From NCBI GenBank assembly GCA_964030785.1, contig OZ034975.1, forward strand, positions 1,312,201 to 1,376,200: DNA of 64,000 nucleotides. Direction: 5' to 3'. Below are positions 1 to 64,000 of this stretch, one piece after another; within the stretch, counting starts at the first letter, position 1; every line of letters begins with the position of its first letter. Source of the DNA: Siderastrea siderea (lineage: Eukaryota; Cnidaria; Anthozoa; Scleractinia; Rhizangiidae). Made by a program: the position numbers and the translations under genes. The notes under the pieces were generated by a model. The model made no database searches, was not told the origin of the DNA, and saw only the letters and a list, made by a program, of their open reading frames with translations.

Positions 1-870
1 TAAAACAGGATCTTTCCAAACTATTTGTAAAACATCCATAAGTACCTTTTCTTTCCCACTTCACTTGATGAGTGTTCCGCTCTTTTGCTCCTTTTCCACA
101 TTGGTTCATCTTTTGATTCATCTTCGCTTGATGAGCTAGCCAATGATCGCTTTCGTCGTTCTTCATTCCCATCCCTTAAAAGTATATGAAGTGTTTAGTA
201 CTGCTCTATCGATACTATATCCACTCACGACTTCTTAAGATCTACATAACAGTAAAAACGGGCAAGAGGTTGGGTACTGTAATTTTTTTAAAAATAAAAT
301 TTTCAAGTGGACAGTGTCATAAGTCAATAGAGCAAATATTATGCAGAAACGCACATACTTATAAGTATCATAAAGGCATACAATTTTTAGTGAAAATTGA
401 TCATTTTTACTGCAAGTATGCCTAAACCCTTAGTTAAACACACCAATAAGACTTGAAATCTCTCATTAACCACGTTTTTATAACATAGGTCTTTCGAAAC
501 TATTTGTAAAACATCCATAAGTACCTTTTCTTTCCCACTTCACTTGATGAGTGTTCCGCTCTTTTGTTCTTTTTCCTCATTGGTTCATATTTCAATTCAT
601 CTTCGCTTGATGAGCTAGCCAATGATCGCTTTCGTCGTTCTTCATTCCCATCCCTTAAAAGTATATGAAGTATTTAGTACTGCTCAATCGATACTATATT
701 CATTCACGACTTCTTAAGATCTACCAGTCTCATAACAGTAAAAACGCGTAAGACGTTGGGTCCTGTAATAGTTTTTAAAAAAATAAAATTTTCAAGTGCA
801 CAATGTCACAATTCAATAGGTGAACGTTCTGCTAAAACACATACTTTGTAAGTATTATAAAGGCATACCT
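1..870. repeat. Tandem duplication, unit about 480 bp, two copies
   Basis: The block from 1 to about 430 reappears, diverged by scattered substitutions and small indels, from about 480 to 870. Both copies carry the same landmarks in the same order, for example ACATCCATAAGTACC, then GATGAGTGTTCCGCTC, then CAATGATCGCTTTCGTCG. No long open frame is conserved between the copies, so this is a non-coding duplication. The left copy may extend beyond the window. Confidence 0.85.
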
Positions 871-1115
871 TTTAACGTGTTGACTATGACGACGATGATG
901 TTCGCGATCTTTGGTTTTTTGCTTTTTATGACTTTTTCCCTTTTTCCTGGCATCTCTGGAGAACGATACACAGATTAACATTGCATGCCCAAGCAGCCAA
1001 GGTTCTAATGCGCCGCAAATTTTTATCTCATTACAAGAAGAGTATCTACAATGATACATTCCTCGAGTTCCTTCACGTGACTCATTGCTCAAAAAAGGCT
1101 AATTTTTTTCCGACC

Positions 1116-1573
1116 CCATCTTGACGGGTAGGCAACGCAGTTAGAAATTATAGTGTTTGTATGGGAATCCGATGGCAAATATTTTTCTCAAAAATTGAAT
1201 TCTGGACAACTTATGAATCGTAAAGTAAACATACTAGGCAAAAGTTTTTATTGACCAAGTTTGGAAGATGTAGCTGGTCTAGAAAGCGTTCAGTTACGTT
1301 TTTAATTTTCCATACATTTGCCTATAATTTTTTTCCCGCGAACCGCGTCAATTTACGGGAAAATATAGACAACTGGATGGAAAATTAAAAACGTAACTAA
1401 ACGCTTTCTAGCCAAGCTACATCTTTCAAACTTGGTGAATAAAAACTTTTGCCTAGCATTTTAACTTTACAATTCATAAGTTGTCCAGAATTCAATTTTT
1501 GAAAAAAATATTGCCGTCGGATTTCCATACACACACTATAATTTCTAACTGCGTTGCCTACCTGTCAAGATGG
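1116..1573. repeat. 458 bp palindromic (foldback/MITE-like) element
   Basis: The left half (from CCATCTTGACGGGTAGG) is the reverse complement of the right half (to CCTACCTGTCAAGATGG) over nearly its full length, with a short asymmetric centre around 1330-1365. Landmarks such as GAATTCTGGACAACTTATGA and AAAACGTAACTAAACGCTTT mirror each other. There is no coding potential. It is most likely a non-autonomous DNA transposon; no convincing target duplication was seen. Confidence 0.85.
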
Positions 1574-1583
1574 CGTAGAAAAC

Positions 1584-4500
1584 CGTGATAAGGCCAATTA
1601 AAACATTTTTTTCGTGGTGTTCTGTTTTCCAACATGGAATCTGTGAGCTTCAATGTGAGCTAACAAACGGATAAAAATGTTTAGATTCGTTAGTTGGCAG
1701 AGTTGAAGGGCCAAAAGTTTTCAAGTTCGATTCAAGTCTACTTTGAGATCGACTTTGAGGCTTGTGAACTATCATTGTTCATTCAATTGCAGAAAAATAG
1801 TATGTTATCCTTTTCACCTTTCACTGTGACTTCTTGTCTGTAGCGTTATTTGGTTTCGCTGGCAGACTGAAGTCAACATGAGTTTCGGATGAGTTTATTA
1901 GCGGTCAAATGGCGAAGATGCATGGATCTACTTAGATTTCAAACACTACACTTAGAAATCGATTAGAAAAGAACTCTCGATTTTTATTGTTGTTGTCGTC
2001 GTTGTTGTAAGCTTATGGTTTGGAAATCTGTTCAAGTTAAAAATAGTTTAAAAGCTTTACTTACCTGTCTTTCCTGTGCTTTCCCATCTTTACAAGTCCG
2101 AACAGTTCTTAGACCGTAACCAAAGCGTCGAAATTTAAAGCGGTCAACTGAAGCATGTGCTTTGAAAGTGACGTCACAAGAAAATATCTCCCTTGGGGAG
2201 TAGTCCGCGTTGCAAATTTTGTAAGCTTAACATGAGGCAGAGCGCCTGCCAAATATCGAAAATATAGACACCTGCGATTCTCATTTGGAGACAGAGAGGG
2301 TGAGGAGAACTTATTTTCTCTTTGCAAGTATTCAATATTCTTGATTAAAAAACTGAATATTCAATATTCCTTACAATTTTGAGCCAATATTCAATATTCC
2401 TTTACAATTTTAAGCCAGTATTCAATATTCATTATTCCGCTTCAACCCCCGACAATATCCTTGCATACGGTGAAATTTGAATTAACCAATCAGCATTCAG
2501 TAGGCGGGAAAAACTGTGGTGTCCTGACTTCATGCAGATTTTGTGCTCTTCGCTTCGATTTCTGCGTGATCAGCGAAAGTTTATACTGTGGAGATGCGGT
2601 TTTATTTCAGCGTTTTCTTCAAATTAACCACTTGCCTTACTTCAACTTATTAAAGTGACAACTGTTTGCAATTATATGGGCTGGATGAGCAACCAGAATC
2701 GATTCAAAACTTTTTTCTGCGGCGGGAGACATCGCTAACTGGACTTGAATGCGAAGGAGGCTATAAAGGTTTTCCTCTTATCCTACTGAATATCAATTTT
2801 CACAAGAAACTTCACATCCTTTTCACTCTCCTTGTCATCGTTTATCACATGGCTGTCTGCTAACTGAGCAGCTCTGAGTAGCGTCGGGTACAATCCGTCT
2901 TCTGTCCTTGTAAAGATCTTCGGTCACTTCATACTTGTTTTCATCGTGTACTTCATGTCTGGTTTTAATTCACACCAACATCCAACTTCCAGCTGTGATT
3001 GCCTGCTGTCAACGAGAGTTGTGTTCTCGCTTAGGGAAAAATGTTCCCGTTCATCAGATCAGAGATACATCATGAATGTTTGACAAATTTGATCTACAGT
3101 CGTTGTATGGTTGCGCTACACAGCTCATGCTTCAATTTGGAAATAGGCAAGTTTGTATAATTTTCCACATACCCGGAGACAAACGAAAAGGCCTTTTTGG
3201 AATTTGGAGCTTCCTTGTGTCATCGTAACAGCAAAAGGCTCGTGGTGAAAAGCTGCAGAAAATTTACTTTTCTTCTCAAAAGTCAAAACTCACCTGAAAT
3301 TCAGGCCAAGCAAAACAAAGAAAACACGCGGACCGCCAAGGAAACGACACTTTCGCTTGCTTTATTCACGGAAAGTCAAAATAATTATTACCTAGCCCGT
3401 CTTTATAAATGGGTAATTAACTTGACTAACTGGATTGGAACGGTAATTGCAGGAACAAAGTTTATCTAGTCAAATATCGATACGCTTATTTTTTCTCGCT
3501 TCAATTTCCACTCCAATCAATCGACTTTTACAGACAGAGAGCAAACAGAGGCAAATGTGTAATTTCTCACGAAATTCAAGAAGATTTAAATTGTTATAAT
3601 TAAAAGGAACAAATTTGAGAACTACTCTAGGATTCAGGCAGGAGGAGTTTATTCGAAAAGGAGAAGTGAAAGTAATTTTAAAAGAGCAAAATGCAGGTCA
3701 AGCGGTCCTGCATCAGTCCGCAGTACCGAAAGAAATTTGGAATTATAAAACTCTGCGTTACGTCGGATTCGTTGCAAAAAGGAAGAACCGATAATCACAG
3801 GCGACTCTAAGAGATGAAGTTGTTCTTCAGAAACCAATTAAAAAATTTATGATCCGGCTGTTTAGTATAAGCTTATTTCTTGGGTGGTAGTTGCATTATT
3901 ATTAAAAGCTATGTAAACGTGCCTTTAGAAACTTGGGCGGCTTAAATCAGAAAATGGGAGTGTGATAATTTTTCCTTTCTCAACAAGCACTCGTAACGCC
4001 ATTCAACTTGTAACGATGCTAATGTCGCTTCAACTTCTGTTTTATAGATCATACAAAACCGCTAAAAATCTTACTGGAATTAGCTGTTTTGTAGCTCTCA
4101 TGATGGCGTTGTTGTTTCTCCGAATCTGATCCCAGCGGGCCCGCTGGAAGTAGAGCAGCTCGAGTCAACTGTTCTGATATAAGGAATAAATTCTGGTGTA
4201 ATATTACGATTTTAGACGGTTTTAGTCGTCGTCTTGTCACTCTTCTTATCCTTTAAACAATGCATTTTAATCCAACACAAGCCACACAAAACGCAAACAC
4301 TAGCAGCTTTGATCTTCGTACTAATTTTTACCTTTCTTGCAAGCGCGACAATACAATACTAGCTTCAGTCGCTATAAACTCTTGCTTTTGTTTACAGACA
4401 CAAAATACTGGGGTTTCCTCTGTTTTCAGTTGTAGCATTCTGAACCGTAACCGAGAACACTGACAGGACACCACGGTTTTGACTGCCGCTTGTATCGCGG

Positions 4501-5593
4501 GCGCAGTTGCCGTATGCAAGGCCATAATCGATGGGAACTTCTTGGGTATAGACGGTCGACGGCCCGGATAAAGCGAAATATGTCTATATAATTAAAATTA
4601 AAAAGTGCTGTGTGTTTCTTTAGAATTCTAATAACCATGATAACATATATAAATAAAAAAACCGATAAGTATCAGTCTACTTGAGTTCACAAAAAATCGT
4701 AGGTATAAAAAATATTTCAGGTTTTTGCTTCCATCTCCGTTTCTAAGAAAATGACAGAACAAAAAGGCGATTTTTAATTTGTAACGTCTTTGTTTGAAAA
4801 GTATGTTTATTTTACCAACTACTAGCGAGATAACCGCGACTAATTACAACTAACAGATTACATGTTTCCCGGAGCGAGAAGACCTGCTGAAATACGGAAC
4901 GCAATGAATAAAGATTTGCTGACACAGCTGGCTAAGTACTGATTTCTTCCCATAAGAAGGGACGGAAAGACTGTGAGGATTGTTTGAAATTTTTTGTAGG
5001 AAAATATTATGGCAAAGATTAGACGTAAGTACATTTGCAGTTGACTCGTTATTAATAGGATAAGCCGTAGAATTTAGGCAATTTTACGTTTTCGCGTAAG
5101 TCCTTGGGTGTGGATGTTTGGAAGGCTCATAAAACACAACTCCTTTACACCTGTATTCCACATGACAGGTTCAGTTGACGCAATTTGAACTTCGCCAACC
5201 TATTTCCTCTTTCTTGTTTTTTTTCCCTTACCCTAATGCCCGTTTTTTAAATTATTTGTCTGCTTTCAGTTGTTTGACGAAAGTGTTAAAACGATTTTAG
5301 ATTTTCATTAAATGTACGCGTTTAATTAATTTTTAAGTTTGTCTTGGCAAAGGGTCGTAAAGGAGTTTTAACCTTGGCTCGGTTTTGAATTAACTGAAGT
5401 TGCTGGGTATTTTTTCGTTAATTCTGATGTTTTTTATAAAACAACTTTCATTGCAGTAAACCCATTTTAGGTCTACGCGTTGTATCGCACAGGTGAACAT
5501 ATTCTTACATGAAAAGATTTTCGGTCTTCTTAGTTAAAAGTCTTAAACTGATGGAGCAATGTTAGATGCATTTATCTTTTTGTAATTTTGCAG
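1584..5593. other. Intergenic stretch, no gene recognised
   Basis: Only short open frames without recognisable domains occur here. About three diverged copies of an AT-rich unit built on CAATATTCAATATTCC lie at 2325-2445. An acceptor-like polypyrimidine-AG at about 5580-5594 precedes the GPCR start and could mark a 5' UTR intron. I see nothing else supportable. Confidence 0.5.
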
Positions 5594-5660
5594 CATCTTT
5601 TTGCTGAGAGAGTTTGCCCAGAGAAGTGACCGACAAGTATAAACCAGTAACCTGACAACT

Positions 5661-6698
5661 ATGAACTCGTCAAGGTCTGATTTTGTGAGTAATGGAACTG
5701 GTTCCTCAGGTACTAGTCTCGACTACGAGCGTATTCCTCTATTGTCAATCGATTTCTTCATGGCAACAACAGCTGCTGTAGGAAACTCGATGTTGCTACT
5801 CACTATTTACAAAGATCCTCACCGAAGTCTGAGATCGCCAAGCACAAAATTAGTCATAAACATGGCCGTAGCAGATTTTATGGCGGGCTCGTTAGCGGGA
5901 TATCTCTTAACAGCCTATGACTTTACAAAGTTAACCAACAAGCCCAGCTACCAAGATTTGGCTCCCATTTTGTTGAGGATATATGCCAATATCGGCATTC
6001 CCAGCGTTATAGTGAGCTGTTGCAGTGTTATTGCCATGGCCTTTGACCGATGGTTTGCTGTCGGCTCAGCGATAAACTATCGCAACATAGTGACCACAAA
6101 ACGAGTCAACGTGCTTATAGTTCTGTTTTGGATCTACGCTCTCATGTTTACGAGCCTCCTATTCACCGGAATACCGTTAATCATTTTTGAGATGGTTTTC
6201 TGTCATCTACATGTATTGCTTCCCCTTCTCGTGTTGCCTATAGTGTACTGGAAGACGTTTGGTGCACTTGAAGCTCACACACGGCGAATGAAAAACTTGG
6301 AATCCGACAACAAACCAAAGAACTTGAAAACAGCTCAAAGGGAAAAGAAAACCACAAAGGCATTTGTAATCGTTTTATGTTTGTTTTATGTCGCTTTCGT
6401 TCCCTACGTTATCGCAATTAACTTGAGAAATCTTTGTTCGGTTTGTGCAGGTACAACAGCCTTAGATGTTTTTCTTCTAATTTCCCTTAGGTTTGTACTA
6501 CTGAATTGCTCTTTTGACCCGTTCGTCTACGCTTTGAGAATTCCAAAATATCGAAGAGCCATTAGGACTGTTTTAAATAGATGCTGCTGTTTTAGGGGGC
6601 GGAATAATGCCATTAATCCAGTAGACGCTACGGGAATGAGCCTTGAAGATACTCGTGGACAAGAAACCACCAACACAATACAAACTATACAAACTTGA
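5661..6698 (+). CDS. Class A (rhodopsin-like) G-protein-coupled receptor, orphan
   Basis: Intact single-exon reading frame of 345 residues, the usual size of a short class A receptor; it should act in the plasma membrane through heterotrimeric G proteins. Seven hydrophobic segments are visible. TM1 has GN at 41-42, TM2 has NMAVADF at 67-73 (D72), TM3 ends in DRW (129-131) rather than DRY, TM6 reads CLFYVAFVP at 240-248 without the usual CWxP, and TM7 has DPFVY (286-290) in place of NPxxY. A CCC cluster at 308-310 is a plausible palmitoylation site, and NSS and NGT near the N terminus are glycosylation sequons. The loop between TM4 and TM5 is extremely short and has no cysteine, so the usual TM3-ECL2 disulphide is missing. 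Short ECL2 and DPxxY are features of the melanocortin/adenosine-type group, but the ligand cannot be told. The first ATG is used because it opens the frame just before the N-glycosylated tail. Confidence 0.9.
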   Translation: MNSSRSDFVSNGTGSSGTSLDYERIPLLSIDFFMATTAAVGNSMLLLTIYKDPHRSLRSPSTKLVINMAVADFMAGSLAGYLLTAYDFTKLTNKPSYQDLAPILLRIYANIGIPSVIVSCCSVIAMAFDRWFAVGSAINYRNIVTTKRVNVLIVLFWIYALMFTSLLFTGIPLIIFEMVFCHLHVLLPLLVLPIVYWKTFGALEAHTRRMKNLESDNKPKNLKTAQREKKTTKAFVIVLCLFYVAFVPYVIAINLRNLCSVCAGTTALDVFLLISLRFVLLNCSFDPFVYALRIPKYRRAIRTVLNRCCCFRGRNNAINPVDATGMSLEDTRGQETTNTIQTIQT

Positions 6699-7909
6699 CC
6701 TAGCCTGCCGATCCGGCAGACGTAAAGATTGTGAGGCACCAAGGAAAGATAGGGCGCGGGGATTTTTTTACTGTTTATTAGTTCTAAGTTTCCCGAAAAT
6801 CGGAGTTACTGTGGCAATTTCGCGAGACTTAAATTCCGCAATTTGCCAGAAAAATCGTGTCAAAGAACTAAACTTGTCAATTTTGTTTTTCAAACGCTGC
6901 CCTGCTTTAACAAAAAGGTAATCTGGGAATCGACGCTAGATTGTAATTTTACACTGATAGGCATACTTTGCAAAGATACTGCAGGTAGTTCGTACAGTAG
7001 GTATACAGACACATGCAACAGAATCCCAGTCAATTCTGTGGTTCCTTTGTAAATAGTGCTCAGTCCGGCACTCGTTTGTCTTCAGTTAGTCGTTTGTTCA
7101 AATTTCCGCCAGACTCACCATTTTAAGTGGCCCTAGCAGTTGCAGCATTTGATCTTGTATACCGCTCCCTGTCTGTCGCTAGGTACGTCTTTGTCCACAA
7201 TGTTGGTCAAAAGTTGTTCTATGTTGTAAGGTTGTAGGATCCTTTCGATGGTCCCAAAAGTGCCCTTGATGTAGGGTACCTGTGTCGCCGTAGAGCGCGC
7301 GTTGCGTTAGGTTAACCCATTGACTCCTGGAAATTTTGCCAAAGCCGTTTTTAGATCGCTGTCTAGCCAAAAAGAATCGAAACTGTGCAAAACCTTGTTT
7401 ACAAGTCGAGCACTAGACTAGTTTTCGTTCCTGAAAGCAAATTACAGCTTCGAAGTTCGGGCATGCGCAGAAATCAAAATTTTGAGATGGTTTTTTTTCG
7501 AGAAAGTTTCGCTGCCCCTTCGTCTTTTACCTTTTCCGTTCTCTCCTCTCCGCTTCTTCTGCTTTTCTTTCCCCGTTTTTTTTCCTTTGTTGGGCATTTA
7601 CTAGGCTTGCTTTCGGTGGGAAAAGGTTTTGCAAAAAGTTCGAGGATCGTGAATTTTTTTGAAGGAAGTAAGAGTGGGTAGTGGGACAAGATTTTCATTG
7701 GAATGTTCTGGTCAAAGTTACACGGTTTTTTGCGTCTTTCTCTGGTCTGTTTCGCTAAATCGCGCTCATCTGGGTATGGATTGAAAGATCTCATCTCCCT
7801 GCACAAGTTAGTTGTCAAAGCTGTCTAGGAACGTTAAAACTGATGACGTCACAAGTGGTACAAGCGGCGTTGTTAAACAAGGGCGGTTACGGGCGCTTTA
7901 GGGGTCAAT
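6699..7909. other. 3' flank of the GPCR and intergenic DNA
   Basis: No recognisable gene. Open frames on both strands lack domain features. About 7240-7310 resembles 59205-59265 (shared AAGTGCCCTTGATG and GCGTTGCGTTAGGTTA), the edge of a larger duplicated segment. Confidence 0.5.
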
Positions 7910-8594
7910 GTATCAAGCGGACCTTAGAACCTTTGATCTAGTTAAGTCTGAGTGGCAGATTTTTTTTTCTGAAAACGTTGTTTTCATCTGTTAAGCTGTC
8001 AGGGGAGTTGCAAACTCGTTGCGCATGTCTAGTCAGAATTTGTACTCTCGTTGCTTTGAGAGATGCACAGTTGTACAGTGACTGGTCGAGTAATAATTCA
8101 GTGTGCGGAGATTGTGAAAATAAAAATGTGAATTAAAATTTTTGCTAGAGTTATACACACTTGTAGAACAAGCGAAAACCTTTACTAACACAGTGAAATA
8201 CTGTAAATTCGACTTCCATTAAATGGAAGTCTGGTTTGTTTGTTAGTTGTTTGTTTGTTTTTATTTTTACCTGTGTCAAAATGCCACTAGCTTCTCAGCC
8301 GACAGCCGGAAACAAAAGAGATATATTTACAACAAAATTAAGTACATGCAATAGTTAAAAAAAAAAAGACATGAAGTTCCGTTTAGTTGGACTGAAGAGG
8401 TGCCACATGGCTGACCACGCCCAAAATTGTGGACACCTCCATTTTCCCAAAAGGTTCTGTTCTAATACAGATTCGGCAGTTTATTTTCCAGTGGCGCAAG
8501 CTCTAAATCGTCAAATGAGATGATATCACATTGTTTCAGGTGAAAAAATCCTCAGTACAATTGTAGGATGGGAAACGTTTGTTCCTAGATAGAG
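7910..8594. repeat. Segmental duplication, copy 1 (partner 59230-59945)
   Basis: Co-linear similarity to 59230-59945, including TCATCTGTTAAGCTGTCAGG, GTGACTGGTCGAGTAAT and TGGCTGACCACGCCCAAAAT in the same order and spacing. At the copy C locus this block sits directly downstream of the acyltransferase gene. Here it is separated from the corresponding gene (copy A) by about 13.3 kb of transposon material. Confidence 0.85.
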
Positions 8595-8897
8595 ATGCTT
8601 GCTCATAAGATAGCAATGCTTGCTCATAAGTGTATCTATGGCAACACGCCTGAGTACCTTAGGGGACGGATCAAAGTTAGGAGTACATCCACATATAATC
8701 TTAGATCGGACAGGGGTATGTTACTAGAGGATTATAGTGCACGATCAAAGAAGACACTAGGAGACAGGGCCTTTAAAACAGCAACCCCCAAAATCTGGAA
8801 CATTTTACCGGAGGACATTAGAATGCAGGACAACTATAATATTTTTAAGAGACAGTTGAAGACTCACTATTTTAGACTTGCATACAATTTTTAACTC
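8595..8897 (+). pseudogene. LINE reverse-transcriptase ORF, C-terminal fragment
   Basis: An open frame of 99 residues resembles the extreme C terminus of jockey/CR1-type non-LTR retrotransposon ORF2 proteins as found in cnidarians: a short His/Lys-rich start (AHKCIYGNTPEYL), a Y-L-R-S-D stretch, then FKTATPKIWNILP and a final FKRQLKTHYF. No RT catalytic core is present, so this is a 5'-truncated copy. AT-rich 3' UTR-like sequence follows and is interrupted at 9145 by another element. Confidence 0.7.
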
Positions 8898-9144
8898 TAT
8901 ATAGGTGTACATAAATTTTACTCTCTTTTTTTTCTTTTTAATTAATTTTAATGAAAGATACATATTTCCTTTTCATTATAAACTATTTTTTAAATAGACT
9001 TGGGTAAATAAGCAGTAAACTAGAGATTCATTTGTATTGTTTTTAAGCCACATGCATGTAATTATTTGATCTATTCATATATTTTTAGTTACTTTTGGTT
9101 AGTTATAGTGTTTGTTTTTTGTAATGCGCATTTGATCATGTACT

Positions 9145-11679
9145 TTAAGGTGGTCTTATACCCAAAAAGTGAATTTCTTTAGAAAAGAACTTTGCGGGAG
9201 ACTTTTACCATCCTTTTAGAGGGATTCACGCCCTGACTTCAAACTGAGTCTTTTCAGGTCACATGACATAATAGTTAATGATTAAGCAGCCTTCTCAGTC
9301 AAAAAAATAGGGGGTTCATTGTAAGCACGACATCTAACTAATGCACGGTTGGATAAGTATGAAATCAACTTAGATCTGTCCACAGATGAATTCTTCAGGG
9401 GCTAAACCTCGAATATTAAGCAGCTTGGCCTCTTTCGAATTTATTTTTATTCTTTTTTTCCAGAAAGTAAGGTAGAAGGAAATAAAAAAGAGGGCAACGA
9501 TTCACTTACTGAGAAGCAGTTCAAGATTGTGAGCATTTTTTAGGTTTACGACCTAGGAAATTAAGTCCTTTAATCTTGCTGAAAATTTCAGAACACTAGG
9601 TTACAATGCCCCGGAGATATCGTGCTCAAAAGTTCATTCAGTTCGAGAAATTCTGTTATTGGAGAAAAACAGTCTTAAAGATAAGAGAGCGGATTCTACA
9701 CAGCTTATCCTTCGCTCATTATCCTAAAACTATTGTCAAATTCAAGTTGCCACACTAAAATACAAGCTGAACGGTAATTTGATGCAAAAACCATCGTTTC
9801 TGTAAGATTTGGGTCATGTTTTGTCGGTTAAAACTCGGACCTCAGGACTCTCTCCTCAGTCAGGTGTTTCTCCACAGTAGTACCAGATGTCATTTTACAG
9901 AGAGGCGGGGGGGGGGGGGGGGGGGGTAATGTTCTTATTGAGGCTTGTTTGTGCACATTTGATAAATGTAAACAATTGTTGCTATGGCCGTTGCTATGGA
10001 AAAAGTCGCATACTGCTGATTGGATTTCTTAAATCTCGCTGCTTTAATGCTGGAAATCGAGTGAGATTATTCCAAGACAGCATTCCCAAGTGTTTAAAGT
10101 TTACAATTTTGCCATTTGAAAAAAAGTGACTTTTGCAACCTAACATCACCTTTTTAGTTCGCAGTTGCTATAGCAACTGAGAACTATTGGGGCTGTCCTG
10201 GCGTAAATAGTCGTGTTAGTGTGTTAACTTTTTGGCAACAAACCCACAAAGCCATTCAAAGTCACCCAGTGCCAAAGTAGAATCCTTCGAGGTGTATAAA
10301 TAAACAAGTTTTGAGGGACTCTTAACCAAGTTTTGCGCAGTCTCTATGGATGAAGAATTAATCGGAGTGTTTGGATCCTCGAAAATATCGTAGATTTTGA
10401 TTTGCAAAGACAACGCAGGAAGGAGTCGGAAGGAAAAGTTTACTCAGGAGCATGTTAGGACTCGCTGGTCTTCAGTTTAGGTTGACGTTCGCCAGCGGGT
10501 TAGGAACAGCTGGACGAAGAAAAAAATTGGTTAAGTTTAGTTGCTGTCGAAAAGATTGCAAAGAAGTCTTTGTGTGCTGATGTTTCTGATCTACAAGTGC
10601 AAACATTTCTTTATCCATAAGTTGTCTGGGGGAGATAATTGGTCATAATTAATGAAGCCCACGAAAGGCGATTGTGTACGTTTGCATTTCGTACGGGTTT
10701 AAAATATAAACTATCAAAAAAATCATCCACACCTTACAGAGTTCAAGGACTTTATTGACAGCTTTCAGTTTGAGTTTTATGTGGTTTACTTTGAGCTGAT
10801 ATATAGTGTATGTTGCTCGGAATTATCGGCTAGTCTGGATTTTCCCCGTACGTGCGTATTCAATAAATTTTAAAAATATTCCATGCATAATTGCCAGAAG
10901 AGTCCTGACTCTTTCCCGTTATTGAGCTCTCCAGAATCGACCGTTATTGAAGTTTTCTTGGTTTCTGTATTTCATGCGTGTCCGCAGTTTAGTTTCGTAG
11001 TTCCCACAGTTTAATGTATTCGTGGTTATGACATTGATCTGACGATTTACTCGTTATTCTGAACTTCCCAAATGATGTTTGTTCTTTGATGATCACCAGA
11101 AAGATTCTTGAAATCCTTGTCATTAAGCTGCAAAAATGTTTTGTGTTTTCCCTCGCTTAGCCTTTTAGCTTTAGAACGATCATATTCGCAAGGTTTTCCT
11201 AACACGAAAGCTATCTCTCAGAATTCAATTAGTAGAATGTTTACATAGGTGTAATGTTGGCATGATTTCTGACACGAAAGTAAAATTTTGTCAATCACAA
11301 GTTTTTAAATAAACTCAAACAACTTATATACACGCAAAAACTAGCCCAACGCCTGTTTCTCTTTAATTATGTAAGTATTCTTCTACATTCATTCTGTTAT
11401 TACGAAAAGAAAAAAAGATTTCCCAGACTTATGATGGCATATTTCTTTTCAAATGCCGGGCTACGTTTTCGTGGTTTCCCCGTTATTCTTTAATTTTGAG
11501 CTGCCTCAGTGTTACCCATTTAATGGTGACGCTCTCTATCATGCAACCAAATCCTGCTCCTGATAACACTGATATACACTGAACAACAAAGACAGCAGAG
11601 ACAAAATAGTACTAACATCTAAAAAACAACTGCGAACTATCCGAACGGGTCCGCTAGTTTTGGTATAAGACCACCTTAA
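9145..11679. mobile_element. TTAA-flanked non-autonomous DNA transposon, 2.5 kb
   Basis: The ends are TTAAGGTGGTCTTATACC at 9145-9162 and its exact reverse complement at 11662-11679. This gives TTAA target copies at each end and 14-bp terminal inverted repeats (GGTGGTCTTATACC). TTAA target choice is typical of the piggyBac superfamily, but no transposase is visible inside, so that assignment is inference. The interior carries a run of 20 G at 9907-9926 and no recognisable coding region. It interrupts the 3' region of the LINE fragment starting at 8595. Confidence 0.75.
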
Positions 11680-12083
11680 GTATGTTAATTTGCGCAATAT
11701 TAAGTAATAATTTTTTTGGGTATTTTATTTATTTTTTTGAGTTACAAAAACCGCTTACAATAATACATACATGAATCTAATGACAATACTACGTGCAAGA
11801 ACGAATTGCAATACTGCACTTATCTTACACAACATTAATAATCGCAGTACAAAAAGCGAGACAAAAAAAAACAACAACAACACCGCCGACAGTGGCGTTT
11901 ACAGGTACAGGTTTAGGTATGCTTATGCAATAAGGAAAGGTGACAATTAAGAAGGATCCTAAAAGAATTCAATCTAAGGTGAAATAAGAGGAAGCAGAGC
12001 CTCCCACTTCATGTAATGGTATTTAAGATTATTGCTCTCTCTCGCAATAAAACGTTCGAGTTTGTAAGTATTCTTAATACGTT

Positions 12084-12965
12084 CTAGTAATAGTCTTGGA
12101 GATAAAAACTGTCATTTAGTGTAAAAAGATACAGGAGATATTTCCCTTCGAGAATGATATAGTTAATTAAAGAGCTATAAGTTTCTTTATTACTTAGTCC
12201 AAACATAACATCTGTGATCTCGAAATCCTTAGAGATTTTGAGTTGGTCTCTAAACAAATTCACTACTTCATTCCAGAACATCCTAACCCGTGGGCAGTAA
12301 AAAAAGAAGTGTTCTAGAGTTTCTATTTCCGCTTTGCCAGGTAACATAAGGGGGACTCGACTTTTTTGAACTTGTAAAGCATCTTGTTTGTATAGAGAAT
12401 CCCATTTAATATTTTGTACTGAAATTCGCGTAGTTTTGTACTCAAGGTTACTTGTAATGGTAACAGAAAGATGTCTTTCCAGTTTAGTTGAAAAGACTCA
12501 GTATTATAGCTTATAGAGATCTTCGTATTTCTTTATGGCGGTTGGCATATTTGCAATTCTAGAGATCAGGCTACCATACAAAAATTTTGATTGCAATTTC
12601 TCTACATTGATTCCTTCATTGTTAATGTAAAAATAAAAGGTGGATAGATTTATGTGTTGTGTGTAGAGAGGTATAAGACCACGGTTTGTGCATAGAATAT
12701 TTCGCCAATGTAGTGGAAGCGCCTCGTATATACTGAACAGTAAGAAGGAATCAATGGGAGAAAGAGCCGATCGCAAAAATTCTCCCCCAATCACAAGCTC
12801 CCCTGCACTGTCGTAAATTTCGCCAACTTTGTACAGTCCATGTTCACATACTTTGGTGCTAAAAGCAGATTTGCCTCCAATGCAGATATACTTGTTATTC
12901 CATATAACTTCACTGGCAATTTCTTCAAGTGTGGAAGGATCAGCTTTATTCATAGAGGACCACAA
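12084..12965 (-). pseudogene. LINE ORF2 C-terminal region with zinc-binding-like end
   Basis: Two open segments (12965-12504 and 12347-12084). The second contains ETLEHFFFYCPRVRMFWNEV, the E-x-x-x-H-x(4)-C-x(5)-FW arrangement seen in the C-terminal zinc-binding region of L1-like reverse transcriptases. The segments are in different frames, so the protein is not produced intact. Confidence 0.75.
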
Positions 12966-13372
12966 AATAAGACATTCCTTGTAGAAGACCGAATTGCTAT
13001 CGAGAGCCTTTCAAAGTTAAAATTGCAATGAAACAAAATTTTGCCTCCTACTTTTTCAAGATACGAATCTAAGAAAAGTTTCCACCCTGCAGTATATGGA
13101 TCTAAATATCTCTTTATACACATTATTCTCTGTGTAGAAATCATTGAGTCGATGTCAGGCATATTGAGGCCTCCTTTCTCAACTGGATTTATTAGTGTAG
13201 TTCGCTTTATTTTGTCTTTACCTTTCCATACAAAGGTGTAGAGGAGTGAGTTAAGTTTTTTAGTGAAGTCTTTTTTACAAGAAACTAAAGCTGCGCGGTA
13301 TAAAATTTTTGGAATAACGAATGATTTAATTACTTGTATTCTGCCGATTAGTGTGAGGCCTCTCCAACTCTA

Positions 13373-13463
13373 GACTGCGAGTAGTCTCTAATTTTGGCGA
13401 TCGCTTGTAGGGCGGGCGAAATACACACACGCGCGTGCGCTAAATTTCAGACTACTCGCAGTC
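13373..13463. mobile_element. 91-bp palindromic micro-MITE inserted in LINE RT
   Basis: The termini GACTGCGAGTAGTCT and AGACTACTCGCAGTC are perfect inverted repeats. Flanking sequence is AACTCTA on the left and AACTCCA on the right, a probable 7-bp target duplication with one difference. It interrupts the RT frame of the surrounding LINE, so it is younger than that LINE. Confidence 0.8.
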
Positions 13464-14422
13464 AACTCCAACTCCAGCCCTCTTTTGGCAAAATGTGCAT
13501 GATCACTGGTGAAGTAGACACCGAGAATTTTAACAACGTTTTTAATCTCTTCCACTCCAAATTCCTGGGGATATAGCACCTTGCTACCTAGTGGGAGGAT
13601 TTCTGTTTTTTTTTGGTTCATTTTCAAACCAGCGTATCTGCCGAAAAGTTTCACAGTGTTCATGGGAACAAAGAATGAAGGTTTGTCCCTGACAAACGAT
13701 GTCATATCGTCCGCAAAGATTACTAATTTTAATTCGTTTCCGTCGACGGTAATACCTTTTATCTGAATATTGTTGCGTATGTCAATTGCCAGAATCTCAA
13801 GAGCGATAATGAAAAGAAGCGGAGAAAGAGGGTCTCCTTGGCGAACACCGCGCTTGAGTTGAAAGAAGGAAGTGGCAAAACCGTTATTGATCACACAACT
13901 CGATGTGTTGTTGTAAAATGTTTTTATCGAGGCAATAAAAGATTTCCCGAAACCAAAGGTTTCTAAAGGTTTTAAAAGAAAGTCCCAATTAAGCGAATCA
14001 AAAGCTTTTTCAAAATCTATAGCAGTCAGAATACCACTATAGTTTTTTAATTTTGTGAAATCAATAACATCATTGATGGTACGAACTGCGTTGAAAATAG
14101 TTCGACCCTTGACGAATGCGTTTTGATCATAGTGAATAATGTGGGGGAGGACTTTCTCCAGTCTTTTAGAGATTGCCTTTGAGCCGATCTTGACATCAAC
14201 GTTGACTGAGGAAATTGGTCTCCAGTTCTTAATGAGCCTCCTATCTCGGTTTTTCTTCTCTATAAGAGTGATTACAGCTTCTTTCTGAGTTGTAGAAAGC
14301 TCACCATGACGGTAGGAGAAGTTTAGGGAATCCACCAAGTTCCTCCCGATTTCAGGCCAAAACACTTTATAAAATTCCGCAGACAAACCATCGTTTCCTG
14401 GCGATTTGTTATTTTTGAACAA
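13388..14422 (-). pseudogene. LINE reverse transcriptase domain (broken)
   Basis: The open frame of 344 codons contains KSPGNDGLSAEFYK near its start, a palm segment AIDFEKAFDSLNW, the GVRQGDPLSPLLF motif and the FADD catalytic box (LVIFADDMTSF). This order is that of an L1/Tx1-type reverse transcriptase. Residues upstream of the first ATG continue the domain in shifted frames to about 14560. The C-terminal ~20 residues are not LINE sequence; they are read out of the 91-bp insertion at 13373-13463. The copy is non-functional. Confidence 0.85.
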
Positions 14423-14599
14423 AGAAAGGACATTTAAAACACTCTGCTTACGTTAGCTCACCCTCGCACATGTCACGCATTTCCGGCGATAATTTAGGAA
14501 TATAAGCAGAGTTTAGAAAAGGGCATGACGACAGGTCGACAGTATCATCAGTTTTCAACCGACGAAGTTGAGTTAGAGCAGTCGTGTCAAGAGCGTCGA

Positions 14600-16612
14600 C
14601 CGGTTTGGTCGGTCAAAATACGTCGTGTAAGGCTCACAAGGTGTGTATTTCGCTATGGCCTACGGGATGGGATGACGAATTCTGCAGTTAAGCCCATCGA
14701 TTAGTCAGGAGTACCTGACGGGGCCGCTCGACAAAAAACCCGCTCGACAGGCTAGAATTGAGCTGGCTGGGAAAGTTAAACATTAGATAGTTGACTGCCT
14801 GGGATGTTTCGTAAACACCCGGCTTGCTGGGAAATTGGCTTTGGCTGGGGAAAAATGGCTTGTCTGTTTTTTTTCCTGGCTATTAGACTCTAAAAACAAA
14901 TTGTGGTCTGACTACGAGCAGTCTCCGTTCCCGCTCAGGGATAGTAGATCAAAAAGAACACGCCAGCGACCGCGGAAATCACCTGGGGCATGGAAACGTG
15001 ACGCGCGCGTGAATAGCCGCTAACAAGCAAGCGAACGCGAAACAGGTAGAGAGGGGCGTGTCAACAGCTACATGTTAACATCAGCTGTCATTTTTTAAAA
15101 GAGGTAATACGAAACTCTTATTTTGAATGAATAAATCGGTTGAGCTCGGTAAACGTTTACCTTTTTCGTTTGAACTGGTTGTCGAGATACGGTTCGAGAT
15201 GGCTATCTCCGCGGCAATCCCCGCAAAGTAGCAACGTTAGGGTGAGTGATTTTTTTTCGGTGTGAATCAGTTTAGTTATTTTTCTTATTTTGAAGTAATA
15301 AAAGCCCGTAATAGGATGAATTTTGCGCTCCTCGGAAGATTCATGATTCGTCTCACTGAAGCCAGGATTGGGGCGATCATGGTCACAAAATAATTCTGGA
15401 AATTTGCCCATGAAAGGAGTTCACAGACGAAATTTGTGCTTTCTGAGATATAAAAAAAGCAATTACAAAAAAGTAGATCTGCTAATTTTGTTTACCGCTT
15501 TGTGAATGTGATACAATTGAGACGGACAACTCATAGCTGCTCATGCTTGAAACCCCGGGTATACACAAAGCTGTGAAATCGGCTTTAATATTGGCCGAAT
15601 TTAGAACTTGAGGGATTTGCTTTCATTCCTAAAGCTCTGCGGATGTCTTCGGAAACTGAAGACATTTGGAAAGCGAGAAGAAAGCCATTTTTAACCTTAG
15701 GCAAAATGTTTCATTCATCCACGCTAACAGAACTCATTAGTCAACTCTGAGTCAATTGTAACGAATTTTAGGCGCGATTTCCGCCGCTCACTCGGGTCCG
15801 GCTTTCTTCCCCGAAAACCGACTAGTAATCGAGCCTACAGACCGCGTCGTGTAAGACACTGCTCGTGTTTGTGACATAATTTTGCAGCACGGTTTCTACG
15901 TCTGTTTCGATTATTACTGACAAGATGCGCGGTTCAAAGTTGCAATCTGGAAAAAAGGTCACCGGAAGTGGCGGACAAGATATGCCACCTCGCGGGTGAG
16001 ATGTTGTAACCTTCCGATTTTATCACGTTTACTCTATTGAACACCAGGAAGATGAAACTATTTGGGCTCTCCAGTCTCTTAGGATGTGCATTTTTTCGAG
16101 TAAGACTCCTGGCGTAATAGCATGTTCTACCTTTTAAGTAACCTTTTTCTGCTTTTTTGAGGAAATATTATCTGCTGAAATGATTCCAGCTCTCCCGCCG
16201 GTTTTATGTCACTTTCACCAGTTTTGTCACATTCTTTGTGGTGGGGGCGGGGGGGAGGGGGTAGTTTACTGTCTTCTTCAAAACACATCTCAAAGTACAG
16301 TTTTTTCAGTACAAATTTTTCGGTTGCTTCTATTACGATGGAGTGAAGTACTTTATTACCCTGTTTTGTTTCCTTCTAAAAGTCAGGAGGAATGAAAGTC
16401 TCTTATTTATTACAATTTTTGAAGTATTAAATGTAAATAATTATAAAACTACGAAATATTGCCCTTCGGAAATAATGAAATGTCGCTGTCGCAAAAAGTC
16501 ATTTGAGTAAGTCGTAACTCTGATAGGTTTTAAATGATACATTTAAAAGTGCTTTATTTAGACACATTTTCTAAAATGACTGATGTATTCTTAAACATTT
16601 TGCCTTTTTACG
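14600..16612. other. Intergenic, repeat-derived, no gene
   Basis: At 14908-15060 lies a copy of a dispersed repeat beginning CTACGAGCAGTCTC, also found near 26590 and 58130. A G-rich run occurs at 16240-16262. Open frames here are short and featureless. Confidence 0.5.
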
Positions 16613-17905
16613 CTGTCGCGAATCTTTTACGGTGAATGCCTTACGACAACTAACAGTGGCTTTTGCTGCGAATCTTTGCGGCAGTTCTGTTGCGAATCTT
16701 TTACGGTGAATGCCTTACGACAACTAACAGTGGCTTTTGCTGCGAATCTTTGCGGCAGTTCTGTTGCGAATCTTTTACGGTGAATGCCTTACGACAACTA
16801 ACAGTGGCTTTTGCTGCGAATCTTTGCGGCAGTTCTGTCGCGAATCTTTTACGGTGAATGCCTTACGACAACTGACAGTGGCTTTTGCTGCGAAACTTTG
16901 CGGCAGTTCTTTTGCAAATCTTTTACGGTTATTGCCTTACGACAACTGACAATGGCTTTTGCTGCGAATCTTTGCGGCAGTTCTTTTGCAAATCTTTTAC
17001 GGTGAATGCCTTACGACAACTGACAATGGCTTTTGCTGCGAAACTTTGCGGCAGTTCTTTTGCAAATCTTTTACGGTGATTGCCTTACGACAACTGACAA
17101 TGGCTTTTGCTGCGAATCTTTGCGGCAGTTCTGTCGCGAATCTTTTACGGTGAATGCCTTGCGACAACTGACAGTGGCTTTTGCTGCGAAACTTTGCGGC
17201 AGTTCTTTTGCAAATCTTTTACGGTGATTGCCTTACGACAACTGACAATGGCTTTTGCTGCGAATCTTTGCGGCAGTTCTGTCGCGAATCTTTTACGGTG
17301 AATGCCTTGCGACAACTGACAGTGGCTTTTGCTGCGAAACTTTGCGGCAGTTCTTTTGTAAATCTTTTACGATGATTGCCTTACGACAACTGACAATGGC
17401 TTTTGCTGCGAATCTTTGCGGCAGTTCTGTCGCGAATCTTTTACGGTGAATGCCTTATGACAACTGACAGTGGCTTTTGCTGCGAATCTTTGCGGCAGTT
17501 CTGTCGCGAATCTTTTACGGTGAATGCCTTACGACAACTGACAGCGGCTTTTGCTGCGAATCTTTGCGGCAGTTCTGTTGCGAATCTTTTACGGTGAATG
17601 CCTTACGACAACTAACAGTGGCTTTTGCTGCGAATCTTTGCGGCAGTTCTGTTGCGAATCTTTTACGGTGAATGCCTTACGACAACTGACAGTGGCTTTT
17701 GCTGCGAATCTTTGCGGCAGTTCTGTCGCGAATCTTTTACGGTGAATGCCTTACGACAACTGACAGTAGCTTTTGCTGCGAATCTTTGCGGCAGTTCTGT
17801 CGCGAATCTTTTACGGTGAATGCCTTACAACAACTGACACTGGCTTTTGCTGCAAATCTTTGCGGTAGTTATGTCGCGAATCAATTGACAATGACGTTTG
17901 TTTCG
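16613..17905. repeat. 74-bp minisatellite, about 17 copies
   Basis: The unit is 74 bp (core GGTGAATGCCTTACGACAAC, then TGGCTTTTGCTGCGAATC), repeated head-to-tail with few indels. Two variant types, one with GCGAATCTTTG and one with GCGAAACTTTG plus TTCTTTTGCAAAT, alternate between about 16885 and 17400 and make a 148-bp dimer. Because 74 is not a multiple of three, a periodic series of 64-codon open frames starts every 74 bp; they are a by-product of the repeat. The last copies decay after about 17850. Confidence 0.97.
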
Positions 17906-17924
17906 AAAATTTGCAGCTACTGAC

Positions 17925-19510
17925 TTGAAACTGTTGAGTTCGTTTTTATTGATTTTTTTCGTCTAGTTGATTGAACTTGTTAAGGTTGCACTTAAGTATT
18001 TTTTTTTTGTTTTGATATTGATTTATTTGCTGACATTCCTGTTAATCAGGAACTGATAATCATGACATACGCTGGCCAACTAAATCCGAGGTTTGTCAAA
18101 TGAATCTGCCTTAGTCTTTCTTTCTCCTTGTAAGTGTGCAGTGTATAAGACTTCAGGTTCTAACGGCCTTGCATTTGTATAATTGTGATTCCTTCACTAT
18201 CGTTTAACTTGACACTTAATTACGACTTTTTACGCGACACTTTTTCGAGCGGTTATGAGAATTTACATTGTGCAGCTTGGGCCTCTGGCGGACTGCTTCA
18301 AAACAGTGAGTACCAATCTTTTGTTTCACCTTTGTTTGTTTGTTTATTGTTATGGGATATTAAGTGTAATCTGTGAAATGTGCGGAAAGTCTGTTTGTTT
18401 AATGTTAAATGAATTTAGTCACAATTATTGTTTGAAGCACATTTTTTTGTGTTCAATGTTCACGTGAGTAAAAAAGTCTTCCGTTTACACCGCTGCTATG
18501 AAAATTGAACTTTTACTAGCTAAACTATTTCACGTTGGGTAGTACACTTTGGTATGGTACATTTTAGCTTTCCAACGACTGTAAACTCTCCAAAAAATAA
18601 GAAATAAATAAATAAAAACGGTGTAGACAACGAAGAGTGTAGCTCATAAATAAATATACCGTTTTATTAAATTCACCCCTCCCCCCAAAAAAAGATGTGG
18701 CGCACCCCTCCCCCCCAAATGTAGTCGTTTTCGCAAAGTTTACCTCAAAAGTTCTCTGGCTGGATAAAAAATGATATATATGATCGCTTGCTGGCAAACT
18801 GGAAATATTTCCTCTACGCTGGCTGGAAGTTTCTTTTTTTGGCGATTTTAACTTTGCTGGCTCGTTGACAAACCTCAAAATTGATGCTGGCTGGGATTTT
18901 TATTGATTAAAAGTCCTGCTCGCTGGCAGTGAAGAGCGGGTATTTTTTTCCCAGGAAAGTTAAATACTAAACAAGATTGACGCGGGGACCCGCAGGTGAT
19001 GTTTAGTTCACTCTACAATCGATTTCCCCTAAACCAGTCGTTGGGTACTCCTGATTAGTACACACACGCACGCACGATAGGACAAGGGTCCACATAAAAA
19101 GTATCGTAGGTATAGAAGGACACTTCCGCCGAGCAGTGTTGGTGCAATGCTAGTGAAGGAAAGCAAGGAGGACTGATAATAACAGGAGGTGAAGTCCAGT
19201 GGCACTGTTGATGCTGGTGGGACCAAAGTATTGCTGAGACATCGTAAGGATATTATGAAAGGAAAATTCTGGTGTATGTTGATGTGGTTATGTTTATTAC
19301 TTGAAAATGTCTAGCTGCCAACGTTAAGAAAGGTTATTGGCAGGTGGGAAATCAATTACGACACGAGGCTGGATCTTCTTGGATAGTATACTATAAACGG
19401 CACAGAAGGATATACCAGTTAGTCTTTTTAATTTTTCTGCTTTACTTTTGATTTTGAACCGATTTGTTCGATTTTAGAGTTCGAGACACTGACTTGCTGA
19501 CTGCGGAAGA
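17925..19510. other. Intergenic, no gene recognised
   Basis: Contains C-rich stretches at about 18675-18715 and T/A-rich DNA. No conserved open frame or RNA gene was recognised. Confidence 0.4.
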
Positions 19511-19514
19511 GGAA

Positions 19515-20195
19515 ACCAGATTTAACGATTACGTCATAAGACATGCTTTAACGTGTTTGAGATAAAGCGACGACTTCGCTTTTTACTCATTTCTCCAGAT
19601 CGATAATCATGTTTGTATAGTGCCATATTCACAACAGTATATAAATGCTCCGCTTACAACTCTTGATAACGGCATGTTAAGTTGTGGACAAAATTTATCT
19701 TTAAATTTTAATTTTAATTCAACAAAATATTCAAAGCGATAAGACAGATGAGCTGAGTCATCCGATTTTAAACATTACGTCATTCGGTAACACAAAAGAC
19801 AAAATACTGCTACAATTTTCGTCACGCCGGTTAGCACGTTGAGATTCTGACGATGTGTTTGTCTTTATCGATAACCATGTTTTTATAGTGCCCTATTCAC
19901 AACAGTATATAAATACATTGCTCACACTTGGTAAAAGCATGTTCAGTTGTGGACAAATGTATATCAACATTTAATTTTTTAGTTTAATTCAACAAAATTA
20001 AATATTCAAAGCGATAAGACAGATGAGCTGAGTCATCAGATTTTAAACATAACGTCATTCGGTAACGCAAAGGGCAAAATACTGTCACAATTTTCGTTAC
20101 GCCAGTTAGCACGTTGAACCAAGTAAAAACATTTGTCGAGGGTGGAGTGGGTCAAAACGACTGGTAAATGCCTATAATGCGCTTTCTTGTAACCT
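19515..20195. repeat. Repeated TATA/AP-1-like module, two tandem copies
   Basis: A unit of about 270 bp occurs twice (about 19600-19845 and 19865-20120). Each has, in order, CACAACAGTATATAAAT (TATA-like), GTTGTGGACAAA, AAAGCGATAAGACAGATGAG, GCTGAGTCATC (AP-1/MARE-like) and AACGTCATTCGGTAAC. A third, diverged relative lies at 26756-27195. The composition is that of a promoter or LTR; no attached coding region was identified. Confidence 0.7.
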
Positions 20196-20601
20196 GTACG
20201 ATAGAGCATAGCAATGATTTATTTCGTATTTGCATTCACAATTTGGCTCAAGGAGCTCTTGACATGATTAAAGGAAACTGTGCACAAAGTGTGGTTCCCA
20301 GGTATGGGGAAAAGTTCAATTCTTTTGGGCTGTTACGGTGCCCATACTGATCAATCGTGAAGATGTGGTTACTTTTATATTGGGAAATTTGTCGCCCATT
20401 TTTTGAAATGCGTCTGTTTTGAGAATTTTTGTTCCGGGTTTTGAGGGAGACCGACCAAAAGAAAGCGAAAAATGATCTTGAGTGAAGAATGCATAGTCTG
20501 TGGAGTTATGTTTGGTGAGGAGAGGGTGAATAATTCAGTTGACCTCCTTTCCCGGGTATTGGTCGCCTTTTCAGTTGGTCAAATTTAAGCGTTAGTTACG
20601 G

Positions 20602-21896
20602 TTACACACTTTTACTGCAACTTGCTGTTACAGATGCTTGAATGTTATTGAAGCTGCAGTCACGCACGGCTCGCTTGCTTTCTTTTCGAGACGAACCAAC
20701 ACTTCGTCGGTTCTGCACGCATTGCGAGCCTCTGTTTTCAGCATGGAGGTCAGCATAGAAAGAAAAAATTTCATCCGCAATTGTTTTGGGGTTTGTGGTC
20801 TCTTTTACATTTTTTTGTAACAACTTTCTTACAGAGCTCTTTTTCTTTTTATTGTTTTCTAGGTTCAAAAAATACTTTGTGTTTCTTTCACCTTTCTCGT
20901 ACCATGTGGCACGAGAACGAATAATTGAACCTGTTATGATGTAATTGTATTCGTTTTCGTATTCCAATTTCACCCTTTCTAAATTCTCAATATTTTTTTC
21001 TTGTTGGAGACGCAGCTACTGCTTCATCTCATGCCCTTAATTTGGTCTCAATTAATTTCATGGAGTCTCTTCTCTGGCGAGCTTTTTGTTTGCTATAAGA
21101 AATAGTTTCTTGGCGAGCCTTGTGTTTAATCCAATCCCACACTATTCTCGGGTCGCTGCAGAAGTCAATTTCCGCCTTCCATTCTGGAAACTTTTCACGC
21201 ATCATTAGGACATAGTTATTGTCCTCTAGAAGGCTATTGTTTAGTTTCCAAAAGGACGGGCCGTGTTGTTGTTCGCCTATGCTATCTATTACAAGAACAA
21301 CCGCTGAGTGGTCAGTTTTAATAGCAGGCACAATATCGACTGTGGCAACGTCATCTTGTAATAGGTCGCTGATGAACCAGTAGTCTAGTCGTCTTTGGAT
21401 GAAAGGAGATTTTTGTCTCCAAGTAAAGCTCCTGCAAGCGGGATTTCGAATTCGCCAAATATCAATTAACTCATTCTCCAATAACGTGTCATCTAAACGA
21501 TTGACGGAATATTTAAGAGTCTGATTTCCACCTAAGCCGTCGAGAGAGGGGTTTAGAGTCACGTTGAAATCTCCACCGAGTAAAATTTTGCATTCTTTGT
21601 AGTGATCTTCTTCGTTAATAAGATCGGATAATTTTTCAAAAAATTGAGATTGCTGAGTTGTCAGATTTGGTGCGTATATATTTAGCAACAAAAAAGGAAC
21701 GTCTTGAATAATGGCCTCCAAAAGAATAAATCTTCCTTCCTCGTCTGGCTTAACTGATTTAAGTTCGAAATCAAGCGTATTCCGTATGAGTATGGCGGCC
21801 CCACGACTATGAGGAGAGCCGTGAACGAAGAAGAAATCACCGCGCCATTGCGATTTCCATTGATTATTATTATTCCTAAGCGATGAAGGCTCATTC
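20602..21896 (-). pseudogene. L1/Tx1-like LINE fragment: APE endonuclease and pre-RT region
   Basis: Minus-strand frame at 21896-21029 encodes most of an apurinic-type endonuclease: GRFILLEAIIQ, LLNIYAPN, the GGDFN metal-binding motif near 21570, FTWRQKSPFIQRRLDYWF and KTDHSAV (the catalytic DH). A second frame (20973 to about 20700) continues into the linker before RT (ATWYEKGERNTKYFLNLE). The first ~60 endonuclease residues and all of RT are absent, and the two frames are shifted. The open frame upstream of 21896 is readthrough into acyltransferase-derived DNA, not LINE. The nearest RT of the same type and strand is at 13.4-14.6 kb; whether both come from one split element is unproven. Confidence 0.85.
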
Positions 21897-22004
21897 ATAA
21901 ATTTGGATGGGGAGGGGGAGTATCTAAAGTGCGCTCCAACCTCACGTTTATATTCGTGCTGTTTTCCAATCCATGTTCCAATCGTAAGGTAGCTGCCAAT
22001 CCAC

Positions 22005-24380
22005 GCTAACTTCAGTGTCCCTTGGTACTCCGCATACATCCCTGTAATTATCAAACAACTCTTTCAGTTTCTTTTTATACTTCGAGTGCAGTTCATTAAT
22101 TTCTTGCTCGCTTGGATTTTCCATTTTTTCCACTGGAATAGGCGATCCCACTGAAAGCCAAGAAAAATGATTATAAGATTGAAGCACATTTGACTAAATT
22201 CCGTCTTTCAAACCTGAGATCAGCGGGGTTTTTTTTGCTGGTTAAAATAAAGAAAAAAGAGCGCATGATAAAAAAAATTAATTTAAATGTAATTTGTCTA
22301 CCCACGAAACACTTAGGAGCTCGGAAGCTGGTTAAGACGTGTTCGTGCGCTCCAGATCTAATTGGAATTTGGAAGTGTTGGTTTTTGTGGAGAGGGGAAA
22401 ACCAGCGTACCCGGAGAAAAACCTCTTGGAGCAAGGATGAGAACCAACAAGAAACTCAACCCACATATGATAGCGGGACCGGGACCAGGCGGTCGAACCC
22501 GGGCCACATTGGTGGGAGGCGAGCGCTCTCACCACTGTGCCATCCCTGCTCCCTGCAAAGCAAGCCCTTGTTTCATGCTTCGAAGGAGCCTGGACAGTAT
22601 CAGTTGTTCCCTTGCATAGCTATTTTACCAGGAAGTCTTTTCGATACAAAGTCGTTTTGCTACAAATTTAAGTCGTTTCGCTACAAAGTCTGCCACACCC
22701 ACAATTTAACAGCTCGTGGTCAGTGAACATTGGAAATTTAGTGCATCAATAATTTTTTATCACTAGAGATATAATAAAATTAATATTACTTAATTTTTCT
22801 TGAAACTCACCCACAACTGTTATAGGCCGTGGATATGGCAGTATTGCAAACCGCGCAAACATAACCTGCATGACTCCCTTCAGGAAAACTTTTGTCCACT
22901 TCTCCCACTTGCTACGACCAGATTTGTAAGTCTGGAGAAACTTGAATTTTGGTTGTTTCTTAAAGACATCATTTTGTCCAAATCCAAACACTGGAACCAA
23001 AGGACAGCTAGAAATAAAAGACAGAATAAATTTCAGTGCTCTTTGTTGAAGACATGGCTGAAGATCCCCTTCTATCTTCTCAAGCATATGGCACTTTAAC
23101 AACACCACCCCCTTAAAAAAACCATAACCCCCTCCATCTTCCAGCAACTGATATAGGTTTGACACTGACTCCAGTCATTTCTCTTATTAGCCAGCCATCA
23201 TCTGTGTGAAAATGACCACACCTAGTAATTAATACCCCTTCTTTTTTCTCTCTTTTTTTTACGAGCAACTTGCCTTGAACTTCCCGCTTTTGCTCAGCCA
23301 AATAAACTCTTGCCCTTGACTTTCAATTTTCATCCTGTGGGCCGGTTTCTTGAATGACGCTGGTATTTGTTTACCGTTGGGGGTCGGGTGGGGTGAGACA
23401 AACAAGTTTTATGCCCCTTGAAGGCTTTTCTTGTTGTTGGGTTGCAGGAAACAGAGTTGATGGGAAAACACGGGATACTACAATTGTCTCTCCCCTTTTA
23501 CTTTCCATCACCCATAATGAGAAAAATGACTGGGAACAAGTAAGCTGGGTTTGACTTCAACTGCGAGCAGTCAATATATTTCTTTAAGGATAGCAGAGCA
23601 TGCAAAGAACTGGAAATGCAAATGGTGTGATCTGAGGGGCAAGCAGCAAAGACAGATACAAGCCCAAGGGCGCACGTTAACTTGCAGCTCACACCTTTGC
23701 CATTCACACCTTGGATTACGCCATTCCTAATTATTAGCTTTGTGTGCTCTTTGCTTTCCTTGAAGAACAATAAATGACTGTTCGTAGCCTAGGTTTGATA
23801 GCTATCCTCTGAAGCATTAGCACTTGGTTATGGTTTGTTTACTTATTATGACACCAGCAACAGATTACACTACAACTCTACTACATGAACTGGTCACAAG
23901 AATGTCCACTTACCATGTGACTAATAAAGCTACTAACTCTAAGAATTATTTTTTAATGTTCATTGTTTTGTGACCGATTAGATGCAAGATCAAACCATAA
24001 CACGAAAACCGCAAATCACAAAATTAACTCCCATTAATATGGCTTGTAGCTCATTTATCTCATTTCTGATTGGTCTTCTTTCCCAACACAATAACATTCC
24101 AGAAATAATTCCATGCAGTGTTCAATAATTCCAGCATTCATAGTGTATATTGTGATCAAAGAAAATACCCAGTCTCCAATGCCATCTTAATAAAGCCTCG
24201 CCGTCTCTCTAATGTAAGAGCCAGGATAAAGGTTAAGTACTTCTGAGGAGCCACCGACAGCTATGGCAACAGAATGACCTGAAGCTTGCTGAGTCAGTAC
24301 AAACTTACAGCTGTCACGACTGACATTTATGACCCCAAGAGCCATGACAACTTCACGAAAGATAGGAGACCACCCCATAA
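22005..24380 (-). pseudogene. DGAT2/MOGAT-family acyltransferase copy A, exons 2-4 (broken)
   Basis: Three exons match copy C exon by exon: exon 2 at 24169-24380, exon 3 at 22811-23007, exon 4 from 22150 down to about 22005, all with the same GT-AG borders. Exon 3 is intact and carries CPLVPVFGFGQND. Exon 2 is 212 bp against 220 bp in C and B: an 8-bp loss after PGSYI shifts the frame to an early stop. Exon 4 lacks 14 bp that contain the stop codon in C, so its frame runs on into flanking DNA. Family members transfer an acyl group from acyl-CoA to mono- or diacylglycerol in the ER membrane; this copy cannot. Exon 1 lies 8.8 kb away at 33.2-33.5 kb. A SINE is in the third intron. Confidence 0.9.
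22360..22550 (-). repeat. tRNA-derived SINE
   Basis: Read on the minus strand it starts GCAGGGATGGCACAGTGGTG (A-box-like), has GGGTTCGA (B-box) about 50 bp on, and continues with a body ending in TTTTCTCCGGGTACGCTGG and CCTCTCCACAAAAACCAAC. This matches the structure of a common cnidarian tRNA-type SINE. The same intron of copy C lacks it, so it inserted after the A/C duplication. Confidence 0.85.
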
Positions 24381-24540
24381 CTGCGATAAAACAAATCATG
24401 TTTTTGTGTTAGTTAATGTGTTAAAAGTGGTGATCCAGGAAAGAAAGGAAGGCAAATACAAGTAAGATAAAGCAAATTGTCCTTGTTTAGTTAATAACAC
24501 TTACAAGTAACACTTTCAAATATAAAAACAATAAATACGA

Positions 24541-24700
24541 AGGGTTGATCCAAGAGAAGGGATGAGGGGGTTACATTCCCCCTCCCCCCTCTCCATTACG
24601 AGAGTTAAAAATAAAACTGTAATAAAGCAAATGGTGCTTCTTTTAGTTATTACATTTATTTTTATAATACTCTACCATTATTTGATAGTACTCCACCTCC
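24541..24700. repeat. Edge of the A/C segmental duplication
   Basis: The stretch starting GATCCAAGAGAAGGGATGAG is shared with 62460-62590. Beyond about 24700 the two loci diverge. The whole block 21900-24700 corresponds to 59950-62590. Confidence 0.8.
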
Positions 24701-24884
24701 AGATAGTATCAGTCATAATGGTAAGGGGGACGTTAGTGGATTCTTTGTGTTTTGCGATAATTCTCTTATACGGCTTACTCAAAGTGTTTGCTTGGAGTTC
24801 GTACAAACAGAGTCACGCTAATATATTACTAATGTTAGCCTTCTAAATATTAAGATTTTTAATGTCATTTCTTCCCTTTTTCAG

Positions 24885-25561
24885 AGCCAAGGACACCCAT
24901 AGTGGAATCTTCAATCGAAGAGCCTGTCATGAGAGATACCACGCTGCAGCACCCAAACCGTGACCAAGTGACGTTTCAGCTGATGGAAGAAGGAAGCAAG
25001 CGCCGGAAAACAAAACTAGTTGACAGCCTCGGTTACAGCTACAACGTCCGGTCTAAGCGGTCGTATGCAACGCACTGGCAGTGCACGGTCCGTCCAAGAG
25101 GAAATGCGTGCAAGGCTACGGTGATCCAAAGAGACGGCAACTTCCATTCCGGAGAAAACACTCATAACCATCCAGCAGAAGCAGGGGCGATGACCGCGGC
25201 AAGGATCGTTAAGTTAGTGAAAGAGAAAGCACTAGAGGACAAATTCAGGCCCGCTTCAGCAATAGTGGAGGAGGTATGTAAACTACACCCTAAGAACTCA
25301 CAAGAACTCGCTTAGGTCGTAAGAATATTATTAAATTTTCGAATCGTGTCGTAATAATTTGATATTCTAAACATTCTACGATGAATGATTGCTGAATTGT
25401 TAACATTTTTTCCTTTCCCTTTTGTTTTTCAGGTCTTGTTGAATGAATTGAACGACGCTCGCTGTCCAGCGCTCCCTAAGCCCGAACATATAGCTCGAGC
25501 TGCAAACCGCCTTCGGCAGAAAGTCCGACCTGAGGATCCTACGGGCCAGACAAGAAGTTGA
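24885..25561 (+). CDS. FLYWCH-type zinc-finger protein, two visible exons, 5' end uncertain
   Basis: Exon 24885-25273 is preceded by a polypyrimidine tract and CAG and ends in a GAG|GTATGT donor. Exon 25433-25561 follows TTTTTCAG and ends at TGA. The first exon encodes a FLYWCH-like finger: F (VTFQLM), Y (GYSYNV), W and C (HWQCTV), C (NACKATV) and H-x-H (NTHNHP). The joined frame continues with VLLNELNDARCPALPKPEHI and ANRLRQKVRP, the segment that usually follows this finger in FLYWCH/MULE-like proteins. It then stops early compared with transposase-bearing relatives, so this may be a domesticated or truncated transposon protein. No ATG opens the first exon in frame before the finger (the frame begins GTG or continues upstream), so an upstream exon is likely. 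A polyadenylation signal AATAAA is at 25912. It lies inside intron 1 of copy A, on the opposite strand. Confidence 0.7.
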
Positions 25562-26589
25562 AGCGGATGTAAAGGAAGAAGTACAGGCAGCTACAAAAGA
25601 GATTGTTTGACGGATGGGAACAGTATCAGAACGGCCAGAAAAACGCTGCTCAACTACTCCGATACTGCTCCCACCTGAATGGTCCAGCTCGTAGCCAGTA
25701 AATCTGCATTAAGACAGTGGCACAGACTTTGCATTGAAAACGAAATCACATAGGCTCGCATAGTCTTGAAGAGATCGCACCAAAAAGACTTGCAAATAGG
25801 CTAGCTAGCTTGTATCATGTAAAAGTTAGAAATAAGTTTGATAGCACTTGTTACGATTAAAAATAATTTAATATGACATATGTAAAGTAAATATTTTGAA
25901 GCGTAAGCTTAAATAAAAAAGCAAAAGAAATACTGGTTTCTTCAAGTTTGTTCAATGTCTTTTTTAGTCTATCTTACAAATCAGTAATATTGGTCTTTGA
26001 ATTATCTGCAACTTTAATGCGAGAACATTTTAAAAGAAAATATAGCGACGGAACGGTTTGAGAAAACCATAGCCGATTTTTAACCGGCCGTCGCTATAGC
26101 GACCGCCGGTTTATAAAATGGGCACGGTTTTGTCGTGATGGTCAGTTGGCTTAACATACGAACAAAGTGCTGTAAAGCTTGTGGTACGGGTACTCAAGAG
26201 CGGTACTGTCTTATATAAGACGTATGCGCATATTAGTCTGCTGAATGTTACCTTCGTGTGTTCTTGTCTTTTAATTTACAGTATTTAAGATATGAATGGC
26301 GAAGGGTTGTTAAGTTTGGGGTTTTTTGTTTTTGTCTTGTATGACGCATGCGCAATCGAGTAAAGCAGCTAATAGGATTGAATGCGAAATTGGCTGTGTT
26401 GTCTGATCTAGTTAGTGGTTATGGTGAAAATTTTTTTAGCACAGGAGTTTTTTTATTGGGATTGACATTTTGAGGGATGTAAAAATGTGGGAGTCAGAAG
26501 GATTTGTGAATGTCTTTTTGCATTGAAAGAACGAAAATATCTGAATATTATCGACGGATTTGTGTGGTTTGCGTGTGGTGTTCGCTAAA
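25562..26589. other. 3' UTR of the FLYWCH gene and intergenic DNA
   Basis: Holds the putative AATAAA at 25912-25917 and a short imperfect palindrome with GCGACGG and CCGTCGCTATAGCGAC near 26045-26100. Nothing else is recognised. Confidence 0.4.
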
Positions 26590-26750
26590 GGCTACGAGCA
26601 GTCTCTCTTTCCGTTCAGACTAGTGAAGGAAAAGAAAAACAAGCGAGTGAGCGCGAAATCGATTGCGGCTCGACAGGCACGTTAGCTTTCAAAGACGTGG
26701 GCGAATTTCGTCCCCGCTCGCTTGTTTACTTTTGCAAGGGGATTCCCGGG
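26590..26750. repeat. Dispersed repeat with CTACGAGCAGTCTC start
   Basis: Begins GGCTACGAGCAGTCTCTCTT and continues with AAGCGAGTGAGCGCGAAA. Related copies start at about 14908 and 58129. The palindromic ends of the 91-bp element at 13373-13463 share the core GAGTAGTCT/GAGCAGTCT. Confidence 0.6.
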
Positions 26751-26755
26751 TTAGC

Positions 26756-27195
26756 AAACCGGATTTAAACATCACGTCATGAGATATGCCTTGACATGCC
26801 CCATACTCTGACGATCTGCTTGAGCTCGTGTTTATCAAGCGTTATATTTGATTCTACTGCTATGTTCGCTGTTTGTATTTAAGGTCTAGGCACAACAGTA
26901 AATACTTCGTCGTCCCTGTGTGAGCATTCTCAGTTGTGGACGAATTTATATCGACATTCAACGTTTGAGTGAATTTGCGTTTTTCAGCACAAATAAAAGC
27001 GATAAGAAAGATAAGCTGAGTCATCAGAGTATAAACATTACGTCACCCAGTAACGCTATAGTCAAAATATTGTGTCACACAATCACACTTTTCGTCACGC
27101 CGGTTCGTATAAATAGAGGATCGCGCTAACATTTGTGAAACCTAGGGGTGGGGAGGGTCAGAATGGCCGGTTAAAATGCCCAATAGGCTTTCTTG
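26756..27195. repeat. Third copy of the TATA/AP-1-like module
   Basis: Co-linear with 19515-20195: shared GGATTTAAACATCACGTCAT-like start, CAGTTGTGGACGAATTTATA, AAAAGCGATAAGA, AGCTGAGTCATCAGA, CATTACGTCACCCAGTAACG, CGTCACGCCGGTT and the tail GGGTCAGAATGGCCGG. A TATA-like CGTATAAATAG follows the AP-1-like site in this copy. Confidence 0.65.
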
Positions 27196-27671
27196 TTCAA
27201 AACAAAGCTGCATTTACAGTGCTTGCTTGAAAGCACGTGCTCAGTAACATGATACTGTTACGCACTAAACCTCGAAAAATATTTTTCTGGCCAATCAGCG
27301 AAGAGGAACAGCCGGGCGACTCTCATGTCTTCTTACACGAGGTTGTTTTCCTCATCGAACGCCGTAGTAGCGTGGCCCGTTCAACGGGAACATTTTTGAG
27401 GAGAGCTTCTGAAAAAAAAAATTAATAAATAAACAAAGTCGAGGAAATCGCAAACTATAACGTGGCCGCAAGAAAACAAACACTCACAGGGAATTTTTCA
27501 TGGCGGACTTGTCGAAGGTATCCCAAATTTTTAGTGCGCTCGAAGATCAACGAAGAAGGAGAAATAATTAGTTACATTGGAGAAAGGGGAAGTCGCTAGC
27601 TCTAAAAATTTGCGATACCTTCGATAAATCCGCCGTGAAAAATTCCCTGTGAGTGTTTGTTTTCTTGCGGC

Positions 27672-27837
27672 TGTGACGAATGCTCGTCGTGACTTTGACT
27701 ATTCGTGGAATGTCTCACCTATGCTCGAATAATTATGGCCGTGTAATATAAAGGTTGATTAACTATTTGATTAAAAGAGTTGTTTGCTTGCTGTTTGACT
27801 TAACGTGAGTTGTCCGTTTGCTGTACCGTTCGTTTCA
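27672..27837 (+). repeat. 5' LTR of gypsy 1
   Basis: 166 bp, TG...CA ends, directly followed by the primer-binding site at 27838. Differs from the 3' LTR at GTCCGTTTGC versus GTCCGTTAGC. Confidence 0.97.
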
Positions 27838-27872
27838 TGGTGTCAGGTTACCGAACTACGTAAACTTTCGGC

Positions 27873-28010
27873 TTTACCTCGGTGTAAGAACCTGTGAAAC
27901 TCACGGATGACGTAAAACAAAGGAAACAAAAACATTTAAAACAATACCGTACAGCAAAACAAAAGCTAGCAAACAAAGAAAATCTTGTCAGGTTCTTACA
28001 CCGAGGTAAA
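27873..28010 (+). promoter_or_regulatory. 22-bp perfect stem-loop in the gypsy 1 leader
   Basis: Positions 27873-27894 (starting TTTACCTCGGTGTAAG) are exactly reverse-complementary to 27989-28010, enclosing a 94-nt A-rich loop. It lies between the primer-binding site and the Gag start at 28031. This is a plausible packaging, dimerisation or translation-control structure; that role is inference. Confidence 0.7.
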
Positions 28011-28030
28011 CCCAAACTTTCTTTGCTGAA

Positions 28031-31000
28031 ATGCCGGGAGACGAAGGAGCTGAGCAGTCTGCGGGTATTTCGAGCGCGAGAAGTGGAACCTTGTTTGCTT
28101 TGCCACCGCCAGCACCGCTTGATATTCATGATTCAAACGCGGCTGAAAAGTGGAAGGAATTTGAGCAAGCATGGAGAAATTATTCGGTTGCCATGAAATT
28201 GCATCAGGAACCCGAGACCGTACAAATTGCGACGTTGTTGACGGTGATAGGAGCCGAAGCTAGGAAAGTTTTCTCGACGTTTACGTTTGGCGGTGATAAC
28301 CGTGACAAAATACAGCCGGTGTTAGAGAGTTTTGCTGCTTATTGCCAGCCCTTGAAGAATGTTCCTTTTGAAAGGTACAAGTTTTACTTTAGAATGCAAG
28401 GTGCGGGAGAATCGTATGACCATTATCGGACAGCCCTACGACAATTAGCCGATCGATGCGAATTTGAAACCATTACGGCAGATCAAATTCTACGGGACAA
28501 GCTTGTTTTCGGAATTCAGGATTCGAAGGTACGAGAGAGATTGCTTCGCGAAAAGAATTTGTCACTGCAGAAAACTGATGAAATTTGTCGGGCACATCAG
28601 ACAATGATTCAACAGATGAAAGTTGTTGGAGGTGCCGGCATTGGGGATACAGATCCGAGCGATGTAAATGCCTTTTCTAAAAAGCCTAAACGAGAGAAAA
28701 AGGCGCGGCGTGGTCGATTCCCTAGAGGCGCTGACTCCCGAGTGAAAACGTGTGATTTTTGCGGGCGTATGCATGATATGTCTAAGCGTGAAAACTGTCC
28801 TGCATTTGGAAAAAGGTGTAATAAGTGTAACAAGCAAAACCATTTCGCGAACGTGTGTTTTGGATCAGCGCCTAAACCGTCGCAGCGTGGCAGTCGTGTC
28901 CATTATTTGGAGGATGAATTTTCAGACGAAGTGTTTGGCGTACAGGAGATTTCAGCGGTGACTCTAGATGATTCGCAGCTTGTAACGTTAAAATTGGAGT
29001 CCGAAAATTATCTTCGCTTTCAGCCGGACACTGGAGCGCAATGTAACGTTGTCCCTTTGCACTTGTATAAGAAAGCGACAAATGACTTTGATTTGCTTAA
29101 CGTGGCCCCTGTAAGCACAGCAATTATTTCGTATGGTGGGACATCGATTCCTATCCTTGGTAGAGTTCGTTTGAGAGTTTGGCGTGGAGATTTCAGATGT
29201 CTTCTTGACTGCAATCTGGTGGACAGCAAGAGAGTCAGGCCTATACTTGGCAGGAAAGCTTGTCTTGGAATGAAAATCATCAAGTACTTGGACAATGATC
29301 AGTTGAATCATCGCCAGACCTCTGATGGTTATGTGTATGCGCATGATGCACCAAACGTACCTGTTTTGTCCGCTGCCGAGCCTGTTTTGTCCGCTGACCA
29401 GTTGGTCAAGAAATTCCCTCGTGTTTTCGGTGATGGAGTTGGTAAACTTCCTAGAGAATATCATATGGAGCTGGATGAAACAGTGAAGCCAGTTCAGCAC
29501 CCTCCTCGCCGAGTACCGCTTGCCATCCGTGAACGTCTACAAGAGGCTTTAGAAGATTTGGAGAGCCGAGAAATTGTAGCTCGTGTGACAACGCCCACAC
29601 CTTGGATTAGTTCAATGGTTGTTGTGCCAAAGCCAAATGGTACCTTACGCATTTGTTTGGACCCTAAGGATCTCAATGGAGCTCTGCAACGAGAGAATTA
29701 TCCTTTGCCTACAATTGAAGAGGTTGCTTCTAGGCTCCATGGTGCCAAAGTGTTTACTGTACTTGATGTCGCCTGTGGGTTCTGGCACGTTGTTCTTGAC
29801 GAGCAGTCATCGTTCCTAACTACTTTTAACACGCCGTTTGGTCGTTATCGGTGGAAAATGATACCCTTTGGAATTAAGTCTGCGCCTGAAATTTTTCAAC
29901 GCAAGATTCACGAATTGATTGAGGGACTGACTGGAGTTGAAGTCATAGCAGATGATTTTGTTGTTGTTGGTTATGGTGATTCATTGCAAGCAGCCTCAAA
30001 GGATCACGACAAGAGTCTTTCAGCGTTCCTTCAGAGATGTGAGGAGTGTGGAGTTCGTTTAAACGCCGACAAGTTGCAGCTTAGGATGAGAGAAGTTCCG
30101 TTTATCGGTCATGTGGCAACCAGTGAAGGTCTTCGAGCAGATCCAGCGAAAGTTCGAGCCATACGTGAAATGCCCCGGCCGGAGAATGTTGCAGCTGTGC
30201 AGCGTATCCTAGGAATGGTTCAGTACCTCAGCAAATTTCTGCCCCGATTATCAGATATCACCAAGCCTCTCAGAGACCTCACCCGCCAAGACGTGGAGTG
30301 GCACTGGGACGAGCCCCAAGAGAGAGCATTTGAGCAACTCAAAGAAGCTGTGTCCGTGTCACCGATACTCCGTTATTACAACCTGCGAGAGAAGGTTACG
30401 ATTCAATGTGATGCGTCCCAACACGGTCTTGGTGCTGTGTTACTTCAAGGTGGGCAACCTGTGGCGTATGCTTCACGAGCCTTGACCCCTACGGAAGAAA
30501 ACTATACACAGATTGAGAAGGAACTTTTGGCGATAGTCTTTGCGTGTGAGAAATTTGATGCTTACATTTATGGTCGTGATTCTGTCAGAGTACAAACAGA
30601 CCACAAGCCCCTTGAGTCCATTTTCCGTAAAGAACTGTGTGTTGCACCAAAGCGTCTTCAGAGAATGCTTTTGAGGTTGCAGAAGTATGATTTGGATGTT
30701 ACTTACCTAAAAGGAGAGCTGATGTTGATTGCTGATACGTTGAGCCGAGCTCATTTGCCTGAAGTTAATGCCTCCGTTTCTGTCCGAGAGTTGGAAGAAG
30801 TTGACCATAGAGCTAACTTGCCTTTGAGTGACGCCCGTTGGCAACAGGTTACCCATGCTTCTGCTAACGATCCATTTCTGAAACAGCTTCGTGATGTCAT
30901 TCAAGATGGCTGGCCTGAAAGAAAGTCAGATGTTTCTGAGTGTTTGCGACCCTACTTTGACTTGCGTGACGAGTTAGTGGTACAAGAAGTACTGGTTTTC

Positions 31001-31159
31001 AAGGGTGCTCGTTTGGTTGTTCCCACTTGTATGCGCAAGGAACTGATGTCTGTTGCACATTCTACACACATAGGAATAGAAGGATGTTTGAGAAGAGTTC
31101 GTGAGTCTGTTCTGGCCAAGAATTGCATCAGATGTCAAAGATTTTGTCTCCAAGTGTGA
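28031..31159 (+). pseudogene. gypsy 1 Gag-protease-RT-RNase H ORF (frameshifted before integrase)
   Basis: A single frame of 1042 codons. Gag occupies about 1-300 with a CCHC knuckle CNKCNKQNHFANVC at 263-276. The protease has DTGA at about 333. The reverse transcriptase has VFTVLDVACGFW and the IADD catalytic box near 641, followed by RNase H with QCDASQHGLGAVLL near 793 and TDHKPLE. It then enters the integrase zinc-binding region (H-x-H-G near the end) and loses frame at about 31105-31130; integrase continues in the overlapping frame. Gag and Pol are fused without a frameshift site. Start chosen at the first ATG after the leader stem-loop. Confidence 0.93.
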
Positions 31160-31736
31160 CGTGTGTCTGGCCTATCGCACGTCTCAGACTAAGGAACCAC
31201 TCCTTCAACATGAAGTAATTTCGCGACCCTGGGCTAAGTTAGCTGCTGATTTGTGTGATTTCAATGGATGCACCCTTCTAGTTGTGTCCGATTATTTCAG
31301 CGGTTTCATCGAGGTTTCCCGTTTGCGAGCTGTCACAACACAAGCCGTGGTTCGCGAGTTGAAGACCATTTTTGCACGTTTTGGGGTTCCAGAGACCCTA
31401 GTTACTGACAATTGTTCGCAGTTTGCGTCTAGAGAGTTCAAAGCATTCGCGGAGAGCTGGTCTTTCAAACATATCACCACCTCGCCAAGATATCCTCAAT
31501 CGAATGGGAAGGCGGAGAATGCTGTGAAGACTGTGAAACGTCTTTTTGAGAAATGCAAAGAATCGGATGTCTCCGAATTTCAAGCCTTGTTGGATTGGCG
31601 TAACACCCCAACAGAGGGAATGGCTACTAGCCCTGCGCAACGGTTGATGGGTCGTCGCTGTCGTACGTTGTTGCCCATGTCCGAGGCTCTTCTCAGGCCC
31701 AGTTATCCACTGCGTGATGATGTACGTGCTGTCTGA
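31101..31736 (+). pseudogene. gypsy 1 integrase core (separate frame)
   Basis: Contains the second cysteine pair of the zinc-binding domain (CDVC), then the catalytic core: D in VVSDYFSGF, D in VTDNCSQF (a cysteine replaces the usual glycine after DN) and E in SNGKAENAVK. The frame ends at a stop near 31736 because of a second shift; the C-terminal part follows at 31714-32175. Confidence 0.9.
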
Positions 31737-32175
31737 CAGGAAACGTCGTCAGAAGCATTACTACGATCGACACGCAAAGCCACTTCCTAATGTTAGTCCT
31801 GGTGAAATAGTGCGAATGAGACTTCCTGGGCAAAAAGTCTGGACACCAGCTACCTGTCTGGATTCGGCGGGTCCTCGTAGTTTCCTTGTCAAGTCTGGAA
31901 GTACAGTTTATCGGAGAAATCGGCGTGACATTATTAAGACTAGCGAGACCCCTGTTTCGAGCCAGACCGTCGTTCCAAAGGAAACGCCGCTGCCCAATAG
32001 TTCTGGAACAGTGTCGCCTGGACACACTACAGTGCACGTTCCATCGACTTTGGCCTCTCCTGTGCCGTCTGCTGAGCCGCCACCCTTCCAGCCCGATGTG
32101 CCGCCAACTGACCTTCGAAGATCACAGAGAGAAAGAAGACCCCCGGCGAGATTTCGCGATTATGTGTTGACGTGA
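31714..32175 (+). pseudogene. gypsy 1 integrase C-terminal region
   Basis: Continues the integrase tail (KHYYDRHAKPLPNVSPGEIV, then a basic SH3-like segment and YRRNRRDI) and ends in a Pro/Ser-rich tail and RRSQRERRPPARF. It is out of frame with the core. Confidence 0.85.
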
Positions 32176-32271
32176 CTAAATCTCCAGCCAGATTTTGGGA
32201 TTGCGTGTTGACGTTTATTTATTTTTTTTGCGAGACTGTTACTTTGTTTTTTCTTTTCATAAGAGGGAAGG

Positions 32272-32437
32272 TGTGACGAATGCTCGTCGTGACTTTGACT
32301 ATTCGTGGAATGTCTCACCTATGCTCGAATAATTATGGCCGTGTAATATAAAGGTTGATTAACTATTTGATTAAAAGAGTTGTTTGCTTGCTGTTTGACT
32401 TAACGTGAGTTGTCCGTTAGCTGTACCGTTCGTTTCA
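32272..32437 (+). repeat. 3' LTR of gypsy 1
   Basis: 166 bp, nearly identical to the 5' LTR, preceded by polypurine tract AAGAGGGAAGG and followed by the target duplication GCGGC. Confidence 0.97.
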
Positions 32438-32641
32438 GCGGCCACTTTATAGTTTGCGATTTCCTCGACTTCGTTTATTTATTATTTATTTATTTTTTCT
32501 GAAGCTCTCCTCAAAAATGCTCCCGTTGAACGGGCCACGCTACAACGGCGTTCGATGAGGAAAACAATCTCGTGTAAGAAGACTTGAGAGTCGCCCGGCT
32601 GTTCCTCTTCGCTGATTGGCCAGAACAATATTTTTCTGGCC

Positions 32642-33152
32642 AATCAGAAGGCGGGATTTCAAACACTTCTGGAACTCGTTCGGTAAGAGTAAGTGCCCAG
32701 GGGCTCTCCCGCTCTTGTTGTAAACTTTCGCCCATGAAAATCCCGTTGTCCCGACTAGCTGCCCCTGGGTCTCCGAGGATGGCTTCTAGTAAATTCTAGC
32801 GTTCTTACTGAAAGTTAGCGACTCGAATCCAGTCAGCATTAACTTAACTTCAACATGTATCTGTTTGCAGTGTGACATTTTAATCTTTTGTTTATGTGTG
32901 CGCTCGTGTTAGTGCAAAGGACCTTAATGCCTTTGTTTACGATCTCGCTTTCTGTTAGCTAGACTCCTCTGTAAAGTTTGTCGTAGATCGCGCTTCAAAC
33001 TAGTTGATTTCACTGTTTTAAATTAATGATTGTCATAGTGGGCGAAAGCACTTAAGACGTAGGCGAACTGCCATATCAGACGTAGGCGAATCGACCCTAG
33101 ACGTAGGCGAATCGATGGTAGGCGAAACGACCCGTCGGCGAAACGACCGACA
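32642..33152. other. Intron-like DNA with a short GGCGAA repeat
   Basis: From about 33035 to 33150 a degenerate tandem repeat (GACGTAGGCGAATCGA, later GGCGAAACGACC) replaces the part of copy A exon 1 that should encode the HPHG motif. The rest is unique non-coding sequence. Confidence 0.6.
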
Positions 33153-33490
33153 TTACAGAATATGTTGTTTCTTGTAGGAACTAGTTCTGCAGTCTTAAGT
33201 AAACTCACTGGATAGTAATCTCTCATGTATTTGAAGAAACTGTTGTTTCTAATAAACTCCACTCTTCTCCCTCCTCGGCTGAAAGTCTTGAGATCCACAA
33301 CATAGATCCACGCTAAGTATATGACGCCCAGCGGCCAAATGAAACAACAACGATAAAGTGCTGCGTAGAAGATCAGTGCTCCGAAAACGAATAGCGTTCC
33401 CGCTGCCAGCATCCAGTAGAAAACAAGCACGCTAGCACCTTGAAGGAAACCATCTTTTTGAGCATGAAGGTACCTGAAAAGCTGAGGCAT
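33153..33490 (-). pseudogene. DGAT2/MOGAT-family copy A, exon 1 (truncated before HPHG)
   Basis: From an ATG at 33490 the minus strand closely parallels copy C exon 1: LFRYLHAQKDGFLQGASVLV, then hydrophobic segments, FSRGGRRVEF, MRDYYPVSLLKTAELVPTRN and IFC. The match stops at about 33153, exactly where C continues with YHPHG. Downstream sequence is a GGCGAA-type repeat, so the catalytic histidine motif and about 35 residues are gone. It probably belongs to the same gene as exons 2-4 at 22.0-24.4 kb, because strand and order fit and there is no other candidate. Confidence 0.88.
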
Positions 33491-33836
33491 TAGCCACCTT
33501 CTTTTGAAGACGAAACTCAATTACTATTTGCTATTCGATGAAGTTGATACAAATTTTACAAATACGAACGTGACGGGGATTGCAGTTTCCGGTTTAGCAG
33601 CGCTTTTGTCTCCTGAAATTTGATGTTCTTTAACCTTTGCAAGAAGTGAATCGAGTGTTTCTGCCGACTTTGTTATGTAATCCAAGATTTTAGAGGCGAG
33701 TAGGCTGAGAAAACAGCCGACGTTTCGCGAGGTCGCCACTTGAGCAGTAATAAGGGCAGAGGGCACCCAGACAATAAGTTTGTGTTTAACCGTTTGAAAT
33801 AATTGTGGTAAATGTAAAAATTATAGTAAATGTAAA

Positions 33837-33865
33837 TGCGTTCGCCGTAGAGTACGGCGAACGCA
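33837..33865. repeat. Perfect 13-bp-stem hairpin
   Basis: TGCGTTCGCCGTA and TACGGCGAACGCA are separated by only GAG. It sits about 65 bp outside the left end of the giant inverted-array element. Confidence 0.8.
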
Positions 33866-34001
33866 ATCCTTCGAAATCGCTTTCAGGGACCGGGACCGTC
33901 GTCGGGACCGATTACATGAGCCGGGCCAACGGTAGGTACGTGGTGTAACTATCATATAGTGGTTTGACTTAATCCAATATAGGAACAAACATAGGAAGCA
34001 A

Positions 34002-36790
34002 TATACATAGCTATACACAGCCATACACAGCAATACATGGCTATACACAGATATACATAGCCATACATAGCTATACACAGCTATACATAGCTATACATGG
34101 CTATACACAGCTATACATGACTATACATGGCTATACATGGCTGTACATGACTATACACAGCTATACACAGCCATACATGGCTATACACAGTTATACATAG
34201 CCATACATAGCTATACACAACTATACACGGCTATACATGTCTATACACGGCTATACATGGCTATACACAGTTATACATAGCCATACATAGTATACCCGCT
34301 ATACATGGCTATACATAGCTATACACAGCTATACATAACTATACATAGCTATACACAGCTATACACAGCTATACATGGCTATACACGGCTATACATGACT
34401 ATACACAGCTATACATGGCTCTACACAGCTATACACAGCTATACATGGCTATACACAGATATACATAGCCATACATAGCTATACACAGCTATACACTGCT
34501 ATACATGGCTATACACAGCTATACATGCCTATACACAGCGATACAAAGCTATACATGGCTATACACAGATATACATAGCCATACATTGCTATACACAGCT
34601 ATACATGGCTACACACAGCTATACACAGCTATACACAGCTATACATAACTAGACATAGCTATACACAGCTATACACAGCTATACATGGCTATACACAGCT
34701 ATACATGACTATACACAGCTACATATGGCTATACACAGCTATACACAGCTATACATGGCTATACACAGATATACATAGCCATACATAGCTATACACAGCT
34801 ATACACAGCTATACATGGCTATACACAGCTATACATGACTATACACAGCTATACATGGCTATACACAGCTTTACACAGCTATACATTGCTATACACAGAT
34901 ATACATAGCCATACATAGCTATACACAGCTTTACACAGCTATACATGGCTATACACAGCTAAAAATGGCTATACATGGCTATACACGGCTATACATGGCC
35001 ATACATGGCTATACATGGCTATACACAGTTATACATAGACATACATAGCTATACACAGCTATACACAGCTATACATAGCCATACATAGCTATACACAGCT
35101 ATACATGGCTATACATGGCTATACATGGCTATACATGGCTATACATGACTATACACAGCTATACACAGCCATACATGACTATACACAGATATACATAGCC
35201 ATACATAGCCATACATATCTATACACAACTATACACAGCTATACATGGCTATACACAGATATACATAGCCATACATAGCTATACTCAGCTTTACATAGCT
35301 ATACATAGCTATACACAGCTATACATGGCAATACACAGCTATACATAACTATACACAGCTATACACAGCTATACACAGCAATACACAGCTATACATGACT
35401 ATACACAGCTATACATGGCTATACACAGCTATACATGGCTATACACAGTTATACACAGCTATACATGGCTATACACAGCTATACATGGCTATACATGGCT
35501 ATACACAGTTATAGATAGACATACATAGCTATACACAACTATACATAGCTATACATGGCTATAAACAGATACACATAGCCATACATAGCTATACACAGCT
35601 ATACATAGCTATACATGGCTATACACAGGTATACATGGCTATACATGGCTATACATGGCTGTACATGGCTATACACAGCCCTACATGGCTATACACAGAT
35701 ATACATAGCCATACATAGCTATACACAACTATACACAGCTATACATGGCTATACACAGATATACATAGCCATACATAGCTATACACAGCTATACACAGGT
35801 ATACATGACTATACACAGATATACATAGCCATACATAGCTATACACAGCTATACATAACTATACACAGCTATACACAGCTATACACAGCTATACACAGCA
35901 ATACACAGCCATACACGACTATACACAGCAATACATGGGTATACACAGCTATACATAACTATACACCGCCATACATGGCTATACCAGCTATACATAGCTA
36001 TACACAGTCGTACATAGCTATACACAGCTATACATGCCTATACACAGCTATACATGGCTATACACAGCTATACATGGCTATACACAGATATACATAGACA
36101 TACATAGCTATACATAGCTATACACGCTATAGACAGCTATACATAGCTATACATGGCTATACACAGCTATACATGGCTATACACAGATATACATAGACAT
36201 ACATAGCTATACATAGCTATACATGGCTATACACAGCTATACATGGCTATACACAGATATACATAGCCATACATAGCTATACACAGCTATACATAGCTAT
36301 ACCTGGCTATACACAGCTATACATGGCTATACATGGCTATACATGGCTGTACATGGCTATACACAGTTATACATGGCTATACACAGATATACATAGCCAT
36401 ACATAGCTATACACAGCTATACACAGCTATACATGGTTATACACAGCTGAACATGGCTATACATGGCTATACATGGCTATACACAGCTATACACAGGTAT
36501 ACACGGCTATACTGACACAGCTATACATATCTGTATACAGCTATATATGGCTACACACAGCTCTATATGGCTATACAAAGTCATATATGGCTATACACAG
36601 CTATACATGGCTATACATGGTGGTTGCTATCGAGGTTAACAAATCACGGCTATACTGACACAGCTATACATATCTGTATACAGCTATATATGGCTACACA
36701 CAGCTCTATATGGCTATACAAAGTCATATATGGCTATACACAGCTATACATGGCTATACATGGTGGTTGCTATCGAGGTTAACAAATCAC
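34002..36790 (+). repeat. Left satellite array, 10-bp unit (CTATACACAG / CTATACATGG)
   Basis: About 2.8 kb of near-uninterrupted 10-bp units, chiefly CTATACACAG, CTATACATGG and CCATACATAG, with almost no indels so that the 10-bp phase is kept. A 30-bp variant group (ATATACATAGCCATACATAG) recurs at multiples of 10 bp. At the inner edge a 143-bp unit is duplicated identically (36504-36646, 36647-36789). Open frames of the Y-T-x-L-Y-x-A-I-H-x type are a by-product of the repeat. Confidence 0.97.
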
Positions 36791-37258
36791 AGGCAAAAAC
36801 GATAAGCAAATCCACCGTACGTTTCTTCTACATCAGACTTCAGTTGTTTTTGTTGTTGTTATTGGTTAATAAAGTTGTATTTTGCTGCTTCTTTGTGTCA
36901 TGTCACCATATCAATCATAAAAAAAGTAATTTCATGGGTCCGCGTTTTGAAATTTTTAGGTGTCCTCATTTGGTTAATAAAAGTTTGACTGACGTATGTA
37001 CATACCATTACCATACATTTGTTACTCTGAGTTCGAACCACTAATTTTAATGAAGACAGGTGAATTCAGTGACGTGCACAAAGTGCAGAAAACCATTATT
37101 AGTCACAGAATTGGTACAAAGTGTTGCAACTTCTTGACAGTGTACCAAAATGACTCGGACTCGGACTCTTATTGAACGAATGGATTCCATTTGGACGTGC
37201 GTGTGTACTCTGATAATGAACACACAGATGACTTCAAAATGTGGTAAAAACACAGAAG
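36791..37258. other. Central region of the giant element, left part
   Basis: Unique AT-rich DNA between the left array and the gypsy 2 insertion. No coding or RNA feature recognised. Confidence 0.5.
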
Positions 37259-37422
37259 TGTTGACCGGCGAGGACAACTTCTGAAGAACACAACATTTAA
37301 TACATATAGTTCTAACAAACGGCCAAACACACGGCCATGCTCTCTTGTACACAACAACTGCTCATGCGCCGCATACCGCTGACCTAACCTAAGACTTGAG
37401 AGAATGTTAACTCCTATCAACA
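37259..37422 (-). repeat. 3' LTR of gypsy 2
   Basis: 164 bp; on the minus strand preceded by the purine tract at 37423-37433. One difference from the 5' LTR. Confidence 0.96.
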
Positions 37423-37560
37423 TCCTCCCTTTCAAAGAAAACTATTAACGTGTTAATATGTTTCGCATGAGACAGTGAACAAGTAAAATAAACAAATATG
37501 AACAAGCAATGTCAGTTAGCAGTCATCATTGAGTACAATTGTACTCTGAAGTCTCTAGAC

Positions 37561-40500
37561 TCAAAGGTCCAGTCTCTTGGGTGGTCTAATCGTTCGGCCA
37601 CAACGGGACGTTTGCACTGGACTCTCAGTTGGTGAATCTGAAATGGGAATGAGCTCTGTGGTTTCTGCAGAATTCCCTGCGGCTGAAGTGTCACTATCAT
37701 CTGTCACTGGTGGTTCCAGGGTTTGCAGGTTGCAAGGGACTGAAGGCTCAGCAGGTCTTAAGTGGGTCCTGTTCCGTCTAACCAACCCACCTTGTGTTTC
37801 GACGACATACGAACGCGGAGTCACTTCCTCTAAGACTTCGCCACGATCCCAGCGTTCACCACGGTGACGGTCATTTGGTCTGGTGAACACAATTTGTCCA
37901 GGTGAGAGAGGGGGTAAGTCTCTGCTTGCCGTTTTGTCATAGTGGGCCTTAGCTTTAGCTCGCCTGCCCAGATGTTCGTCACGCACTAAGGCTACTGGTG
38001 GCACAGCTTGGCTCAACAATGATTCAGCTATTGGCAAGGTGGACTTCGTTCGAAGGCATAAAAATCTCTGTGCTGGGGAGTAGGTCATACCCTGAGGCGG
38101 AGTGTTCCTATGATCCAAGAGACCAGTGAGGAGATCCGACTTTTTCAACATCTTCTTGGCTTCCTTGACAGCGGATTCGGCTTTACCAGTGGCTCTAGCG
38201 TAATAGGGTGACCGGGTGATCAACTTAAAACCATGGGCCTTGGCAAAGTTCACAAACTCTTGAGAGGTATATTGGGGCCCATTGTCTGACAGAAATGTTT
38301 CTGGCACACCATAGCGGGCAAAGTGCGCCTTAGTCACGGAGATAACATTGGCAGCGGTGATGTCTTCGTTTAACAGATCAACCTCAAACCAGTCACTGTA
38401 GTGGTCTACTGTAACAGCATACCAACGCCCTCCATGCTTAAACAAGTCCTGCGAAATGAATTTCCATGGACCATGCGGAATCTCATGAGATAACATCGGT
38501 TCTTTCGGGAGCGCTGGGCCATAGCTAGCACACAACGAACATTTGGCACTCTCTTGAAGAATTGCTGTTTGCATTCCAGGCCAATACATTACTTCTCGGG
38601 CACGACGAATCATACTTTTACCGCCCTGGTGGCCTTGGTGGAGTTTTTTCAGCATAGTAGACTGTAGCTTTAGGGGAATGACGACCTTGTGTGATTTGTA
38701 CAGGACACCATGGTACATTGCTAGCTCATCCCGCAATGGATAGTAATGACGAAGTGCTGTGGGAACCTGCGATTTGTCGGAAGGCCATCCATGAGCAACA
38801 AATTCACAAAGGACTGACAGGGTAGGGTCTGCTTTCGTTTCAGCTTTGACTTCTTCTAGTGTGCTAGGATACATCTCTGGCGAGTCTAGTTCCAGGGCCT
38901 CTAGCTCTACTCGGAACATCTCGTGGTTGTCCTCCGGGTCGCATTGAAACACCTCTTCTTGTGGGCCTGAAGGTGAAGGGAGGTTCAGGGCAGCTCTTGA
39001 CAATGTATCAGCCAAGTACATGTATTTGCCTTTCTTGTAGACTACTGTAAATTTGAAAGGTTGAAGCTGAAGCATCACGCGTTGAAGGCGCCTGGGGGCT
39101 TTACTCAAAGGCTTCTTGAAGATTGTCTCTAACGGTTGGTGGTCAGAATGTACTATAACATCTTGTTTGCCATAAAGATACTGATAGAATTTTGTACACG
39201 CTACTTTGATGGCCAAACATTCCTTCTCAATAGGCGCATAGTTAACTTCGGTTGCCGACAGTGTTGAGCTTGTAAAAGCCACAGGCTGCCCATCTTGTAG
39301 TAGGGCTCCACCAAGGCCCGTATCGCTGGCATCCACTTGTAACACACATGGCTTGTTTACATCAAAGAACTTCAATGTTGTGGCATTTGCAATTGCACTT
39401 TTGGCCGTCTTGAAAGCTGTGTCATGCTGAGAAGACCATGACCAGACTGCATCCACGTGTGTCAGCTCAGCAAGTGGCTTCACAATTTCTGCAAGATTTG
39501 GGGTAAAGCGTGACAAATAGTTGCACATACCCAGGAACCGCTGGACCCCTTTTACATCTTGCGGTGGGGTCATGTCCCTAATGGCCCGGACTCGATCTGG
39601 ATGCGGAGTAATTCCATCACTGCTAAGGAGATGGCCCATCCAAGTAACTTGCTTCACTTTGAACTGAAATTTCTTTGGGTTCAACTTGAGATTCACTTCT
39701 CGGCACCGCAACATTAAGTTCCACAAATTAATGTCATGATCCTTCTCTGCCTCCTCAAGACTACCACCCCTTCCAAAGACTAAGATGTCATCAGCCTTGT
39801 TTACAACACCACTCAATCCTTCAAGAGCTTCATGCTGCCTACGCTGGTACTCCTCTGGCCCTAGGCTGACCCCAAAGGGCATACGCAGCCAACGGTAGCG
39901 GCCAATTGGAGTGTGCATGGTCGTTAAAAATGAGGAACTTTCATCTAACTCGATGTTTGTGAAGCCCTTGTACACATCCACACAGGAAAAAATTTTGACA
40001 CTGTTCAACTTTGGCAATAACTCATCAACTGTAGGAATGGGGTATTTTGGAACTTCAATGGCTTTATTGATTGTCTGGCTGGGGCCAATGCACACCCGTA
40101 TGCTTCCATCGGGTTTCTCTCTGTAAACACTGTTAGAGATCCATGCTGTTGGCTCAGTGACTTTTTCCAGGATACCCTGTTTTTCAAGGTCACGTATTGC
40201 TTCTGCTGTTTTTGCTTCTTTTACCACTGGACACCGATGGGGATGGGCTTGGATTGGAGCCACATTAGGGTTCATGCGGATGTGTAGGGGTGGACCTAAT
40301 GTTCCCAACCCAGTATGGACATCTTTGAATGCCTCCAAGACAATGGCCTTGGTCAGTTTTCCCCCAGGGACAGGCATATGGGACACTCCCACCTCACTAG
40401 CTGCACTCACCATTCGCTTAACTTGAGCTTCACTGGTTGCGGTACCGTTAACTGCACTTACATGTATATCTGCACATACACTGTTCACTGGAGAAGTAGT

Positions 40501-40809
40501 GTCAGGTAAACCCGCTGGTTTCAACTCTCCTGTTGGGCTGTCATTCAGTGAGGTTGGCCTACTTTCCTTATCAGACATTCCACTTTCCTCTACTTTTCCC
40601 CACTGAGATTCAGATTTCTTGTCAGTCTCTTTGTGGTCATTCTGATGCAAGGATGGGGCATTTCTTCTTATCTCAATCAGGCCTAGCCTAATACAATCAG
40701 ATCCACTCAAAAGGGGTGGTTGTGAACCCATGACATCTTTACTTAACAGTTGAAATTGAAGAGTGTGAAACTTTCCCTGAGTTTCGCAGACTAACTCAAT
40801 TTGCCCCAC
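37561..40809 (-). CDS. gypsy 2 Pol polyprotein (protease end, RT, RNase H, integrase)
   Basis: Open frame of 1082 codons. The first ~50 residues finish the protease domain begun in the upstream Gag frame. RT spans roughly 170-400 with FSCVDVYKGFTNIELDESSS and an ADD box (KADDILVFG, ~339-341) in place of YxDD. RNase H has QVDASDTGLGG near 485 and SDHQPLE. Integrase has an HHCC zinc region (LHQGHQGG to CSLC) and a D-D-E core with VDHYSDWF, LSDNGPQYTS and TGKAESAVKE, then a C-terminal RNRTHLRP segment. The upstream 7 codons to the stop at 40831 are in the same frame as Gag, so the listed start is only the first possible one and is probably not a true initiation site. Order RT-RH-IN is that of Ty3/gypsy. 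Confidence 0.93.
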   Translation of the reverse strand: MGQIELVCETQGKFHTLQFQLLSKDVMGSQPPLLSGSDCIRLGLIEIRRNAPSLHQNDHKETDKKSESQWGKVEESGMSDKESRPTSLNDSPTGELKPAGLPDTTSPVNSVCADIHVSAVNGTATSEAQVKRMVSAASEVGVSHMPVPGGKLTKAIVLEAFKDVHTGLGTLGPPLHIRMNPNVAPIQAHPHRCPVVKEAKTAEAIRDLEKQGILEKVTEPTAWISNSVYREKPDGSIRVCIGPSQTINKAIEVPKYPIPTVDELLPKLNSVKIFSCVDVYKGFTNIELDESSSFLTTMHTPIGRYRWLRMPFGVSLGPEEYQRRQHEALEGLSGVVNKADDILVFGRGGSLEEAEKDHDINLWNLMLRCREVNLKLNPKKFQFKVKQVTWMGHLLSSDGITPHPDRVRAIRDMTPPQDVKGVQRFLGMCNYLSRFTPNLAEIVKPLAELTHVDAVWSWSSQHDTAFKTAKSAIANATTLKFFDVNKPCVLQVDASDTGLGGALLQDGQPVAFTSSTLSATEVNYAPIEKECLAIKVACTKFYQYLYGKQDVIVHSDHQPLETIFKKPLSKAPRRLQRVMLQLQPFKFTVVYKKGKYMYLADTLSRAALNLPSPSGPQEEVFQCDPEDNHEMFRVELEALELDSPEMYPSTLEEVKAETKADPTLSVLCEFVAHGWPSDKSQVPTALRHYYPLRDELAMYHGVLYKSHKVVIPLKLQSTMLKKLHQGHQGGKSMIRRAREVMYWPGMQTAILQESAKCSLCASYGPALPKEPMLSHEIPHGPWKFISQDLFKHGGRWYAVTVDHYSDWFEVDLLNEDITAANVISVTKAHFARYGVPETFLSDNGPQYTSQEFVNFAKAHGFKLITRSPYYARATGKAESAVKEAKKMLKKSDLLTGLLDHRNTPPQGMTYSPAQRFLCLRTKSTLPIAESLLSQAVPPVALVRDEHLGRRAKAKAHYDKTASRDLPPLSPGQIVFTRPNDRHRGERWDRGEVLEEVTPRSYVVETQGGLVRRNRTHLRPAEPSVPCNLQTLEPPVTDDSDTSAAGNSAETTELIPISDSPTESPVQTSRCGRTIRPPKRLDL

Positions 40810-40830
40810 TGGCTTTATTACACCTCCTCC

Positions 40831-42072
40831 TTAGGTGTGCAGAATGGCAGAAGAAGGTTTTATTAGGCTACGGATGTCACAGTCCGGTGGACACATGCTC
40901 ACAAGGTCATCCACTGCAAGTGTGTTAGCTGTTGAGGCTGTATCTAATTGCAAAGTTTTCCAAACAAAACAATTTCCAGCTGCTGATAATTTGATCGCTG
41001 CAAAGAGCTTCTTCCCTTTCTGCACGGATACAGTTCTCACAGAGTGGATGTCCACTGTAAACAAATGATATGTTTCCTGCTCGCCATCATAAACAGACTC
41101 ATTCAGTGCATTCACATGCCGAGGCTTGCTTAAACATTTACGGGCTACATGCCCTTCTTTGCCACATTTTCTACAAATATACTTAAGAAGAATCGCACGA
41201 CACTTTTCTTTTGCGTGACTTGGTGTTGCTCCACAGTAGTTACACTCAGGCTGTTTCGGGGGCAACCCTTTACTAGAGCTTCCACTTGGAGACTGAGGAT
41301 TTTTTGTCTTTGATGGGGGCACTTTTGCTGTCCAGTTGACCTGCTCCTGATCTCCACGGACTTGTCTCATAAGACGTCGAGCATCAGTTGAGGATTCATA
41401 ATTCTTAGCAATTTCAACCACAGCACGAAACTCCACAATGTTACCTTCCTTGTTACGATGACCATTGGTGTTCAACTTTCCTTGTAAGGCTTCGTCTACC
41501 AAACCAGCAATGAAACGATCCCGGCATGCCTGATCTTCAAAGTCCCCATATTCGCAATATTTAGCTCGTTCCACCACTCGACATTCCCAGGCACTAATCG
41601 ATTCTCCCTCGGACTGAAACATTCGACCCATCTTCGTTCGCTCCGCTTGCACACTCACACTACCGCCAAATCGCTTAATGAGGGCTTGAATAACTTTTAC
41701 TGGATTGTCTTTATTCTCTTCAGACAGTCCCAGCGTTTTGTTATTGGGATTAATCAATCTCTTCATCTTTGAGGGTAGAGTTGCTCGTAATGTCGACATG
41801 CATAGACTTGGTTTCTTCCACTGTGCTTTGCCATCCTCGCTTTCATCGTCATATTTGCACCCAGCTTTCGACTGGAACCAGCCCATCACCGTACAATAAT
41901 CGACATAATCCAAAACGAAACAGTCTAGAGCTTCTCGTTCATCCAGTCCTTCCTGCAGTTGAGGAACAGGAAAACCGACCGGTGCACCCGCCATGATAAA
42001 AACAAACACGAACAGTTTTTGCGGGCACCAGCTCGACAAGAACATAAATGGCGGGAACGAATCGCACAACAA
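40831..42072 (-). CDS. gypsy 2 Gag with start of protease
   Basis: 413 codons. An N-terminal region rich in aromatic and charged residues is followed by a capsid-like helical region and two C-rich motifs: CNYCGATPSHAKEKC (atypical) and a standard knuckle CRKCGKEGHVARKC. After it comes LQLDTASTANTLAV, which looks like the aspartic protease active site with DTA instead of DTG. The frame stops at TAA (40831-40833) within the protease domain. The actual start may be the second ATG, giving MAGAPVGFPVPQLQEG. Located just after the 5' LTR and leader on the minus strand. Confidence 0.9.
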   Translation of the reverse strand: MLCDSFPPFMFLSSWCPQKLFVFVFIMAGAPVGFPVPQLQEGLDEREALDCFVLDYVDYCTVMGWFQSKAGCKYDDESEDGKAQWKKPSLCMSTLRATLPSKMKRLINPNNKTLGLSEENKDNPVKVIQALIKRFGGSVSVQAERTKMGRMFQSEGESISAWECRVVERAKYCEYGDFEDQACRDRFIAGLVDEALQGKLNTNGHRNKEGNIVEFRAVVEIAKNYESSTDARRLMRQVRGDQEQVNWTAKVPPSKTKNPQSPSGSSSKGLPPKQPECNYCGATPSHAKEKCRAILLKYICRKCGKEGHVARKCLSKPRHVNALNESVYDGEQETYHLFTVDIHSVRTVSVQKGKKLFAAIKLSAAGNCFVWKTLQLDTASTANTLAVDDLVSMCPPDCDIRSLIKPSSAILHT

Positions 42073-42159
42073 CTACGACCGCTCAACTTCCAAACACGAA
42101 ATCACCACAATATTAATGCTACTTGTCTTCAGGCGAGTGTTCGTCTACTTCTGGCACCA

Positions 42160-42323
42160 TGTTGACCGGCGAGGACAACTTCTGAAGAACACAACATTTA
42201 ATACATATAGTTCTAACAAACGGCCAAACACACGGCCATGCTCTCTTGTACACAACAACTGCTCATGCGCCGCATACCACTGACCTAACCTAAGACTTGA
42301 GAGAATGTTAACTCCTATCAACA
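42160..42323 (-). repeat. 5' LTR of gypsy 2
   Basis: 164 bp; on the minus strand followed immediately by primer-binding site TGGTGCCAGAAG. Target duplication GAAG lies outside at 42324-42327. Confidence 0.96.
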
Positions 42324-42330
42324 GAAGTAC

Positions 42331-42465
42331 GCTAGGAGCCGTGTGTACTGTAATAACAAACTCCTCTAGTTAAAAGAGAGAGGTTTTCGTAATTACGAAA
42401 ACGAAGACCCCCTCTTTTTTAACTAGAGGAGTTTGTTTTTACAAATATTACACACGGCTCCTAGC
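42331..42465. repeat. 135-bp palindromic hairpin element
   Basis: Arms of about 55 bp (GCTAGGAGCCGTGTGTA and TACACACGGCTCCTAGC-type ends, ACAAACTCCTCTAGTTAAAA mirrored by TTTTAACTAGAGGAGTTTGT) enclose a short loop containing CGTAATTACG. It begins 7 bp from the gypsy 2 end. It is a MITE-like foldback with no coding capacity. Confidence 0.85.
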
Positions 42466-42734
42466 AATTCGAATTCTTCATTGTGCGGACTTTTAAAAAG
42501 TCTACATCTGGTAATCATGGGGTTCTTGTTTTTGTTTTCTTCATTTGAAAATCAGTCATATAAAAAAACAAATTGAAGGCGAGTGAATCCACAACCCTTT
42601 ACTTCCTGTGCGAATTACAGCGGTAAACGGAAGCTTAACCACACAGTTTTGTGTTACTTTCAAATGCCCGTTTAGATATCTTCTTGCCATTATATTACTC
42701 TGTCTGTTTTTCGTTTCCCTCTGGTTAAAAATGA

Positions 42735-42857
42735 GGGGGTTTCGTTTTCGTAATGGGTCTTCGTTTTCGAAAGGGGTCTTCGTTTTCGTAAGGGTCTTCG
42801 TTTTCGTAATGGGTCTTCGGGTCTTCGTTTTCGGGGTCTTCGTTTTCAAAACTAACG
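42735..42857. repeat. Short tandem repeat, GGGTCTTCGTTTTCG unit
   Basis: About six degenerate units of 15-19 bp (GGGTCTTCGTTTTCGTAAT and shorter). The same core occurs in reverse complement in the loop of the neighbouring hairpin (GAAAACGAAGACCCC), suggesting that the repeat expanded from that element. Confidence 0.8.
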
Positions 42858-43141
42858 ACGACAGTTGCTGCTGTGATTCCTATTGTTCAGCTCAGCTTGC
42901 CCCACCAAGCACTACGGCGTCTTTGATGTTGTTGTCGATTTTCAAAGTTTTTGCGAACTTGCCAAAAATTAGGGTCGCACTAGGAAAATTACGCTGTTGA
43001 TAGATTTTAACTACAAAGCCAGTGAACTTTCGCAAAAATTTGCCAAGTACGACCCATGGCTGATAAAATAATATCACCGGGTACATAAGTGAACGTTTGT
43101 TGTCGATAGATCTCAGGCAAGGAAGATCAACTTACCTTTGA

Positions 43142-43600
43142 TTGACGTATACACTACTCTCACAATTTCAGGAATTTCCTGCCCAGGCACTCAGGCCCAC
43201 TTTGTTGATGAATCTGTACAAGATTTGTTGCAGAGCAGATTTTGACTCGCCTTGTGAAAATATTCCAAGCGATTCCACCGTAATCGTTAAAACCACCTCT
43301 ATATCTCGTCGCGGAAAAACCGTTTCGCGTCACTTAAATGGATTGACCGTGAAGGCCTGGGAAAAAGCCACACAGGAACTAGGCAAGGAAAAAGCCACCG
43401 GGACTCTACATTCACCCGACAGGTGCTCCTGGTTGGCAACAGGCTTCAAGGCACCTATGCATGCCTGCCCTATGTGGAAGTCTGATCAAAAGAGGGCGAC
43501 GCGTTTGATATGTGGCCAGCTAAGGAGTTTGCGCAAGGCTGCAGCTATGTATAGCCAGGAGCCCACAAGGGTTGTGGGCTCCTGGTATAGCTGTGTATAG
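43142..43600 (+). CDS. Unrecognised ORF within the giant element
   Basis: 152 codons without family recognition. A plausible acceptor (CAATTTCAG) just before EFPAQALRP suggests it could be an internal exon rather than an ATG-started gene. The stretch around HLNGLTVKAWEKATQELGKE is lysine-rich and helical. The last ~15 codons run into the CCAGGAGCCC hairpin and satellite, so the true end is probably earlier. It may be chance or a captured host exon; I cannot assign a function. Confidence 0.25.
   Translation: MTYTLLSQFQEFPAQALRPTLLMNLYKICCRADFDSPCENIPSDSTVIVKTTSISRRGKTVSRHLNGLTVKAWEKATQELGKEKATGTLHSPDRCSWLATGFKAPMHACPMWKSDQKRATRLICGQLRSLRKAAAMYSQEPTRVVGSWYSCV
43555..43585. repeat. Perfect 13-bp-stem hairpin next to a satellite island
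   Basis: CCAGGAGCCCACA and TGTGGGCTCCTGG separated by AGGGT. A partial GGGCTCCTGG recurs at 44324. It is followed directly by about 60 bp of the 10-bp satellite. Confidence 0.85.
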
Positions 43601-43643
43601 CTATGTATAGCTGTGTATGGCCATATGCAGCTGTGTATAATTG

Positions 43644-43644
<1 letters not shown>

Positions 43645-43719
<75 letters not shown>

Positions 43720-44616
43720 GTAATAACAATGTATTTATTCATCGGATGAAAATAGGTATCAGATGTTACAATAGAAATTATTTAAAAAATTATTTATATG
43801 CGCAATAGTACAATATATAAATGAACTAAATTAGGAACTAACTAGGTTATACTTAAAAAGTAATCTATTAAAAAAGCTATCTTTACATTGTAAAACGTTC
43901 TGTACTTATAGGAAGGTCTTATACTGGATCTATTTCTACGGCGCTCCAATGAATCTTTATACCTAGGAAGCAGACTATGTGACGGATGGTCATTACGTTA
44001 AAGTTTGTCAAAAAGGCGGCGGTTACGACTTTCCAAGAGCTCAAAGATGCTTGTGGCATCTTTTTAAAAAGCTTTGCACAGCGGTGAGGTCAGAAGCACT
44101 AGCTGCAAAAACTGAAAGGCCACACAGTATTTTAGGGAGCACAATCGCAGTAAAAACGCTGATCTAATTCGCCCTGTGTGTATCCTTCCTTACACAGGCC
44201 TGTAATTATAAATAAACATTTGCTGGCTCGTGAAGCTTTGCCTTAACATGCAAGCTAAACTAACAATTACTTTGTATTGTGACTCCCAGTATAGAGATAC
44301 AACTATACTGCATAATATCATAATGGGCTCCTGGTTATACTGTATAACATTGGATAGGCTGTAGGGTTGCCTTTCTTATGCAAGAGTAATTGCATTTACT
44401 AGTGTTACAGTGCACACTATTTGCGTGAGTCCAATCCATAAATTTAATCAATGCAATGCCCGATACATCAGGTAAATCTCTAGAGATCGTAACTAAGATT
44501 GTAGAATCATCTGCATATTTAAATAAAGATATCTCTTCGTGTCCAACTATTTCCAAGTCATTCAGGAATAAGTTGAAAAGGTATGGGCCACTAATACTAC
44601 CCTGAGTTGTACCTTT
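43645..44616 (-). mobile_element. 5'-truncated CR1/jockey-like LINE with trinucleotide tail
   Basis: On the minus strand, RT motifs occur at about 44616-44340: TQGSISGPYLFNLFLNDLE then YADDSTILV, the catalytic box. Near 43990-43850 another frame reads LLPRYKDSLERRRNRS and SYKYRTFYN, like the C terminus of such ORF2 proteins. The element ends in an (AAT)n/(ATC)n-type tail at 43647-43735. The intervening frames are shifted and the 5' half is missing. Short satellite islands flank it (43586-43640 and 44620-44652), so it inserted into satellite DNA. Confidence 0.7.
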
Positions 44617-44652
44617 TTACCCCTGTATAGCTATGTATAGCTGTGAGTGTGG

Positions 44653-45961
44653 AAGCGAACGAAATGAGGGTGGTACATGCACTGTCTGTGAAGAATGTGC
44701 TGAAATTTTAGTTTGTGCTAGGGATCAGAGAAACTTACAGATGTTTTACTTAGAATTTTAAAGCCTTCATTATTCTGGATATCCTGACTAATAATTGCTT
44801 AAAAGCTGACTGAGCTAACACAAAATAACAAGCGGTGACCCGTCGTCACTACATGATTTTAGATTAATTTTCTGAGCGAGCACTGACCAAAAAAGTTGTT
44901 TCAAACCGGTTAACTGGGGCAGCTAAATAGACAGGGACCGTGCGGCCTATTTTAGAGTAGGGGGCTAATTGGTGATCGCTCGTGTAAAGCAGGTGGGGGG
45001 GAAATCTCAAGCAAAAACTTTCTCTTTTCAAGTAATTAGCAATGTATCTAGAGCAGCCAAGTGTGATAAAAGTTGTCAGTTAAAACAGTCCCAAAATAAT
45101 GCTCCTTGACAGGTTCTTTGGTCGGCTCTACTCGAAAGATGAAACCGGCAAGCTATGAACCTTATCGTATTCGCATTTTTAAAGATCTCAAACATGAAAA
45201 CATTTTCCTTTAAAAAAACTTGTACAAGCAGACCTGTAGAATATTAAATCACTACTGAGTTTAGTATCATGAAACGTACATTTCTACCAAAGTCAGTCCG
45301 TAGCGGCCTAATTAAGGACTGAACGCCTTATTTGTTATCGATAGAACTGAGGAAATGTTTACATTTGTAGATTAGCTTGATAAAGTAACAGTCCTAATGT
45401 ATAATGCCCGGACAACACAAGAACAAAAGCCAACTAAAGTCCAAACTCTTCAACAACAGGAAAGAGTCGATGACAGTACGCGCAGAGTTAATGGCCCGAC
45501 AAGAGCGAGAGCGACAGTTTCAACTTCCATCGATTCAAGTGACTTGAAAAAGTCTGAACAGGTCCAGACTCTTCGAGATTCCCCAAGAGCGCGTGAGAAT
45601 TTTCAAATAATCAAGCCAAATGAAGGAAAGGCGATTTCAACACGGAGTTGTAGTATTCAGTTCCTGTTTGGTCTAAATTAAAAATTATATTTAACTGGTA
45701 AACCGAAAACTGATTAACTCTGAAACAAAGAAATTGTCCAACTTTTTCATTTATTTTTTAATGGCACCAAAAAAGGGAAAGGGGGTAAAAGCCCCCTCAG
45801 CCCACCCCTCGCGCGGTCCCTGATAGAAAGACCGCAAACAATAAATAAATTATTACAAAGAACAGCAGATTTCAAGAGAAGGGATAGGGAAAACAAACGC
45901 AGTGTATAGCTGTGTATAGCCATATATAGCTGGGTATAGCCACGTATGGCTGTATATATTT
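44653..45961. other. Central region of the giant element, right part
   Basis: Mostly unique DNA. A 94-codon open frame at 45397-45681 is hydrophilic and Arg/Thr/Gln-rich with no recognised domain. A 60-bp island of the 10-bp satellite lies at 45900-45960. Confidence 0.45.
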
Positions 45962-46074
45962 AACAATTATCCTGCGAAATCGCGCGGAATATCACCTGAT
46001 ACTTAGCCGACGAGGCCGTAGGCCGAGTTGGCTAAATCAGGGGATATTCCGCAAGATTGAGCAGGATAATTGTT
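45962..46074. repeat. 113-bp palindromic MITE
   Basis: AACAATTATCCTGC at the left is mirrored by GCAGGATAATTGTT at the right. Inner arms CGGAATATCACCTGAT and ATCAGGGGATATTCCG and a GAGGCCGTAGGCC loop complete the hairpin. Confidence 0.85.
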
Positions 46075-46712
46075 TTATTATTCAACAAATTCCCATCGCC
46101 TACCATTTTCAGAACGAGAAAAACTACGGCTCTATGATAAAAACGCTAAAAGCTAGCAACACATAAGCTTAATAAAAATCAAAACAGAACTTCAAGAAAT
46201 CGAAGTTTACTACCGTTCACTTAAAAAGACTTATTTACAAACTCATGTTTGGAAATGACAAGACAAAGGAAAAAAATATTGCTACCTTACCGAGAATAAG
46301 TCCTCTTTCTGTGAATTAAAATCTTTTCAACTTTAGTCTTTACAACTTTCCGTGCCGGCAAATGTGCTGCTTCGTTCGCAATAGCATTTTCTTGGTTGAG
46401 TTCTCACTATGAAAATTGCAAGTCAGCCTCTGGATATCTTTGTGAGCTGAAGGAAATACTTGTTGACGTTTTGAGAGCATTTAATCGTGGAAAGTTTCTT
46501 CCAGCGAGTTAAAATTTACGGACAACACTGCTAAAACTGCCTCGCTTTTCAAAATGGCCGGCCACCAAACAAGCAATGAAAGAAAATCTGCAGTGCACTT
46601 CCAGATATGGTCATTTACGTATATCGCAGGATATCTGTCATGTAGGATGACAGATATTGAGGGCTTCCTTACCATATATGGGCATAGTAACAATTTGTTG
46701 AATAATAACCAT
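46075..46712. repeat. Possible TIR element bounded by TTATTATTCAACAAATT
   Basis: TATTATTCAACAAATT at 46075-46091 is inverted as AATTTGTTGAATAATA at about 46693-46709. A smaller hairpin (ATATCTGTCA / TGACAGATAT) is at 46627-46655. No ORF of note. It abuts the start of the right satellite array. Confidence 0.5.
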
Positions 46713-49700
46713 GTATAGCTGTTAATAGCTGTGTATAGCCATGTATGGATGTGTGGAGCTAAGTATACCTCTGTATAGCCATGTATAGCTGTTTATAGCT
46801 ATGTATGTCTGTGTATAGCCATGTATAGCTGTGTATAGCCATGTATATCTGTGTATAGCTATGTATAGCTGTATATAGCGAGGTGTATAGTTTGTATAGT
46901 CATGTACAGCTGTGTATAGCTCTGTATAGCTGTGTATATTCATTTATACCTCTGTATAGCCATTTATGGCTATGTGTAGTCGCGTATAGCCATGTATAGC
47001 TATGTATAGCAGTGTATAGTCACGTACAACCATGTATAGCTGTCTATATCTATGTATGGCCATGTATAGCTGTGTATAGCCATGTATAGCTGTGTATATC
47101 CATCCATGTACAGCCATGTATAGCTGTGTATGGCTATGTATGGCAATGTATAGCCATGTATAGCTGTGTATAGCTGTGGATAGCCATGTATAGCTATGTA
47201 TAGCTGTGTATAGCTATGTATGGCTATGTATACCTGTGTATAGCCATGTATAGCTATGTATAGATATGTATAGCTATGTATAGCTATGTATACTCTCTAT
47301 AGCCATGTATAGCCATGTATAGCCATGTATAACCATTTATAGCCATGTATAGCTGTGTATAGCCATGTATAGCTGTGTATAGCTGTGTTTAGCTATATAT
47401 GGATATGTATACCTGTGTAGAGCCATGTATAGCTGTGTATGACTGTATACAGCCATGCATGCCCCTGTATAGCCATGTATAGCCATGTATATCTGTGTAT
47501 AGCCATGTATAGCTGTGTATAGCTGTGTATAGTCATGTATATCCATGTATAGCCATGTATAGCCATGTATAGCTGTGTATAGCCATGTGTAGCTGTGTAT
47601 AGCTGTGTATAGCTATGTATGGCTATGTATATCTGTGTATAGCCATGTATATCTGTGTATGGCTGTGTATAGCCATGTATAGCTGTGTATAGCCATGTAT
47701 AGCTATGTATAGCTGTGTACAGCTATGTATGTCTATGTATAACTGTGTATAGCCATGTATAGCTATGTATAGCTGTGTATAGCGGTGTATAGCTGTGTAT
47801 AGGAATGTATAGCCATGTATAGCCATGTATAGTCATGTATAGGCATGTATAGCTGTGTATAGCTGTGTATAGCCATGTATAGCTATGTATAGCTGTGTAT
47901 AGCTATGTATGGCTATGTATATCTGTGTATAGCCATGTATAGCTATGTATAGCTATGTATAGCTATGTATACTGTGTATAGCCATGTATACTGTGTATAG
48001 CCATGTATAGCCATATATAGTCATGTATAACCATTTATAGCCATGTATAGCTGTGTATAGCCATGTATAGCTGTGTTTAGCTATGTATGGCTATGTATAT
48101 CTGTGTATAGCCATGTATATCTGTGTATAGCTATGTATAGCTGTATATAGCGAGGTGTATAGTTTGTATAGTCATGTACAGCTGTGTATAGCTCTGTATA
48201 GCTGTGTATATTCATTTATACCTCTGTATAGCCATTTATGGCCATGTGTAGTCGCGTATAGCCATGTATAGCTATGTATAGCAGTGTATAGTCACGTACA
48301 ACCATGTATAGCTGTCTATATCTATGTATGGCCATGTATAGCTGTGTATAGCCATGTATAGCTGTGTATATCCATCCATGTACAGCCATGTATAGCTGTG
48401 TATGGCTATGTATGGCAATGTATAGCCATGTATAGCTGTGTATAGCTGTGGATAGCCATGTATAGCTATGTATAGCTGTGTATAGCTATGTATGGCTATG
48501 TATACCTGTGTATAGCCATGTATAGCTATGTATAGCTATGTATAGCTATGTATAGCTATGTATACTCTCTATAGCCATGTATAGCCATGTATAGCCATGT
48601 ATAACCATTTATAGCCATGTATAGCTGTGTATAGCCATGTATAGCTGTGTATAGCTGTGTTTAGCTATATATGGATATGTATACCTGTGTAGAGCCATGT
48701 ATAGCTGTGTATGACTGTATACAGCCATGCATGCCCCTGTATAGCCATGTATAGCCATGTATATCTGTGTATAGCCATGTATAGCTGTGTATAGCTGTGT
48801 ATAGTCATGTATATCCATGTATAGCCATGTATAGCCATGTATAGCTGTGTATAGCCATGTGTAGCTGTGTATAGCTGTGTATAGCTATGTATGGCTATGT
48901 ATATCTGTGTATAGCCATGTATATCTGTGTATGGCTGTGTATAGCCATGTATAGCTGTGTATAGCCATGTATAGCTATGTATAGCTGTGTACAGCTATGT
49001 ATGTCTATGTATAACTGTGTATAGCCATGTATAGCTATGTATAGCTGTGTATAGCGGTGTATAGCTGTGTATAGGAATGTATAGCCATGTATAGCCATGT
49101 ATAGTCATGTATAGGCATGTATAGCTGTGTATAGCTGTGTATAGCCATGTATAGCTATGTATAGCTGTGTATAGCTATGTATGGCTATGTATATCTGTGT
49201 ATAGCCATGTATAGCTATGTATAGCTATGTATAGCTATGTATACTGTGTATAGCCATGTATACTGTGTATAGCCATGTATAGCCATATATAGTCATGTAT
49301 AACCATTTATAGCCATGTATAGCTGTGTATAGCCATGTATAGCTGTGTTTAGCTATGTATGGCTATGTATATCTGTGTATAGCCATGTATAGCTGTGTAT
49401 AGCTGTGTATAGTTATGTAGAGCCATGTATAGCCATGTATAGCCATGTATAGCTGTGTATAGCTGTGTATATCAATGTCTAGCCATGTCTAGCCATGTAT
49501 AGCCATGTCTAGCCATGTCTAGCCATGTATAGCTGTGTATAGCGATGTATAGCTGTGTATAGCTGTGTATAGCCATGTATAGCTGTGTATAGCTGTGTAT
49601 AGCTGTGTATAGCTATGTATGGCTATGTATGGCTATGTATATCGTTGTATAGCCATGTATAGCTGTGTATAGCTGTGTATAGTTATGTACAGCCATGTAT

Positions 49701-51650
49701 AGGCATGTATAGCCATGTATAGCTGTGTATAGCTGTGTATAGCTGTGTATATCAATGTATAGCCATGTATAGCCATGTATAGCCATGTATAGCCATGTAT
49801 AGCTGTGTATAGCCATGTATAGCTGTGTATAGCTGTGTATAATTATGTGTGGCTATGTATATCTGTGTATAGCCATGTATAGCTGTGTATGGCTGTGTAT
49901 AGCTATGTATAGCCATGTATAGCCATGTATGGCTGTGTATAGCCATGTATAGCTATGTATAGCTGTGTATAGCTGTGTATAGCTATGTATGGCTATGTAT
50001 ATCTGTGTATAGCCATGTATAGCTGTGTATAGCTGTGTATAGTTATGTAGAGCCATGTTTAGCCATGTATAGCTGTGTATAGCTGTGTATATAAATGTAT
50101 AGCCATGTATAGCCATGTATAGCCATGTATATCCTTGTATAGCTGTGTATAGCCATGTATAGCTGTGTATAGCTGTGTATAGCTATGTATGGCTATGCAT
50201 ATCTGTGTATAGCCATGTATAGCTGTGTATAGCTGTGTATAGTTATGTACAGCAATGTATAGCCATGTATGGCTGTGTATAGCCATGTATAGCTATGTAT
50301 AGCTGTGTATAGCTGTGTATAGCTATGTATGGCTATGTATATCTGTGTATAGCCATGTATAGCTGTGTATATCTGTGTATAGTTATGTAGAGCCATGTAT
50401 AGCCATGTATAGCTGATATAGCTGTGTATATCAATGTATAGCCATGTACAGCCATATATATCCATGTATAGCTTTGTATAGCCATGTATAGCTGTGTATA
50501 GCTGTGTATAGCTATGTATGGCTATGTATATCTGTGTATAGCCATGTATAGCTGTGTATAGCCATGTATAGCCATGTATAGCTGTGTAGGTCTGTGTATA
50601 GCCATGTATAGCTGTGTCTAGCCATGTATAGCTATGTATAGCTGTGTATAGCCATGTATAGCTATGTATAGCCGTGTATAGCTGTGTATAGCTATATATG
50701 TCTATGTATGGCTATGTATACCTGTGTATAGCCATGTATAGCTGTGTATAGCCATGTATAGCTATGTATAGCTGTGTATAGCTGTCTATAGCTATGTATA
50801 GCCGTGTATAGCTGTGTATAGCTATATATGTCTATGTATGGCTATGTATACCTGTGTATAGCCATGTATATCTGTGTATAGCCATGTATAGCTATGTATA
50901 GCTGTGTATAGCTGTGTATAGCCATGTATAGCTGTGTATAGCCATGTATAGCTATGTATAGCTGTGTATAGCCGTGTATAGCTGTGTATAGCTATATATG
51001 TCTATGTATGGCTATGTATACCTGTGTATAGCCATGTATATCTGTGTATAGCCATGTATAGCTATGTATAGCTGTGTATAGCTGTGTATAGCCATGTATA
51101 GCTGTGTATAGCCATGTATAGCTATGTATAGCTGTGTATAGCCGTGTATAGCTGTGTATAGCTATATATGTCTATGTATGGCTATGTATACCTGTGTATA
51201 GCCATGTATAGCTGTGTGTAGCCATGTATAGCTGTGTATAGCTGTGTATAGCTGTGTATAGCCATGTATAGCTGTGTATAGCCATGTATAGCTATGTATA
51301 GCTGTGTATAGCTGTGTATAGCCATGTATAGCTGTGTATAGCCATGTATAGCTATGTATAGCTGTGTATAGCCGTGTATAGCTGTGTATAGCTATATATG
51401 TCTATGTATGGCTATGTATACCTGTGTATAGCCATGTATAGCTGTGTGTAGCCATGTATAGCTGTGTATAGCTGTGTATAGCTGTGTATAGCCATGTATA
51501 GCTGTGTATAGCCATGTATAGCTATGTATAGCTGTGTATAGCTGTGTATAGCTATATATGTCTATGTACATCTGTGTATAGCCATGTATAGCCATGTATA
51601 GCCATGTATAGCCATGTATAGCTGTGTATAGCTATGTATATTGCTTCCTA
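46713..51650 (-). repeat. Right satellite array, 10-bp unit, inverted relative to the left
   Basis: About 4.9 kb of CTGTGTATAG / CCATGTATAG units, the reverse complement of the left array. A 1,272-bp block is duplicated almost perfectly (about 46836-48107 and 48108-49379). From 50.6 to 51.6 kb a subunit with GCTATATATGTCTATGTATG recurs at 130-230 bp intervals that are multiples of 10. Long minus-strand open frames are a by-product of the repeat. Confidence 0.97.
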
Positions 51651-51848
51651 TGTTTATGCCTATATTGGATTAAGTCAAACCACTATATGATAGTTACACC
51701 ACGTATCTACGGGGCCAACAACCCTTCACGCAGACCAGAAGAATCGGGGGCTCTGAAAAACCGCGAAACCGATGGAATCGACGCGGGAAGGCACAAGAGA
51801 TTTTGTCACGAGATTTTAGTAGATTTTCTATCAAACGGGTAAACAAAG

Positions 51849-54800
51849 ATGCATCAGGAACATATTGTCGCTAAATTCCTGCAAGGCTTCTACGTTCTTT
51901 TTCATTACACAGTTATAATACTGGGACTAACTGGTGTCCTTCCGATTGCATTGCTGTATTTTCTCTACATTCAACCACTATCATGGCTTCTTTTAGCGAT
52001 CTATTTGACCTGGTTGTTCATCGACTGGCGAACACCTAAACGAGGTGGAAGAAAAGTTGGTGTAAACTTCATAGGCAGCTTGTATCCATTCAGATGTATG
52101 CGAGATTACTATCCTATTAAACTGGTTAAAACAGCGGATCTCGATTCCAAAAGGAACTATATTTTTGGCTACCACCCCCACGGATTTATGCCTGACGGTT
52201 TGTTGATAAGCTTTGGAACCAATTTACTTGGTTTTGAAGAAGAGTTCCCTGGCATTACACCGCATATTGGAGCTCATTCCAGTACGTATCTTAGTAAGAC
52301 ACCTTTAAATTACACCTTCGCAAAATAAGTGCACCAGGGTCTGGAAGGGTATTCTCGGGATCCGGCATTTGGCCAAAATACGGTGCGGGATTCGGGAAAA
52401 CGCAAAATATCTTGACGGGATTCGGTATTTCACTGCTACCAGGGAAGCGGGATTCGCCAAAATTTGGGCGCGGGATGCAAGACTTTTTGCTTGTCTGTTG
52501 GGAATTCGGGAAATTGCCATGACGGAAGTAAACATTCTAGCGGCAAAAGCGAATCAACCAGGTGAGTGCAAAATATCAATCGAAAGGGCCAATCTACGTC
52601 TGAAATTTATTAGCTGTTACAGAAATTAGTCTTTTTTAAACGTATTTTTGGGAAAGAAAAGACGGGATTTGGGATAGCAATGAAAAAAGTGCAGGATGCA
52701 GCACTCTCGTGAAAAAGGAGCGGGAATGCGGGATCAGGACCCCCCCCCCCCTTCCAGACCCTGATGCACTGTTATGGTGATGCATGGCAATGGCATATGG
52801 CCTAATCTTTTTTCTTTGCATTATGGTAAAGAAAACATACAAACCCTTAGGTATTGACAGGGGCTCATACCAGGGCTTCTGGTATTGACAAGTAAAGCAA
52901 AGGGCAGTACAGCTGTATGAGCTTGGGGTACCTGTGAAATACAAAATTTTGGATTTATCAACTGAGTTGATAAGGTAAACTGGCCACCGTAAAGAGATTG
53001 AAAGCTGACGTTTCGAGCATTAGCCCTTCATCATAGCAAATCCGCTTTTATCTTTTTTCGCAAGGGTTAGGGTCATGCATGGGGTGGTATTTTACATAGT
53101 ACATAGGATTTGAGGGTATTGGACATGATGTAAGTCAATAGGCCATTTCCAAGTTGTCCTGTGCCTCTTTTTCAAAGCGAGGCCTGGTGCACAACCTTTC
53201 ACGTGAAAATGAGTTTCATTTGTATGTGGATGAAAATTCATTTTCATATGAAAGGCTGTGCACCAAGATTCATTTGAAAAAGAGGCACAAGACAACTTGG
53301 AAATGGCCTATTACAGGTTTAATAGGCTCGATTACCAGCCACCATTGGGGAAAATGAACCTAAGAAAGCTGTAGAAATCGAGCCTATTTATGGGTGCCCC
53401 TCAGACTCATTTCTCTTTCTGGTCCAAATATACTATGTTACATTAGATGGGGCAATTTTTCTTGCAGCTGCAGTAATGAAAATTATGTTTACAAGAGGCA
53501 AGTTGCATTATATTAATATAGGTTACAAGCTGCACGATTTATCAATTTGCTAAAACCACTGCAATAGTGTTTCATTTCTTAATGTTGGTAACAAAATATT
53601 CTTTTCTTCTAGCAATACTTCAAACTCCATTTTACCGAGAGGTTGCATTGTGGCTCAGAGTTGTGGATGTGCAGTTGGAGAGTTGTAAATATATCCTGAC
53701 ACAGATGGGTCCAGGGAATTCTATTGCAATAACACCTGGAGGGGCAGCGGAAATGCTGGACTCATGCCGCAAAGATTACATTTTGACTGTAAATAGACGC
53801 AAACAATTTATCAAAATGGCATTAGAGACAGGGTATGTTTATGGCTTGTTACTTTTTTTCCAAAAGTAGCATAAATTTAAGAAGGTATTCATGTAATTTA
53901 CACATCTAATGATGCTTGCATTTATGATATGTTTAATTCTATTTACCATCCAGTTACTTATTTGTTTATGCCAAACTGATCCAGTTAGAGTCAAAACTGA
54001 CTCTGATATTAAGAGGAGCCCTGGGTATATTTCTTTATTGGGTACTGAACAATCACATTTTCAAATTTGATGGAATTTTTTTGTTTCTCATTACAGGTCT
54101 TCCCTGGTTCCTGTATTTGGATTTGGACAAAATGACAGTTTCCACCAACCATCTTTCACCAACCTTAACTGGCTGAAAAGCTACAAAAGAATAAACCGCT
54201 CAGTACTGGAGAAATGGGTGAAATTATTTATCAGGGGCACACTGATTTCACTTTGCGGCAAGTTCTGCATCCCGTGTCTTCCTTACAACAACCCAATAAC
54301 AGTTGTAGGTAAGATAATTGACTCAGTATAAAACAAACTACTATTTATTTGGCAGGGGTAGACCTAAATTGATTGGCTGGTTTAATTGCATGCCCTTTGT
54401 ATGGTACTAAAAATAGCATTCTGGTAAATAAAACTTGTCCACAAAAGTGATATTCAAGTCAACAGAAAGTTCATTAAAAAAGTTCATTAAAAACAGTCAT
54501 ATTAAAAACCCTAAACCACACAACGATGAAGACACCTGAAGTTTGGGACTAAGACAGTCTTTATTGACAACTAATTAAATGATTAATAACACAATATACA
54601 AAATAATTAAATAGCTAATATGACACTCCAGCACCGATGAAACTAAATCAGCACAATACAAAATACAAGCGTAGTAAACAAACAGACGGTAGGCTGTCAA
54701 GATAATAATGATAGAAGGTATATAACCTAGGAGGGCAGGGTGGGAAAACTGCTTAACAGTGTGCTTATAATTGTGCTGTGTGCTCTAGAGCAGAAATATT

Positions 54801-55340
54801 GAGCAAGTGAAACATGGCGATAAATCTAAGCTTTATATACCCTAGTGATATAGTTTTACATGTGTGCTGTAGAATACCAAAAACTACATACTAGCGTGTG
54901 ACTTACTTATATAGTAATTTCCCTGGACAGTAGTGATTGCAACACTAGCTAGTTGACCTTAATATGATCTGAAGTCCAAGACTGCCTTCTCCCAATGCTA
55001 AAGTTTGTGATTTAGAGGAGCATCACCCGAGACCGATGCTGCCCAAAAACTGATGATACTTAGGTAAAAATGTTACGTATAAAATTAACTAGAGATCGTG
55101 TTTGTGTGGTTTTTTGGTAGAGGTCTGATTGTGTTGGTGTCTAGTCACCAATCTCACATTTTTATTTCTCTTTCTCTTTTATCAGTTGGCTCACCAATAT
55201 ATGTGGACAAAGTAACAAATCCTAGTGATGAACAGATAGAGAAACTTCATGCTGAGTACATAGAGGGACTGAAGAGGCTGTTCGAAGAAAACCGAAATAA
55301 ATATGGTGTACCCAGCAACACCAAACTCATTATTCAGTAG
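51849..55340 (+). CDS. DGAT2/MOGAT-family acyltransferase, copy B (4 exons, intact)
   Basis: Exons 51849-52281, 53613-53832, 54097-54308 and 55186-55340, all with GT-AG introns (donors GTACGT, GTATGT, GTAAGA), join to 339 residues, the normal family length. The protein should transfer an acyl group from acyl-CoA to mono- or diacylglycerol in the ER membrane. Residues ~19-58 are hydrophobic (membrane hairpin); then RTPKRGGRKV, MRDYYPIKLVKTADL and the catalytic HPHG at 109-112. Exon 2 gives TPFYREVALWL and an AITPGGAAEML glycine motif; exons 2/3 give RKQFIKMALETG and SLVPVFGFGQND; exon 4 gives VGSPIYV and ends in IIQ. I cannot separate DGAT2, MOGAT and wax-synthase activity from sequence. ATG at 51849 is the first in frame, 138 bp from the giant element. 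Intron 1 holds two small transposon-like repeats. Confidence 0.93.
52335..52763. mobile_element. CAGGGT-ended TIR element in intron 1 of copy B
   Basis: The ends CAGGGTCTGGAAGGG and CCCTTCCAGACCCTG are inverted repeats. The flanks share TGCAC (left) and TGCAC (right, after one extra A). The interior is rich in GCGGGATTCGG-like runs plus a poly-C run near the right end. It is non-coding. The same terminal hexamer is found in the element at 58729-58969. Confidence 0.7.
53137..53312. repeat. 176-bp palindromic MITE in intron 1 of copy B
   Basis: AATAGGCCATTTCCAAGTTG pairs with CAACTTGGAAATGGCCTATT, and GTGCCTCTTTTTCAAA pairs with a TTTGAAAAAGAGGCAC-like arm. The inner part is also symmetric (TGTGCACCAAG versus CTGGTGCACAA). 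No ORF. Confidence 0.85.
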
Positions 55341-55513
55341 CCAGTAATCCCTTTACACTTATCACTCTTTCAGTTTGACTCACCGACTGCTTTCCCACTC
55401 ACCACAACCTTGCTCTGTCTTCCCAATCCAAGATGTTGGCTTTAACAGGCAAAGGAACATTTGACACTTGTCTGCCCATAAAATGTGTGACTGTGCACTG
55501 CAGGCAACAGGAA

Positions 55514-55677
55514 TGGATCCAGGGGGGTGGATTGGGTGGCTAGCCACCCCCCTCTTTTGGGTCGTTTAAGCTTGAAATTAAGAAATGGAACAGAACTATT
55601 AATGAAGCGATTTTGTCTCTATTTTTTCTGATATCATTAAGTCAGGTCAGCCGCCCCCTTTCAAAATCCTGGATCCA
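55514..55677. repeat. Short TIR repeat, TGGATCCAGG ends
   Basis: TGGATCCAGGGGGGTGG at the left and CCTGGATCCA at the right are inverted, 164 bp apart. It lies in the 3' flank of copy B. Confidence 0.55.
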
Positions 55678-55747
55678 CTACTGAGGCAACTAAATGAGTT
55701 TTTATACAAAGCTCGTTTTCAGTCAGTAGTTGTTTGGTGCCCCACCC

Positions 55748-56035
55748 CGGGGGGGAGGACTCCCAAATAAAAGTGACAGGGGTGATCGTTTTACCTTGTA
55801 GGGTTAAAATCCCTGATTTAGTACCCCTTAGGGTGTTAAAGTCTAAAGAGACCTTCATGAGACAGAATACATTTTTGTCAAACATCAGTTAATTAGTTGT
55901 TTTAGAATTGGTACCTTTATCTTATGGTAAAAATGAATTCAAGCCACAGCTACAAAATGAGATTTTGGTACTTTTAAGGGTCTTATTTCAAATTTTGGGT
56001 GATCAGTCCCCGTCACTTTTATGTGGAAGTCTTGC
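55748..56035. repeat. MITE-like element with imperfect ~35-bp TIRs
   Basis: GGACTCCCAAATAAAAGTGA on the left matches the reverse complement of TCACTTTTATGTGGAAGTC on the right, followed inwards by CAGGGGTGATC versus GATCAGTCCCCG. Non-coding, in the 3' flank of copy B. Confidence 0.7.
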
Positions 56036-57215
56036 CTGGTTGTACTGTTTGCCTTCAGTCTGAACTGGCAGGAATAATTTCCCTGAACCTTCAATCTGTG
56101 TAGCCTGGGTTTTTATTTATTCCTACATTCCCAGAGTCAGATCAACGAACAAAAAAGAAAATAAGTCACGTTAGCGTGTCTATATAACCGCCACATGAAA
56201 TTTTTCACATACAGTCAACAAGTGTGTATATAGCTAGGTGAACCTATAGAAGAGGGGAAAAAATTCGCTCCAGTGAATGGTGATGTCAAAAGAATCCTAT
56301 TTGCTGATTGGATGTGATCACAAATGAGCTTTAACAAACTAAATCCTGTAGCCCCTTTACTTCCAAATCGGTCTTGTACTCAATGCAAGCCCATGTCTTT
56401 AAGTCAGCAGTGCCAGATCTATGCTAGCAGGCTGCCTTTTCCACGGTCCTTTTTTTGTTGCCCATTTCCCTCTGTCCGCCTCTCTCTTACCTTCGCTCCC
56501 GAGTAATCGCAAAAGTTTTATTTTGGATGGAAACTTTTCGGACTAGTTTTTAACGTTTAAAAGAAATTAGACAAAATGTCAGACATTACGATGCCACTAT
56601 TGATACCTTTTTTGCGTAAAACATACCTGTATGTGATCCAAAACACATGTCACATTCCGTATCAGTATCGAGAGCTGCAAAATGAGCTATAGTCTATGTG
56701 ACGATGGAAACATTTCTTTAATTTTTTACTGTTTTTGTCACCTAAAACTGTCATAACCAAATCCACAACTCCTTTCACTTATCTTGAATTCATTTATGAA
56801 ATACACTCTTCAATACCGTTATGAATGTTATATGATAGCAAGTTTTCTCTTGATGATGGAAATAACCTTTGAGGTTAGTTCGGAAAAGATCGTGTTTGCG
56901 TCTGGGCCTTTAAACACCACTTTTAAGGGGTAACGAGTTAAAAAAGTAGTAAACTTTCTTTGTAGTGTCAATCTAGAACCCTTCGTCGATTCCGCCAACT
57001 TTAACTTTGATCTACTGCTTTATCTGCCTTGCTCGTCAAATGATCGTCCGGTTCTTACAATCGTCTTCCCCTTGGTCTGTTATAAATATTTGTATCATGA
57101 TGTATCATCTCGTGTTCCGCAGTGTGGTCCACGGGTCCGAAGTCCTCACATCTTTACCATGCCACGAGATTTCCGAGGAAACTTCACAAAGTAAAGAAAG
57201 CAAGTTTCGACAAGT
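56036..57215. other. Intergenic, no gene recognised
   Basis: Unique sequence with only short featureless open frames between copies B and D. Confidence 0.4.
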
Positions 57216-57219
57216 TGTT

Positions 57220-57905
57220 TTTTCATTTACCAGATCTCAAAGGAACGCATTGTCGCTCAGTTCTTTCAAGGCTTCTGGGTTGCATTTCTCTACCACTTGT
57301 TTTGTTGTGGGCTTTACTGGTACATCCACAATTGGCTGGCTTGCTGTATTTTCTCTACCTCAATCCACATTTTTGGCCTTTGGTATCCTTGTATTTGACC
57401 TGGGGCCGTTCCTCAAAACTCCCGATAACTTTCCAGGCCCGGTAAGTATTTTTCCAAGCTCATTTATTTGTCAGCTAATGGTAATTATTGGTACAAACTT
57501 AGCGAGATGCTTCACGAAATTATAACGACTAAAATTTAGCTTTCAAAATCAATAAAAATTGTATAGCTATTCGAGAATGTTGTGCACTTTAAAAAAGATT
57601 TCGGGTCTGGAAAGTTAACGGGAGTTTCGAGCATCGGGCCCCTGGCCGGTTGTTTATAGACTGGAGGACACCTAAACGAGGCGGAAGAAAAATTGGTGTA
57701 AAGTTTGTAGGGAGCATGCTCCCATTCAGATGTCTGCGAGATTACTATCCAATTTCGCTGGTCAAAACAGCGGATCTTGATCCCGAAAGAAATTATATTT
57801 TTGGTTACCATCCCCAAGGACTGGTGCCCGATGGATTGGTTACCGATTTGCTTGGTTTTAAACAAATGTTCCCTGGTATTACACCGCATTCTTGAGATCA
57901 TTTTG
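57220..57905 (+). pseudogene. DGAT2/MOGAT-family copy D, exon 1 remnant
   Basis: Similar to copy B exon 1: KERIVAQFFQGFWVAFLYHL, then after a frameshift LLYFLYLNPHFWPLVSLYLTW, a ~250 bp insertion, then LFIDWRTPKRGGRKIGVKFV, LRDYYPISLVKTADLDPERN and IFGYHPQG. Lesions: the position of B's ATG is ATC, there is a frameshift near 57330, the insertion at 57402-57648, HPHG has become HPQG, 12 bp are missing after PDGL, and a frameshift and stop follow GITPHS. Exons 2-4 are not found before copy C. This is a dead partial duplicate of the B type. Confidence 0.9.
57402..57648. mobile_element. MITE inserted into copy D exon 1
   Basis: Inverted ends: GGGCCGTTCCTCAAAACTCC with CGATAACTTTCCAGGCCCG at the left, and CGGGTCTGGAAAGTTAACGG with GAGTTTCGAGCATCGGGCCC at the right. 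It separates the codons for YLTW and FIDW that are contiguous in copy B, which places the insertion inside a former coding exon. Confidence 0.8.
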
Positions 57906-57941
57906 GTGGGTACCTGATACAACTTGAAACAAGTACGATAC

Positions 57942-57993
57942 GATAATAATAATAATAATTATAATAATAATAATAATAACAATAATAATAATA
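57942..57993. repeat. (AAT)n microsatellite
   Basis: Mostly AATAATAAT with single interruptions; a similar run lies at 63376-63415. Confidence 0.9.
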
Positions 57994-58128
57994 GCGGTTT
58001 ATTCACAGCATATCCATTTAAAATGGAAATGGCTCTTCATCTGTGAAAAAGCTCAAACTACAAATTAAACCAAACTTAAAAACCAGAAATTGAAATAAAA
58101 ATTGTTCGCGTAGAGGTAGAATTTGCCT

Positions 58129-59229
58129 ACGAGCAGTCTCTCTTCGCTCAGAGCAAATGGAACATATGAGCGAGCGGCCGAAAATCAGCTGCAAGTGAAA
58201 ACGTGACGAGCTATCTTGTCCCCAGATTTCTTCTTGGGCTGGCCGAGAGAAATCTGGGGACAACATTAGCGATACGCGTTGCGCGCGTGATGAGCCGCTT
58301 ATCCCTGAACTTGCAATCCAGCGACAGTGGGAGCCTCCTGGCACGTGGACAAGAGAGGGTTTTCACGGCGGCCATATTGGAGGTATAAAACAATACACTG
58401 TTTCTCCTTTGGGAAACAGATTCTGTTTTCCAAACTTATCCAACACGGCCGCAGTGAAAACTCTCTATCCCGCCAGTAACGCATTCTATCTCGAAACAAC
58501 CGCTACTTCGAACTGGTACTGGTACGTATCTCTTAGATTTGAGTACCTAAAATCTCAAACAAATTGTGCCTTCTCGTGGCCTTAATTAACATCCCTTTTA
58601 CGAACTGTGGTAATTTGTGACACTATGAATGACAAAAAAAAAAAACATTACACAAATTCAGTTAAATTTGTACTAAAAGACTTCGCCTTCTTAAATGTCA
58701 ACTTAACTGGTAGAAGGTAAACACTGACCAGGGTGCCAAAGGGGTTTAGGGCTCCAAGGCTCCGGCCTAAAAATGCAGGGCTCCAGTGCTCCAAGACGGA
58801 AAATTCGGGGCTCTAGAACTCCATCACTTCACTCCAGGGCTCAATTTAGGTGAAAATTACATTTTTGTTGGGGCTCCAAGTTGAGAGAGGCTTAGGGGTC
58901 CAGACTTTACGACAAAAATTTCAGGGCTCCAGGGCTCCAAAGTCCCCCCCCTTCCCCTTTAGAACCCTGACTGAAAAACTGATGTTATCAACAGCATGCA
59001 CTGTAGCTAAATGTGACACCCAATAACGAGGCTGAAAGGGGCACGCCTAGCTTACGCACAGTACATTTCTATTAAAAGTTGCGCAAAATACTGGTAGTGA
59101 AAATGCAGTGTAAAATTGTGCAAACCGTAAATAATAATATTTTTTTTGGCGGTTCTATGATTTAGCGATTTTTTCACAAGTGCCCTAGGATCAGTTTGAT
59201 AGACTCAAAGGTGCCCTTGATGCAGGATG
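58129..59229. other. Repeat-rich intergenic region
   Basis: Contains a CTACGAGCAGTCTC-type repeat at 58129-58215, a hairpin with a 16-bp perfect stem at 58216-58263 (TTGTCCCCAGATTTCT mirrored), a promoter-like GCGGCCATATTGGAGGTATA at 58369-58388, and a TIR element at 58729-58969. No ORF of note. Confidence 0.5.
58729..58969. mobile_element. CAGGGT-ended TIR element, GGGCTCCA-rich
   Basis: Starts CAGGGTGCCAAAGGGGTTTAG and ends CCCCTTTAGAACCCTG. The interior repeats GGGCTCCA many times. The flanks share ACTGA. The terminal hexamer equals that of 52335-52763. Confidence 0.65.
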
Positions 59230-59945
59230 TCAGTATCACCGTAGAGTGCACGTTGCGTTAGGTTATTTAAGCGGTCTTTAAAGTATTTCATCTAATTAAG
59301 TCTGAGTTGTAGATGTTTTTTTTTTCTAATAACGTTGTTTTCATCTGTTAAGCTGTCAGGGGAGTTGCAACCTGGTTGCACTTGTTTAGTCAGAATTCGA
59401 GTAGTCATTCATGCTTTAAGAGATGCACAGTTGTAGAGTGACTGGTCGAGTAATATTTCAGTGAACAGAGATTGTGAAAATAAAAGTGTGAATTTAAATT
59501 TTTGCTAGACTTATCTACACCTGTAGAAAAAGCGAAAACCTTACTAACACATGAATTACTGTAAATTCTACTTCCATTAAATGGACAGGTGGATTGTTTC
59601 AGTGTTTGTTTGCTTTTACCTGTTTCAACCTGTCACTAATTTCTCAGCCGGCCAGGCAGAAGTGAAAGAGATATATTAATAACAAAATTAAGTACATGCG
59701 ATAGTTAAAAAAAAATTAACATGAAGTTCTGTTTAGTTGGATTGAAGAGGTGCCTCATGGCTGACCACGCCCAAAATTGTGGACACTTACATTTTCCCAA
59801 AAGGTTTTGTTTTAATACAGATTCGATGGTTTATTTTCCAGTGGCGCAAGCTCAAAGTCCTCAAATGAGATGATATCACACTGTTTCAGGTGAAAAAACC
59901 CTCAGTACAATTGTGAGATAGGAAACTTTTGTTCCTAAAAGATGA
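59230..59945. repeat. Segmental duplication, copy 2 (partner 7910-8594)
   Basis: Co-linear with 7910-8594. It is immediately followed by the 3' flank of copy C (AGGGGGAGTATCTA at about 59975), which at locus A occurs at 21911, about 13.3 kb from the matching left block. Confidence 0.85.
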
Positions 59946-60067
59946 AGACTGATTACCAAATTCTGATGGGGGAGGGGGAGTATCTAGTGAGGTCCATCCT
60001 CACTTTTAAATTCGTGCTGTTTTCCAATCCATGTTCCAATCGTAAGGTAGCTGCCAATCCACGTTAA

Positions 60068-63000
60068 CTACTGAATAACAAGTTCAGTATCCCTTGGTAC
60101 TCCGCATACATCCCTGTGATTATCAAACAACTCCTTCAGTTTCTCTTTATACTTGGAGTGCAGTTCATTAATTTTTTGCTCGCTTGGATTTTCCACTTTT
60201 TCCACTGGAATAGGCGATCCAACTGAAAGCCAAGAAAAATGATTATAATAAGCACAATCGACTACATTCCATCTAGCCTGAGATCAGCGCTCTTTTTGCC
60301 GGTTTAAATAAGGAAAAACGAGCACCTGACCAGATGGTATCAACCTTTAAGTTTCAGTACAAGCCATTGTTGCGTGTTTCAAGGGAGCCTGGACAGCATC
60401 CGTTGTTTCCTTGCATAGCCATTTCACTAGGAAGTCTTTTTGATACAAAGTCATTTTGCTACAAATTAAAGTCGTTTCGCTACAAACTCGTTTCCCTACC
60501 AAGTGTACAAGATAGTTTCTCTATCAGGTAGTTTTTTTTAATAAAACAACGTTTCGCTACAAAGTCTGTCTACCACTCGCAAAGTTGTCCCACAAATTTG
60601 ACAGCTCATGGTCATGTCAACAATGCAAATTTAGTACATTGATAATTTTTTTCACAAGGGATAGAATTACTTAATTTTTCTTAAAACTCACCCACAACTG
60701 TTATAGGTCGTGGATAAGGCATTATTCCAAACCGCGCAAACATAACCTGCATGACTCCCTTCAGGAAAACTTTTGTCCACTTCTCCCACGTGCTACGACC
60801 AGATTTGTAAGTCTGGAGAAACTTGAATTTTGGTTGTTTCTTAAAGACATCATTTTGTCCAAATCCAAACACTGGAACCAAAGGACAGCTAGAAATAAAA
60901 GACAGAATAAATTTCAGCGCCCTTTGTTAAAGACACGGCTGGAGATCCCCTTTTATCTACTTAAGCATAGTCGGCACTTTGACAACACCACCCCCATGAA
61001 AAAGAACATAACCCCCTTCTCTCCCAACAACTGATATTGTTTATATCCTTTGTATGCCAAGTAGCTTTGACACTGATTCCAGTCATTTCTCTCATTAGCC
61101 AGCCATTGTCTGTTTGAAAACAATGACATCTAGTAATACTGGTTCTTTTCCCCCCTTTTTTATGAGCAACTTGCCTGAAACTTCTGGTTTTTGCTCAGCC
61201 AAATTTCATCCTGTGGGCTTGTTTCTTGAATGACGGTGATATTTTTTACCGTTGGGGGTCGGATGGAGTACATCAGGCTACTTTTTTGAAGGCTTTTCTT
61301 GTTGTTGGATTGCAAGGTACAGAGTTGATGAGAAAACAACAGAGATTGTCTCTCCCCTTTTACTTTCCATCACCCATAATGAGAAAAATGACCAGGAGCA
61401 ACTCAGCTGAGTTTGACTTAGACTGTGAACAGCTAATATATTTCTTTAAGGATAGGAGAGCATGCATTTTAGAATTGGGCATGCGAATGGTGTGTCTGAG
61501 CGGCAAGCAGCAAAGACAGATACAAGCCCAAGGGCCACCTTAACTTGCAGCTCACAAGTTTACCATTCAGATCACCCCTTGGATTACGCCATTCCTAATT
61601 CTTAGCTTTGTGTGCTCTTTGCTATCCTTGAAGAAATATAAATGACATCTTGTTGCCTAGGTTTGATAGGTATAATCCTCTGAGCTGTAACACTTTGTAA
61701 TGACACCAGCAAAAGAAAAACACTACAACTCTGCTACATGAACTGGTCACAAGAATGTCCACTTACCATGTGACTAATAAAACCATTAACTCTAAAAATT
61801 TAATTTTGGAATGTTCATTGTGTTGTGACCAACCAGACGCAAGATCAAACCACAACATAACAACCGGAAACCACAAAATTAATTACCGCTACAGTAGAAT
61901 AGCTTACAGTTCATTCATTTCACATCTGATTGGTCTTCTTTCCCAACACAATAACATGCTAGAAATAATTCAAGTGTTCTTAGTTTGACTGTAAAGGTTT
62001 TATTGATTGTGATCAAAGAAATGTGATCTCTTAGTAAATACCCAGTCTCCAATGCCAGCTTAATAAAACCTCGTCGTCTCTCTAATGTAAGAATGTAAGA
62101 GCCAGGATAAAGGTTGAGTACGTCTGAGGAACCACCAACAACTATGGCAACAGAATGACCTGGAGCTTGCTGAGTCAGCACAAACTTGCAGCTGTCACGA
62201 CTGACATTTATGACCCCAAGAGCCATGACAATTTCACGAAAGATAGGAGACCACCCCATAACTGCGATAAAACAAATCATGTTTTTGTGTTAGTTGATGT
62301 TTCACAGGTTAAAGTGGTGATCCAGGAAAGGAAGGACGAAGGCGTTGCTTCCCCCCCCCCCCCCCAAACCCCTTCCCCAACGTGAGAGTTGAAAATACAA
62401 CTGAGATAAAGCATATCGTCCTTGTTTATTTAAAAATAATAATTATTAATACCAGGGGTAGATCCAAGAGAAGGGATGAGGGGGTTACAACCCCCCCCCC
62501 CCTCTCCATTACGAGAGTTAAAAATAAAACTGTAATACAGCAAATGGTACTTCTTTTAGTTAACATTAATTTTATTTTTATTTCAATACCAGCAGTAGAT
62601 CTAGGGGGAGGGATGAGGGGTTTCAAGCCATCCTACTCTGCCACTACATGGGAAGCTGAAAATGCAAGAAAAACCTTATTTTGCAATTTCCAAGTTGCAA
62701 AATTTCTAGGGGTTATGCTCCATGAACCACCTAGGGATCTGTGCTAACTTAACCCTGGGATCTGACCCTGAATATCAATAAAGACTTTGTCAAGCAGTCA
62801 GTCTTTGAAGGCCACAAGTAGAAAGCCAGTGACAAAGATGTAATACTTATTATCAAAACTAAAATTGGGAAAAATACAAGACAACTGGGGGCCAGTTGCA
62901 TAAACAGTGTACGCTTCAGACTTATTCCTCTGTTGCTGCGTATGTTAATTAATATCTATAAAACGTTTTTATATCAATATTCTTTAATATAGATGTTTGT

Positions 63001-63373
63001 GATAGTCCATTGTAGTTCCTGTGTTGTTTCATGTAGCTAACTAGCCGCTGATCATGACCTCTATCATTGCCGGATTAGTTTTATAAGTGGAAAGTATCTC
63101 AAGTAAAGATCAAGATTTAAAGGAACAAGTCTATAAACATTGTAATGTGTGTGGCACAGACAAGGTCTAAATTATGGGGGTGTAGGTTGGATGGGGTTGG
63201 GCGTGTGCATGCAGGCATTAATACATTTAATTAACCCTTTAACCCCTAGGAGTGACCAGCATCTAAATTCTCCTTAAAATAACACTGCCTAATCAAACAT
63301 GAAGGTCATGAGAATAAAGGGAATGATCACCAAGTAGAAAAGGTATTGATTGTTAAACAAATTCTCCTCATCA

Positions 63374-63414
<41 letters not shown>

Positions 63415-63997
63415 TGAAATATAGCGCCTATCCAGTTCTGCTCTAGGCGCTTCACAAAAAGGTCAGTGCCATAGGAAATGTATGGAAAACAGTGTTAAGA
63501 ATATGTAAGCTGATATCAGGGTTTATTAAGGGATTAAGTGAGCACTTACATGAATGCGCACCAATGTAAGGTACAATTCCCGGGAATGTTTTGCTAAACT
63601 GTAATGCTTCCGATCCAAAGCTCACAGCAAGTCCGTCCGGGATAGCTCCGTGTGGATGATAACAGAATATGTAGTTTCTTGTAGGGACTAGTTCGGCAGT
63701 CTTTAGCAAGCTCACTGGATAGTAATCTCTCATGTAGTCAAACAAAATGTTGTTTCTAACAAACTCTACTCTTCTTCCTCCACGGCTGAAAGTCTTGAGA
63801 TCCACAAAATAGATCCACGCTAAGTATATGACGCCGAGTGGCCAAATGAAACAACAACGATAAAGCACTGTGTAGAAGATCAGTGCTCCGTAGACGAACA
63901 GCGTTCCTGTTGTTAGTATCCAGTAGAAAACAAGCACGCTAGCACCTTGAAGGAAACGATCTTTTTGGGCATGGAGGTACTTGAAAAGCTTAGCCAT
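60068..63997 (-). CDS. DGAT2/MOGAT-family acyltransferase, copy C (4 exons, intact)
   Basis: Minus-strand exons 63997-63550, 62261-62042, 60888-60692 and 60222-60068 (stop TAG) have GT-AG borders (donors GTAAGT, GTATTT, GTGAGT) in the same phases as copy B, and encode 339 residues. Residues ~17-65 are hydrophobic; then FSRGGRRVEF, MRDYYPVSLLKTAELVP and catalytic HPHG at 114-117. Exon 2 gives SPIFREIVMALGV, the IVVGGSSDVL glycine motif and LERRRGFIKLALETG; exon 3 gives CPLVPVFGFGQND; exon 4 starts VGSPIPV and ends in LVIQ. Expected role: ER acyl-CoA-dependent acylation of mono- or diacylglycerol; the exact substrate is not readable. An 8-bp tandem doublet (CTTACATT) in exon 2 keeps the frame; one unit is missing in copy A. 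The start ATG is 3 bp from the window end, so the promoter and any 5' UTR exon are outside. Confidence 0.93.
60420..60565. repeat. Degenerate CGTTTCGCTACAAA repeat in intron 3 of copy C
   Basis: Several units around GTCGTTTCGCTACAAA. The equivalent position in copy A (22635-22690) has the same repeat with fewer units. Confidence 0.65.
62262..63549 (-). other. Intron 1 of copy C
   Basis: About 1.3 kb, with poly-C runs near 62351 and 62491 and an (AAT)n run at 63376-63415. No nested gene is seen, in contrast to the ~8.8 kb intron of copy A. Confidence 0.7.
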
Positions 63998-64000
63998 TAC

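Follow-up and report, generated by a model that had tools for sequence, protein, structure and literature searches.

A dispersed family of foldback-structured elements with 10-bp satellite arms in Siderastrea siderea, and a one-sided motif near its insertion sites

FB of Drosophila and TU of sea urchins are transposons whose ends are made of short tandem repeats and whose target duplications measure 9 and 8 bp, respectively. An original prediction for the DNA analysed here (64,000 nucleotides of Siderastrea siderea contig OZ034975.1, hereafter the window) likened a giant element within it to these two; the likeness stands as one of structure, inverted ends made largely of tandem repeats, and the ends of those two elements are far shorter than those of the present family. 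The bacterial transposon Tn7 recognises an asymmetric sequence and inserts at a fixed offset from it, at one site and in one orientation; the fixed offset is common to Tn7 and our family, whereas orientation in the family is free.

Galileo of Drosophila, a member of the P superfamily, is similar in those parts of its description that were available: long repetitive ends with variable-number tandem repeats in some copies, many non-autonomous copies, and a short direct duplication. Its ends reach about 1.2 kb, with repeats of about 210 bp and a duplication of 7 bp, whereas the family has arms that exceed 9 kb in some copies, a 10-bp unit and an 8-bp duplication. Tetris of Drosophila virilis, as far as the available portion of its description goes, is a foldback element with tandem repeats at its ends, a varying non-coding middle and 8-9-bp duplications in complete copies; it differs in a repeat unit of about 220 bp and in having only three complete copies, and the portions of the literature covered describe no fixed-distance target motif for it. 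True target specificity is found in the Dada DNA transposons, which, in the available parts of the Dada paper, insert into snRNA and tRNA genes and duplicate 6-7 bp rather than the 8 bp seen here; in Dada-U6 and Dada-U1 there are no terminal inverted repeats, but a short sequence is shared with the target. Targets of the present family, unlike those of Dada, vary outside the motif described below.

The element in the window and its dispersed relatives

The element spans 17,781 bp (33931-51711; Table 1). Its tips (33932-34001 against 51641-51710) form an inverted repeat with 95.7% identity over 70 bp, and each repeat consists of about 71 bp of unique sequence with an array of a 10-bp satellite directly inside. 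The original prediction had described inverted repeats of about 80 bp, direct 8-mers at both ends and two satellite arrays in opposite orientation; apart from the length of the repeat, all of this is borne out, with the arrays facing inward. The copy lies about 130 bp upstream of the first ATG of a lipid-acyltransferase-like (DAGAT-type) reading frame, between two divergent members of the DAGAT family in opposite orientation.

Table 1. Coordinates of the element and its parts within the window
Feature	Position	Strand	Basis
8-bp target duplication, left copy GGGCCAAC	33923..33930	+	sequence reading
Left terminal inverted repeat, tip GGTAGGTACGTGG	33931..34001	+	95.7% to right tip; tip pattern 166 times in genome
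Left 10-bp satellite array (TATACACAGC / TATACATGGC / TATACATAGC)	34002..36618	+	repeat analysis
143-bp tandem duplication, array/core border	36502..36790	+	repeat analysis
Conserved core, about 4.1 kb minus gypsy-like insert	36765..45960	+	six frames tested; identity to other elements
Gypsy-like retrotransposon inside core	37259..42323	-	164-bp end repeats, 99.4% identical; named by eye from frames
Reverse-transcriptase fragment (RVT_1), in core	44338..44616	-	Pfam, E 2e-8
Piece of about 750 bp with internal inverted repeat, outside core common to L031, L049 and L050	45961..46710	.	comparison
Right 10-bp satellite array, opposite orientation (reverse complement of TATACATAGC)	46711..51640	-	repeat analysis
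Right terminal inverted repeat, tip CGTAGATACGTGG	51641..51711	-	inverted match to left tip
8-bp target duplication, right copy GGGCCAAC	51712..51719	+	sequence reading
Target motif GGTCTGCGT (7/9), start 25 bp outside right tip	51728..51736	-	flank reading

Searched across the 831-Mb genome, a 38-bp tip pattern matches 166 tips, and its reversed form none. Positions were compared for 108 tips (100 listed of the 166, plus 8 from other readings, some approximate by a few bases), and of the 35 neighbours lying no more than 100 kb apart 33 face inward, at spacings of 0.34-71.6 kb; pairing was restricted to inward-facing neighbours, so the informative figure is the small number of non-inward neighbours (35 - 33). 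The two smallest pairs measure 337 and 459 bp. Tips read GGTAGG and CGTAGA. The tip pattern has no match in viral contigs, a collection that may leave out genomes closely related to that of the window.

The 8-bp duplication is perfect in 28 (elements of 39.7 and 71.6 kb among them) of the 31 elements whose two flanks were fetched and read. Cross-pairing the flanks of the first 23 elements gives no identical 8-mers in 506 combinations, and with the tips fixed only 1 of 23 shows a duplication of 6 bp and none one of 7, 9 or 10 bp. The three imperfect cases are L042, which has a doubled 29-bp tip, C4_2.8M, which matches at 6 of 8 positions, and C10_4.3M, which is shifted in a way that resembles a 2-bp loss. 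Comparison with the fetched loci yielded no usable empty site. Twenty stretches were read 10 kb inward and represent 19 elements (L040 and L050 are two ends of one); arms of more than 9 kb of the 10-bp unit are found in L040 and L044. With such satellite arms a transposon has a direct means of carrying kilobase satellite arrays to new places.

The other copies thus provide both the paired inverted ends and the 8-bp direct repeats for which the original prediction proposed to look, and because they do, the element is a mobile one with foldback structure; as a descriptive class, foldback fits the family by its inverted ends of tandem repeats and by the dispersal of copies that carry target duplications. 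An inverted segmental duplication or an assembly artefact, for which the DAGAT frames in opposite orientation on either side might be cited, has a negligible probability in view of 33 inward pairs genome-wide and of 28 in 31 elements having a direct 8-mer of their own, although assembled array lengths may still be wrong. The prediction had itself argued against a simple inverted duplication, from which inverted and not direct flanks would be expected.

A motif on one flank at a fixed distance

A feature that the original prediction did not see is a motif resembling GGTCAGCGG outside one end of the element. Called at 7 of 9 matching bases or better, it marks a single flank in 24 of the 31 elements and both flanks in none (0/31), which disposes of a two-sided target. 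In 21 of the 24 motif-bearing elements it starts exactly 25 bp outside the tip, so that a 9-bp motif is followed by an 8-bp spacer and the 8-bp duplicated site; the copy in the window agrees, with GGTCTGCGT at -25. Control positions have the motif in 1, 1, 0 and 1 of 62 flanks. Collapsing related contexts, at an arbitrary clustering threshold of 65% outside the motif, leaves it in 20 of 24 contexts (absent from 7 elements, or 4 contexts).

The motif was first spotted on these same flanks. Flanks fetched after it had been noticed have it in 9 of 21 cases, against about 0.25 expected, and further flanks fetched later in 6 of 16; these held-out sets include a few flanks from shared contexts. In a test on 44 flanks the motif is observed 17 times and the best of 1000 shuffled motifs 13 times, with 2 of 44 for one control window and 2 of 44 for the reverse complement of the motif. 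The exact word GGTCAGCGG is absent from the fetched copies (20 stretches, exact word only) except in flanks and in the Polinton-like inserts described below.

From the one-flank counts and the spacing at -25 it follows that the element inserts at a set distance from an asymmetric motif and may face either way relative to it. To our knowledge most animal DNA transposons insert with weak, symmetric preferences, and a single fixed motif distance is unusual for an animal DNA transposon; a limited search of the literature did not find such a target rule. Since the offset is base-exact and the motif one-sided, something reads the target, and the same offset gives a simple assay for finding the reader.

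The motif could instead be a by-product, if what the element prefers is certain repeats or open promoter chromatin in which GGTCAGCGG happens to occur. Five elements, including that in the window, do lie in loosely related contexts and are all motif-positive, four more lie in another repeat, and the window copy sits close upstream of the first ATG of the DAGAT-type frame. However, the four elements in the second repeat are motif-negative, the 20 motif-bearing contexts are unlike each other outside the motif, and a general chromatin preference would not yield the base-exact spacing seen in 21 of the 24 motif-bearing elements. We regard the by-product explanation as improbable.

The family is very probably one of non-autonomous, foldback-structured DNA transposons that are moved in trans and insert 25 bp from a one-sided motif. 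A DDE transposase encoded elsewhere would bind the tips, and the element would be moved by cut and paste and joined at an 8-bp stagger, with a host factor or a domain of that transposase binding the motif on one side and so guiding the choice of target. Slippage and unequal exchange probably lengthen and shorten the arrays. They may also hold secondary transposase sites, as the available part of the Galileo literature states for the tandem repeats of Galileo ends. More tentatively, it is possible that a dedicated selector reads the asymmetric GGTCAGCGG and cuts at a base-exact distance, with the 10-bp unit of the arms, about one helical turn, providing hundreds of phased binding sites.

The core and candidate transposases

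The whole core recurs at 94.8-96.8% identity in 6 of 19 elements and in part in 6 more; in L031, L049 and L050 the match to the core in the window ends, among the matches listed, near 45960. In copies of 3.4 and 5.2 kb tips and arrays are all there is, with no core between them, yet their duplications are perfect; the core thus seems dispensable, provided that it did not disappear from them after they had inserted. No transposase is found by Pfam in six frames of the window's core of about 4.1 kb: the reverse-transcriptase scrap alone clears its cut-off, the remaining matches, among them one to a primase zinc finger (E 0.0016), fall short of theirs, and a comparison of a 152-aa frame with 10 candidates shows none related at E 0.01. 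No autonomous copy was identified either. The original prediction had recognised no transposase in the centre and proposed an element moved in trans or a new family, and that proposal stands.

The transposase might come from the MULE group, as in a foldback of the FB/NOF type. FB/NOF makes a 9-bp target duplication. Of 165 candidates in the genome 150 were scored and 53 matched MULE, five of these in open frames of 984 aa; measured against the 100 tips listed out of 166, all 53 lie more than 100 kb away (the nearest at 110 kb), and the duplications are exactly 8 bp, not 9-10. This source is rather doubtful, even with Tetris, a foldback of unknown transposase, having duplications of 8-10 bp in the available part of its description.

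The hAT transposons duplicate 8 bp of the form nTnnnnAn. Among 26 duplications (two repeats of GTCATGTG being excluded from the 28), only 2 have both T at position 2 and A at position 7, and hAT was rejected.

It is likewise rather unlikely that the family is, like Galileo, a foldback offshoot of the P superfamily that the genome's own P-type transposases mobilise. Galileo is P-type with tandem repeats in its long ends, and the 8-bp duplications agree with the length of about 8 bp that the available parts of the Dada paper give for P elements (7 bp for Galileo itself in those of the Galileo paper), that is, with the 7-8 bp of the superfamily. All 125 candidates for the P-type RNase H domain were scored and gave 45 matches, 11 of which lie in frames of 641-686 aa free of stops. 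Against the 100 listed tips of 166, however, 44 of the 45 matches come no nearer than 140 kb, and the contig of the remaining one carries no listed tip. An exact match to tip bases 2-15 followed by a different base occurs at a single genomic site, fewer than the 13 of the reversed control, so that other families with such tips were rejected too, in a test that diverged tips escape. Target motifs of P and hAT, in the portions of the literature available, include the duplicated site, whereas the motif here lies 8 bp outside the duplication.

Gene-bearing inserts in the arms

The left array of L037 holds an integrase frame (rve, E 6e-12) together with chromodomain, GRF zinc-finger and SLOG-like matches below the Pfam cut-offs, and L047 has a SLOG-like frame, also below the cut-off, in DNA 89% like that of L037 over 1.0 kb. 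One L037 frame, a tentative candidate for a minor capsid gene, gave nothing convincing against sequences of solved structures (best E 0.11). Such copies could be read as the autonomous form of a family derived from a Polinton-like giant element, a descent that we consider highly improbable. Polinton/Maverick elements duplicate 6 bp and have ends starting AG; the 8-bp duplication and the GGTAGG and CGTAGA tips do not fit that group. The integrase family is very abundant in its own right, with at least 5895 relatives among 8000 scored. The inserts of L037 and L047 both start with AGTAGTAA, but at different phases of the 10-bp array, as expected of separate nested insertions, and on the array phase the Polinton-like cargo was rejected as the autonomous form.

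The window element and its family

The transposon copy in the window (17,781 bp, 33931-51711) represents a real, dispersed, non-autonomous DNA transposon family, foldback-structured, whose satellite arms are unusually long and whose target rule is exact to the base. The original prediction described direct 8-mers outside both ends, inverted ends, and 10-bp satellite arrays in opposite orientation; the 8-mers (GGGCCAAC) and the arrays are present (table), and the ends pair as inverted repeats at 95.7% identity across 70 bp. Matching shared with L031, L049 and L050 (L numbers denote family loci fetched from the same genome) stops near 45960. The element is flanked by two divergent frames resembling diacylglycerol acyltransferase (DAGAT), the first ATG of the right frame lying about 130 bp downstream. 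A GPCR-like frame was also noted by eye; like the DAGAT frames, it suits an animal genome, perhaps a cnidarian one.

Features in the window and in two presumed nested inserts
Feature	Position	Strand or orientation	Remark
8-mers GGGCCAAC	33923-33930; 51712-51719	direct	outside both ends
Satellite arrays	34002-36618; 46711-51640	opposite	
Gypsy-like element	37259-42323		centre of window element
Piece of ~750 bp	~45960 to 46710		beyond match to L031/L049/L050; internal inverted repeat within
DAGAT-like frame	33023-33520	-	
DAGAT-like frame	51843-52325	+	
DAGAT-like frame	57593-57892	+	
Second gypsy-like element	28010-32175		long open frames; by eye, from translations
Tandem array	16613-17882		74-bp unit, 17 copies, 94% matches
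Duplication, 2 kb	22674-24665; 60550-62581	direct	78% identity
Ends of presumed Polinton-like inserts	L047 6356-6720; L037 1242-1600	oriented from tip	carry CCGCTGACC

The genome searched is an assembly of 402 contigs and 831 Mb. With a 138-bp left-end query, and 40 scored out of 825 first-look candidates, at least 157 matches appear; a large share of these fall in arrays. A 38-bp query from the tip (the outermost end of the terminal inverted repeat), allowing up to three mismatches, matches at 74 places on the forward strand and 92 on the reverse; its reversed control finds none. Among 108 tip positions compared (100 listed, eight added from other searches), 33 inward-facing neighbour pairs at most 100 kb apart account for 66 and single tips for 42, while neighbours within 100 kb arranged in any other way number two. 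The inward pairs span 337 bp to 71,562 bp, 15 of the 33 falling in the 10-16 kb range.

Target duplications and the target motif

Both flanks could be read for 31 elements, and in 28 an identical 8-mer abuts both tips. Perfect duplications also flank the 39.7- and 71.6-kb copies. With tips fixed, the first 23 elements show a duplication of 8 bp in 20 cases, 6 bp in one, and 7, 9 or 10 bp in none; cross-pairing their flanks gives 0 identical out of 506.

Alignment of the flanks first revealed a word resembling GGTCAGCGG, some 25 bp outside the tip. Scored as a match of at least 7/9 starting between -29 and -21 (bp outside the tip), the motif occurs on exactly one flank in 24 of the 31 elements, on both in 0 and on neither in 7, and its start is precisely -25 in 21 of the 24 positives. 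Four control windows give 1, 1, 0 and 1 per 62 flanks. Of the 44 flanks that belong to the first 22 elements, 17 are motif-positive and the controls score 0, 0, 0 and 2; on the same flanks the reverse complement scores 2 in the same window, and 1000 shuffled motifs average 1.1 with a maximum of 13. Flanks obtained after the motif was noticed are positive in 9 of 21 (about 0.25 expected), and a further set in 6 of 16. Merging elements with similar flanks outside the motif leaves 24 contexts, 20 with the motif. The window element carries GGTCTGCGT at -25 on its right side. Counting against the rule, four of the seven elements without the motif lie in a single repeat context, and the word at -25 there is a weaker match, AGCGTGCGG (5/9). 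The motif adjoins either end type of the element, and insertion orientation relative to it is therefore free.

The left flank of L027 (34.7 kb) and the right flank of L032 (5.2 kb) share 94% identity across the 1.5 kb next to the tip, the two elements having the same position and opposite orientation. C5_24.9M and C1_35.3M (contig and Mb position) share that position, as judged from about 50 bp. A second common context unites L049, C10_4.3M and C5_2.6M (identity 0.91-1.0), which the window element and C5_56.4M join loosely at 0.66-0.72. Elements in shared contexts can be independent insertions at one target; those of like orientation can also have been copied together with the surrounding repeat.

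The foldback structure is of a known kind; the target rule is what appears new. The comparison took in Galileo, Tetris, Dada and a giant-transposon review, as well as FB, TU, Tn7 and Polinton. A limited literature search for foldback elements together with coral gave no match; with cnidaria it gave a midge survey and the giant-transposon review, and for fixed-distance insertion with an 8-bp duplication, one bacterial paper.

Arms, core and candidate mobilisers

Twenty stretches from 19 elements were each read 10 kb inward from the tip. Eleven run from array through core or other DNA into the opposite array; the rest show array alone, or stop short of the far arm. The 4.13-kb core, the shared centre, is whole in six elements (94.8-96.8% identity) and partial in six more. 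L032 and L033 (3.4 kb) consist of tips and arrays alone, yet both carry perfect duplications. The core therefore does not seem to be essential, unless these copies lost it after insertion. For some related copies the best alignment of the left arrays takes the inner end as anchor (L035 and L036, 94.9% over 3.2 kb), which suggests that length changes occur elsewhere in the array. Doubled tips were seen at L042 9672-9730 (a 29-bp tandem copy) and at C4:36519369-36519678 (144 bp between the two).

Against Pfam, the sole match above cut-off among six core frames is a reverse-transcriptase scrap, and a search with a 152-aa core frame found no relatives at E 0.01 among 10 candidates. The genome yields at least 53 MULE and 45 P-type transposase matches; of those compared, none comes closer to a tip among the 100 listed than 110 kb (MULE) or 140 kb (P-type). 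Few of the duplications follow the hAT pattern (2 of 26). P and MULE are the leading candidates for the mobiliser, as guesses. One P-type transposase family (G000 C13:16053280, C8:53694423, C5:28369257 and others) has 11 stop-free frames of 641-686 aa and was perhaps recently active.

Probable nested inserts in two copies

L037 and L047 contain inserts that we take to be Polinton-like. In L037 an integrase frame passes the cut-off; its chromodomain, GRF and SLOG-like matches fall below it. L047 has a SLOG-like frame that likewise falls short, and its DNA is 89% like that of L037 across 1.0 kb. Because AGTAGTAA opens both inserts but at a different phase of the array in each, and because the L037 integrase has thousands of relatives, they are taken as probable nested Polinton-like insertions. 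The word CCGCTGACC, the complement of the transposon target motif, occurs four times in the L047 insert, at spacings of 68-70 bp, and once in the L037 insert.
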